Below the pieces are notes generated by a model that was not told the DNA's origin, did not search any database, and saw only the letters and a program-made list of their open reading frames with translations. Shown here in pieces: positions 1 through 42,502 of a stretch of 42,502 bases of DNA. The stretch lies in IMG/VR virus record IMGVR_UViG_3300023220_000066, positions 1 through 42,502 of that record; one strand, written 5' to 3'. This DNA is from a virus. The position numbers and the translations under genes are program-made. Within the stretch, counting starts at the first letter, position 1; every line of letters starts with the position of its first letter.

Positions 1-930
1 AGCAAGTTCATTAACCGTAAGGTCTTTGTTCTCTACTTCACCGTTTTCACCGTTGGCAACACCTTCGTTATCGGGGGTGTTATCATCCATTTCGGATTCC
101 TCTTGGTTAGTGACGGCGTTGCCGTCTTTTGGTATGAACGTCACGACACGAACCACTTCAACAGTGTCGTCTTGTAACGTTACACTATCATTCGCGCCTA
201 GCGAATAACCGCGTTTGAATAGACCACTTTCGCCGTCTTTGACGTGTACGTGGTAAATAAATGTTTTTGATTCAGGAAATACGTCATCAACCCATGATCT
301 ATCGTTTTCAAGTAAATCATTAAGCCTCATATGAAGCGTATGACAACTTAATTCGTTTACAATAATATCTTCGTTTTGTACCGCTGTACCGACATGTTCA
401 CCCGCTGCTTTCTCATTCATGAGAATAGCGACATGATCATAATTAAAATTACGACCGACCGACGTATAATCTTTGCCGTCGTGTTCGTTAGTGCCGACTT
501 CGTTTTCAAGCTGAAGGTTTAACCCCGTTGAAACACCGATAAAATCGCCGTTGTTAATTTTCGCAAGTAAATCTTTACCCTTGTCGCTTTCGTTAGCGCG
601 GGTGATATCAATACATAACTCGTTCATGATCTTCTTACCGTCGGTCACAGGGTTACGAATAAACGCGCCGACATTGTGGATATTATCCGCAACCGGGTTA
701 CTTATTGAAACGTTCACACCGTTAACTTTAGGGTGACCAATAGGGGCTTTCATCATATGCAATTGCGACAATGAATTTTGAACTTCGTCATTCGGGTAAA
801 GTATATTATTCATCACCGAATCACCCACGATTGAAACCATGCGTGTAACTAGATGTTCGCGACCGCCGATAAACTCATTCGTGACTTTACCCGACGTCTT
901 ACTGTTTATAAGTATAAATTGATCTTTCAT
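1..930 (-). CDS. Prohead protease, DUF2213-like (3' end cut by window edge)
   Basis: The frame opens with ATG at 930 and stays open for 310 codons to the window edge, so the C-terminus is missing. Residues about 45-170 look like the DUF2213 phage head protease family: a GHP motif (APIGHPKV), then a segment resembling VSTGL, then a conserved HVAIL...AAG block. The end becomes acidic and low in complexity (rich in D, E, N), as expected where a protease runs into a scaffold-like tail. It follows the Mu F-like head gene with a short gap. The minus-strand ORF at 42175-42502 is probably the rest of the same protein, because the late genes become continuous when the ends are joined. Inferred role: processing or scaffolding of the procapsid. 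Confidence 0.72.
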   Translation of the reverse strand, partial: MKDQFILINSKTSGKVTNEFIGGREHLVTRMVSIVGDSVMNNILYPNDEVQNSLSQLHMMKAPIGHPKVNGVNVSISNPVADNIHNVGAFIRNPVTDGKKIMNELCIDITRANESDKGKDLLAKINNGDFIGVSTGLNLQLENEVGTNEHDGKDYTSVGRNFNYDHVAILMNEKAAGEHVGTAVQNEDIIVNELSCHTLHMRLNDLLENDRSWVDDVFPESKTFIYHVHVKDGESGLFKRGYSLGANDSVTLQDDTVEVVRVVTFIPKDGNAVTNQEESEMDDNTPDNEGVANGENGEVENKDLTVNELA

Positions 931-949
931 GTTTTTCACCTTAGTTGAT

Positions 950-1846
950 TTATGAAATATTTGCAAGTCCCGCGACTCGTCTTTCTGTACGTTCTTTCGG
1001 ATCGTCTAAACTTTCGATATGTGGAACCAAAGCACAACGACAATTCGGTTCACCTATTAACGCGCGCGCTTGTTCGTCGGTATATATCACACCGTTGCGA
1101 TGCGCGTGTGTGTTTCTGACTCGTTCGTCGCCTGAAGTGACCCATTCTTGCATTATATCGACGCCCGTTTCGGCACTTAAAATAACACTTTCGTTAATTT
1201 TTGCAACATTGTAAGCGCGCACCGTTTCAGTACGTGCCATTAAGCGCGACCGGGTAACACCGATTTTATCCACACGGTCATTGATTAATTTCGCCAATTT
1301 AGCCGCACCGAACCCTTGTTCAATACCGTCGGTAAGAACCCGCGCTATCTGTTTCGACATTTCGTTCGTGATACCCTGCAACGCAACGAAGTCGCGGGTG
1401 TATATCAATTGGATAGCGTCAAGATGTATAGGGTTTGTGATTGGTACAAACGCGGCACCAAGCGACGGAGTCGCCGTACCGACCACTTGAGCGATAGAAA
1501 CGCCCTGTATCGCTTGCGGTATGTCAGTAATGCCTTGACGACGTAATTCTATCGCCCCGACGTGTACCCCGCGCGTATAGGCACGTTCTATATATTGATT
1601 TTGCCACATGTCGCCGGGTACAAGCGCATTATCGAATATTCGGTCGTCAATCTGTGTTTGCAAGAACGCGAGAAATTCAAGCACCGCTTGCGCCGATGTA
1701 CCGAATTCAAACGCCTGATTTGTTACGGTGGTTTGACCATGCAATATGAAACGATTGATATCGCCTTTTAATTTGCGATACCTGACGTTAAATTGCGTAA
1801 TCCATTGTTGACGAATTACCTTCGTTTTTGTTGGGTCTGTTGCCAT
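950..1846 (-). CDS. Phage Mu F-like head morphogenesis protein
   Basis: Minor head protein of about 298 residues. Its C-terminal part carries the Mu F hallmark: an ARTETVRAYN segment, then TSGDERVRNTHAHRNG, then GEPNCRCALVPH with the paired cysteines typical of the family. Such proteins sit near the portal and assist head assembly or DNA injection. The frame stays open upstream to an ATG at 1915, but the extra 23 residues are hydrophobic, have no family counterpart and would be encoded inside the divergent promoter region. The ATG at 1846 (MATDPTK) is therefore preferred, although no clear ribosome binding site is visible. It lies between the protease and, across the antisense cassette, the portal gene. 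Confidence 0.85.
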   Translation of the reverse strand: MATDPTKTKVIRQQWITQFNVRYRKLKGDINRFILHGQTTVTNQAFEFGTSAQAVLEFLAFLQTQIDDRIFDNALVPGDMWQNQYIERAYTRGVHVGAIELRRQGITDIPQAIQGVSIAQVVGTATPSLGAAFVPITNPIHLDAIQLIYTRDFVALQGITNEMSKQIARVLTDGIEQGFGAAKLAKLINDRVDKIGVTRSRLMARTETVRAYNVAKINESVILSAETGVDIMQEWVTSGDERVRNTHAHRNGVIYTDEQARALIGEPNCRCALVPHIESLDDPKERTERRVAGLANIS

Positions 1847-1874
1847 GAGTTTAAAATACGTCAAAACAAAGCAT

Positions 1875-1903
1875 TTGACAATATAGCGGAATACGCGTAA
1901 TAA
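1875..1903 (+). promoter_or_regulatory. Sigma70-like promoter of antisense cassette 1
   Basis: TTGACA at 1875-1880, a 17-base spacer, then TAATAA at 1898-1903, pointing rightward to the gene at 1944. The spacer and leader resemble those of the promoter at 9356-9384: both contain AATACGC in the spacer and AAAACGAATCA followed by AGGAATAA before the start codon. The shared spacer sequence could be a regulator site. Confidence 0.75.
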
Positions 1904-1943
1904 TACATTCACCAAAACGAATCAATAAAACAGGAATAATTAA

Positions 1944-2408
1944 ATGTTAAACGAAATCAACAAAGCTTTCGCAAAATTAGACGCATTAATGTACACGAAA
2001 CAATTAAAATGGGTTCTCGAACGTAAAAATGCGTTAAAGGAATATGAAGCTGCATATTGTCTTAAACCTAAAAGCGAACAAAACATTTGGGTAAAATACC
2101 CGGAAATGCATAGGCTTTGTGGTGGTAAAACATGGTATGGAATAATCGCAGACAACAGCGTCAAAATGTTACCGCAAATCATTCGCAAGAACGTTGACGC
2201 TTTAATCGCAAAACGTAACGCCCGGATCATTGCAGCACTTAATAAAAAAGACATCACCGAAATTGAGCCGTTCGAATTAGAAGAATACGGCGACGGGTTT
2301 GAAGGTGTCTTTTATGTTGATGGTCATTGTGTATCAATTAGAACCATTCTTGCGGGTGGCTATAACATTCAATGTCTTCACCAACGCACGTTAATTAAAG
2401 TAACATAA
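1944..2408 (+). CDS. Hypothetical protein, first gene of antisense cassette 1
   Basis: This 154-residue protein matches no family I recognise. It starts at an ATG preceded by a good ribosome binding site (CAGGAATAATTAA) and downstream of the promoter at 1875-1903. The N-terminal half is rich in charged helices (ALMYTKQLKWVLERKNALKEY); the C-terminal third looks beta-rich with glycines (GDGFEGVFYVDGHCVS). It has no signal peptide, membrane segment or clear catalytic motif. It opens a run of five or six closely packed plus-strand genes lying antisense to the late transcript, so an early, possibly host-directed, role is plausible but unproven. Confidence 0.7.
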   Translation: MLNEINKAFAKLDALMYTKQLKWVLERKNALKEYEAAYCLKPKSEQNIWVKYPEMHRLCGGKTWYGIIADNSVKMLPQIIRKNVDALIAKRNARIIAALNKKDITEIEPFELEEYGDGFEGVFYVDGHCVSIRTILAGGYNIQCLHQRTLIKVT

Positions 2409-2416
2409 CTTCAATC

Positions 2417-2437
2417 GGGCGGCTTTCGGGTCGTCCC
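2417..2437 (+). terminator. Hairpin between cassette genes, possible attenuator
   Basis: GGGCGGC at 2417-2423 can pair with GTCG-CCC at 2430-2437 (one bulged T) around a short TTTCGG loop, in the 46-base gap between two genes. No uridine run follows, so it may be an attenuator or processing site, not a full terminator. Confidence 0.3.
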
Positions 2438-2454
2438 TTAATAGGAATAATAAA

Positions 2455-2646
2455 ATGAAACTAGAAACACAAAAAGTTTCGTCAATGGCTTATCGCATAT
2501 GGGACGAAGACAATAATGAAGTCGGTTATGTAAAAAAGACCGGGTATCAAGCGTACAGATTAACCATTAACGACGAATATATCGGTACGTTCAACAGCGT
2601 CGAATCATGTGTCGCGCGTTTGGTGAAACGATTGGAGTCGGTGTAA
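2455..2646 (+). CDS. Small hypothetical protein
   Basis: This 63-residue protein starts at an ATG with a ribosome binding site (AGGAATAATAAA). It looks like a compact alpha/beta protein: a short strand-rich start (VSSMAYRIWDEDNNEVGYV), aromatic residues in the middle, and a basic C-terminal helix. No family is recognised. Its stop codon shares one base with the start of the TOPRIM gene (TAATG), so the two are probably translationally coupled. Confidence 0.65.
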   Translation: MKLETQKVSSMAYRIWDEDNNEVGYVKKTGYQAYRLTINDEYIGTFNSVESCVARLVKRLESV

Positions 2647-3563
2647 TGTCTTTCATACAATATATAGATAAAAAATTCACCGCTTCGTCGTTAGCGATAA
2701 TTGATCAAGCAAACGTTATTATTGATGAAATGTCGAATGACGGCGTTTATAATTTGAGCTTACGACAATTATATTATCAATTTGTCGCGGGTGACTTAAT
2801 CGCGAACACTGAAAAGAGTTATAAAAGTCTCGGCGGTATTATCACAAATGCGCGACTCGCGGGGCTTCTGTCGTGGTCTGTAATTCAAGATCGTGGTCGC
2901 ACGTGTAACAATATGGGGTATTTTGAAGAAAGTATCGAAAGCGTAATACAGGGTCTTGACGATTCAATATCGTTCGACCATTGGGAACGTCAAGAAAATT
3001 ATGTCGAAGTTTGGATTGAAAAAGACGCTTTAACAAATGTCATTCAAGACCCTTGTTGGAAACATCACGTTCGATATATGGCGTGTAAAGGATATATGTC
3101 CGCGTCGGCGGCATGGGAAGCCGGGCAAAGGTTTCGTAAGGCCGTTGACAAAGGCAAGAATCCTGTATTAATCCACTTAGGCGACCATGACCCTTCGGGT
3201 ATAGACATGACGCGCGACAACCAAGAACGTTTAGAATTGTTTGCGGGTTGTTCGATTGATATGCGACGTATTGCCTTGAACATGGATCAAATTGACCATT
3301 ATGCACCACCGCCAAACCCGACCAAATTATCGGATAGTCGCGCCTCGGATTATATAGCCGATTATGGTGATTCAAGTTGGGAACTTGACGCTTTAAAACC
3401 TTCTGTTATTAGAAATCTTGTATCGTCAGAAATTGAAAGTTTAGTTGACGAATCTATATGGGATGACGTAACAGAACATGAAGAAGAAGAGCAAGAAAAA
3501 CTTCGCAAACTTTCTGAAAATTGGGGTTCCGTTGAATCATTCTTGGAAACAATTAATGACTAA
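2646..3563 (+). CDS. TOPRIM protein resembling topoisomerase VI subunit A / Spo11
   Basis: This 305-residue protein has an N-terminal winged-helix-like part with NLSLRQLYYQFV (residues about 36-47). That matches the position of the catalytic-tyrosine motif in topoisomerase VI A/Spo11-type proteins, with Tyr43 or Tyr44 as the candidate. A TOPRIM core follows, with Glu125 (VWIEKDAL) and the metal-binding pair Asp180/Asp182 (HLGDHDPSG). The C-terminus is acidic (EEEEQEKLRKL). Known family members cut DNA through a phosphotyrosine bond, usually with an ATPase B subunit. No GHKL ATPase is encoded here, so it may act as a nickase or nuclease, or use a host partner. ATG at 2646 is chosen over an earlier in-frame start because it overlaps the previous stop and has a GGAG site upstream. 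Confidence 0.75.
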   Translation: MSFIQYIDKKFTASSLAIIDQANVIIDEMSNDGVYNLSLRQLYYQFVAGDLIANTEKSYKSLGGIITNARLAGLLSWSVIQDRGRTCNNMGYFEESIESVIQGLDDSISFDHWERQENYVEVWIEKDALTNVIQDPCWKHHVRYMACKGYMSASAAWEAGQRFRKAVDKGKNPVLIHLGDHDPSGIDMTRDNQERLELFAGCSIDMRRIALNMDQIDHYAPPPNPTKLSDSRASDYIADYGDSSWELDALKPSVIRNLVSSEIESLVDESIWDDVTEHEEEEQEKLRKLSENWGSVESFLETIND

Positions 3564-3741
3564 AACAGCCGCAACCATTTGTCGTGACGCGGGGCTTGAA
3601 AGCCTTGGTGAACTGTCACGACTTTCCGCAGTGCCAGAACGTACTTTAAACGACTGGTATAAACCAACGCACCCGCGACACATTACTTTTCAAGTATTGG
3701 TTTTAGGTGCAACTTTAAAAAAGAAGGAACTATCAAAATGA
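3556..3741 (+). CDS. Small helix-turn-helix protein
   Basis: This 61-residue protein contains a likely helix-turn-helix: LGELSRLSAVPERTLNDWY (residues about 18-36), in which a turn between two helices is followed by a recognition-helix pattern like those of small phage DNA-binding proteins. Its ATG overlaps the end of the TOPRIM gene by eight bases; an upstream in-frame ATG at 3478 would lie deep inside that gene and is less likely. Its last codons overlap the next gene. It could be a local regulator of the cassette, but its target is not visible. Confidence 0.65.
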   Translation: MTKTAATICRDAGLESLGELSRLSAVPERTLNDWYKPTHPRHITFQVLVLGATLKKKELSK

Positions 3742-4094
3742 TTGAAAATAAAATTAGCTTAATTACATTAGGTGCCGTGTTTGGCAATCTAGTCGGACGT
3801 GACCCGCTGTATCGAAAGAAAGCGAAAAAGGTTTACCCGGACCACGTAAGACCCGAAACGCGCGCGGCATGGCTTGAACAACGTAAAACCCCCGCACCCG
3901 ATTCGCGTCAAGTAATGCGTTGTTACGCGCGTAAAAGTCACGGTTCTAATCGCGGCGGTACATTGGATTTAGGTATTAAAAAAGCTAAAAAACAATGGTC
4001 ACTATTTGACGAAGTATCGCGTACAATGATGAAATCACGCGGTTTAACTCGTTATTTCAGCCGTGACTTTACGTATAGCGGAAAGGCGGCGTAA
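3738..4094 (+). CDS. Basic hypothetical protein
   Basis: This 118-residue protein is strongly basic, with clusters such as RKKAKKVYPDH, CYARKSHGSNRGG and GIKKAKKQW. A nucleic-acid contact is suggested by charge alone. No membrane segment or recognised domain is present. It starts four bases before the end of the preceding HTH gene (ATGA overlap) and is followed within two bases by a GTG-started small gene, so it belongs to the same operon. Confidence 0.65.
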   Translation: MIENKISLITLGAVFGNLVGRDPLYRKKAKKVYPDHVRPETRAAWLEQRKTPAPDSRQVMRCYARKSHGSNRGGTLDLGIKKAKKQWSLFDEVSRTMMKSRGLTRYFSRDFTYSGKAA

Positions 4095-4095
4095 C

Positions 4096-4239
4096 GTGGG
4101 GTTTTCATTAAAAACATTTTTCACCGCTCTTGAAGGGATGCTTGAAGGTATGGAAGACGATGACATTACGTTAATGCAGATAACGGAACTTGTCGCCGAT
4201 CAAAAAAAGTATGCCGAAGAATGTGGTGTATTGGATTAA
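4096..4239 (+). CDS. Small acidic hypothetical protein with GTG start
   Basis: GTG at 4096 opens a 47-residue frame ending at TAA 4237-4239. A purine-rich stretch (GGAAAGGCGG) lies just upstream. The protein is acidic and helical (LEGMLEGMEDDDITLMQ, then VADQKKYAEE) with no recognised family. It is tightly packed after the basic gene and is the last gene of the cassette before a hairpin and the convergent portal gene. Confidence 0.55.
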   Translation: MGFSLKTFFTALEGMLEGMEDDDITLMQITELVADQKKYAEECGVLD

Positions 4240-4250
4240 CTATATAATAT

Positions 4251-4286
4251 TACACCCGGTCACATTAGGTTTGTGGTCCGGGTGTA
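4251..4286. terminator. Hairpin between convergent transcripts
   Basis: TACACCCGG at 4251-4259 is the perfect reverse complement of CCGGGTGTA at 4278-4286, and an inner CAC/GTG pair extends the stem. It lies between the end of antisense cassette 1 and the end of the portal gene. No clear uridine run follows on either side, so strength as a terminator is uncertain. Confidence 0.5.
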
Positions 4287-4308
4287 TGCCTTTATGCGGT
4301 GTCGCGTA

Positions 4309-5706
4309 TTAAGTAGGAACACCGGGCAACCCGGCAATGTCGGCGTCGTCATCTTCTGTGTCGTCAAATACACCAAGCGTCACAATATTCATAATTTCTA
4401 ATAACAATTGTTCACCGCCTACAATACCACTTAAACCGCCCATGTCATTAATCGCAGACGAAATCAACGCAACGGCTTGCGCTTTGTTCTTCTGTGTTTC
4501 GGATTGTTGCAATTCATTAAGTGATTCGTTAACAGGCCATTCGATAACAGCGTCAAGCGGTATCGGGTCGAAGTATCCGGCGACACCTAAGATCGTAAGC
4601 ACCTGACGCAACCAATCGGAACACATCATTTCTTGACGGTCTTTAATGATTTGATTGTATGCCGCTTTATCTTCGTTGCCGGACGTTTGACCACCACCTT
4701 CACCCGTAAGAATACGAAGCGGAATCCCGGTCGCGGCACTAATCATTTTAAACGTGCCTAAAATAGTTTCTTTAGGGTCCGCAAGATCGGCGGTCAATTG
4801 CGTGACGTCCATGTTACCCAAACGCAACGCGTCAGCCATACCATTTGTGAATTCAGCGATACTTTCACGCAGATCGGCAAGCATTTTTATACCGTCCGGG
4901 GTATTGGGAATCGAGTCTTTCATTGTCAACGCTAATATACGGCGCGCATTACGCCAATAAGCTTCAGCGGAACCACCCTGCGCTTTGATTAGATCAATAA
5001 CGAAGTTGTATATAGGTTCAAGCGCGGACATACCCACGAAGTCGTTATCAAGCGCGTCTTCAGCAAGATGTACAATGCGCGTATAATGGACGTTGATTGT
5101 TTGAAGGTTTGCGATGATCTTGCTATCCGCAAATTCAACAACACGCAATTGATACATTAAAGGCGCACCATATCGCGGACTCGTAACGTCAGTGTCATAT
5201 TGTGTCACTTCAACACCGTCTTCGCGATACGCTTTGAAATAGGTCGCTTTCATGGCGGCTTTCGCGTTACTGACACGACCAAGCGGTTCGTCGGGTGACT
5301 TCGCACCGTCAGGAACACCGACGAATAAAACACTAAATCGCGCGATACGGTTTAATGTATCGGCTTGTTCTAAGCGACGAAACAGCTTGATTGACTCAAG
5401 TGCTTGCAACACGTCGGTCATGATCTCTTTGTCGCCTTGCATGATCTTCGGAACGTCGCGCCAACACGAACGGGCAATACCCCGCGTTAAACGTGTCGCA
5501 ACACCATGACGCTCATACATTTTAAAGTAATCTTCGACGTCAATCGTCGCCGGATATCCGAACACGTCAGACATGTCGCGCATACCTTGATGTGTCACGT
5601 ATGGACCGCCTATAATATCATTAATACGCCGCGTCGTTGAAGCGTTTATCACTTCGGACGTTATTAATGCGGGTACACCCGGCGGTAAAACTGTTACGTC
5701 ATTCAT
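4309..5706 (-). CDS. Portal protein, DUF1073-like
   Basis: This 465-residue protein forms the dodecameric ring at the head vertex through which DNA enters and leaves. It follows the pattern of the DUF1073 group: an early DYFKMYERHGVATRLTRGIA segment, then ARSCWRDVP, a central beta region with TQYDTDVTSPRYG, then ISAATGIPLRILTGEGGGQ leading into NEDKAAYNQIIKDRQ, the usual late portal helix region. It lies downstream of the terminase genes and upstream of the Mu F-like gene, as expected. Some databases give related portals an anti-CBASS Acb1 label; nothing here supports that as the function. The C-terminus is acidic. Confidence 0.87.
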   Translation of the reverse strand: MNDVTVLPPGVPALITSEVINASTTRRINDIIGGPYVTHQGMRDMSDVFGYPATIDVEDYFKMYERHGVATRLTRGIARSCWRDVPKIMQGDKEIMTDVLQALESIKLFRRLEQADTLNRIARFSVLFVGVPDGAKSPDEPLGRVSNAKAAMKATYFKAYREDGVEVTQYDTDVTSPRYGAPLMYQLRVVEFADSKIIANLQTINVHYTRIVHLAEDALDNDFVGMSALEPIYNFVIDLIKAQGGSAEAYWRNARRILALTMKDSIPNTPDGIKMLADLRESIAEFTNGMADALRLGNMDVTQLTADLADPKETILGTFKMISAATGIPLRILTGEGGGQTSGNEDKAAYNQIIKDRQEMMCSDWLRQVLTILGVAGYFDPIPLDAVIEWPVNESLNELQQSETQKNKAQAVALISSAINDMGGLSGIVGGEQLLLEIMNIVTLGVFDDTEDDDADIAGLPGVPT

Positions 5707-5746
5707 TTTATACTGCCTTTACGCTGTTTGGTATTGGTGGTTTTTA

Positions 5747-7420
5747 TTAATTAGTCTTGTGTGCTTCAAGGTAGGGTTTTGTAGTTCCTGAGGCATTTGT
5801 AAAGTCTAAAGTTCCGCCACTGTCTTGATAAACCTGTAATTGAATAGTGTCATTAACTGCAAATTCTCCAGTATAGGTTACAGTGTCCTCACTAGTTGTC
5901 TTCGCTTGCTTCCTAGACGTAGCTACTCTACCACCATTTACAAAGATAGCCACAAACCTACTATTGGAATTACTATTCTCCCAAATACTTTGAGCAGTTA
6001 CTTGGTATTTACCTGCTGTTTTAATGGTGATTACCGAACCAGATGTGTGCATATCATCTGTGTCATACTCTTCTGTATTAAATGAAATCATAGTTGTTGT
6101 ATTATGAGAAATACTTTGATCTGTGGTATTAGTAAGTTTACAGGAGATGTCTGGCTTATTAACCTCCGCCCCTGTCTCTATACCATCCAACTTGGTCTTA
6201 TCACCATCAACAAACGCGCCCTCAGATAATATAGATTGTAACCCACTTAAATCTTGATCACCTGTATTAGTGCCTGATTGATTGCCTAATTTGGTTCTTT
6301 CCGTATCGGTCAGTATTTTCTTAGTCGCGGTTTCACTCATAGAATCCATGATAAAGGCGTCAGCATTTTTAGCAGTAGGGTCGTAAACAGCCTTAAGCAT
6401 ATCACCCGCGAAACCCGTTCCCGAATCCGCCCACGACGCGCCGTTCCAATAGAATAAATTACCGTTGGGGCTTGTCACCGTAGCAGTATCACCAGATACT
6501 GCCGTCGGATGCGCTGTTTGAAGTGCCGTTAAATCGGCAAACACACCCAAATATCGCCCACCTGTGAGACTACCTAGTTTACTCTTTTCAGCGTCGGTGT
6601 ATGCGTTCGTATCCGCATTATTTTCGTACTTAGTTTTGATATTAGCGTCAGTGAATTCAGTATCATCAACTTTTAAAGCTAAACCCGTATCAACATAATC
6701 TTCACTAGCAACTAAAACCTTAGTCAATACATGAATATCGGAGTCCAGATAAGGACACTCTTGACCAATGAATAAACCGCCGGATTGTGACAACGAACCT
6801 TTTAATTGAATACCTGAAAAACGCACGAATTGCATATCGCCTATTTCAGATATTAAACCACCATCACCCGCGTTAAACAATTCTAACATTATTAAGGTGT
6901 CAACCATCACCCCACTTATTTCAAATAAGGCATCAACTAACACCGCCCCCGTATCGTCTGTACCTTCCCATGATTGAATGCGCAATATACCTGTTGACGC
7001 GGGGATTATGCTAAAAGCTCTTGTCAATGTGTTACCGACCGCGCCACTAAACGCTAAGTCTTGAGGGTCCGATAGAGCAACCGCACTATCGGGGCAAACG
7101 TTAACGGTCTGTCTAGGGGGTATGAACCATTTCTCTAAAACAGTGCCGCCCGTGTCGTCATAGTAATATTGAGCGAATAACGTGTTTCTTTCCCTAGCGT
7201 CAGTGAACGCTAAAGCTCTAGCCGATGAACTTACACGTGCGCCGCCTTTACCTAAAATAAGAGAACCAGAAGGCACCGTTATGGCTTGTAAAAATTCAAC
7301 AGGTCCGGCGACCGTTTGCGGTGTCAAACTGACTTTATCAAGTTTATTAGTTATTTCTGTGGCTTCACCGCCGTAAAACTGTTTACCTTTTTCACTTTCA
7401 AAATCTTTACCTTGTGCCAT
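5747..7420 (-). CDS. Fibre-like receptor-binding protein with C1q/TNF-like C-terminus
   Basis: This 557-residue protein is built like a phage fibre. It contains short segments typical of fibre shafts (ADTNAYTDAEKSKLGSL, ILTDTERTKLGNQSGTNTG, DGDKTKLDGIETGAEVNKP) and a common phage module ending in GNLFYWNGASWADSGTG. The last 120 or so residues look like a C1q/TNF jelly roll (TAGKYQVTAQSIWEN, then FVAIFVNGGRVATS and NDTIQLQVYQDSGG), a trimeric receptor-binding fold. It is unusual in lying between the large terminase and the portal, so it may be a head fibre. The DNA for the C-terminal third is strikingly poor in CpG compared with its neighbours, which suggests it was acquired by recombination. 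Confidence 0.75.
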   Translation of the reverse strand: MAQGKDFESEKGKQFYGGEATEITNKLDKVSLTPQTVAGPVEFLQAITVPSGSLILGKGGARVSSSARALAFTDARERNTLFAQYYYDDTGGTVLEKWFIPPRQTVNVCPDSAVALSDPQDLAFSGAVGNTLTRAFSIIPASTGILRIQSWEGTDDTGAVLVDALFEISGVMVDTLIMLELFNAGDGGLISEIGDMQFVRFSGIQLKGSLSQSGGLFIGQECPYLDSDIHVLTKVLVASEDYVDTGLALKVDDTEFTDANIKTKYENNADTNAYTDAEKSKLGSLTGGRYLGVFADLTALQTAHPTAVSGDTATVTSPNGNLFYWNGASWADSGTGFAGDMLKAVYDPTAKNADAFIMDSMSETATKKILTDTERTKLGNQSGTNTGDQDLSGLQSILSEGAFVDGDKTKLDGIETGAEVNKPDISCKLTNTTDQSISHNTTTMISFNTEEYDTDDMHTSGSVITIKTAGKYQVTAQSIWENSNSNSRFVAIFVNGGRVATSRKQAKTTSEDTVTYTGEFAVNDTIQLQVYQDSGGTLDFTNASGTTKPYLEAHKTN

Positions 7421-7421
7421 G

Positions 7422-7763
7422 TTACACCACCGCTATTGTAATATTAACGTCAACACCCGCGTCAATCGCTGTTAACGTCATTTTAAACGCTTCAGCTTTC
7501 ACGTCAAACGGTTGAAAGTATTCGCCATTAGTTATATCAAGTTCGATAACGGCGTCATCAAAATCGACATGACCGACGGGCTTGACCGCCACCTGAAGCG
7601 AACCCAATGTCAGACTAGACGGGTCAACAGGGTCACCTTGCGCGTCACGTAAATCATACGTTACTTGCCATGAATTTTCGTTTGTACCGCTGATAGAAAC
7701 ATCTTTGATTTCTTCAGTTGTTATTGAATTTAATGTTACGTCGAAGCTATTGTTCTTGCTCAT
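7422..7763 (-). CDS. Small beta-rich structural protein
   Basis: This 113-residue protein is almost all predicted beta strand with an immunoglobulin-like rhythm (SWQVTYDLRDAQGDPVDPSS, GSLQVAVKPV, AFKMTLTAIDAGVDVNITI). It ends one base before the fibre-like gene and follows the terminase gene closely. The size and location suggest a decoration, fibre-attachment or chaperone protein that works with the fibre, but no family is recognised. Confidence 0.6.
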   Translation of the reverse strand: MSKNNSFDVTLNSITTEEIKDVSISGTNENSWQVTYDLRDAQGDPVDPSSLTLGSLQVAVKPVGHVDFDDAVIELDITNGEYFQPFDVKAEAFKMTLTAIDAGVDVNITIAVV

Positions 7764-7767
7764 CTTA

Positions 7768-9327
7768 TCACCATGATATTATTGTTTCAGTAAGTAGATA
7801 CCAAGCGTACACCATAACCAATGAATCCGCAAGGTTTGGCGACTTAGTTCCGTCAGGTTGTTTATCAACCACGATTAAGCCGTTTGAATCCTTACGTGTC
7901 ACTTGCGACAATTCCGCTTCAAGACGCCTTAATAACGGCATTGCAGACGATAAAGAAATCAATTCATTCCACGTATAGTCACACGGTTCGCCGTTTTCTA
8001 TGGCTTCGCGCGCCTTGAACGTATTTTCAAACAACGTGCGAAGGTTCCACCACGTTTGCGCTTTAAAGTTTTTGAATATGTCTTTGTTTTTGACGTCGGT
8101 ATCACCGAAGAACGAATCAGGATAGGCCACTTTCCATGAACCTTTAAACGCTTTAACCGCAACTTCTGTTTCGTCTTTGGTTTCAACGCGTACACCTACA
8201 CCAAGACCCACCGCGTCATAAATCAATTCTTTATGACCGCGCAGCTTCAATGACGATATGATTTCCGATGTAACATGTTCGATGCGACCGTCAGGCCATT
8301 CTTGAACGTCTGTTGTAAGCATACCTTCAATCATAGAAAGCGCATGTGTGTCACCGCCGCCGTCCATTGGATCATAAGCGGCGTGTTTACCTTCGCCTTG
8401 AACACCTTCGAATATTAGATGAAAATCAATTGCAGCTTTAACCCATTTGTTAGGTATTATAATACCTGTGACAGACGCGGTATAATCCCGTTGATACTCT
8501 TGCGCGAAGACATGACCAAGACCCGCCGCTTCAAGCTGCGCTTTCTTTTTAGCCAAGAATTCTTTTGTCATCCACGGCACGTCGGTACAGTCAATGACCA
8601 TAACCCGGACTTCGCCGCCGAATCGCTTGGTGTAAAATATGTTGCCTATGCCATTGACCGAACTGAAGTCGATTTGAACATGTGTGTTTTCAGATAGTGA
8701 CGCTTCAATCAATGCCGGGTGTTCGTAATGCGCGCTTTCATCTTTGAAATATAACGTTGTACGACCACCACGACCGATACCGTCACCCGCTTCGCCAATG
8801 ATCGACGCGCCGTTGTCGAGATTAATACATTTATTCAATGATAGGTTATATTCGCGCGGCTTTGCGAAGTTTGGCAATTTATCAATCGTGTAACGTATCT
8901 TTTCGAATATCGAATCCATGTTGCCGAGTTGATCGACGTACATTGCTTTGCGTGAACCCCACCCGATAGAAACGTCATCATGACACACCCAAAGCCACAC
9001 GGAGAAAGCAACGAATAACCATGTCGCACCCGCGCCACGCGTCTTTTCAAGTAAACCATGTTCTTCGTCATCAATACAGCCTTGAAGCCATTCAACGACT
9101 TCTAACTGTTTCGGGTATAGTAGGAACGGTTTGACGACGATGTTGTTATTCGTCTTCTTACCCTTACGCGGGTCAATGGTCCAACAAAAGTCTTGAATGA
9201 AGGATATCGGATCGTCCTTGTACACCGCTTGAAACACCTTGCGCGGGTCGGCAAGATCATAAAAAGCGTTAATCAGCTTTTCGCGGCGTATCGCTTCTTT
9301 TGCGTAGTTTGGGTTCCAATGGATCAT
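7768..9327 (-). CDS. terL: Terminase large subunit
   Basis: This 519-residue protein is the packaging motor. The N-terminal ATPase has a Walker A-like LLEKTRGAGATW (residues about 93-104) and a Walker B with catalytic acids in TTLYFKDESAHYEHP. The C-terminal RNase H-like nuclease has three acidic motifs: AYDPMDGGGDTHAL, LIYDAVGLGVG and the late PNLADSLVMVYAW. Length and motif order are normal for the family. It powers translocation of DNA into the prohead through the portal and cuts the concatemer. The small subunit lies upstream, separated by antisense cassette 2. Confidence 0.95.
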   Translation of the reverse strand: MIHWNPNYAKEAIRREKLINAFYDLADPRKVFQAVYKDDPISFIQDFCWTIDPRKGKKTNNNIVVKPFLLYPKQLEVVEWLQGCIDDEEHGLLEKTRGAGATWLFVAFSVWLWVCHDDVSIGWGSRKAMYVDQLGNMDSIFEKIRYTIDKLPNFAKPREYNLSLNKCINLDNGASIIGEAGDGIGRGGRTTLYFKDESAHYEHPALIEASLSENTHVQIDFSSVNGIGNIFYTKRFGGEVRVMVIDCTDVPWMTKEFLAKKKAQLEAAGLGHVFAQEYQRDYTASVTGIIIPNKWVKAAIDFHLIFEGVQGEGKHAAYDPMDGGGDTHALSMIEGMLTTDVQEWPDGRIEHVTSEIISSLKLRGHKELIYDAVGLGVGVRVETKDETEVAVKAFKGSWKVAYPDSFFGDTDVKNKDIFKNFKAQTWWNLRTLFENTFKAREAIENGEPCDYTWNELISLSSAMPLLRRLEAELSQVTRKDSNGLIVVDKQPDGTKSPNLADSLVMVYAWYLLTETIISW

Positions 9328-9355
9328 TCGTTTAAAATAGATTATTCGATTGTAT

Positions 9356-9384
9356 TTGACAATACGCGAAATACGCCGTATAAC
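9356..9384 (+). promoter_or_regulatory. Sigma70-like promoter of antisense cassette 2
   Basis: TTGACA at 9356-9361, a 17-base spacer, then TATAAC at 9379-9384, reading rightward to the gene at 9420. The spacer holds two direct copies of AATACGC. Spacer and leader are related to the promoter at 1875-1903, including AAAACGAATCA and AGGAATAA upstream of the ATG. Confidence 0.78.
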
Positions 9385-9419
9385 ATACTTAATGAAAACG
9401 AATCATAGGAATAAATCAA

Positions 9420-9629
9420 ATGACTAAATATAAAACAACATACCGCCCGGAAATATCAGAAAACAAAGACGGTAGCGTTTACGTTCTTATCGTGCGCGTT
9501 GACCGTGACGGCGAAACAAGAGTCATTCACGGTTATAAGGGGCGCACGTTACAAAGCCGTCGCGCCGCTATCATATCAACGCGTAAATACATGAAAGCGC
9601 AAGGGTTGCGTATGGAGTCGGGCGAATGA
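9420..9629 (+). CDS. Small basic beta-rich protein, first gene of antisense cassette 2
   Basis: This 69-residue protein starts behind an AGGAATAA site and the promoter at 9356-9384. The N-terminal half looks like beta strands (GSVYVLIVRVDRDGETRVI) and the C-terminal half like a basic helix (LQSRRAAIISTRKYMKAQG). That arrangement resembles small DNA-binding or integrase arm-type folds, but no family match is claimed. It overlaps the next small membrane gene by four bases (ATGA). Confidence 0.65.
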   Translation: MTKYKTTYRPEISENKDGSVYVLIVRVDRDGETRVIHGYKGRTLQSRRAAIISTRKYMKAQGLRMESGE

Positions 9630-9739
9630 TACATAATCAAGCACTAACCGACACCATCACGCTATTCATCCCGGCGTTCATATTCGCCGCCGCTGTAATG
9701 TTAATCATTTGGAGTTTTAAACGTCATGACCATAAATAA
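9626..9739 (+). CDS. Single-span membrane peptide
   Basis: A 37-residue frame running from an ATG that overlaps the previous stop to TAA at 9737-9739. It has one strongly hydrophobic stretch (LFIPAFIFAAAVMLIIW, residues about 13-29) followed by a positively charged tail (SFKRHDHK), giving a typical N-out, C-in single-span topology. It overlaps the next gene by 14 bases. Small phage membrane peptides of this kind often affect the host envelope or superinfection; that role is a guess here. Confidence 0.6.
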   Translation: MIHNQALTDTITLFIPAFIFAAAVMLIIWSFKRHDHK

Positions 9740-10040
9740 AAAATGGACCGCAACAATGGACGACCGGGTTCGTCAATTCGGTGTATCAATTAAAGACGCA
9801 TCTGAAGCACTTAAACGATTAGGTGAAGCGGCGCAACCAATCACACAACACGACGCACCGGGCTTTTGGGCTTGGTTGCAACGTCAGCTTAATATAGGTG
9901 GTTACACCTTCAGTATGGAAATCGAAACCGTCAATTGTAGGTGTGCGCCTTGTGACAGGCGTTATATGATCGTCTATACCGTCAAACCGAAAACATTAAT
10001 CGTTGATAGTTCTACATGGACGGGAAGGGAATCGATATGA
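9726..10040 (+). CDS. Hypothetical protein with a CxCxxC cluster
   Basis: This 104-residue protein begins inside the end of the membrane peptide gene. The first half is helical (DDRVRQFGVSIKDASEALKRL); the middle is aromatic (GFWAWLQRQL); then comes a cysteine cluster, NCRCAPCDRRYM, that could bind a metal. No family is recognised. The next gene starts at its stop codon. Confidence 0.65.
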   Translation: MTINKKWTATMDDRVRQFGVSIKDASEALKRLGEAAQPITQHDAPGFWAWLQRQLNIGGYTFSMEIETVNCRCAPCDRRYMIVYTVKPKTLIVDSSTWTGRESI

Positions 10041-10234
10041 ATTTTCCAACTGAAACAGGCGTTAGACTTAAGAAAAATTGTTCTGGTTGCAGGGCGTTGG
10101 ATTTGCAAAAATGTACGCTTGGTTATGAAACAGAAACTTACGGATTTATGGGGGCATGGGTAAAACCAAAAGAAATTTGCGAAAAGCCGCGAACAAATAA
10201 GCGTTATATAAAATTATTAGGTGATAAATCATGA
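10037..10234 (+). CDS. Small putative zinc-binding protein
   Basis: This 65-residue protein has four cysteines arranged as CSGC near residues 15-18, then a Cys in LQKCTLGY and another in KEICEKP, a plausible zinc knuckle. ATG at 10037 is chosen because it overlaps the previous stop (ATGA) and has a strong purine-rich site (GGGAAGGGA) at the right distance; an ATG at 10016 would add seven residues. The function is unknown. Confidence 0.6.
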   Translation: MNFPTETGVRLKKNCSGCRALDLQKCTLGYETETYGFMGAWVKPKEICEKPRTNKRYIKLLGDKS

Positions 10235-10464
10235 ATGAATTTAAATACTGGTCAAAAGACCGTAACCTTCACCGTTGGTATTTTGATGACGGATCATATA
10301 TCGAAGCGCGTCGTCGCAATTCGTTTCATATATTCAAAATAGCCGACCACCCCCTTACACGATTAAAAGAAAATCAGGCGCATATCGAATTTCATAAATG
10401 CGACAACGCGCCGCTTATGAAATCAATATATAACATTACTGGAATCGATTGTGCCAAAACTTGA
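10231..10464 (+). CDS. Hypothetical protein
   Basis: A 77-residue protein rich in aromatic residues and histidines (YWSKDRNLHRWYFDDGSYIE, FHIFKIADHPL). It overlaps the previous gene by four bases and the following GTG-started gene by 14, so it is part of the same tightly coupled cassette. No recognised domain, signal or membrane segment. Confidence 0.6.
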   Translation: MNEFKYWSKDRNLHRWYFDDGSYIEARRRNSFHIFKIADHPLTRLKENQAHIEFHKCDNAPLMKSIYNITGIDCAKT

Positions 10465-10711
10465 AAAAGAAACGTCTGTTGAATTCGGTACACGTGTCGG
10501 CGAATCATTAATTGGTTCAGGCGACCCTTTACCCGACGAAATAATTGACGATCACGAAGCCGCGACAGCATTGGACGAAATAACAATGAATTGTGTTGTT
10601 TGCGGTTGGTGGTATGAAACGAATGATATAAAAATAATAGATGGTGAATCAAAATGTAATGATTGTTCCTGTTATTTAGTCGATAACGACGGTTACATAA
10701 TCACCGCTTAA
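10451..10711 (+). CDS. Putative zinc-ribbon protein, GTG start
   Basis: GTG at 10451 opens an 86-residue frame. After an acidic helical first half (PLPDEIIDDHEAATALDEI) comes CVVCGWWYETN and, about 20 residues later, CNDCSC, a two-pair cysteine pattern typical of a small zinc ribbon. It is the last gene of antisense cassette 2. Its stop codon overlaps that of the convergent small terminase gene, leaving no room for a terminator between opposing transcripts. Confidence 0.62.
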   Translation: MPKLEKETSVEFGTRVGESLIGSGDPLPDEIIDDHEAATALDEITMNCVVCGWWYETNDIKIIDGESKCNDCSCYLVDNDGYIITA

Positions 10712-11316
10712 TCTTCACCCGTTATATCGACCTTACCCTTTAGGTCACGAATGGCTTGCAATGCTTTGTCGGCGTCTTTGGTGTCCACTACACGCACCTG
10801 TTGATCAATCGCCAACGCCGCGCCGTAAGTCCCTTTGTTACGCGACGCAAGCATCTTGAATGCAACCGCATCATTATAAACAACTTCAGTATCAACACGG
10901 AATCCCTTGTGATAGACGCCTTTTTCGACGCCGTATATTGATCTGTTCATTAAAGCGTCTTCAAGGTCGTTTGTCCCGGCGTCAAGGGCTTCCTGTACAG
11001 CCGCCGCGAATTGAGCGTTGCGTTTCCTTAATGATTGAAACCCACTATACGCCAAACCGACGGCTTCGCACGACCGCGTAATGTTCTGACTTAACCGCAA
11101 GAAATGTAAGAAATTGTTGCGCGCCGTCTTTGACCATTTAGGCCATTTTTTAAACGGTGCGCGACCTTTATCGCGGGGTGGCCTTTGTAAGAACATTTCT
11201 GGATATGTACGCACCTTAACGCCGGGTAAGGCCGTTACGGGAATCCCCGTTTCGGACTGCGGTTCCATGCCGGGTAAAGGCGGTAAAATTTCTGGTATAA
11301 TTTCGGTCATGGTCAC
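10708..11316 (-). CDS. terS: Terminase small subunit
   Basis: This 202-residue protein has the expected shape of a DNA-recognition subunit: a proline-rich N-terminus (residues 1-60), a helix-turn-helix-like block (RLSQNITRSCEAVGLAYSGF, about 92-111), and then helices of the oligomerisation region containing ALDAGTNDLEDALMNRS and KMLASRNKGTYG, which recur in phage small terminases. It chooses the packaging start and hands DNA to the large subunit. It is the first minus-strand late gene downstream of the 493-bp non-coding region, where the packaging site may lie. No strong ribosome binding site is visible before the ATG; a second in-frame ATG lies at 11310. Confidence 0.78.
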   Translation of the reverse strand: MTMTEIIPEILPPLPGMEPQSETGIPVTALPGVKVRTYPEMFLQRPPRDKGRAPFKKWPKWSKTARNNFLHFLRLSQNITRSCEAVGLAYSGFQSLRKRNAQFAAAVQEALDAGTNDLEDALMNRSIYGVEKGVYHKGFRVDTEVVYNDAVAFKMLASRNKGTYGAALAIDQQVRVVDTKDADKALQAIRDLKGKVDITGED

Positions 11317-11572
11317 AGGTTAGCGTATATGCGAAAACAAAGCAAACATAACACACATTTCATAAACAGCGAAAATGGTACTAGAATACCCTTAAACAAC
11401 ACGACTCCACATGAAGACGGCTTAAAATGGCGCAATACTGCGAAAAAGTAGCTAAAAAGCGTCAGGCGACTCCACCTTCAAAAGTTAACGCGTCGGCCTA
11501 AACCCCTTTAAAAACATATAGTTAACACTACGACGACTCCACTTTTACCATTAACTAGAATTATATAGAGTG

Positions 11573-11605
11573 ATAGTATAGTATAGAGCGAGTGTACTAT
11601 ACTAT
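11573..11605. repeat. Perfect 11-bp inverted repeat
   Basis: ATAGTATAGTA at 11573-11583 is matched by TACTATACTAT at 11595-11605 around an 11-base loop. AT-rich and immediately followed by a second inverted repeat. It may be an operator or an origin hairpin. Confidence 0.6.
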
Positions 11606-11637
11606 GTTAGGGGGCGGGGGATATGAAGACCCCTAAC
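11606..11637. repeat. Perfect 8-bp inverted repeat with G-rich loop
   Basis: GTTAGGGG at 11606-11613 is matched by CCCCTAAC at 11630-11637. The loop contains the rest of a G-run. It abuts the preceding inverted repeat without a gap. Confidence 0.55.
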
Positions 11638-11750
11638 TGGAGTCGGCTACCCCTGTAACCCGCACAAAACCGCCGTTTTTGGACGACTCGACACGACTTG
11701 AGCCGACGCCGCTTTGCGCAACCCCTTGAATTTAAACGATTTAATACCGC

Positions 11751-11778
11751 TTGACACCGTTTGACTATACTATATAAT
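11751..11778 (+). promoter_or_regulatory. Strong sigma70-like promoter of the early operon
   Basis: Consensus TTGACA at 11751-11756 and consensus TATAAT at 11773-11778, spacer 16 bases, about 30 bases upstream of the ATG at 11810. An AAAAGGA ribosome binding site follows. The spacer contains CTATACTAT, which resembles an arm of the inverted repeat at 11573-11605, so one regulator could bind both. Confidence 0.82.
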
Positions 11779-11809
11779 ATACTCGAAACACACAGAAAAG
11801 GACTAAATC

Positions 11810-12646
11810 ATGATAATTACGTTTAAAAACGGCCTAAAACTAGAAAATGTAGCGTTAAATGCCGAAAACCTACAATTACTATATAATATAGATAAAACAG
11901 AAAACAGCGAAAAAAGTAACGAACGGATGCGTGACGCTGTTTTAAATTACTTAAATATTGAAAAGGAATGGACACCGTTTGAACAAATTAACGCCGTTTT
12001 TAAAGATCATTCAGCCGAAAAGGTGATGTTTACTTTACACGGTTTATTGTCAGAAGGTGCTGTTTTCATTATGGGCGATGACTATAAAATCACCACTACG
12101 AGTATTCGTAATTTAAAACAGTTCAACGAAAAACAGCTTAAACCGATGAATGAATTTGAAGCGGACGGCATACGCGATCTATTCATATCAAACCCACGTA
12201 ATAAATACACCGTTTTAGACATTTGCGGTTTGTTAGGGTTCGAAGAAGATCGTATGAAAGTATTCATTGAAGACTTGGTCAACGACGGCTTCATTGGTAG
12301 TACAGGTATTAAAGATGGTAAATCGTATTTTCGTTATGATAGAATCGTCGTTGAAACGGTAACAGGTTTTAAACCGGACACCGCATTATTAAGACAATAT
12401 AAAGTCGAAGACAACACCCATATGTGGTCACCAATGGCGATGGAAGAAGCTGAAGCCACCATACATACTCATTTAAAAATGTCACCCGGCGCGTTGCATG
12501 ACGCCGCTACCCTTGCGATAGAATGTGAAATCAACGACGTTATTGCACCATTAACGAAACTCATTAATAAAGGACTCGTTAGTCGTTCAACAGGCACCCC
12601 TGATCAAACAACGTATTATCAATATCATGGTGACGTCGATGCGTAA
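11810..12646 (+). CDS. Protein with three winged-helix-like segments, candidate initiator or regulator
   Basis: This 278-residue protein appears to contain three helix-turn-helix/winged segments in tandem: about residues 45-100 (RMRDAVLNYL, then EKVMFTLHGLLSEGAVFIMG), 118-180 (DLFISNPRNKYTVLDICGLL, then MKVFIEDLVNDGFIGST) and 215-275 (THLKMSPGALHDAATLA, then PLTKLINKGLVSRS). In each, a helix bundle is followed by a LxxLxxxGxV/I pattern leading into a hairpin. It is the first gene after a strong promoter and lies beside the repeat-rich region at 11317-11809. A role as origin-binding initiator or master regulator is inferred from this; no named family is recognised. Confidence 0.72.
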   Translation: MIITFKNGLKLENVALNAENLQLLYNIDKTENSEKSNERMRDAVLNYLNIEKEWTPFEQINAVFKDHSAEKVMFTLHGLLSEGAVFIMGDDYKITTTSIRNLKQFNEKQLKPMNEFEADGIRDLFISNPRNKYTVLDICGLLGFEEDRMKVFIEDLVNDGFIGSTGIKDGKSYFRYDRIVVETVTGFKPDTALLRQYKVEDNTHMWSPMAMEEAEATIHTHLKMSPGALHDAATLAIECEINDVIAPLTKLINKGLVSRSTGTPDQTTYYQYHGDVDA

Positions 12647-13016
12647 AATATTATTCAAAGCCCGTCGCAATGTCGGCGGCGAATGGGTCACTGGTCATTA
12701 CGGTCTAACGTTTATGGGTAGTCATACTATATCATGTAAGGTTAATGGCGTCTTCGTCACAGATACAATCGACCCCGAAACACTATGTGAATACACCGGG
12801 CGCGACACTGACGACGGAAAGCCGTTTTTCGAAGGTGATATTATAGTCGCTGTTGTCCATAACGAACGTCGCGAAGTCGTTATATTTTTTGATGCGGCTT
12901 ATGCGGCCTTTCGCATTAAAAATCATGGCAACGGTGTGTCGCATATGTCGGATACATTTTACACAATGCCTTGGAAGAAAAAAGGTGTAATTAAAGGAAA
13001 CATTCACGATGACTAA
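12639..13016 (+). CDS. YopX-like protein
   Basis: This 125-residue protein has the hallmarks of the phage YopX family: the start MRKILFKARR, then GEWVTGHY, and the central DPETLCEYTGRDTDDGKPFF followed by EGDIIVA. Family members are common in phage early regions and probably act as small multimeric beta proteins; their biochemical role is unknown. ATG at 12639 matches the family N-terminus and has GGTGA upstream, so it is preferred to the in-frame GTG-type start at 12627. It overlaps the preceding gene's stop. Confidence 0.82.
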   Translation: MRKILFKARRNVGGEWVTGHYGLTFMGSHTISCKVNGVFVTDTIDPETLCEYTGRDTDDGKPFFEGDIIVAVVHNERREVVIFFDAAYAAFRIKNHGNGVSHMSDTFYTMPWKKKGVIKGNIHDD

Positions 13017-13329
13017 ATATTATCACATCACCGGGTCAAAGCGGCTTCATACTATTAAGACAATCAATCAAGCGTTAATGATGTCTTCAATTAAAACGTA
13101 TTTGGCTTTGACCATATGCGACAAAGACGACGCGACGAATGGTTATGTTGTCGAATATACACCAATGCCGGGCGCGTATTTATGCGGTCGTCACGCGCAA
13201 GGTAAAGCCGTCATATCATCCGAAACAGTACCGCGCTATTATAACACCTTACAAGGCGCGCAACGCGGCATCAACGCCACCACATCACCCGCCGCTTCAT
13301 TTGAAATTAAAGGATTGAAAACGTTATGA
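13009..13329 (+). CDS. Hypothetical protein
   Basis: This 106-residue protein starts before the end of the YopX-like gene. It looks alpha/beta with a central EYTPMPGAYLCGRHAQ segment and ends in IKGLKTL. No family is recognised. The last codons and stop form one copy of a 21-base direct repeat that recurs at 13561-13581, bracketing the next gene. Confidence 0.65.
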   Translation: MTKYYHITGSKRLHTIKTINQALMMSSIKTYLALTICDKDDATNGYVVEYTPMPGAYLCGRHAQGKAVISSETVPRYYNTLQGAQRGINATTSPAASFEIKGLKTL

Positions 13330-13581
13330 GCTACGACGTTGTAAAAATAATAAGCGATGAAGACGGTGACGCTGTTGACAATCCTAAATGGTGCCTTGTT
13401 ACAAATGACGGTTACAGCCCTTCGACACTCTGCGGCGGTCAAGTATTTGGTATGGGTGAAGGTGAAGCAAAATATAAAGAAAAAACTGTTGATAGAAAAG
13501 GCGTAACGTGTCCTTCGTGCAAGGATATAATCATATCAATACAGCAAGTAATTTTATAAAAAAGGATTGAAAACGTTATGA
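13309..13581 (+). repeat. 21-base direct repeats flanking a small gene
   Basis: Identical 21-base sequences, starting AAAGGATTGAAAACG and ending in ATGA, lie at 13309-13329 and 13561-13581. The first copy encodes the end of one gene and the start of the next; the second serves only as leader and start of the gene at 13578. The 252-base unit between them carries a complete 77-residue gene. Confidence 0.75.
13326..13559 (+). CDS. Small putative metal-binding protein in a repeat-flanked cassette
   Basis: This 77-residue protein has Cys residues in PKWCLVTNDGYSPSTLCGG and later in GVTCPSCKDIIIS, so a two-pair zinc site is possible. It overlaps the preceding gene by four bases (ATGA). It is bracketed by 21-base direct repeats and is the kind of unit that could be gained or lost by recombination between them. 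The function is unknown. Confidence 0.62.
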   Translation: MSYDVVKIISDEDGDAVDNPKWCLVTNDGYSPSTLCGGQVFGMGEGEAKYKEKTVDRKGVTCPSCKDIIISIQQVIL

Positions 13582-13940
13582 ATAAAGTTAAAACAGATAT
13601 TAACAGTATTGTTACTAATTTACGCAACATGGATTCAACACTGAATAAGTCATTTAATGATCCTTTAATCGGTACATTCAACGCCGCATTAAAATACATA
13701 GAACATCTTGAACACGAAGCATCATTGTCGCCTGAAATATTAGACAGCGATTGCGCGAACAAAGCGCGACCGGGCGAACCTGTGTTCATACTGTTAGGCC
13801 GCGATGAACAAGCACCCGGCGCCGTTCGTCTTTGGGCTTCTATGCGAGCCATAAGCGAAGGGCCGAATGAACAAACCGACGAAGCGCAACGTGTCGCCGA
13901 TGAAATGGAAAAATATCATGATATTAATACCAGAACTTGA
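13578..13940 (+). CDS. Conserved phage protein of unknown function
   Basis: This 120-residue protein has a helical N-terminus (VTNLRNMDSTLNKSFNDPL) and then a block of a type I recall from other phages: SDCANKARPGEPVFILLGRD, PGAVRLWASMRAIS, and a C-terminal AQRVADEMEKY helix. In relatives this block goes with proteins acting on many different early functions, so no role is assigned. It starts inside the second copy of the 21-base repeat, which supplies an AAAGGA ribosome binding site. Confidence 0.68.
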   Translation: MNKVKTDINSIVTNLRNMDSTLNKSFNDPLIGTFNAALKYIEHLEHEASLSPEILDSDCANKARPGEPVFILLGRDEQAPGAVRLWASMRAISEGPNEQTDEAQRVADEMEKYHDINTRT

Positions 13941-14532
13941 AAAGATATTAATTCTTGTACCGCGAACGGCGTCAACGTCATTAAAAAGGGCGGTGCTTGA
14001 TAAGTACCCGGAAAGCATTATGCTTTATCGTCACATGGAAGCCGACAACGTGCCGCAAGGTTACGGTAGTTGGCAAAAAATAGGGATTGTAAGACACCCG
14101 TTGGATAGACTTTGGAGTCTTTATAATTACTTAGGTAATTTCAACGGTAACTATAATAAAGAATACATTTCGCGCATGGTTAATTCTGTTGCGGGTATTG
14201 GGTTTGAACAATGGTTGACGTCGAATAACGTGGTCTTCAGTTCGCAATATATCGACGATTATAAAGCGGTCGAAGCAAAATATACAGTGCTTCACCGCAT
14301 CCCGGAAAACTTTAAAAGTCAGCAAATTACGTTAAGGCCGGATTTAGGAACGAAAATATTTAAGTTTGAAGAGCTACATTTGTTAGCGGACGAATTAAAT
14401 ATCACCCTTGAAAAAAGCAACGAATCGACGCCTAACGGAAACGCACCGTTAAATTCGTCTGTTATTTATGATCACATGAATAAGTTTTTCGCATGGGATA
14501 TGCAACAATACAACCCGGAGTCAACGTCATGA
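13918..14532 (+). CDS. Sulfotransferase-like protein
   Basis: This 204-residue protein resembles PAPS-dependent sulfotransferases. Near the N-terminus, ILVPRTASTSLK (residues about 12-23) matches the 5'-phosphosulfate-binding loop. At 56-70, GIVRHPLDRLWSLYN matches the 3'-phosphate-binding motif, with Arg59 and Ser67 in the expected places. The enzymes transfer sulfate from PAPS to a hydroxyl or amine, often on sugars or lipids. It is somewhat short for the family and its acceptor is unknown; modification of host surface glycans or of a phage component is possible. ATG at 13918 is chosen because it begins just before the first strand; it overlaps the preceding gene by 23 bases. Confidence 0.75.
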   Translation: MILIPELEKILILVPRTASTSLKRAVLDKYPESIMLYRHMEADNVPQGYGSWQKIGIVRHPLDRLWSLYNYLGNFNGNYNKEYISRMVNSVAGIGFEQWLTSNNVVFSSQYIDDYKAVEAKYTVLHRIPENFKSQQITLRPDLGTKIFKFEELHLLADELNITLEKSNESTPNGNAPLNSSVIYDHMNKFFAWDMQQYNPESTS

Positions 14533-14807
14533 AACACCTTTTATTAACGTTACTTTTAAGCACGTCGCCGACCATATCGCAAACCATAGAAACCGAATGC
14601 GGTATATATAAAGAAGCAGCTTATCGCGACGCCTTACAATTCGGAATGACGACACAATGCGTCGAATCCACATGGGGTAAACCTGTTAGAAAAAATATAT
14701 CACAACGACGCAATTATACGTTCGAACAATGGATATATTATCGCAACGGCGTATTCTATTTATATTTTAAAAACGGCGTTTTAGACAGCGCACAAAAGAA
14801 CGGGTGA
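14529..14807 (+). CDS. Secreted BamE/SmpA-like small protein
   Basis: This 92-residue protein starts at an ATG overlapping the previous stop. It begins with a signal peptide (MKHLLLTLLLSTSPTIS), with cleavage probably near residue 18 and no lipobox. The mature part has a BamE/SmpA-like pattern: FGMTTQCVESTWGKPVRKN, then QWIYYRNGVFYLYFKNGVL, that is, a helix with GM...V...WGKP followed by strands ending in FxNGxL. It is therefore predicted to be periplasmic. Why a phage early operon encodes it is unclear; envelope modification or superinfection control is possible. The fold assignment is by pattern only. Confidence 0.65.
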   Translation: MKHLLLTLLLSTSPTISQTIETECGIYKEAAYRDALQFGMTTQCVESTWGKPVRKNISQRRNYTFEQWIYYRNGVFYLYFKNGVLDSAQKNG

Positions 14808-14848
14808 CATTATGTTACTTAACGTTCGTTCTGAAAGCGACGGGCAAG

Positions 14849-15055
14849 ATGGATAAGGTTACATCGTTACGCGCCCATACACGAATGACAGTTGATGAGG
14901 CACTGAATACCGCCAAGTTAGAGAACTTGCAAGATGCTGTTGTGATCGGATATGACGCGGAAGGTAAGTTATTTTTTACGGCTAGTGAAATGGATAATAA
15001 AGCCGCGCTTTATTTAATTGAAGACTATAAGCACCAACTTTTTAAGGAAGAATAA
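14849..15055 (+). CDS. Conserved small phage protein
   Basis: A 68-residue protein with a pattern I recall from many phages: MTVDEALNTAKLENLQDAVV, then a hairpin (IGYDAEGKLFFTAS), then ALYLIEDYKHQLF. The start at 14849 (MDKVTSLRA) is preferred to an upstream GTG at 14804 whose extra residues do not look protein-like. No function is known. Confidence 0.65.
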   Translation: MDKVTSLRAHTRMTVDEALNTAKLENLQDAVVIGYDAEGKLFFTASEMDNKAALYLIEDYKHQLFKEE

Positions 15056-15056
15056 A

Positions 15057-15281
15057 ATGATTGAATTTATATATTACGCGATTAAAAATCAATTCCGTCA
15101 AATGGACGTACCAGAAGAAAAAAGGAAACATAAAACTATCGTTTCTTTTTACAATGGGGAAGTTCGCATACACCTACCAGATAATGCATCTTTTTATTCA
15201 GTTCGTAGTGATTGGCCTCGCCTCTATCATATGTGGGTAAGCTTTGAACGCAAACTACACGTTCGGGAGAAATCAGAATGA
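15057..15281 (+). CDS. Small hypothetical protein
   Basis: A 74-residue protein with a strong ribosome binding site (AAGGAAG) before its ATG at 15057; an in-frame upstream start would lie inside the preceding gene. A helical start (FIYYAIKNQFRQMDV) is followed by a beta segment (TIVSFYNGEVRIHLP). Aromatic residues are common. No family recognised. Confidence 0.6.
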   Translation: MIEFIYYAIKNQFRQMDVPEEKRKHKTIVSFYNGEVRIHLPDNASFYSVRSDWPRLYHMWVSFERKLHVREKSE

Positions 15282-15466
15282 AGTATGACAAAAATATAAA
15301 TGTATGGCTATGTATGGGCGCGGTTTCGTTACTAGCGGATATATTTTTTAACACACAAGTTCACGTTACATGGTTTTGTCTTGGCGCGGCTATTTTTTTT
15401 ATCGGTGTAAAGGATATATGCCAAACAATTGACAAACTTAACGTTCCAACGGAGAAAAAGCCATGA
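15278..15466 (+). CDS. Small membrane protein, two spans
   Basis: A 62-residue protein with two hydrophobic segments (VWLCMGAVSLLADIFF and VTWFCLGAAIFFIGV) and a soluble, charged C-terminus (DKLNVPTEKKP). It overlaps its neighbours on both sides by four bases, so it belongs to the operon. The role is unknown; holin-like topology is noted but its early-operon position argues against lysis. Confidence 0.62.
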   Translation: MKYDKNINVWLCMGAVSLLADIFFNTQVHVTWFCLGAAIFFIGVKDICQTIDKLNVPTEKKP

Positions 15467-15672
15467 GCCAGTTCTTATTTTATTCTACTATTATTGGATT
15501 GCCTCTTGCGGGAGCGTTATTTGCTTATTTAGTATATCTTAAGTGGCTCTATGATGAGCGCAAAGAAGAGCAATATTTAACTGAATGTTCAGCGTGTTTT
15601 AAAAAAATAGAAGAAGGGGACGTATCAGAATATGTATATGATAGACACGCATGGTGTGACACAATTGTATAA
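15463..15672 (+). CDS. Membrane-anchored putative zinc-binding protein
   Basis: This 69-residue protein has one N-terminal span (FYSTIIGLPLAGALFAYLVY), then a charged linker (DERKEEQ), then CSACFKK and later RHAWC. The four ligands C-x2-C...H-x2-C could form a small zinc site on the cytoplasmic side. It follows the two-span membrane protein with a four-base overlap; the two may work together. Confidence 0.62.
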   Translation: MSQFLFYSTIIGLPLAGALFAYLVYLKWLYDERKEEQYLTECSACFKKIEEGDVSEYVYDRHAWCDTIV

Positions 15673-15714
15673 ACTTAACGTTCGTTTAGTTACGTTAAAA
15701 GATCGCGACAAGTC

Positions 15715-15915
15715 ATGACGGATAAACAACTTTACACAATCGAATGTAAACGCGACCATAGGTTGACAACATTATATAACGACGTCATGGGAGTATTTGA
15801 AGCATATGACACCCTTCGCGTCATTAAAACCTACAACGGGCCGTTGTGTCAGTTGTTATTGACTAAAGATATGACAGACAATATGATCGTTGAGAAAATA
15901 TTCAATTTTTTATAA
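15715..15915 (+). CDS. Small hypothetical protein
   Basis: A 66-residue alpha/beta protein (LYTIECKRDHRLTTLYNDV, then CQLLLTKDMTDNMIVEKI). It follows a 42-base gap containing ACTTAACGTTCGTT, a short sequence that also occurs at 14817-14830 and, partly, at 15436-15446. No family recognised. Confidence 0.55.
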   Translation: MTDKQLYTIECKRDHRLTTLYNDVMGVFEAYDTLRVIKTYNGPLCQLLLTKDMTDNMIVEKIFNFL

Positions 15916-15925
15916 AGGACTCGTT

Positions 15926-16075
15926 ATGTCAAATAAACCCGAATCACTATCTGATAAATTACGTCGTATCGCTAAAGCGACGCATGTACCCGTTAAAGGC
16001 TTTCAACCGAAATTAATCAAAGCCGCTTTAAACGAAGCCGCCGACAAGCTTGACAAAAAGAACGATACGAAGTAA
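15926..16075 (+). CDS. Small basic protein, last gene of the early operon
   Basis: A 49-residue basic protein; ATG at 15926 has a clear AAAGGA site. It is rich in Lys and Ala (LSDKLRRIAKATHVP, LIKAALNEAADKLDKK) and probably helical. It is the last plus-strand gene before the convergent primase gene. Confidence 0.55.
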   Translation: MSNKPESLSDKLRRIAKATHVPVKGFQPKLIKAALNEAADKLDKKNDTK

Positions 16076-16121
16076 TAATTATTTTACTAATCATTTAGAT
16101 TATTCCTAGACTGTGTTTTTG

Positions 16122-16147
16122 CGCCTCATTATTTCGGTAATGGGGCG
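16122..16147 (+). terminator. Hairpin terminator at convergent operon ends
   Basis: CGCCTCATTA at 16122-16131 pairs with TAATGGGGCG at 16138-16147 (ten pairs, one G-U) around a TTTCGG loop, followed by TAGTTTT. It lies just past the early operon and overlaps the final codons of the opposing primase gene. Confidence 0.55.
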
Positions 16148-18525
16148 TAGTTTTGCGCGGTTCGATATGCTTCGACAACGTGTTCTTTTTCAATTAATTC
16201 GTTCGTTGAATTATTCAACACCAATAACACCGGGCGTTTTTGATAACCCTCTTCAGGCATGATTGTCGTCGTGCGACCTTTTAATAAATTGGGATGTCTT
16301 ATGTACCCCATGCCTTGAAATATTTTATTCAACGCTTGCAAGCTGATATTTTTACGTTCAACAACAAGCATTGCGCGCACCATTGTAATCGAAAGCCACC
16401 CACCACGGAAACCCGGCGCAATGCCTTCTTCAACGGCTTCCTGTATAAGTTGTTCAATCGGTCCCATACTTTCACGCATTGCTTCGGTGTCGCTAGTCGT
16501 TCGCGGCGCAGTGTGGCAATGTGTTGCAGGGTTGAATTCGTCAGGTATCGCAAAGTTCTTCAGGAAATAAGACACACGCGCATAACCGTCTTGAAACTTA
16601 AGCCAGTCATATAAATCTTTAAAATAGCCTGTATTTTCACCCATTCCCGCCGCCGCAATATCATATTTGCTTTGTTGCGCTGTAAAGAACACAGAATATC
16701 GGCGACCGTCACGCGTCTTTATAACTGCGTCACGATGGTTTGTCGTCATGAACCAGTTCGCCCGGTTATCGCCTGTATATTGGTCTTGACCCTTCGCTTG
16801 TATTTCAATGCGGTCGTCGGTCACCATTTTCTTCAAAGCGTCTTGAATTTCTTGATTGCCTTTGAAATGAATTTCGTCACAAATGATCAATAATTTTTTG
16901 TCAATCCATCCGTTAAATTTACTAGCGATTTCCGAAGCGTTTGGTGAATGGGTATAACGTTCGCCGACGGCCTTTGTCATACAGCGCGCAAGCAACGATT
17001 TACCATTCCCTTCGACGCCTTGAAGTACAGGACACCATTGAAACTTAACACCGGGATATTGAACACATGCGGCGGCGTATGACATGATGATTGTTAAATC
17101 GCGTTCGTCTGGTATCAAATTGCGCATATGACGAATGAACGGCGAAACGTCACCTTCAACCATATCAACATGCGCCGGAACATAAGTATTAACTAATATT
17201 CGACCTTCTTCGTCGTTACATTCGCCCGGCGGTAATTCAGGCCGGAAACATAAACCGTTTGCTTTAGGAAACGAAACGATGCGTGACTGTGTGAATACTT
17301 CCCATGCATCCTTAGAGGTTTTAGATTGATGATCAATTATAAATTCATAACCGCCATACCAAGCGCGGAACACTTCAGGCTTTAATAGTTCACCGCGTGG
17401 ATTTAGCACTTTGTGAACGTCTTGAATATAAATACACCCTTCGAAATGCGCCTGTTGTTCTTCAGGCATTAATATTTGAAACCCGTCACGATATTCGACT
17501 TTGACACCATTCGTCGTTGATTCGACGCCTGTTGTATATAAAGGGTTTGCCTGTTTTTGAATGAATACTTTTTCTTGACGATTAACCGCTTCAAGTACGG
17601 TTGTCACAAGATAGCCATTTTTCCCGTATCCGTCCCGGTCCCATTTAGGCCGCATCAATTTCGATTGTCGGTAAAGTCGATCCATACGAGCGCAATTTTT
17701 ACCCGTCCAAAAAGCAAGATGCATCATTAACGCCATATCTGCACTTGAATGGTCGAAATCCTTACCTGTACCGCTCGGGTACGTCATACCAAGTGCTTCG
17801 GTGTTCATGTTCCATAAATCGGCTAACGTCGCTTTCTGTGGCGTCTGTGCGCCGTCAAATGCTTGCGCAGCACTTACCGACGACCGTATTGTCGTCATAA
17901 GATTGATTAATTGATCGTCATCAAGTGGACCGACCCATTCAACGACGGGTTCAAGCGACCATTCAGCCGGGGCGTCGTTATCGCTTTTCGCACCACCGAC
18001 CGATTCGATACACGACATTAATTGCGTTGTACGATCTAAAGACGCGTCACCGCTTATTGGATCACCAAGGGCAATGAAACGTTTTTTTGTATAGACTTCA
18101 AGACCGGGTATTTCTTTCGATTTTACTTTATGCGAAGCGGGTATGTTTGTCGCTTTACCGAATATGTGGAATCCGTTGCCAGAATATGACACTTCAGTCG
18201 CAGCACCGTCGAAGAATTTAATCATGTTTTGTGACCAATCGGTCCACGTTAAATCGGCGTTTCGTTGGTTATCTAAATCTATACAGAAAAACGGGTCGTT
18301 TTCAGTTAGTACAAAACCCACGCCGCATCCGTATAATTCCGCAAGACCTATAGCCGAATCGATATCAAGCCAGTTCGCCGGGTCTTGCGCGTTTGCTTCA
18401 CGTTGCGTTTTGTGGCTGAACGGCACCTTTGTCTTTTTCAATTCGCCGCGATCTTCGAGTCGCCATAAAACAAATTGATTATATTCTTTCAACGCGAAAA
18501 GCGGAGTTTCTAACTTGAACACCAT
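16129..18525 (-). CDS. Primase-polymerase fused to SF3-like helicase
   Basis: This 798-residue replication protein has three parts. Residues about 1-165 form an archaeo-eukaryotic primase-type domain, with the catalytic pair Asp83/Asp85 in FFCIDLDN, a histidine motif in YSGNGFHIFG (His120) and the basic VYTKKRFIALG. Residues about 255-315 (HSSADMALMMHLAFWTG, then LYRQSKLMRPKWDRDGYG) match the linker domain seen in NrS-1-type polymerases. The C-terminal helicase has Walker A GVEGNGKS (503-510), Walker B LLIICDE (545-551) and a sensor-like WFMTTNHRDA (591-600). It probably primes and unwinds at the phage fork. It is the last gene of the leftward replication operon. Confidence 0.9.
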   Translation of the reverse strand: MVFKLETPLFALKEYNQFVLWRLEDRGELKKTKVPFSHKTQREANAQDPANWLDIDSAIGLAELYGCGVGFVLTENDPFFCIDLDNQRNADLTWTDWSQNMIKFFDGAATEVSYSGNGFHIFGKATNIPASHKVKSKEIPGLEVYTKKRFIALGDPISGDASLDRTTQLMSCIESVGGAKSDNDAPAEWSLEPVVEWVGPLDDDQLINLMTTIRSSVSAAQAFDGAQTPQKATLADLWNMNTEALGMTYPSGTGKDFDHSSADMALMMHLAFWTGKNCARMDRLYRQSKLMRPKWDRDGYGKNGYLVTTVLEAVNRQEKVFIQKQANPLYTTGVESTTNGVKVEYRDGFQILMPEEQQAHFEGCIYIQDVHKVLNPRGELLKPEVFRAWYGGYEFIIDHQSKTSKDAWEVFTQSRIVSFPKANGLCFRPELPPGECNDEEGRILVNTYVPAHVDMVEGDVSPFIRHMRNLIPDERDLTIIMSYAAACVQYPGVKFQWCPVLQGVEGNGKSLLARCMTKAVGERYTHSPNASEIASKFNGWIDKKLLIICDEIHFKGNQEIQDALKKMVTDDRIEIQAKGQDQYTGDNRANWFMTTNHRDAVIKTRDGRRYSVFFTAQQSKYDIAAAGMGENTGYFKDLYDWLKFQDGYARVSYFLKNFAIPDEFNPATHCHTAPRTTSDTEAMRESMGPIEQLIQEAVEEGIAPGFRGGWLSITMVRAMLVVERKNISLQALNKIFQGMGYIRHPNLLKGRTTTIMPEEGYQKRPVLLVLNNSTNELIEKEHVVEAYRTAQNYAPLPK

Positions 18526-18530
18526 TTAAA

Positions 18531-18839
18531 TTATCCTATAATATTGAAATTCTTTTTTGTTTTTTCTTTTAATTCTTCCGACATACTCATTGCGGCGGGT
18601 TCGTTATTGGTAAGCGCAATAATTAATATGTCAAAGTTTTCTTCACGAATTGCGGTTTCAACGACAGCATTACGCAACGCCACAAGTGACCCGAAATAAT
18701 GTTTTATCGTTGATCTGGAACACCCGCAACATTGCATGATATCCTTGAACGTCGTTGACATTAAACGCCCCTGTGTCGCTAAATGATACGCCGCGTCTAA
18801 TATCTGGCTGTATCGTTGTTCTTTGATTAATCGAACCAT
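18531..18839 (-). CDS. Short TetR-like helix-turn-helix protein
   Basis: This 102-residue protein begins with a TetR/AcrR-type DNA-binding domain: ILDAAYHLATQG, then STTFKDIMQCCGCSRSTIKH, then YFGSLVALRNAVV. The large ligand-binding domain of typical TetR proteins (about 190-210 residues in all) is missing; only a short lysine-rich tail remains. It overlaps the end of the VRR-NUC gene by 13 bases. It may repress a phage promoter, for example the palindrome at 21272-21287, without needing a ligand. That target is inferred only. Confidence 0.75.
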   Translation of the reverse strand: MVRLIKEQRYSQILDAAYHLATQGRLMSTTFKDIMQCCGCSRSTIKHYFGSLVALRNAVVETAIREENFDILIIALTNNEPAAMSMSEELKEKTKKNFNIIG

Positions 18840-19345
18840 TGTTTTAACCCTTCGTTTAAATGGTTTTCATGCGTGGCGAAACACCCCAAACCGCCGCATG
18901 AATTGATAGTTGTTATAAAATTTAATTGAGCGTGACCGCGTTTGTCTGACGGTATTAAATGCCAGTCAGGTTTTTTAACTTCGACAGCGACGAATAACCC
19001 GAATGTTTTACCGACATGTTTTGGTTGTATAACGACCGGGATAACACCGATTAAATCAGACGATTTGAACACTTCGTTTAATCGCTTCGAGTCGTTACCC
19101 AATCCATAACGTATATGACGCCCTGTTTTATCGACAGCGACCCCGTTATTATTACGCCATAAAAAACCACCCCTTAAAGGCGCAGCGAGTCGTAATTTAT
19201 TTTGTGTTGCCGTTTCACTTGTCGCGCCGTCGTGAATGGTGATATTCGGCGAATGTTTGTGAATCAGGTTCGTTAATTCCGTTTCGGCCTCAAGCGTCAA
19301 ACTATGAACGTGAGCGTCTAACCACTCGTTTAAATCATTTAACAT
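18827..19345 (-). CDS. VRR-NUC domain nuclease
   Basis: This 172-residue protein carries a VRR-NUC (PD-(D/E)XK-type) core: Asp97 in SSDLIGVIPV, the Glu122-x-Lys124 pair in LFVAVEVKKPDW, and Gln140 in RGHAQLNFI. The N-terminal part (residues 1-60) is helical and may be a dimerisation or recognition segment. Phage VRR-NUC proteins are usually found beside SF2 helicases, as here, and are thought to cut branched or single-stranded DNA. It lies between the small basic protein and the TetR-like gene, overlapping both neighbours. Confidence 0.88.
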   Translation of the reverse strand: MLNDLNEWLDAHVHSLTLEAETELTNLIHKHSPNITIHDGATSETATQNKLRLAAPLRGGFLWRNNNGVAVDKTGRHIRYGLGNDSKRLNEVFKSSDLIGVIPVVIQPKHVGKTFGLFVAVEVKKPDWHLIPSDKRGHAQLNFITTINSCGGLGCFATHENHLNEGLKQWFD

Positions 19346-19541
19346 AATCGTCGACTCCTGTATTTATGAACTTAATCAAATGTTTTGCTTTTTCATGACG
19401 GTTTTGATCTTCCAAATATAAAAATTTTACACCCGATTTACATAAAAATTCAGAAGTACATTTGTTGTATTTTTCGAAGCGTTCAAATATGATGTGTGCA
19501 AATCTGTAAATGCGATAAAGTCGCTTAATTCGTTTTAACAT
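19335..19541 (-). CDS. Small basic hypothetical protein
   Basis: This 68-residue protein starts at an ATG with GAGG upstream, 17 bases before the helicase gene ends. The first half is highly basic (MLKRIKRLYRIYRFAH); the middle has two cysteines (NKCTSEFLCKSG); the end is charged (DQNRHEKAKHLIKFI). It may be a helicase or nuclease partner, given its place between them, but no family is recognised. Confidence 0.6.
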   Translation of the reverse strand: MLKRIKRLYRIYRFAHIIFERFEKYNKCTSEFLCKSGVKFLYLEDQNRHEKAKHLIKFINTGVDDYVK

Positions 19542-21252
19542 TTTGTAATACCTCATTGATTTTATTTGTAAGTGATACGGCGTCAATGCGGTTTAATGCT
19601 TTCGCTGATTGAACGTCGATATTGAATAAATTGTAAAATTTACGTTGGATATACGAATCGGTTTTACCTTGTTGATTATAAATACCACCGAAGAAACCCA
19701 TTGATTCGCGTAATAACTGTTGAGCTTCTTTTTTCTCATTGTGTTTATTACGGCGACCCGCTGCGATAAATTCGCTTTGACCTTGACGAATCGATTCGTC
19801 AAATACGTCTTCGCCCGGACGGTCAACCTTTTCGACTTCGCCGCGCAGCTTACGCAACGTTGCCGCGTCAAGTTCCATTAAATCGCCATCAACGAATTTT
19901 GGTTCGGATCGTTTCGCGGGTTCGGGCTTAAATCCACAGAAAGGACAAGCGGATAAATATCCGTTATATGGTTTAAAGCATCCGGGATTTAAACACGATT
20001 TTAACGGGTCAATATTTGGGTCGGCGATTTGTTTCTTTACAATACGGTCAAGCGTCCAAACACGCGGCGCGTCGGGTAAAGCATGACGACCGAACGAATT
20101 ACCTTTTGCGAAATTACCCACATGGTCGAGATATATTGCTTTCGGCTTTGGCCCCGCTGCAATTGCTGCTAAACGTCCCGTTTGTGTTTCAAGGTTATAA
20201 CCGGGTGCATATTCAGGACGTAAAGCGCGACCGAATTGTTGTGACGCTAGACCGAACGATTGCGTTGCCCTTGCGCCGCTTACGACGCCTAGTGATGGTA
20301 AGTCAAACCCTTCACCAAACAAATCGACGTTGACCATTTGTTGCAATTGCCCCGACCTAAAACGACGGATTATTTCAGCGCGAATCGCTTCAGGTGTTTT
20401 CGCATCAACGAAAGCAGACTTAACCCCTGCTTCAAGATACTTTTGATGTATGTTACTACCTGTTTCAACGTCTGTTGCGAATGTAATACCTTGCATACCG
20501 TCACTATATTTAATGAAATGTTTCACAACGTCGCCGACAATGTGTGAATGTTCAGCGGCTTTTTTCAAACTTGGCAACGTGTAATCGCCGTTCGCACCAA
20601 TTTTCATGACTGATTCGTCTATGTCTGAAGGGGGGCAAATGATGCGGTAATCTGATAAATAACCTTGATCAATCAACCAACGCATTGTCGGGCCTTCGAC
20701 GATACAATCAAACACCCCGTCGTTATGACGTCCTAGTCCTTGACCGTCGGCGCGCAACGGCGTCGCTGTTACACCAAGGCCGCGCGCGTTCGGGAATATT
20801 TCAGGAACTTTACCCCATTTATTTTCTTTTAAAACGTGGTGCGCTTCGTCCTGTATCCAGTATCTTACATGGGGCGACCACGATTTTAACATTTCTTTTT
20901 CGTAATGTGATTTTAGAGTATCAACGGACACCGCGCCGACCATAGCGTTCGGGTCGGTACTATGAATTTTTAACTCTTTATAATTGGCGTTGCTTATGAA
21001 TTTAACCGTTGTCGGTGGCGCAATGATTCGGTGACGTACATCAACACGCGCTAACGTCAGCGACATTTGCGCAACAAGTTCTTTACGATGCGCGACCGCA
21101 GCAAGCGACGTATTTAAAAGCCTTGTGATTTCAGCAAACACAACGGTTTTACCACCCCCCGTCGGAAGTACATATAATACGTTCTTATAACCCGCGTTCC
21201 ATGCCGCAAAGATTTCGTTGACGTTATTTTGTTGGTATGGTCTTAATTTCAT
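19525..21252 (-). CDS. SF2 DEAD/DEAH-box helicase with C-terminal zinc finger
   Basis: This 575-residue protein has the standard SF2 order: Q-like RPYQQNNV at the start, Walker A LPTGGGKT (residues 29-36), DEAH (135-138), VTATPLRADG (161-170), and motif VI-like QQFGRALRPEY (338-348). A four-cysteine zinc finger follows (Cys420, 425, 436, 439). Such phage helicases, often called DEAD/DEAH or type III restriction-like, unwind or remodel DNA during replication and recombination. It is the first gene of the leftward operon. The ATG follows a weak AAGAAA site, and the promoter on this strand would give an almost leaderless message. Confidence 0.93.
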   Translation of the reverse strand: MKLRPYQQNNVNEIFAAWNAGYKNVLYVLPTGGGKTVVFAEITRLLNTSLAAVAHRKELVAQMSLTLARVDVRHRIIAPPTTVKFISNANYKELKIHSTDPNAMVGAVSVDTLKSHYEKEMLKSWSPHVRYWIQDEAHHVLKENKWGKVPEIFPNARGLGVTATPLRADGQGLGRHNDGVFDCIVEGPTMRWLIDQGYLSDYRIICPPSDIDESVMKIGANGDYTLPSLKKAAEHSHIVGDVVKHFIKYSDGMQGITFATDVETGSNIHQKYLEAGVKSAFVDAKTPEAIRAEIIRRFRSGQLQQMVNVDLFGEGFDLPSLGVVSGARATQSFGLASQQFGRALRPEYAPGYNLETQTGRLAAIAAGPKPKAIYLDHVGNFAKGNSFGRHALPDAPRVWTLDRIVKKQIADPNIDPLKSCLNPGCFKPYNGYLSACPFCGFKPEPAKRSEPKFVDGDLMELDAATLRKLRGEVEKVDRPGEDVFDESIRQGQSEFIAAGRRNKHNEKKEAQQLLRESMGFFGGIYNQQGKTDSYIQRKFYNLFNIDVQSAKALNRIDAVSLTNKINEVLQNVKTN

Positions 21253-21271
21253 AATTTCTTTTTAAACACTG

Positions 21272-21300
21272 TTGACTTGATAGTCAATAGGGTCTAATAA
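21272..21300 (+). promoter_or_regulatory. Rightward replication promoter with overlapping palindromic operator
   Basis: TTGACT at 21272-21277, 17-base spacer, TAATAA at 21295-21300. The -35 box is the left half of a perfect palindrome, TTGACT-TGAT-AGTCAA (21272-21287). The right half, read on the minus strand, is another TTGACT, 17 bases from TAAAAA. Two divergent promoters may therefore share one operator. A ribosome binding site (AAGGAA) lies before the ATG at 21337. Confidence 0.72.
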
Positions 21301-21336
21301 CTATTTACACAAAACATTTAAATAAGGAATTTCAAA

Positions 21337-22041
21337 ATGAAAGCCACATTAACAATCGAAGCGAATGGTCGCGGCGATATAGACGTTTTAGAAGATATTT
21401 TAAAACAAATTCGCGTCAGAACACCTTTCTCAAATGAAGAAAACATTGACGCAGCAATCGAGAAAATCGAACAACCCGCTACGAACGAAGGTAATATCAT
21501 TAACAAACCATTTACCGAAGCGAATGTCGGGTTACCTACCGAACCGCAAACGAACACGCATGTTGACGTTGACGCCAAGGGTGTTCCGTGGTCCGCAGAT
21601 TTCCACACAAGCAATAAAAGCGTGAAAGCCGACGGTACATTTAAAATGAAACCGGGTACTGACAAAGACGATTTTGCAGCATACACGGCGCAACATACAC
21701 CCGCCACGACACCAACCGTCACCGAAGACCCTGTTACCGAAACAACAGCGGCACCGGGTGCAATGCTTGGTATGCCGGGTGCAACACAAGAACCCGTCGT
21801 TAAAACTCCGCTTGAAATGCTTAACGCTCGCATTATCGCAATTTCGACAAGTGAGCAACTTTGCGCCGTTTTAGGTTGGGACGGATCGAAATCATGGCAT
21901 ACGTTAAAACCCGCTGAAGCTATCAACGGAATTCTTATCGCGTATGGTATCGAAGGTGGTTTTGTTAATCTTAGCACCGCAACCGAAGATAAAATCATCC
22001 AAATTAATAAAGGCTTGGATGAAGCATGGCCCGGTCTGTAA
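21337..22041 (+). CDS. Conserved phage protein of the recombination/replication operon
   Basis: This 234-residue protein has a short conserved block I recall from other phages, DAKGVPWSADFHTSNKSVKA followed by DGTFKMKPG (residues about 78-106). Around it are acidic and Thr/Pro-rich linkers (TPATTPTVTEDPVTE). The C-terminal 80 residues form a separate helical domain (TPLEMLNARIIAISTSEQLC, NGILIAYGIEGGF). It is the first gene of the rightward operon and overlaps the nuclease gene by 16 bases, so a role in DNA handling is likely. The exact function is unknown. Confidence 0.65.
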   Translation: MKATLTIEANGRGDIDVLEDILKQIRVRTPFSNEENIDAAIEKIEQPATNEGNIINKPFTEANVGLPTEPQTNTHVDVDAKGVPWSADFHTSNKSVKADGTFKMKPGTDKDDFAAYTAQHTPATTPTVTEDPVTETTAAPGAMLGMPGATQEPVVKTPLEMLNARIIAISTSEQLCAVLGWDGSKSWHTLKPAEAINGILIAYGIEGGFVNLSTATEDKIIQINKGLDEAWPGL

Positions 22042-23150
22042 TTCCACGACCAAGCGCGGCGAATCGTTGGGCGTCCTTTAACGGGTGTCCCGGTTCGGTG
22101 CAGCTTGAGTCACATTATCCTGACGAAGAAACCGACTCCGCAATCGAAGGAACGGCGGCGCATGAATTGCTTGAAATGGTTATGACTAGCAATATCGACG
22201 CTTTCGATATGGTTGATAAACCAACGGCAAACGGGTTGTTTTTTACGGAAGAAATGGCGGTTGCTGTTACTGAAACATTTAATCATGTTATGGCTATTGC
22301 ACCTCTTCACGAATGGCATGTCGAAGAATATGTTAATATCGACATGGTTTTATTCGGTCATGGTGGTACGCCTGATTTGTGGCATTATAACCCGAACACA
22401 GAAACGTTGACGATACCCGATTTAAAGTTCGGGTGGGGTATTGTTGAAGCGTTTGAAAATTGGCAATTACTGGATTATGCGGTCGGTATATATTATCATT
22501 TGCTTAAACATAATAACATGATATCTAAAATTGATTTGATAATACATCAACCGCGACCACATCACCCCGACGGAAAATTCCGCATGTGGTCATTAACCGT
22601 CGAACAATTGCAACCGTATTTTGAACAACTTAAATTTGCTGCAAATAGTACCGCCGATTATATAACCACAGGGGCGCATTGTCGTCATTGTACCGCAATG
22701 CAAGGTTGCCCGGCGGGTAGGTTAGCAGTTTTAAGCATAGTTGCATTTGCTTATAAACCTATGATCGAAGAATATACCGACGAAGGGTTGTCGAATGAAA
22801 AAGACATTATTGATATCGGTATGAAGATATTAAAACAACGAAGCGAATCAATTGACGGCCTTATTGAAGAAAGGATTAATGACGGTCATATTGTTCCGGG
22901 TTACGGCTTTGAGCGATCAACAGCACGTCGCAAATGGTTACCGGGTGCGACGGAAAAATTAAAAGCATATTCACTTTTATATGCGAAACCTTTAACCAAA
23001 GAAGCACCGATTACACCAACGCAAGCGAAAAAGCTTGGTATGTCGGAAAGCTTAATAAACGAAATGTCAATTATACCTGAAACGGGTTTGAAATTGATAA
23101 AACGAAACGCAACTGAAACAGCACAAAGGACTTTTGGCGATGTCAAATAA
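22026..23150 (+). CDS. DUF2800-like PD-(D/E)XK nuclease with Fe-S-type cysteines
   Basis: This 374-residue protein matches the DUF2800 group of RecB/Cas4-like nucleases. His46 lies in the early EGTAAHELLE motif, Asp117 in GHGGTPDLWH, and the catalytic Asp132-x-Lys134 in TIPDLKFGWG, followed by Gln147 and Tyr151 (NWQLLDYAVG). Cys21 plus Cys219, Cys222 and Cys228 give the four ligands of the iron-sulfur cluster seen in Cas4/AddB-type enzymes. It is probably a single-strand exonuclease acting in phage recombination together with the ssDNA-binding protein encoded next. The start lies within the end of the previous gene. Confidence 0.87.
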   Translation: MARSVIPRPSAANRWASFNGCPGSVQLESHYPDEETDSAIEGTAAHELLEMVMTSNIDAFDMVDKPTANGLFFTEEMAVAVTETFNHVMAIAPLHEWHVEEYVNIDMVLFGHGGTPDLWHYNPNTETLTIPDLKFGWGIVEAFENWQLLDYAVGIYYHLLKHNNMISKIDLIIHQPRPHHPDGKFRMWSLTVEQLQPYFEQLKFAANSTADYITTGAHCRHCTAMQGCPAGRLAVLSIVAFAYKPMIEEYTDEGLSNEKDIIDIGMKILKQRSESIDGLIEERINDGHIVPGYGFERSTARRKWLPGATEKLKAYSLLYAKPLTKEAPITPTQAKKLGMSESLINEMSIIPETGLKLIKRNATETAQRTFGDVK

Positions 23151-24063
23151 TACATTATTATGTTCACCACGTGGACGACTTTTAAACTTCTATATCTTTG
23201 ATAAGAAGACAACCGATTATCTAGGCAAACAACAGCCTGACGAATCGAAACACTCATTCGAAGCATGGGTTGCTATTCCTAAAAACGATCCGAAATGGGT
23301 TGAATATTGGGCGCAAGCGCAAAATGCCGCAATGCAAGATTTTGCACAAAATCAGGAATATAATTGGCCGAATTTTTCTTGGAAATTAGCAGACGGTGAC
23401 GGCGTTAATAGTAAAAATAAACCGTACCCGGAACATTGCAAAGGGTGTTGGTTATTGTCTTATACTTCAAACTACGATGTTGAAATATATAACGACCAAA
23501 ATCAACCGCTTACTAAATTGCATAACGCTGTTAAAGCAGGTGATTACGTTGAAATTTACGGATCGTTTAAAGGTAACGGCAACACAGATAAACCCGGCAT
23601 TTTCTTAAACCTAAATAAATTACGCGTTGTGGGTATTGGTGACGCTATTATTTCCGGTCCTTCAGCCGAACAAGCTTTCGGTGCCGCTGCGCCGGGTGGT
23701 GGCAATAATATGCCGAACACTGGTGGTAATAACATGCCACCACAAGGCAATAATATGCCGAACACTGGTGGTAATAACATGCCACCACAAGGCAATAATA
23801 TGCCGAACACTGGTGGTAATAATATGCCGAACACTGGTGGTAATAACATGCCACCACAAGGCAATAATATGCCGAACACTGGTGGTAATAATATGCCACC
23901 ACAAGGCAATAATATGCCGAACACTGGTGGTAATAACATGCCACCACAAGGCAATAATATGCCGAACACTGGTGGTGCGTCATACAGTGGTTATACAGAG
24001 CAAAATAACCCGCAAAATAACCAAGGTGGCAACATGTTACCGGGTGATCATATCCCTCATTAA
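23140..24063 (+). CDS. DUF2815-like ssDNA-binding protein with repetitive tail
   Basis: This 307-residue protein has an OB-fold-like N-terminal part (residues about 1-180) resembling phage ssDNA-binding proteins that accompany DUF2800 nucleases, with aromatic residues suited to base stacking ([23 protein letters not shown]). The tail is a run of alternating NNMPNTGG (seven) and NNMPPQG (five) units, then a final [13 protein letters not shown]. That last stretch recalls the DDIPF tip by which bacterial SSB recruits partners, though less acidic. ATG at 23140 has AAAGGA upstream and overlaps the nuclease gene; an earlier TTG is less likely. Confidence 0.78.
23704..23976 (+). repeat. Coding tandem repeats in the ssDNA-binding protein tail
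   Basis: Twelve in-frame units of 24 or 21 bases, mostly alternating, encode NNMPNTGG and NNMPPQG. Copies are almost identical in DNA sequence, with only an occasional T/C silent change in AATAAY, showing recent expansion. Long open frames on all strands across this region are a by-product. Confidence 0.92.
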
Positions 24064-24077
24064 TAGAAAGTTTTGTC

Positions 24078-24371
24078 ATGACTGAATCAATAGGTTTACC
24101 CGGCGTTGAAACGACGTCGGGTGTCGAAGCGGGGGGTATAGCCGCAGACGCTTTAAAATCATTCGTTGAACGTATCGAACGACTCGAAGAAGAGAAAAAA
24201 GCATTGGCTGACGATATCAAAGATATTTACGCCGAATCCAAAGCGACCGGGTTTGATCCTAAAATTATTCGACACATTATCGGGTTGCGTAAAATGGATG
24301 AAAACGAACGTCAAGAACAAGAAATGCTTCTTGATACTTATACCCACGCGCTCGGCATGATAAGGGGTTAA
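24078..24371 (+). CDS. GapR-like nucleoid protein (DUF2312)
   Basis: This 97-residue protein closely follows the DUF2312/GapR pattern: [20 protein letters not shown] (residues about 25-44), [20 protein letters not shown], and [20 protein letters not shown]. GapR in alphaproteobacteria is a tetrameric clamp that binds overtwisted AT-rich DNA ahead of forks and helps topoisomerases. The N-terminal 20 residues (rich in Gly, Thr, Ser) are extra. It sits in the replication operon between the ssDNA-binding protein and the polymerase, so it probably supports phage fork movement or competes with host GapR. Its presence is the best clue to the host class. Confidence 0.9.
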
Positions 24372-24377
24372 TATACC

Positions 24378-24566
24378 ATGACAGAACACGAAATATTAAT
24401 ATCTAAAGGGTGGGATTTTCACGAGTCCCACCCGGAAACGGGCGAACATCACAATGAAGGTTTTTGGAAGCATCCAAAGTCGGAAATGGTGACAGAAATA
24501 CGTTTAAAAGAAGCTATGGTTTCACATGAAATTTGGGAAGGATTCGAAGTTGTCTGGTACGTTTGA
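24378..24566 (+). CDS. Small hypothetical protein before the polymerase
   Basis: A 62-residue protein rich in His, Glu and Trp (WDFHESHPETGEHHNEGFW, IRLKEAMVSHEIWEGFEVV). It starts six bases after the GapR-like gene and overlaps the polymerase gene. No family recognised; a polymerase partner is possible from position only. Confidence 0.6.
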   Translation: MTEHEILISKGWDFHESHPETGEHHNEGFWKHPKSEMVTEIRLKEAMVSHEIWEGFEVVWYV

Positions 24567-26451
24567 CATTTGTTATGACATAGAAACTTATATGGATTTA
24601 TTTTGTATAAGTTTAAAACGTCCCGATACGGGTGAACGGTGGCGTTTCGAAATATCCGACCGACGCAACGACGTGCAACTTATTACACAAGCGTTATATT
24701 ATTTGCAAAGCGTCAACGCTCGAATGTTTGGATATAATAACAACGGTTTCGATTATCCTGTAATACATGCTTTATTAAAAAACACCAATTTAACGGCGTT
24801 AGAATTACATTTAATAGGTAGTAAAATAATCAATACGCCTTGGGACCAACGTTTTGATAATGTGATTTATGATAGTGATATGATCGTCAAGCAAGGCGAT
24901 TTATATAAAATACATCACTTCGATAATGTAGCACGTGCGACGTCATTGAAAGCGTTAGAATTTAATATGAGAATGGACTCGATTCAAGACCTTCCATATG
25001 ATCCGACCAAGCCCTTGACCGACGCACAAAAAGATGAAATTCTTGACTACTGTGACCACGACGTTGACGCGACCGTTGATTTCTATAATGAAACAATAAA
25101 ACAAATCGCATTTCGAGACGAACTATCAGAAAAATATGATAAAGATTTCTTAAACTTCAATGACACGAAAATCGGTAAAGAGTTCTTCATAATGGAACTT
25201 GAAAAAGCGATACCGGGTTCATGTTATTATAAAGATGAATACGGTCGTAAAAAACCGCGTCAAACACGTCGCGATTACATTTATTTAAAAGACGCTGTAT
25301 TCGATAATATACCATTTCAACACCCGGAATTTATACGAATTCATCAATGGTTCAAACAACAAACCATTACGCAAACCAAAGGCGTTTTTGACGGCGTTGA
25401 AGCGACGGTTGACGGTTTCAAGTTCGTATTCGGTACGGGCGGTTTACATGGCAGCATTGACCCGCAAACGGTCGTCGCGTCAGGTGACAAAGTTATAATC
25501 GACCTTGACGTTGCGAGCTATTACCCGAACATTGCAATTGCGAATAAATTATACCCTGAACATTTGAGCGAAACGTTTTGTCATATTTATAAAGACGTAT
25601 ATGAACAACGCAAAACTTACGCTAAAAAGACCGCTGAAAACGACATGTTAAAACTTGCTTTGAATGGCGTTTACGGCGACAGTAATAATATTTATTCACC
25701 GTTTTACGACCCACTTTATACGATGTCGATAACGATTAACGGTCAATTACTTCTGTGTTTATTGTCAGAAATGTTAATGAAAATTGATGGTCTTGAAATG
25801 ATACAAGCGAACACTGACGGCGTAACCGTTAGATTGAATAAAGCGTATGTTCCGTTTCTCGAATCCATAACGAAAGAATGGGAAAAAATCACAGGGTTAG
25901 AACTTGAGGCCGCTTATTATTCGCGAATGTTTATTCGTGACGTAAATAATTATATCGGCGAATTCCGTGGTGGTGATTTGAAAAATAAAGGTTGTTACGT
26001 TCACGCCCACCCACGCGATAGAACGCCGAAGGGGTGGCATCAAGACACAAGCGCGACCGTCGTACCTCTTGCGGCTGAAGCGGCACTTGTACGGGGTGCC
26101 GATATACGCGAATTCATAACAAATCATGACAACATGTATGATTTCATGTGTCGTGCGAAAGTTAACCGTTCAAGTCGTTTAATTTGGGGCGAAGAACAAA
26201 TACAAGGCACGAGTCGCGTATATGCCAAAGCCGACGGGAAATCGCTTAAAAAGATTATGCCAACGACGAAACCGCAACGCCTCAAAAATCCCGAAAAACT
26301 CGAAAAGGAATCGTTTTATCCGGGCTTTAAAGGTTGGAATGTCGGAGTCGCTAATGACATGAAAGACGTCACGCGCGATATGATTAACGTCGAATGGTAC
26401 ATTGAAGAAACGAAAAAAATAGTCGAACCATTAAGAACGACTAGTCGCTAG
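24550..26451 (+). CDS. Family B DNA polymerase with 3'-5' exonuclease
   Basis: This polymerase of about 633 residues has the exonuclease motifs CYDIETY (ExoI), GYNNNGFDYPV (ExoII) and YCDHDVDAT (ExoIII). The polymerase motifs follow: A DLDVASYYPNIA, B KLALNGVYGDSNN and C IQANTDGVTV. Motif C reads NTD instead of the usual DTD, so the first aspartate is replaced, while the second, metal-binding one is kept. The protein is shorter than cellular family B enzymes. A TTG at 24550 preceded by GGAAGGA at an ideal distance is the preferred start; an ATG at 24526 without such a site would add eight residues. It replicates the phage genome with the primase-helicase encoded at 16129. Confidence 0.93.
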   Translation: MSGTFDICYDIETYMDLFCISLKRPDTGERWRFEISDRRNDVQLITQALYYLQSVNARMFGYNNNGFDYPVIHALLKNTNLTALELHLIGSKIINTPWDQRFDNVIYDSDMIVKQGDLYKIHHFDNVARATSLKALEFNMRMDSIQDLPYDPTKPLTDAQKDEILDYCDHDVDATVDFYNETIKQIAFRDELSEKYDKDFLNFNDTKIGKEFFIMELEKAIPGSCYYKDEYGRKKPRQTRRDYIYLKDAVFDNIPFQHPEFIRIHQWFKQQTITQTKGVFDGVEATVDGFKFVFGTGGLHGSIDPQTVVASGDKVIIDLDVASYYPNIAIANKLYPEHLSETFCHIYKDVYEQRKTYAKKTAENDMLKLALNGVYGDSNNIYSPFYDPLYTMSITINGQLLLCLLSEMLMKIDGLEMIQANTDGVTVRLNKAYVPFLESITKEWEKITGLELEAAYYSRMFIRDVNNYIGEFRGGDLKNKGCYVHAHPRDRTPKGWHQDTSATVVPLAAEAALVRGADIREFITNHDNMYDFMCRAKVNRSSRLIWGEEQIQGTSRVYAKADGKSLKKIMPTTKPQRLKNPEKLEKESFYPGFKGWNVGVANDMKDVTRDMINVEWYIEETKKIVEPLRTTSR

Positions 26452-26479
26452 TCTACAAACGACCGTTGAAAGGGGTAGC

Positions 26480-26785
26480 ATGAAAAAAGCACCAACGACT
26501 AATAATTGCGACAATTGCAAAGCACCGATACTTAAGAAGTCCATGACTGCAAAATTTTGCGGTACGAAATGTAGAAAGGCGTTTAACAACCGTCGCATGA
26601 GTCGCGGTGCGATAATATATGACCTTGCTATGATTTACCGCAAAGACCGAAAACCGGGTGCTTTAGGTGATCTATGTCATCAAATAAGTATATTCATTCA
26701 AGCCGACAACGCAGACGGAATCAAATCATACAACGATTATTCACAGGGGATACCTTGGAATATACCAAAAGGGAATAACAAATGA
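26480..26785 (+). CDS. Zinc-finger protein
   Basis: This 101-residue protein has an N-terminal treble-clef-like zinc site: CDNCKAPIL, then FCGTKCRKAFNNRRMS (residues about 10-42). A helical remainder follows (AIIYDLAMIYRKDRKPG). The FCGxxCRxxFNNRR pattern is seen in small phage and bacterial DNA-contact proteins. A GAAAGGGG site precedes the ATG. It lies between polymerase and methyltransferase and may be an accessory DNA-binding protein. Confidence 0.75.
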   Translation: MKKAPTTNNCDNCKAPILKKSMTAKFCGTKCRKAFNNRRMSRGAIIYDLAMIYRKDRKPGALGDLCHQISIFIQADNADGIKSYNDYSQGIPWNIPKGNNK

Positions 26786-27030
26786 AGCTATCATTACACA
26801 AAGTAAACCTCAATTTGAAAGCAAGAATTCATCAATTAAACAATAAAATAAAAAGTAATGATGAATATACAAAACGACTTCAAATCGCACTTCATGATTT
26901 GCGACAGGCAGCGAAAGACCAAGACCGAATCATTCGTGAAATCGACGTTGCTTTAAACGGTGACGACGCAGCGGAACAAGCGTCGTTAGTCGATATATTG
27001 GCGCAATTGAAATCTAACACCAATGGCTAA
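26782..27030 (+). CDS. Coiled-coil protein
   Basis: An 82-residue, nearly all-helical protein with heptad-like spacing (LNLKARIHQLNNKIKSNDEY, LQIALHDLRQAAKDQDRII). It overlaps both neighbours by a few bases. Probably an oligomeric accessory protein; no family recognised. Confidence 0.65.
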   Translation: MKLSLHKVNLNLKARIHQLNNKIKSNDEYTKRLQIALHDLRQAAKDQDRIIREIDVALNGDDAAEQASLVDILAQLKSNTNG

Positions 27031-27574
27031 ACGTTCAAATTTCGACCGTAAGGCGCGCGACTTCTATGAAACATGGGATATCAACGCCGTGAAGCCCGTC
27101 ATAGCGCATTTAAGGCAAGGGTTCACGTATATCGACCCTTGTACGGGTTCGGGTTACATTAAGCAGCATATGACCGCCTTAACGCCTTTCGCATGTGTGG
27201 GCGAATATGAAGCACACCCGTTATATTATCTTTATCGCGGTTTGATACAAGCCGACGCGACGAATTACCAGTACCCGAAACAAGGTGATTTTTTCATTAC
27301 TAACCCACCTTGGGAAAGGCACCTATTACATGCGATAATATGGAACCTAATGAACCAAAAACCCACATGGTTATTATTCGACGCTGATTGGATACATACG
27401 AAACAAATCGGGCGTGATAAAACGGTTAAAGATTTAATGAAGCATTGCATCAAGATCGTCAGCATAGGTCGGGTGAAATGGATTAAGGACTCAAAACATT
27501 CAGGTAAGGATAATTGCGCTTGGTACTTGTTTGACATTAATCACAACGGCGCGACAGAATTTATTGAGCGATAG
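27023..27574 (+). CDS. DNA adenine-type methyltransferase
   Basis: This 183-residue protein has an AdoMet-binding motif I, YIDPCTGSGYI (residues about 36-46), and a catalytic motif IV, ITNPPWERH (92-100), as in N6-adenine and N4-cytosine methylases. It has little room for a separate target-recognition domain, so specificity may be relaxed. No restriction endonuclease partner is present, which suggests protection of phage DNA or regulation. Its end overlaps the convergent lysis-side gene, with no terminator space. Confidence 0.82.
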   Translation: MAKRSNFDRKARDFYETWDINAVKPVIAHLRQGFTYIDPCTGSGYIKQHMTALTPFACVGEYEAHPLYYLYRGLIQADATNYQYPKQGDFFITNPPWERHLLHAIIWNLMNQKPTWLLFDADWIHTKQIGRDKTVKDLMKHCIKIVSIGRVKWIKDSKHSGKDNCAWYLFDINHNGATEFIER

Positions 27575-27821
27575 CGCAACCCGTACCTTGATACTTTAGT
27601 TGTTGCGATATTTGGCAATATTCGAATTTTTCTTTAGGTGTCAAACCTTGCTTTTCACGTTTGGTTTCTAACACTTGCCACCGCTGTAAAAGAATAGACG
27701 TGGTGTTTGCAGTAACTTGAGCAACGATTCCCGATGCATAACTAAAACCGCCATAAAGTGTCCCGGTAGATGCACATAAAATTAAAATTATACTGCAAAT
27801 TTTAGTTATAGAAAAATTCAT
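27561..27821 (-). CDS. Small exported or membrane protein near the lysis genes
   Basis: This 86-residue protein begins with a hydrophobic segment (ICSIILILCASTGTLYGGFSY) that may be a signal anchor. The rest is soluble (LLQRWQVLETKREKQG, FEYCQISQQLKYQGTGC), with two cysteines that could form a disulfide in the periplasm. It overlaps the Rz-like gene by four bases and is the last gene of the late series. The function is unknown; an accessory lysis role is possible. Confidence 0.62.
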   Translation of the reverse strand: MNFSITKICSIILILCASTGTLYGGFSYASGIVAQVTANTTSILLQRWQVLETKREKQGLTPKEKFEYCQISQQLKYQGTGCAIAQ

Positions 27822-28459
27822 TGTTCGGGTTCCTTCGTAATTCGGTCAACAACGCTATTATAATAATCAAGGTTGACGGTTTGTTGTTGTTGGAACCTAT
27901 CAACATCATATAACCAATCAAGCACCGTTAATGCCCCTTGTGTCGTCAAACCGACGATTGCATAGTCACAGTAAGCATTTAACCCTTCGTCGCATTGCTC
28001 GGTCCATTGCTCGGCGGTGTCAGCGGTAACGGTAACAACAATGGATTCGTCGGGCGAATAGGTGGCGGGGGTCGATATATTACAGGCTTTACGGTCACCG
28101 GGATTATCAGCGGCGATCTTGCACATGATGTTATCAAGCCTATATTGAAAATCATTACCAGTATCAAAAGGCTTTTCGCGTATATCTTTTTCATAGGTCG
28201 CCCTCATTGCGTTTATTTCGTTTGATTGATTGTTCTTAAGTGTCACGATTTCAGCGTCACGTGTTGCTTTATAATCGGCTAATTCTTGAGATTTCGAAGC
28301 GGTCTTTGTTTGGTACTCTTTAGCAAGTCTTTCGCTAGTTGCAGCAACTTCAAACTTAACACGTGATTCGACGGCGACAGTGTATTTGTCAAACATGAAA
28401 CCAAGTAAACCTAGTAAAAGACCGATGACAGCGACGCCCACCATTGCTAATTGAGGCAT
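27818..28459 (-). CDS. Inner-membrane spanin, Rz-like
   Basis: This 213-residue protein has an N-terminal signal anchor (AMVGVAVIGLLLGLLGFMF, residues about 5-23) followed by a long helical periplasmic part (SRVKFEVAATSERLAKEYQT, ADYKATRDAEIVTLKNNQSN), as in i-spanins that bridge to an outer-membrane lipoprotein and fuse the membranes in the last step of lysis. It is longer than the usual 150 or so residues, with an additional C-terminal region. The gene for an Rz1-like lipoprotein is entirely contained within it in another frame, strongly supporting the call. Confidence 0.82.
   Translation of the reverse strand: MPQLAMVGVAVIGLLLGLLGFMFDKYTVAVESRVKFEVAATSERLAKEYQTKTASKSQELADYKATRDAEIVTLKNNQSNEINAMRATYEKDIREKPFDTGNDFQYRLDNIMCKIAADNPGDRKACNISTPATYSPDESIVVTVTADTAEQWTEQCDEGLNAYCDYAIVGLTTQGALTVLDWLYDVDRFQQQQTVNLDYYNSVVDRITKEPEQ
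27979..28194 (-). CDS. Outer-membrane spanin lipoprotein, Rz1-like, nested in Rz
   Basis: This 71-residue protein lies wholly within the Rz-like gene in a different frame. It has a lipoprotein signal peptide, MKKIYAKSLLILVMIF then GLITSC, with the lipobox ITSC and lipidation at Cys24. The mature part is very rich in proline (YRPPPPIRPTNP, LPLPLTPPSNG), a hallmark of Rz1. It should be lipid-anchored to the inner leaflet of the outer membrane and bind the Rz-like protein across the periplasm. Nested Rz1 genes are known from lambda and relatives. Confidence 0.9.
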   Translation of the reverse strand: MKKIYAKSLLILVMIFNIGLITSCARSPLIIPVTVKPVIYRPPPPIRPTNPLLLPLPLTPPSNGPSNATKG

Positions 28460-28761
28460 TATGACACCTTATTTAAAATAGAAGACAGTTTATCATTTAT
28501 GATCTTGGCTGTACTATTCCCGGCATAACCACATGAGGCGGCGGTCAATACGTTCATATATTCCGGCTTCATTTCAAGTATCGCCATGAAACAAATTATC
28601 GAACCGAATATTGACGTAAGGCTTCGCGGAATGTCGGATATCCAGAAATCAACCCACCCTTTTAAACTTGTGAATTTCCCGGCTTCAGTAAGTCGTTTTA
28701 AGAAATGCAAAAACAAACCCATTGTAAGTGCGATGCACCATATGATCATTTGATCGGTCAT
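28459..28761 (-). CDS. Holin-like membrane protein
   Basis: This 100-residue protein starts at an ATG with AAAAGGG upstream. It has two or three hydrophobic segments (MIIWCIALTMGLFLHFL, then LTSIFGSIICFMAILEM, then a weaker one near VLTAASCGYAG) and a charged end. Size, topology and position between endolysin and spanin genes fit a holin, which forms the inner-membrane lesions that set lysis timing. An in-frame extension to 28830 would lie inside the endolysin gene and is unlikely. Confidence 0.72.
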   Translation of the reverse strand: MTDQMIIWCIALTMGLFLHFLKRLTEAGKFTSLKGWVDFWISDIPRSLTSIFGSIICFMAILEMKPEYMNVLTAASCGYAGNSTAKIINDKLSSILNKVS

Positions 28762-28762
28762 G

Positions 28763-29179
28763 TTAACCCTTTTCAATCCACCAGTGCGGATAATCGTTAA
28801 ATGTTTGATCGTCGAAATCGCCGTCGTCATCCCAATCGCCGCCCCACTTCAGAACGTAACCGTCGGTCAAACCTTCGTCTTCCATTGTGGACCACTTAGC
28901 AAGAACGACTTCACGTAATTCAAAAAATGCGGCTTTACTACTCCATAGCTCGGGATATGGTACACAATCAACAGCCATTGAAGGAATTGAATTATGATCA
29001 CTATCAGGCCATTGAACTTTTGACGTTCCTGTTTTGAAATAATAATTTTGTTTTACTTTATCGCGGTGACCTTCCGTAACGGAACAATCACGTTCGGCAA
29101 CGACTCGACGCCATAATAGTTGATGAATGTGGTGTGAGGTGTCTAATCTTCGATTTGATGTGTCGCCGAATTGAGCCAT
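28763..29179 (-). CDS. Endolysin, M15-type L,D/D-Ala endopeptidase
   Basis: This 138-residue protein matches the M15 peptidase (VanY/T5 endolysin) pattern: an early LDTSHHIHQLLWRR segment, then WPDSDHNSIPSMAVDCVPY with zinc ligands His62 and Asp71, and a C-terminal GGDWDDDGDFDD then DYPHWWIEKG with the third ligand His132. The length is normal for T5-like endolysins. It cleaves peptide cross-bridges in peptidoglycan. It lacks a signal peptide, so release depends on the holin-like protein encoded next. Confidence 0.88.
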   Translation of the reverse strand: MAQFGDTSNRRLDTSHHIHQLLWRRVVAERDCSVTEGHRDKVKQNYYFKTGTSKVQWPDSDHNSIPSMAVDCVPYPELWSSKAAFFELREVVLAKWSTMEDEGLTDGYVLKWGGDWDDDGDFDDQTFNDYPHWWIEKG

Positions 29180-29190
29180 TTTAATAACCT

Positions 29191-29466
29191 CTATTTATTT
29201 TTGTGAAGCATCTTTTCAATGGTGTCTAGCTTTTTGAATATTCGTTCTTCTAAACGCAGCATTGATTCTTGTTTAACGTAATTTTCCGCAACATGTAATT
29301 TATGGTCTGCGAGTTCTTTTTGAAATATTCTTTGCTCTTCAAACAATAATGTATTTGTTGCTCTATTTTCTTTACGCAACGCCAAAATCATATTGTATAT
29401 ATATGCGATTGGAACACCAACGAGTATCCAAAGAAAGTCCATTAATGATATGCTGATTGTTTCCAT
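29191..29466 (-). CDS. Membrane-anchored coiled-coil protein
   Basis: This 91-residue protein has one N-terminal span (LMDFLWILVGVPIAYIYNM) and then a long charged helix (ENRATNTLLFEEQRIFQKEL, RLEERIFKKLDTIEKMLHK). Such proteins in lysis cassettes are sometimes called holin-like or tail-associated. The role is not settled by the sequence. Confidence 0.65.
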   Translation of the reverse strand: METISISLMDFLWILVGVPIAYIYNMILALRKENRATNTLLFEEQRIFQKELADHKLHVAENYVKQESMLRLEERIFKKLDTIEKMLHKNK

Positions 29467-29467
29467 A

Positions 29468-29626
29468 TTATTTATTTACCATTTTCCGCAAGGTGGTAAT
29501 AACTACCGCTTTTAAATGCTTTATCGCTTCCGTCGCTTTTATCGGGTCGCCTGTCATAACAATTAAGGCTGACAACAGCAACATGACGTTCATGAATTCT
29601 ATCGTGTTGTCTGCTTCGGTACCCAT
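29468..29626 (-). CDS. Small membrane-associated protein overlapping the end of a multi-span gene
   Basis: ATG at 29626 opens a 52-residue frame ending at 29468, with GGGGTG upstream. The product has a hydrophobic core (FMNVMLLLSALIVMTG, residues about 11-26) and a basic amphipathic tail (KATEAIKHLKAVVITTLRK). The overlapping frame of the larger gene at 29472-30023 reads as an odd Arg/His/Ser-rich tail here, which suggests this short frame is the one under selection across 29472-29626. Confidence 0.55.
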   Translation of the reverse strand: MGTEADNTIEFMNVMLLLSALIVMTGDPIKATEAIKHLKAVVITTLRKMVNK

Positions 29627-30023
29627 TGTTTACACCCCATATTAAAACGAATAATTGAAGATAAGCGATAGAGTTTAATATTTCGTAATAATACAATACT
29701 ATATCAAGGTTTAACGCTTTGGGTAGGTATCCAAACGCGATCATTAAAGCATAACCTATAATCACTAAGCGAGCAACCCACCTATCCTTATAAAATGCCA
29801 AAAGTGGTGCTACAACTACAAGGTCATTCATGAAATCATACATATAAGAGTCGTCACCCGGTGCAAATTCCTTAATACACCGGGTGACGAAAAAAGCTAA
29901 AACCATTAAACCACTTATTGTGATAATTTGATTATTTTTGGTAACGATTGCGGAACACAAAATGCTAACCGTTAGTATGAATATACCAAGACTAAAAGGG
30001 TTAATTTGTAGAATGTATTCCAT
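29472..30023 (-). CDS. Multi-span membrane protein
   Basis: This 183-residue protein has about five hydrophobic segments (FSLGIFILTVSILCSAIV, ITISGLMVLAFFVTRCI, DLVVVAPLLAFY, RLVIIGYALMIAFGYL, IAYLQLFVLIWGV). The last 45 residues are hydrophilic and compositionally odd, and overlap the short gene at 29468-29626; the functional part may end near residue 135. No family recognised. It lies among the lysis-side membrane genes. Confidence 0.6.
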   Translation of the reverse strand: MEYILQINPFSLGIFILTVSILCSAIVTKNNQIITISGLMVLAFFVTRCIKEFAPGDDSYMYDFMNDLVVVAPLLAFYKDRWVARLVIIGYALMIAFGYLPKALNLDIVLYYYEILNSIAYLQLFVLIWGVNNGYRSRQHDRIHERHVAVVSLNCYDRRPDKSDGSDKAFKSGSYYHLAENGK

Positions 30024-30035
30024 GAATCGATTCCT

Positions 30036-30386
30036 TTAAGCGTTTGGTTCTGTTGCAGGGGATTTACCGCCGCCGCCATTCATAATCCAACCTTCTTTTC
30101 GTTCAATACCTTTATCGTCAGCAAGAACGGCGGTGTCGTAATGAATGACATAAAGCACTTCAATGTCATCTTCAAGCGTGAGTGCTGCAATACGATCAAT
30201 AAGCGGCTGAACGTCTTCAATGATGCATTCAGCTTCGATATATTCTTCAGTTTCAACAATCGCTGTAAACTGATTAATCAAGTCGTGTTTAAGATCGTCG
30301 AAATTGTTCGATTGTTCTTCGCGAATGTTTTTTTCAAGACGTAAAAACGCCCATGATAAATTTTGTGTTTCTTGGCTAATTTGCAT
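30036..30386 (-). CDS. Acidic hypothetical protein
   Basis: This 116-residue acidic protein has a helical N-terminal half (SWAFLRLEKNIREEQSNNF, VETEEYIEAECIIEDV), a short strand region (IEVLYVIHYDTAVLADD) and a glycine-rich end (MNGGGGKSPAT). No recognised family. It lies between membrane protein genes downstream of the tail fibre region and could be a tail or fibre accessory. Confidence 0.6.
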   Translation of the reverse strand: MQISQETQNLSWAFLRLEKNIREEQSNNFDDLKHDLINQFTAIVETEEYIEAECIIEDVQPLIDRIAALTLEDDIEVLYVIHYDTAVLADDKGIERKEGWIMNGGGGKSPATEPNA

Positions 30387-30439
30387 TAGTAAAGTCCTTT
30401 AATATTAAAATTATAAATTACGCATTTTTGCGCGAAACA

Positions 30440-30778
30440 TTATAACATCGTACTTATTAAATTAAAGATGTATTTATCATACATGAAAGCATACAACCAT
30501 GCAACAACGAACAAAAGCACCGTTTGTCGCCTATCGTGTCTTGACCACAACGAAGGATTAAATGCTTTGATATAACCGTGTTTCGCTATGTACGAATGAT
30601 ATTCTTTGCTCATGTACCAAGCTGTTATCATTTGCGCTAAGTCCCAAAGAAGCGGCGACGCGTCCCAATCTACAACCAACCCCATAAACGACACTGTGAC
30701 CATGATCACAGACGCACCGAAAGCATGGTTCCAATCACCGAGTCCGTTGACGAATTTTATGAACGCTTTATACATCAT
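30440..30778 (-). CDS. Membrane protein, about three spans
   Basis: This 112-residue protein has hydrophobic segments near FGASVIMVTVSFMGLVV, SPLLWDLAQMITAWYM and TVLLFVVAWLYAFMY. It overlaps the upstream gene by 11 bases. Position and topology allow a second holin or an antiholin, but nothing confirms that. Confidence 0.6.
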   Translation of the reverse strand: MMYKAFIKFVNGLGDWNHAFGASVIMVTVSFMGLVVDWDASPLLWDLAQMITAWYMSKEYHSYIAKHGYIKAFNPSLWSRHDRRQTVLLFVVAWLYAFMYDKYIFNLISTML

Positions 30779-31052
30779 TTTGCCAATCTATTACATCTTG
30801 TGGTAAAGATTGATTTTTATTATAGAAGTTGTTGCGGTGTGATATTTTATGTTTTTTATCAGAAACACCTTTGACACGTTCTCTAGTGATGTTGTCGTTT
30901 TTATCGCGCTTTTCAGCTTTTTCCGAAACAACAGTTATAGAAGGGTCAATTTCAAAAGTTTGTCGGTGAACCTGTGTGATCACTTGTGCTTTACCGTTTT
31001 CATCTTCCTGTTTTGATTTTTTAACAAAAATTATTTCTTCTCTAGTTTCCAT
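30768..31052 (-). CDS. Charged hypothetical protein
   Basis: This 94-residue protein is strongly charged (IIFVKKSKQEDENGKAQ, EKAEKRDKNDNITRERVKG) with a short beta-like middle (VHRQTFEIDPSITVVSE). It follows the fibre gene, so it may be a fibre assembly helper. No family recognised. Confidence 0.58.
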   Translation of the reverse strand: METREEIIFVKKSKQEDENGKAQVITQVHRQTFEIDPSITVVSEKAEKRDKNDNITRERVKGVSDKKHKISHRNNFYNKNQSLPQDVIDWQNDV

Positions 31053-31062
31053 TTCTAATACC

Positions 31063-31854
31063 TTATTTTGTGAAGTTTAATGTAATACCCATATCTGTAA
31101 CCCCAGATGATATATCTTGTACTTTTATCTGTGCGTCTGTTGTTCCTGACCTTATATTTCTAAAAAAGAAAGCTGAAGAATTAACCCCTATTTCAGGTAC
31201 TATCATTTCATCAAAAGTTACTACATCACAACGCATACTACCTAGAGAACCTATAAGCGCGTTAGAGGAATGAGTAAATCCCAAAACATAAAGTATATTC
31301 CCCGGTGTTAATCCCGTTGTATCAATATTAACTAATTTAATATCTAAAATTATATTATCGCCTATCCAGCTTTCATATCCATCAAATGAACCAGTGGCAA
31401 CATTACCGCCAGACGGCGCATCAGCTACTTCGACGGTGAATGATATTAAATCTTGGTTGCCGTTTGGTAAATTAGCGGCGTTAATTACGTCACCCCCCGA
31501 CATATCAAGATCAACACCAGAACCATTAACGTAACCAGACAATCCTTGAAATAAGTAAAAATTCACCGCGTCAGTTGAAGGGTCAACACTCGCTGTAAAC
31601 GGTGTTTTACCGGGTGCCGGGGCGTATATAAAACCATCAACACCGCTTTCATAAGTTTGTAAAAAATCTGTAACTAAAACAGAACCCGCCCATAAAACGG
31701 GTGCCTTAAATAACATTTGATCCTTAATGACTTTTTGCATTGACGGCGTTTCACGACCATTCGACGCAACGGCGATTGTTGCGTCATCACCACCCGCGAC
31801 GTCTGCAAAGGCTTTTTGATCTATTTCAAGTTGTTCTACACTTAACGTCGTCAT
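31063..31854 (-). CDS. Tail fibre or tip protein
   Basis: This 263-residue protein follows the J-like tip protein. The N-terminal 120 residues contain LQTYESGVDGFIYAPAPGKT and ASVDPSTDAVNFYLFQGLSG, a pattern like the particle-binding domains at the start of phage fibres and spikes. The C-terminal 150 residues are beta-rich (SWIGDNIILDIKLVNIDTTG, FFFRNIRSGTTDAQIKV) with no catalytic motif. It is probably a fibre that attaches to the tail tip and contacts the receptor. The DNA encoding the C-terminal end is low in CpG, as in the other fibre gene at 5747. Confidence 0.68.
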   Translation of the reverse strand: MTTLSVEQLEIDQKAFADVAGGDDATIAVASNGRETPSMQKVIKDQMLFKAPVLWAGSVLVTDFLQTYESGVDGFIYAPAPGKTPFTASVDPSTDAVNFYLFQGLSGYVNGSGVDLDMSGGDVINAANLPNGNQDLISFTVEVADAPSGGNVATGSFDGYESWIGDNIILDIKLVNIDTTGLTPGNILYVLGFTHSSNALIGSLGSMRCDVVTFDEMIVPEIGVNSSAFFFRNIRSGTTDAQIKVQDISSGVTDMGITLNFTK

Positions 31855-31863
31855 ATTGAATCC

Positions 31864-34368
31864 TTACGGCGGGTTTGTGGTGTCCGCATCATAAATTTCG
31901 GGGCGGTAATTAACCAATACTAAATTCACAAGGCCTTTATCGTTTGGTGTTATCTTACCGATTAAATAGTCATTCGCTTCGTGATTTACTTCAGTGCCGG
32001 AAAAGAAGCTGTAAAGCATACCGACTTGAATGACGCCGCTTTTCTTATATATGCCAAATAAAGGCGATTCTGTCAATATAAAGCCGTTAAGACCATCGAG
32101 TCGTGGTTCACATTCCAAAGGTTCCGAAACGTCACCATTGTCGGCACGTAGTATAACCGTACCCGTCGCGTTACCGTTGAAATCGGCGAATTGATCGGTT
32201 TGAATTGTTAAAGTATCGAAATCAATAATTTCACCACCTTGCGCCGATACATTGGTTCCGTCAACATTTGCGACTCGATCATTTAAACGCGGTAAAATAC
32301 CCTCATCCGTGACTTTCGTTGATACGTTAACGCGTTGCAATTTTAATTTCGCGAATTCATATGTTGCCCGGTTCCATGCTTGGTCAAAGTTTTTTATTCC
32401 GGCGGCGGTGATTCGTTTATTATTCAAACCGCCTGAAGGTGTTGGTAAAATGATCGTTGAAGCTTCGTTTGTCACTTCATCGGTGAAACTTAATTCGACT
32501 CCGTCTTGGTCGCCCGGCCTAAAGAAATTAATAACTTTCGATTCAGCACCGCGACCTTTGACGCGTGAATTGAATAACGCGACGCGTGTGTCACGTATGT
32601 CGTCACGCACAAAACGCATTGTTGAACCATCTTGATAAGACATGACGCGAGCGGCGTTTAAAATGGTTTCTAACTCATCTTTTACAGGTACTTGCGCATC
32701 ACTAAAGGAATAACAAAAACGGCCTAGTTTATCGCCATAAATCGCATCAACGTCGAGTCGGTCTTGTATCTCATAGAGTTCGTCAAGATTGATATTCGTG
32801 ACGTCTTTACCGCCTAAATTCACATCAGTTAAATGGAATAAAGCAGCGTCGGCGAATTTTGTTGTTTCCGCAGTTGACGCACTAATCGTTTGTGTGCCTG
32901 TGTCATATGTCAAAAGTTTTCTGGTGGCGACGGCGTTGAATAACCTGTTTTGCAGACTCGAAGACTGTTGTGTTGCTTGAGTATTAATAACCACAGTTGT
33001 TACATTACCGGGGTCAAACCCTGTTAAGCTTTCGACTCCGGCCAATCGAGTCCATTTTGTCAAATCGAAAGTTTGAATTGACGAGTCGTTTGTTGTATCC
33101 GACGTTCTTTCAACGGTTACTTCATGCGGTTGTCCGGGGTTATTTAAATCTGTTGACAACACTTTAAGAGTTGCGTTTTGCTCATCTTGCGTGTTACCAC
33201 TAATTGACCGCGAAAATGTCTGTAAACCGCCGACGGGCGAACCGCCGCTATCTAATTCTTGAACCTTAATGTCAAATTCAACTTCAATTGCGCTTTTTGT
33301 TGTGCCGTCAATTTCTTGCAAACCTCTAGGCGCATTTATATCAATCCATATTTCGTCAGGATCACCCGGCACTTTAAAAGGGCCATATTCAGAAACTTTA
33401 CCAGTTGCGGCGGTAAACGTTGCCAAAGACGTAAATTCGCCAAGTGCTGTAATTTCATCAACAAACACATAATATCTTGGATTTACACCGGGATATTGTA
33501 CTTCATAACGGTCGAAAGTGTATGTACCATCTTGTGTCGGCAACCCTACAACATCAAACGTATCACCCTTTGTAAACGTGCTGAATCCTGACAATGACGA
33601 ATCTAACGTGCTGAATTGTTTTAACCCTGCGTTCACGCTGACGTCTTCAGCTTCAATGAATAATGTACTACCGTCATTTGGCGCAGATAATTCTTGACCA
33701 TTTACTTCATTGCTACCAGTTACGTTTAAAATCGTTGTTGGCGAATCATTGGGTTCATAAACAACAGCGTCGGAATTCGCAATATTTGTTAATAACGTAT
33801 TACCGCTTTTCAAATCTTCAACAAGATATTCACCACGACCGATACATAGATATTCCGTGACAAACTGAATATTTCCTACATATTCAAAATAGCTTGGAAA
33901 TATTAAATCGGGGTAAACGCGGTTCTTACCGTAAATGTCAGGTATGCGTTGCAAAGGTCGCGCGATATTAGTTTGACCAGATATTTGATTATTAGGGCTT
34001 TGTCGCGACTGCGTGAATTCTGGAATTTCGGGCGACGGTATAGTCGGTTTCAATAAAAACGCACTTGCCAACCCTGCAACAATAGACACCGCTGCGATTA
34101 TCGTTAAAGGGTCTTGCGGGTTTCTTACGATATGAATTATGTCACCGTGTGATAATAAACGATCTGGTACGTCGTCCGGGTCACCGTCATAGGGTATAGT
34201 AAATAATAAATCGTCGGCGGTGGTGTCAAACAAATAAACATCGGTAGGAATGTCAATGGTCGCCCATTTTTCCATCATCCACGTCGATAACAACGTACCT
34301 TCGTCAACGTCATATATATCGCGTAAACATGCGCCTGACGGGTCAGAATGAACTATTATTGAAACCAT
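31864..34368 (-). CDS. Tail tip protein, lambda J (TipJ)-like
   Basis: This protein of about 834 residues is the central tail tip/hub protein. It has an N-terminal part with a hydrophobic helix (PLTIIAAVSIVAGLASAFLL), the hallmark SPNNQISGQTNIARPLQRIP then DIYGKNRVYPDLI, and long beta-rich repeats thereafter, including a region near the end resembling the tail-hub fold (DEVTNEASTIILPTPSGG). It nucleates tail assembly with the NlpC-like and DUF1833-like proteins and connects to fibres. The ATG at 34368 has GGAAAG upstream; a TTG at 34377 would add three residues. Confidence 0.85.
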   Translation of the reverse strand: MVSIIVHSDPSGACLRDIYDVDEGTLLSTWMMEKWATIDIPTDVYLFDTTADDLLFTIPYDGDPDDVPDRLLSHGDIIHIVRNPQDPLTIIAAVSIVAGLASAFLLKPTIPSPEIPEFTQSRQSPNNQISGQTNIARPLQRIPDIYGKNRVYPDLIFPSYFEYVGNIQFVTEYLCIGRGEYLVEDLKSGNTLLTNIANSDAVVYEPNDSPTTILNVTGSNEVNGQELSAPNDGSTLFIEAEDVSVNAGLKQFSTLDSSLSGFSTFTKGDTFDVVGLPTQDGTYTFDRYEVQYPGVNPRYYVFVDEITALGEFTSLATFTAATGKVSEYGPFKVPGDPDEIWIDINAPRGLQEIDGTTKSAIEVEFDIKVQELDSGGSPVGGLQTFSRSISGNTQDEQNATLKVLSTDLNNPGQPHEVTVERTSDTTNDSSIQTFDLTKWTRLAGVESLTGFDPGNVTTVVINTQATQQSSSLQNRLFNAVATRKLLTYDTGTQTISASTAETTKFADAALFHLTDVNLGGKDVTNINLDELYEIQDRLDVDAIYGDKLGRFCYSFSDAQVPVKDELETILNAARVMSYQDGSTMRFVRDDIRDTRVALFNSRVKGRGAESKVINFFRPGDQDGVELSFTDEVTNEASTIILPTPSGGLNNKRITAAGIKNFDQAWNRATYEFAKLKLQRVNVSTKVTDEGILPRLNDRVANVDGTNVSAQGGEIIDFDTLTIQTDQFADFNGNATGTVILRADNGDVSEPLECEPRLDGLNGFILTESPLFGIYKKSGVIQVGMLYSFFSGTEVNHEANDYLIGKITPNDKGLVNLVLVNYRPEIYDADTTNPP

Positions 34369-34693
34369 AGAATTCAACTTTCCAAAACAATTTGTTACAT
34401 GCTGCTATTTCATTGATCAAACTTTGTGGTTTTGAACCGTGACAATGCAACACTTGTTTATCGTTAATGCAATAACCCACGTGATTCGCCGTGTGTGTGC
34501 TAAAAGAGTACATTAACGCGATACATCCTTCAACGGGTTTTTTAAGTGGTGTGCAAAGCGGTAAATCGTTGGTATTAGGAAACTCCGGTAATTCAATTTT
34601 TGAAACTTCCCTCAATACTTTTTTAAGCAAGTGCCAACAATTGAATTCATACGGGTCATATTCCAGACCAACATATTTATTATAATCATTCAT
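34343..34693 (-). CDS. NlpC/P60-like tail assembly protein
   Basis: This 116-residue protein has an NlpC/P60-type cysteine peptidase pattern: catalytic Cys19 in DPYEFNCWHLLKKVLRE, and His70 in ANHVGYCINDKQV followed by LHCHG. In lambda-like tails such a domain (gpK-type) is needed for tip assembly and may cut peptidoglycan during entry. It overlaps the J-like gene by some 26 bases. Confidence 0.8.
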   Translation of the reverse strand: MNDYNKYVGLEYDPYEFNCWHLLKKVLREVSKIELPEFPNTNDLPLCTPLKKPVEGCIALMYSFSTHTANHVGYCINDKQVLHCHGSKPQSLINEIAACNKLFWKVEFYGFNNSSF

Positions 34694-35205
34694 AAATTTG
34701 CCAATCCGACGAAACGTTCAATTGTATAGATTTCTCCAGCGGGTTTATTGGCGAAATCTATATCTTGAGCCGAAAACGCGACACCTTTATAACTTTCGAA
34801 TTTAAGGTTAGACGCTGACAACGAATAGACCAAGACCGGGCCGTCTGTTTCACCTTCATAAAAACGACGATATATTACATTAATAGGTATCAAAAACCCG
34901 TCGTCGGTAATGTTATCAATTTCGTTTTGTACTTCATTACCGACCGCGCCCATATTCACAGTTAACAAAGGTGTTGAATTCGGCGTTTCACCGGGTTCCG
35001 TTATCACCAAACTAATCGCTGTAAATAATACGCTTTCACTAGGGTTTCGTGGTGCTGTACTTTCAAGCTTTAACGTCTGGTCTTCATAGTCAGATATGAA
35101 ACGCAACACACCACTAAAATCGGGATGAAACAATTCTATTGTTCTAAATTCCCGTTCGTTCGTCGGTGCTTGAATTAAATATTGTTTCCATGCTTCACTT
35201 GTCAT
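34690..35205 (-). CDS. DUF1833-like tail tip protein
   Basis: This 171-residue protein fits the DUF1833 family found before NlpC and J genes in siphoviruses: the start MTSEAWKQYLIQAPTN, then ELFHPDFSGVLRFISDYED, and a central VNMGAVGNEVQNEIDNIT. It is probably the counterpart of lambda gpL, a distal tail/tip component. ATG at 35205 has GGAG at a good distance, so it is preferred to the ATG at 35220. It overlaps the stop of the gene before it. Confidence 0.75.
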   Translation of the reverse strand: MTSEAWKQYLIQAPTNEREFRTIELFHPDFSGVLRFISDYEDQTLKLESTAPRNPSESVLFTAISLVITEPGETPNSTPLLTVNMGAVGNEVQNEIDNITDDGFLIPINVIYRRFYEGETDGPVLVYSLSASNLKFESYKGVAFSAQDIDFANKPAGEIYTIERFVGLANL

Positions 35206-35702
35206 AGAAATTGACTCCATGAGTTAGGAAGCGTTGACCGCATGAAATTACTAAATAACGCTAATTCATCCGAAGGACGTGCAACGCCTTGGTCGAATAA
35301 ATCCTGTAAAGCATCATTCAAAGCGTTAAAATTATCTTCAGTGTCGAATTGTTTAAAGCGCGCTTCGAGTCGTGCTGATATAATACTACGGCGCCCTTGT
35401 ATCTTTTTAGTCGGATTTTTGACAAAAGAACAGTCATGATCGACAATGCCGTAATCGGTTAAAAGTGGTATCGTGAACGAGCTTGTGCCTTGTTCGGCTT
35501 GATATCTAAACCAACCGAAAAACGCCGCGACTTCTAATTCGTCAAGGTTCCATGTGACGTTAAAAATGGACGGGGCGTTATCATATAATTTACGACGTAT
35601 CGCCGGGCCTGTTTCGGTCGTATTCGCGCGCCACACTTGAACGGCTGTTTCGGCAAATCCACGACGGATTGGTTGACGTAAATATTCGGGAAAATCGACC
35701 AT
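35202..35702 (-). CDS. Minor tail protein, gpM-like position
   Basis: This 166-residue protein lies directly after the tape measure gene, where lambda has M. It is alpha/beta with PSIFNVTWNLDELEVAAFFG, GTSSFTIPLLTDYGIVDHDC and a C-terminal GRRSIISARLEARF. A role as distal tail protein at the end of the tape measure is inferred from order; I do not recognise a named family with certainty. Confidence 0.68.
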   Translation of the reverse strand: MVDFPEYLRQPIRRGFAETAVQVWRANTTETGPAIRRKLYDNAPSIFNVTWNLDELEVAAFFGWFRYQAEQGTSSFTIPLLTDYGIVDHDCSFVKNPTKKIQGRRSIISARLEARFKQFDTEDNFNALNDALQDLFDQGVARPSDELALFSNFMRSTLPNSWSQFL

Positions 35703-37828
35703 TACCTTAAATTCCTGTTAACTTGCGTTGATCTTCTTAACGAATCGAACGTATCACCTTGACCTGTTGCAAGGCTAGTATTAATTGCATCAACAGTTTC
35801 TTCTTGTCTTTTATCAAGTATTATTTCTAATTCATCACGTGATACGCTGTTAGGCGTGACCGTCACACCCGCATTATCAATAATTGTGATGTTCATACCC
35901 ATAGAACCGCTTGAGGCGTCCATAGGGCTTACAACGCCGCCTTCGCCTTTACCGGGTAATAAGAATTTACCACGTGCGTTTTCAAATATTTCAGGCGCGC
36001 CGTCTTCGGTAATAGGAGTCGCAAAACCACCGACCGCAGAACCCCCGTTAACACGTCCGGGACTCGTGCTTATACTCGACAGTGTTGAAATGATACTTAC
36101 GCCTTGAGCAACCGCCCCGGCGATCATTGGTATATTTTGAGGGAAACCGATTTTAGAAGCTTGCGCGATGTTCTGTTGTAAAGCAATAGCAGCTTCAGCA
36201 ACGGCGAGTCCTTTAGAAATACCAAGTGCAACTTTACCTAACGCCGATTGTTCCGCATTACCATCTTTAATCAATTGAAGGACAGAATCAACAGCACCTT
36301 TAACCGAAGCAATACGCATCATGTTTATTTGTGCTAAATCACGTTGGCGCAACATTGCAGAGCGTTTTTCGAGCATTGCACGTTCTTTTAAACCAAGACC
36401 GACAATTTTATTTATTTCTTCCTGACGTTTTCGGTGTGCCGCTTCGATTATCGCGCTTTCGTCGCCAAACTTCGCCATAAGGTCTTGAAACGCCGCGTCG
36501 TCTTGTTCTGCGGAACCTGACACAGTACCCGCGTCAATGGTGGCAATGTCATCTTCACCCGCCGCTTGTTCCGCTTGTTCCTTCGTGTCTATCGCTGCAA
36601 TATCAGCACCAAGTTCCGCTTGAATAGCCGCGAGTCGTGCTGCGTGTTCCGTTTCGATACGGTCCATTTCATTGACATGATTCGAAAGCCCGGCGTCATT
36701 CAACACGGTCATCATTTCTTGACTAAGTTTCGCCACGCGCGAAAGCGTTGCGTCTGTGTCGATCAATTCAAAATCGGTTGACGCGAAATCATTTAATTTA
36801 GTCACAAGGGTATTAAACGACATTTCCATTTCAAGTAATGCTTCAGCCCATGCTTTTTCGAGTGTCAGCGGTATATTCAGAAACGCGACTTTCAAAAGCT
36901 GCGCAGTATTTGTGACAAAAGTGTTAACAGTCAATTCTAGTATATCGAACACCCTTGTCGTCATAGCACCAAACGTTTGAAATGCGGCTTGAAGCTTTTG
37001 AGCGAAACGCAAGAAACTTCGTGTGATTGGTACAATCTTATCAGATATACGATCTAACGCGCCGCTTAAACCTTCGGAACTTTCAAGCTCTTGAACGATT
37101 AATTTAATGGCTTGTGAAGCGTTGTTTTCGACCTCTTGCCAAGCCATTGACGATGTACGCGGAATTCTTTCGAAACGTTCGTTGATATTGTCCTGTTGAC
37201 TTAATATAGCGTTAAATACGTCTTCAGATAACAAACGACCTTCAATTACCATTTTACGCATTTCGCCGACACCGACGTTCAAACCTTTAGCAATAGCGCG
37301 AGCAATAGCAGGGGTGTTTTCAACGATACTGTTGAATTCTTCAGCGCGAACGATACCACCCGCGAACGACTGTGATAATTGACGTAATGAATTATTGATT
37401 TCTGTTGCAGACGCACCACCGATGACACCAAGTTTATTAAGCGAATCAGTCAATAACAATACTTGATCATTCGTCGCGTTAAGGTCTTGTGAAGCGAGCT
37501 TTAATTTCTCAAATAACACAACGACATCTTTAAACGATTGACCGCTTTTATTCGCTATCTTTAAAAGCTGTTGTTGGTTCCGGGTAAATTCGCGGGTTGA
37601 CGCTGACACCTCTTTTAAACGGATATCAAGCAATATCATTTCTTCGCCAAGTATTTGAATTTTTCGCGCCTGATTAAAAGCAAAAGCGGCGGCGATAGCG
37701 GCACCCACAACTTGAAACGATTTCTTCATCGACTTCGTGGATTTTTTGACGTCTTTTTCAGCGTCCTTGACGCCTTTCGTATCGGCGAACAATCGGAAGA
37801 ATAAAGAGCCTAAATTTATTTTTGCCAT
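35702..37828 (-). CDS. Tape measure protein
   Basis: This 708-residue protein sets tail length. It has an N-terminal coiled region (DVKKSTKSMKKSFQVVGAAI), then the tape measure domain hallmark ASATEINNSLRQLSQSFAGG, EEFNSIVENTPAIARAIAKG and EMRKMVIEGRLLSEDVFNAI (residues about 145-215). Hydrophobic and coiled segments follow, and a Gly/Ser-rich end. By the rule of about 0.15 nm per residue the tail would be near 100 nm. Its ATG overlaps the end of the GT fusion frame by 13 bases, as in lambda. Confidence 0.92.
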   Translation of the reverse strand: MAKINLGSLFFRLFADTKGVKDAEKDVKKSTKSMKKSFQVVGAAIAAAFAFNQARKIQILGEEMILLDIRLKEVSASTREFTRNQQQLLKIANKSGQSFKDVVVLFEKLKLASQDLNATNDQVLLLTDSLNKLGVIGGASATEINNSLRQLSQSFAGGIVRAEEFNSIVENTPAIARAIAKGLNVGVGEMRKMVIEGRLLSEDVFNAILSQQDNINERFERIPRTSSMAWQEVENNASQAIKLIVQELESSEGLSGALDRISDKIVPITRSFLRFAQKLQAAFQTFGAMTTRVFDILELTVNTFVTNTAQLLKVAFLNIPLTLEKAWAEALLEMEMSFNTLVTKLNDFASTDFELIDTDATLSRVAKLSQEMMTVLNDAGLSNHVNEMDRIETEHAARLAAIQAELGADIAAIDTKEQAEQAAGEDDIATIDAGTVSGSAEQDDAAFQDLMAKFGDESAIIEAAHRKRQEEINKIVGLGLKERAMLEKRSAMLRQRDLAQINMMRIASVKGAVDSVLQLIKDGNAEQSALGKVALGISKGLAVAEAAIALQQNIAQASKIGFPQNIPMIAGAVAQGVSIISTLSSISTSPGRVNGGSAVGGFATPITEDGAPEIFENARGKFLLPGKGEGGVVSPMDASSGSMGMNITIIDNAGVTVTPNSVSRDELEIILDKRQEETVDAINTSLATGQGDTFDSLRRSTQVNRNLR

Positions 37829-38417
37829 TTTTCCGATACCTTTTTACTTAATGCGTCCCATGATTCAGACGTAAATTTAGGGGGTTTTTTACCGTCTTCA
37901 GTTAAACCATTTTTAGCAAAGAACGCAGACCGAAATCGGAGAAAATCAACCATACCGCCATTCCAAAAATCGTGGGTCGATATACCCATAGAAACAGCCG
38001 ATTTAAAAAAGTCGTCAATCGGGAAACGTGAAGACCTTGGTTTATCGCCAGTTCCTTCGTCACCGCGTCGAGCGATTGCAATACGCGCTTTTTTACATCA
38101 CCCACAAGACAAAACGCGAGCAAGGTTTGTGCAACCGTATGCGCCGTTTGAAATCCCGCCCTAGTTATAAAGTTAATCGCTTCGTCTTTCGAATCTGCGA
38201 TTGTAACAATGTTGCCGTTTATACGATAAAGTGCGACTTCTAATATTTCACCAACAAGTGTCGGTTTAGTTTCACCTGTTGCCAATTCGGAAGCGTCTGT
38301 AAAACAGTTACGACCGCGCGCTTCGTCCATTTCACGAAGCGCGTTAAAATCAAACTTGAATTCATACGTGTCACCACCGACATCAACCGATTCGATTGTT
38401 GTTGAATTCTCTGACAT
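37816..38417 (-). CDS. Tail assembly chaperone GT fusion made by -1 frameshift
   Basis: Slipping back one base at AAAAAAG (minus strand, 38088-38094) joins the first 110 codons of the short chaperone to an overlapping frame of 90 codons. That frame reads ARIAIARRGDEGTG, then RFPIDDFFKSAVSMGISTHD, FWNGGMVDFLRFRSAFFA and ends DALSKKVSEKWQK at 37816-37818, just inside the tape measure start. Its protein-like composition, against the odd Leu/Phe/Arg-rich tail of the unshifted frame, supports use. By analogy with lambda gpGT, the fusion loads tail tube protein onto the tape measure. Confidence 0.82.
37902..38417 (-). CDS. Tail assembly chaperone G-like, unshifted product
   Basis: This 171-residue product reads SENSTTIESVDVGGDTYEF, ALREMDEARGRNCF and INFITRAGFQTAHTVAQTLL, as in phage tail assembly chaperones of the G type encoded between tail tube and tape measure genes. 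After the slippery site the unshifted frame continues for about 60 residues with composition that looks non-native (TTFLNRLFLWVYRPTIFG), so this end is probably just the consequence of ribosomes that do not shift. The short form should be the more abundant one. Confidence 0.78.
   Translation of the reverse strand: MSENSTTIESVDVGGDTYEFKFDFNALREMDEARGRNCFTDASELATGETKPTLVGEILEVALYRINGNIVTIADSKDEAINFITRAGFQTAHTVAQTLLAFCLVGDVKKRVLQSLDAVTKELAINQGLHVSRLTTFLNRLFLWVYRPTIFGMAVWLIFSDFGLRSLLKMV
38088..38094 (-). promoter_or_regulatory. Programmed -1 frameshift site A AAA AAG
   Basis: On the minus strand the codons GTA AAA AAG contain the heptamer A-AAA-AAG in the correct register for simultaneous slippage of two tRNAs by -1, the same heptamer used in Escherichia coli dnaX. 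The -1 frame opens just upstream (TGA) and stays open to 37816. Confidence 0.82.
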
Positions 38418-38878
38418 TATGCGATTTGTGCGTATGCGTATGATTCGCCTGAAGCCTGAAGTGTCATAGAGAATTCTTGAATATCAGAACGACCACCTTC
38501 GCGCGACCATTCACTAATTAACATTACGTCTTCATAGCTTTCCAACGTATCAATTAATCTGAATAGACCCTTGCGAGCGTTTACCGTTGCAGCGTTAGCA
38601 ATTGCGGCAAGCTCTTTATATGTCATAAGGACCAAACCGCTTCCGGCGTCAGTACCCGCTTTTTCACGAACATTACCAGAAACGGAAACAGTGAAATTTT
38701 GATAACCAGTGTGACAAAATTCTGATTGCGAAGTATCACTTGATTGATCGGTCACGTCCTGTACAGGTGACGAAATCGCCACACCGCGCGCGTTCACTGG
38801 TCCTACAACGTCCCATGTTACACCGTCGTCAGCACTATGTTGCAACATAAAGTCGCGGCCTTGAATTACGTCTGTCAT
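38417..38878 (-). CDS. Major tail (tube) protein
   Basis: This 153-residue protein fits the phage major tail protein family (TP901-1/lambda V-like): the start DVIQGRDFMLQHSADDG, then VTDQSSDTSQSEFCHTGYQN, and MTLQASGESYAYAQIA at the end. It forms the stacked hexameric rings of the tail tube. It has a very strong ribosome binding site (AAAAGGAG), as expected for an abundant product, and lies between the tail terminator and the chaperone genes. Confidence 0.87.
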   Translation of the reverse strand: MTDVIQGRDFMLQHSADDGVTWDVVGPVNARGVAISSPVQDVTDQSSDTSQSEFCHTGYQNFTVSVSGNVREKAGTDAGSGLVLMTYKELAAIANAATVNARKGLFRLIDTLESYEDVMLISEWSREGGRSDIQEFSMTLQASGESYAYAQIA

Positions 38879-38923
38879 TTTATTGACTCCTTTTAATAAA
38901 TATTAAATTTAACTTACCTTATT

Positions 38924-39328
38924 TTATGTCGCGCGTAAAGTCAGGTAACGCGAAAACAACATTGGACTACCTTTGTCGTCACTCGACAACATTTGCAACG
39001 GTGCGAACGAATCGAAATAATCGTAATCCGTCGCGTTGATCGTGACCTTTTGAGCTTGTACAAGAAAATCGTGAACTACGACAGCCCGGTCAAAAGCGGC
39101 TTGTGTGGTTTCGTCCTTGCTTCCACGGAATGTAAGTGTAAATATCGGTCGTTCATATGCTTGCGGTACGTCGGACGTTTGACCAAGACTGTCTTGAATT
39201 AACACCTGTTTCGTAATAACTTTACCGTCAGTACCTTTACCCCATTCGTCGGGATAATAAGGACCATTTAAAGGCAAGTTATTCGTCAAATACAATGCAA
39301 TATCATACGCCAAAGCCGTTCGTGTCAT
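38924..39328 (-). CDS. Tail terminator protein
   Basis: This 134-residue protein matches the tail terminator/minor capsid type found directly before the tube gene: LAYDIALYLTNNLPLNGPY near the start, FTLTFRGSKDETTQAAFDRA in the middle, and a conserved end MLFSRYLTLRAT. It caps the tail tube and joins it to the head connector. It overlaps the HK97 gp10-like gene by four bases. Confidence 0.78.
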   Translation of the reverse strand: MTRTALAYDIALYLTNNLPLNGPYYPDEWGKGTDGKVITKQVLIQDSLGQTSDVPQAYERPIFTLTFRGSKDETTQAAFDRAVVVHDFLVQAQKVTINATDYDYFDSFAPLQMLSSDDKGSPMLFSRYLTLRAT

Positions 39329-39699
39329 AGTCTGGCTTCCTTCGCAATTATCTGTAAAATTTCAGTTTGGTTTTCCATAACAGGTTCTTCAAGAAATTTC
39401 GCTTGTGTACCGGGTGCTTTAAAATTCGCGCTTATTTTCTCATGAACAAACGGCGCATATTCCGCAGTAAATCCGATTATCGCGTCAATAACACCTTTTC
39501 GTTTTGTTGCCGACGTAAATATCGAATTTCTTAATATACCAAAGTCCACAGGGGTTAATTTTAGGACGACGCCGGAAAGCCACGCCAAAGCGATTTTAAC
39601 GCCTCGGAACGTGTCACCTTCGATTTTTGCGACCTCACGCTTCAAGTTCGCGTTTACGATCTCTATACCTTCGACTCTGACGCCTGACTTGTTCACCAT
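39325..39699 (-). CDS. HK97 gp10-like head-tail joining protein
   Basis: This 124-residue protein has the HK97 gp10 pattern: VNANLKREVAKIEGDTF, then LKLTPVDFGILRNSIFTSA (compare TPVDTGxLR) and AEYAPFVHEK. It is a tail completion protein used in joining head and tail. It overlaps its neighbours by one and four bases. Confidence 0.87.
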   Translation of the reverse strand: MVNKSGVRVEGIEIVNANLKREVAKIEGDTFRGVKIALAWLSGVVLKLTPVDFGILRNSIFTSATKRKGVIDAIIGFTAEYAPFVHEKISANFKAPGTQAKFLEEPVMENQTEILQIIAKEARL

Positions 39700-40025
39700 T
39701 ACACCAACGCCCTTTGCATAGTAGTACCAGACGGAACCAAAGATAACGCAAGTATGCGGTCGGGTTCCGGGTCACTGTCACCAAACGCTTCACCTTCGAA
39801 GTCGCCGATTTTAATTTGATCGTCTTCTTTGATTTCGGTTATAGCACTATCGAAATATATCGCGAGTTTAGATATCTTTGGTTCCTTACCTTGGCGTGTA
39901 ATTATTTCTTCTTTTTTAGAACCATAACGCACCGCTACAAGTACACCGACATCAACATAAACAGCTTGACCGTCGGGATAGGAAACTTTCCATAATGTGA
40001 TTATATCGGGATAAGTGGACGCCAT
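39699..40025 (-). CDS. Head-tail connector (stopper-like) protein
   Basis: This 108-residue protein is beta-rich (YVDVGVLVAVRYGSKKEEII, KLAIYFDSAITEIKEDDQIK) and ends in ALSLVPSGTTMQRALV. By order it is the stopper between the adaptor and the gp10-like protein. The family is not identified with certainty. Confidence 0.68.
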   Translation of the reverse strand: MASTYPDIITLWKVSYPDGQAVYVDVGVLVAVRYGSKKEEIITRQGKEPKISKLAIYFDSAITEIKEDDQIKIGDFEGEAFGDSDPEPDRILALSLVPSGTTMQRALV

Positions 40026-40026
40026 T

Positions 40027-40386
40027 TTATAACACCAAGAATTGTGATTTTTCCGCGCTTATTTGAGCAAGGCAACCGTTTGATAATTCGTTCGCCGTTT
40101 TATAATATGTGTCGGCGGCACTTTCCGACGATTTACCGCCGAATGTTTTTTCATATTGTTCAAACTTTTCTTTCGAAACATTTAAACTATCGTCAGAACC
40201 ACCCGCTGCGAGCAAGTACGAAGCGTACCAGTTAGCAATCGCGTCAAGTTCGTCGGATGATAAGCTAGGGTCACATTGTGCAACCCTAACTATCTTTAAA
40301 TCCGCAGGGGTGATGAAACAAGCTAACGCCGGGTCTTGTTTAGTTGTACCCGTGATACATCTTATTTCGTCACCCGTTGCACCCAT
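40027..40386 (-). CDS. Head-tail adaptor protein
   Basis: This 119-residue protein is mostly helical: DPALACFITPADLKIVRVAQ, SSDELDAIANWYASYLLAAG, then EKFEQYEKTFG. That resembles gp6/gp15-type adaptors bound under the portal, which use a helical bundle and a conserved DELAxxxAAHLLAxxG-type segment. It overlaps the coiled-coil gene before it by one base. Confidence 0.72.
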   Translation of the reverse strand: MGATGDEIRCITGTTKQDPALACFITPADLKIVRVAQCDPSLSSDELDAIANWYASYLLAAGGSDDSLNVSKEKFEQYEKTFGGKSSESAADTYYKTANELSNGCLAQISAEKSQFLVL

Positions 40387-40781
40387 TACTTGCCACCGCC
40401 CGGCATTGTTGCTTTCACAAGATCACCTTCGGCTTTTTCAGCGCGCGCAACGGCTTCGTCGCGTTCACCTTCGGCTTTTTCAGCGCGCGCAACGGCTTCG
40501 TCGCGTTCACCTTCGGCAGCGTCAGCACGTGTTGTTTCGGCTAACGTTGCTTTATCAGCAGCTTTGACAGACTGTTCAGCGACGTTAAGTGCTTTCTTAT
40601 GATCGGTCGTACCACCAGAACCCGCACGACGTACTTTATTCACGTACTTCGCAGATTTTGATTCAGCTTCAGTAAGTTTAAGCGTTTCGCCAACTTCCAC
40701 AGGTATTAATTTACCTGTTTTCGTTTCGCGATCAACAATACCTTTATAAAGGACTTCATAGTCATGTTTTTCTTTAGACAT
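40386..40781 (-). CDS. Coiled-coil protein with internal 14-residue repeats
   Basis: This 131-residue protein has a beta-like N-terminal part (HDYEVLYKGIVDRETKTGKL) and a linker (VRRAGSGGTTDHKK). Then comes a long Ala/Glu/Arg coiled coil in which EGERDEAVARAEKA occurs twice, followed by a partial copy. The N-terminal part recalls small head proteins located after the capsid gene. The coiled coil may be a spacer whose length changes by repeat slippage. Confidence 0.66.
   Translation of the reverse strand: MSKEKHDYEVLYKGIVDRETKTGKLIPVEVGETLKLTEAESKSAKYVNKVRRAGSGGTTDHKKALNVAEQSVKAADKATLAETTRADAAEGERDEAVARAEKAEGERDEAVARAEKAEGDLVKATMPGGGK
40423..40517 (-). repeat. 42-base tandem repeat within coiled-coil gene
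   Basis: Two exact copies of a 42-base unit lie at 40423-40464 and 40465-40506, and the first 11 bases recur from 40507. The unit encodes 14 residues (EGERDEAVARAEKA). Perfect identity implies a recent duplication. Confidence 0.9.
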
Positions 40782-40791
40782 AATATTTCCT

Positions 40792-41742
40792 TTACACTGA
40801 AGCGGTTAATAGAGCGAGATTGTTTTGACTATCAGGCTTGAACACAGGCGCAATAATCGCGAAGTTAGTCCACTTGCGAGCTTCTAACATACCACGTTGG
40901 ACAACATGTGGAATGATAGAGATATCAGCCGCACGTGACAATTCAATCGTGTTATCTTCCATAGCAACCATTGCTATAGTACCCGACGCAAGACGATGCG
41001 AAACTTTAATATCAATAAGTTCCGGGTTACCACTTAAGGCACGTTCATAAATAGAACCTTTTACAGCGTCTTTATAATCCAGACGGAATGTTGCATTAAA
41101 ATTCGGTGGGATATAAAGCATTAACTTTTTACCCGCAACAAACGCTTCTTCAACCATGCGCGCGACAAGATTTGTCAATTCAGGAATAACTTTATCGCCG
41201 TTGGTCGCGTAATCTGACCAATCACTGATAGAGTCCGTCATACGGTTAGGGTGAGTCGTATAACCATATACAGTGTTACCACCGCTTACAATTGTAGGTG
41301 AACCGTTAAACAACATGTTTTCAAGTTTAAGCGATACTTTACGTGTTGATTCGCCCACACCCGCCGGAACTTTATAAGATTTATTCTGACGTGCTTGAAC
41401 ACTGAAACCACTCATTGTGATCGGCAACGGCGTCAAGTCTTCAGTGAAAACCGTATCGTTGTTAAGGTCGGTAACTTCACCCATTGATTGAATCGCTTCT
41501 TGAAATTCATTAAGCTTTTCAACGCCGATTAAAGTCGTTGTAAATTCTTCGGATACGACAAGACCGCGAGAAATCAAATCTTGAATACCGAAAAGGTTAT
41601 CGCGACGAACCGTTGTTACCTTTGATTGATAACGAAGGTAATCTTCGTGTCGCAAAGTGGATGCATTAACAGCGTCGTGAACCGTCGCATTAATTGCATT
41701 TTGAGCAGAAGTAAGCTCATCGTTATATACATAATGTCCCAT
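40792..41742 (-). CDS. Major capsid protein
   Basis: This 316-residue protein follows the HK97-fold capsid group related to encapsulin: TVRRDNLFGIQDLISRGLVV near the N-terminus, LTPLPITMSGFSVQARQNKS, then VSLKLENMLFNGSPTIVSGG (compare AEELExxLFNG) and a C-terminal EDNTIELSRAADISIIPHVV. It forms the icosahedral shell. It lies after the decoration protein and protease genes, as usual. The N-terminus is not much longer than the mature fold, so processing may be limited. Confidence 0.87.
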   Translation of the reverse strand: MGHYVYNDELTSAQNAINATVHDAVNASTLRHEDYLRYQSKVTTVRRDNLFGIQDLISRGLVVSEEFTTTLIGVEKLNEFQEAIQSMGEVTDLNNDTVFTEDLTPLPITMSGFSVQARQNKSYKVPAGVGESTRKVSLKLENMLFNGSPTIVSGGNTVYGYTTHPNRMTDSISDWSDYATNGDKVIPELTNLVARMVEEAFVAGKKLMLYIPPNFNATFRLDYKDAVKGSIYERALSGNPELIDIKVSHRLASGTIAMVAMEDNTIELSRAADISIIPHVVQRGMLEARKWTNFAIIAPVFKPDSQNNLALLTASV

Positions 41743-41743
41743 T

Positions 41744-42175
41744 TTACATCACCTCAACTGTTACGCGCCCAATTCCGGCACCGGGGTCGGCAGCAGCAGT
41801 AAGCGCAACACCAACGATTTGTTTACCAACTTCAGCGGCGGCTTTAACAAGACCACCCGCACCGTCAGAAATTAGATTGTCACCAACAACGATGGCGGTT
41901 GTACCCGCGTTGATAATGCCGTTAATTTGATCGCCCGGTTGTGCGAAACCGATGCGAATTAAATCGCCGTCAGCATAATCGCGGTTAATGTCACCCGCTT
42001 CGACAATATCACGACGGGCGAAAACGCCGCCTTGAATACCGCCAGAGTGAGGCGCGACAGCACCGTTTGAATCAGTTTCGAGAAGCATACCCGGCGTGAT
42101 AACACCCGCACCGATACGTTCACGGTGGTTGTACCAATCAAGGCCAGATAACATAATTGTTTGAGCTAAAGCCAT
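41744..42175 (-). CDS. Capsid decoration (cement) protein
   Basis: This 143-residue protein is glycine-rich and beta-rich, with GVITPGMLLETDSNGAVAPH, then VFARRDIVEAGDINRDYADG and DLIRIGFAQPGDQINGIIN, a pattern common in phage cement proteins encoded directly before the major capsid gene. It would bind to the outer shell and stabilise it. Its ATG overlaps the end of the protease/scaffold gene (TAATG). Confidence 0.78.
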   Translation of the reverse strand: MALAQTIMLSGLDWYNHRERIGAGVITPGMLLETDSNGAVAPHSGGIQGGVFARRDIVEAGDINRDYADGDLIRIGFAQPGDQINGIINAGTTAIVVGDNLISDGAGGLVKAAAEVGKQIVGVALTAAADPGAGIGRVTVEVM

Positions 42176-42502
42176 TAGTTAGACTCCTTTTCTGCTTCGT
42201 CATAGTTAGTGGCGTAATTGTAATTATCCAATTTTGCGTCACTTTCTATAACAGGTGAACCGCCGTTTAGAGCGTAATTTTGCGCGGGTACAAGATTGAC
42301 GTGAGCCGCGTTGATAACCGCGTCGGTTAATCCTTTTGCGTCTTCGTCATTAAGTCCCATACTTTCGGCGACTGCTTTGCGCTTGACGCCCATTTCAGCA
42401 TTATGCTTCGCTGTCATTGCGTCAATCGCGGGTTTGTTTGCACGATAATGCGCAATGTCTGCGGCATCCTCGTTTGAAACGATCTGTTTACCTTGTGCTT
42501 GC
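42175..42502 (-). CDS. C-terminal part of protease/scaffold protein (5' end cut by window edge)
   Basis: The frame ending at 42175 stays open to the window edge, beyond an internal ATG at 42417. It encodes about 108 residues (IVSNEDAADIAHYRANKPAI, MGVKRKAVAESMGLNDEDAK) with the helical, charged composition of a scaffold region. It lies directly before the decoration and capsid genes, exactly where the end of a prohead protease is expected, and the open N-terminal half of such a gene is at 1-930. The two frames would join only if the gap between the window ends were 2 bases (or 2 modulo 3). Confidence 0.7.
   Translation of the reverse strand, partial: QAQGKQIVSNEDAADIAHYRANKPAIDAMTAKHNAEMGVKRKAVAESMGLNDEDAKGLTDAVINAAHVNLVPAQNYALNGGSPVIESDAKLDNYNYATNYDEAEKESN

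Follow-up and report, generated by a model that had tools for sequence, protein, structure and literature searches.

In the 9NA-like phages (Nonanavirus/Sashavirus: Salmonella 9NA and Sasha, Klebsiella KP13-27), the virion genes are interspersed with an unusually large number of small genes (PMC4153490). In the literature other than Zeng et al. (2019), the principal paper on this group, which may already describe it, no rule was found by which such insertions share a promoter. In bidirectional promoters, mutual exclusion of the two sides matters only if one of them is strongly activated (PMC12825309). We analysed a tailed phage with comparable insertions, using its whole IMG/VR record of 42,502 bases, here called the window.

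Antisense cassettes among the packaging and head genes

The interrupted operon lies on the minus strand and runs leftwards from terS, the terminase small subunit gene (10708-11316), through terL, the terminase large subunit gene (7768-9327), a further minus-strand gene (5747-7763) and the portal gene (4309-5706) to a MuF-like head morphogenesis gene (950-1846). The capsid, tail and lysis genes also occupy the minus strand, at 27561-42502. As the preliminary description had it, two groups of plus-strand genes break up the packaging and head genes: cassette 1 (1944-4239) sits between portal and MuF, and cassette 2 (9420-10711) between terS and terL. The two genes that resume the operon after the cassettes, terL and MuF, are without a Shine-Dalgarno site. 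TerL cannot start farther upstream, because no in-frame start codon occurs before 9327 and the conserved residues of its family begin near its N-terminus.

Two other regions of the window are repetitive. Between terS and the early operon lie 493 bp of non-coding DNA (11317-11809) with three direct CGACTCCAC repeats at a spacing of about 65 bp, palindromes rich in A and T, and inverted copies of the repeat motif (TGGAGTCG); this stretch is possibly an origin or a pac (packaging) site. In an SSB-like gene (23656-24021), tandem 45-bp units encode a repetitive tail.

Cassette 1 opens with a gene of 154 aa (1944-2408), followed by a 63-aa gene (2455-2646) with no Pfam or PHROGs match, a topoisomerase-like gene (2646-3563; PHROG 6247), a gene of about 60 aa (3559-3741) that is HTH-like by eye only and has no database match, a 118-aa gene without a match (3738-4094) and a 47-aa gene (4096-4239). 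Cassette 2 comprises genes of 69 aa (9420-9629), 104 aa (9726-10040; no match), 65 aa (10037-10234; cysteine-rich, no match), 77 aa (10231-10464) and 86 aa (10451-10711), the last with CxxC pairs and assigned to PHROG 2855, of unknown function. The final gene of cassette 2 converges with terS, and the stop codons of the two overlap (10708-10711). For most cassette genes, no function was found in Pfam or PHROGs. The topoisomerase-like gene bears out the earlier view of the cassettes as early-type, since its homologues in PaMx25 and Pam3 lie among replication or DNA-metabolism genes and the cassette promoter of the relatives described below also heads replication genes. From this context we infer that the cassettes are early and are driven by the promoter-like sites at their heads.

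The best phage match of the first gene of cassette 1 is a 50% homologue in Pseudanabaena phage Pan1, and there too it comes first in an antisense cassette, of two genes, that lies among head genes (3501-4246 in Pan1, between minor structural and PhoH genes). Pan1 has a P22-like coat protein, hence its virion module differs from that of the window. Its cassette has a TTGACA-type promoter of its own; the leader was considered as a copy of the same unit and rejected, as it is not recognisably like the window leaders.

A promoter-leader unit before different genes

The regions preceding the two cassettes had been described as one regulatory unit, duplicated and then joined to different genes. The comparison agrees with this: the two leaders align locally with z = 12.7 against dinucleotide-preserving shuffles, and their conserved blocks are CATnnnTTTAAAATA (13/15 identical), TTTGACAATA (10/10), GCGnAATACGC (10/11) and AAAACGAATCA (11/11). 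By comparison, the 15 nt separating the CATnnnTTTAAAATA and TTTGACAATA blocks are identical at 5 positions, and the coding DNA flanking the leaders is unrelated, with 23 and 31 matches per 100. This blockwise pattern fits a single ancestral regulatory unit kept by function, not a recent copy. Within the 42,502-nt window, no further exact copy of AAAACGAATCA or GCGnAATACGC was found beyond the two leaders. The terS and helicase junctions were also tested for similarity to the two leaders and rejected.

The extent of the unit required revision. Its relatedness stands, whereas the proposed beginnings at 1875 and 9356 do not: the shared unit begins about 30 nt further upstream, at the minus-strand start codons (1844 and 9325). 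As re-bounded on the plus strand, copy 1 lies between the MuF start and cassette 1 (1844-1943) and copy 2 between the terL start and cassette 2 (9325-9419), and both include the side towards terL and MuF. The putative plus-strand promoter of cassette 1 reads TTGACA-18-AATAAT (1875-1904), with the -35 element at 1875-1880, an 18-nt spacer and the -10 element at 1899-1904; that of cassette 2 reads TTGACA-17-TATAAC (9356-9384), with the -35 element at 9356-9361, a 17-nt spacer and the -10 element at 9379-9384. The leader box AAAACGAATCA is found at 1914-1924 and 9395-9405. Between the plus -35 and -10 elements of copy 1 is an imperfect palindrome, GCGGAATACGC (1886-1896), a candidate operator at about -45 from the minus-strand start; a second candidate, GCGAAATACGC (9366-9376), lies in copy 2 at about -44.

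Because one leader heads unrelated genes, and because 9NA-like genomes are mosaic (PMC4153490) and hold many promoter copies, the repeated leader could serve chiefly as a site for homologous recombination, through which cassettes are swapped as in morons, with its regulatory content incidental. We regard this as very improbable, given that conservation in the window is confined to the promoter and leader blocks, with no continuous tract, and that no repeat was found at the other ends of the cassettes.

The relatives of the phage are distant and largely syntenic. The best TerL matches, in 9NA, KP13-27 and others, are 39-42% identical, and neither megablast, nor exact TerL peptides searched in viral and genome contigs, nor helicase peptides returned a close relative. 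Searches of IMG/VR with the window leader patterns gave only matches that were seemingly coding or otherwise unrelated. At the level of gene order, 9NA, Sasha, KP13-27 and contig L066 have antisense cassettes of small genes at the same places as the window, the sites in these relatives being terS|terL, terL|portal, portal|MuF and after MuF. One sigma70-type promoter, TTTAAAATAATTCTTGAC[G/A]..., recurs at the head of these cassettes in 9NA, Sasha and KP13-27; most pairwise z values of its copies fall between 5 and 47. We counted 11 copies in 50 kb of KP13-27 and 8 in 50 kb of 9NA, one of them before SSB/polymerase genes. Contig L066 and Vibrio phage 1.098 (two copies) are weaker cases of a shared promoter. 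The antisense cassette promoters of L066 (5844-5946 and 10154-10296) have in common a palindrome, GTCTAGAC, which is a candidate operator. The copying of one regulatory unit before different genes is thus a design that the window has in common with 9NA, Sasha, KP13-27 and L066. Since the promoter copies of the relatives also head replication genes, the cassettes seem to belong to a dispersed early regulon.

Relatives without the cassettes, whose existence had been taken to tell against this arrangement, do occur: in Pam3, RHph_TM26 and HMSP1-Susan, terS and terL are co-directional with no antisense cassette, so that the cassettes are a lineage-specific addition; 9NA, Sasha, KP13-27 and L066 are not of this kind. 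When we surveyed 38 loci with at least two divergent junctions, with a gene tiling that is crude for GC-rich contigs, a shared element was detected automatically in only five, which means that the shared-promoter rule does not hold throughout this terminase family. The arrangement is a recurrent trait of lineages and not a universal one. Where the cassette promoter is shared, it provides a simple rule, by which the small-gene insertions would all be parts of a single dispersed early regulon.

The edge facing terL and MuF

On the minus strand, each copy of the unit contains a second promoter-like site that the preliminary description had missed. The putative leaderless promoter of MuF (1846-1881) consists of TTGTCA (1881-1876), 17 nt, TATTTT (1858-1853), 6 nt and the ATG (1846), and that of terL (9327-9362) of TTGTCA (9362-9357), 17 nt, TATTTT (9339-9334), 6 nt and the ATG (9327). 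In both leaders, the minus TTGTCA overlaps the plus -35 element, TTGACA. As candidates for leaderless expression, terL and MuF lack a Shine-Dalgarno site and have a putative -10 element that ends 6 nt before the ATG. The TTGTCA/TATTTT pair scores only 9/12 matches, and the surrounding region is not enriched overall in such sites.

A third divergent junction, before the helicase gene (21252-21300), pairs a minus TTGACT-17-TAAAAA-6-ATG with a plus TTGACT-17-TAATAA; it is not homologous to the two leaders and is therefore a separate case. At this divergent helicase/early junction (21252-21337), a perfect palindrome, TTGACT-TGAT-AGTCAA, supplies the -35 element of both strands.

We examined the minus-strand starts in two ways, both designed after the pattern had been noticed. 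In a leaderless-promoter score that uses approximate promoter weights, terL, MuF and helicase rank first to third among 35 minus-strand genes, all with the 6-nt/17-nt geometry and all at divergent junctions, a ranking with a chance probability of about 6e-4 in which terL and MuF amount to one observation, not two, as they stem from one duplication. In AT-matched background, the corresponding fractions are 0.003 (terL/MuF) and 0.013 (helicase). At the start of terS, the fourth minus-strand first gene, this scoring found no good -35 element. The Shine-Dalgarno site, for its part, is absent from all four minus-strand first genes at divergent junctions, as against 2 of 31 other minus-strand genes (about 3e-4), and present in all four plus-strand first genes. 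The helicase operon is presumably early, from which it follows that the leaderless minus-strand promoters would not be specific to late genes.

The same elements have also to be weighed as parts of a unit that works in one direction, in which TTTAAAATA would be an upstream (UP) element of the plus promoter, and terL and MuF would be expressed from the terS promoter, by transcription that reads through the cassettes. The string GTTTAAAATA is directly upstream of the -35 element in several cassette promoters of 9NA and KP13-27, and for this reason it may be an upstream activating element instead of a -10 element; in the window, GTTTAAAATA is about one helical turn higher (near -56), a place for a distal UP subsite, and the ends of cassette 2 and terS are without a stable hairpin. 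A one-directional unit leaves unexplained, however, why it is precisely the minus-strand first genes that lack Shine-Dalgarno sites, and why the -10-to-ATG geometry recurs at the unrelated helicase junction. We consider it unlikely, if deserving of attention. A common late-promoter motif was looked for across 9NA, KP13-27 and Sasha and not found; because nothing unusual was seen in the start regions of late genes in 9NA, KP13-27 and Vibrio 1.098, the two-sided form may be restricted to the lineage of the window.

The reading that we favour, and hold to be somewhat probable, is that of early cassettes under overlapping divergent promoters, with a leaderless restart on the minus strand and membership in a dispersed early regulon. 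Each cassette would be a self-contained early transcription unit, antisense within the packaging/head operon and headed by a copy of the window's own sigma70-type promoter-leader unit. The unit would have two sides, giving a leadered early cassette in one direction and, in the other, a leaderless terL or MuF mRNA that restarts the interrupted operon; judged by its sequence, such a two-way leaderless unit is a reasonable proposal. Plus-strand starts are predicted near 1911 and 9391, and minus-strand starts at 1846 and 9327. With 64-65 bp between the opposed starts, there would hardly be room for two polymerases at once, and strong activity of either promoter would exclude the other.

A mutually exclusive switch acting through the GCGnAATACGC palindrome is possible. 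The motif lies within the plus promoter and, counted from the minus start, near -44, so that a bound protein could block one promoter and help the other; more tentatively, a phage regulator on this site could turn the cassette off and the late gene on. A small TetR_N-like DNA-binding protein, matching Pfam at the cut-off and assigned to PHROG 8723, is encoded in the helicase/primase operon (18531-18839). By its sequence family only, this TetR-like protein could be speculated to be a candidate regulator. It is doubtful that the two-way unit was copied with each backward cassette and that one regulator flips all copies. If the unit was so copied, each insertion would come with an early promoter for its own genes and a leaderless restart promoter for the interrupted virion gene, which would explain why the phage tolerates insertions in an essential late operon. 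The two-way unit itself would indicate how a cassette can enter such an operon without silencing it, and would be an unusual instance of a terminase gene expressed from a leaderless mRNA.

These minus-strand sites bear on a further proposal of the preliminary description, in which late transcription runs through the cassettes, and opposing transcription, with antisense RNA formed between late and cassette mRNA, switches between the programmes. The minus promoter-like sites are directly before terL and MuF, downstream of each cassette, so read-through need not be required. Where cassette 1 and portal converge, there is a stable hairpin (4251-4287) lacking a U-tract on either strand; no stable hairpin was found at the cassette 2/terS end, where the overlap at 10708-10711 has no clear terminator and makes some antisense RNA likely. 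Against a switch of this kind stand, besides the position of the minus-strand sites, the annotated terminators at the convergent ends in Sasha and the co-directional relatives, which need none; we think it improbable. The occurrence of the cassettes and the relatedness of their leaders are confirmed, the reading of a duplicated unit is supported and reaches to relatives as well, and the antisense switch finds no support in the sequence. If a switch exists, the promoter overlap would be a better-placed candidate than antisense RNA.

Comparison with known systems

The 9NA-like phages resemble the window in having antisense cassettes at the same places, each under a copy of a shared promoter, and in their replication modules (helicase, nuclease, primase; exonuclease, SSB, polymerase), 9NA itself sharing the helicase/primase and polymerase modules with the window phage. 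With the TerL identity given above and no DNA match, they do not have a closely related core genome. Their cassette promoter, TTAAAATAATTCTTGAC, does not occur in the window, whose own promoter unit is related in kind; they also have more cassettes, and no -10 element was seen 6 nt before their late ATG codons.

In the bidirectional promoters described by Warman et al. (PMC12825309), RNA polymerase engages one side at a time, as would be the case here. Those promoters share a -10 element and usually have starts 10-23 bp apart, whereas in the window it is the -35 elements that overlap and the predicted distance is 64-65 bp. Phage morons are likewise self-contained accessory genes between essential genes, and promoter-like TTGACA/-10 pairs at both cassette heads agree with the promoter of their own that morons have. 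Morons also have their own terminator; in the window, the hairpin without a U-tract after cassette 1 may be a counterpart, and cassette 2 shows no clear one. The window cassettes differ from morons in being antisense, in holding several genes and in their shared, putatively early promoter.

The lambda PR/PRM promoters have start sites 82 bp apart, and CI bound there blocks one promoter and helps the other. The window has virion genes in place of repressor and cro, and its predicted starts are about 65 bp apart. In the geometry of the sequence, the two systems are alike: both would have back-to-back overlapping promoters, a palindrome that possibly serves both, and a leaderless RNA from one side.
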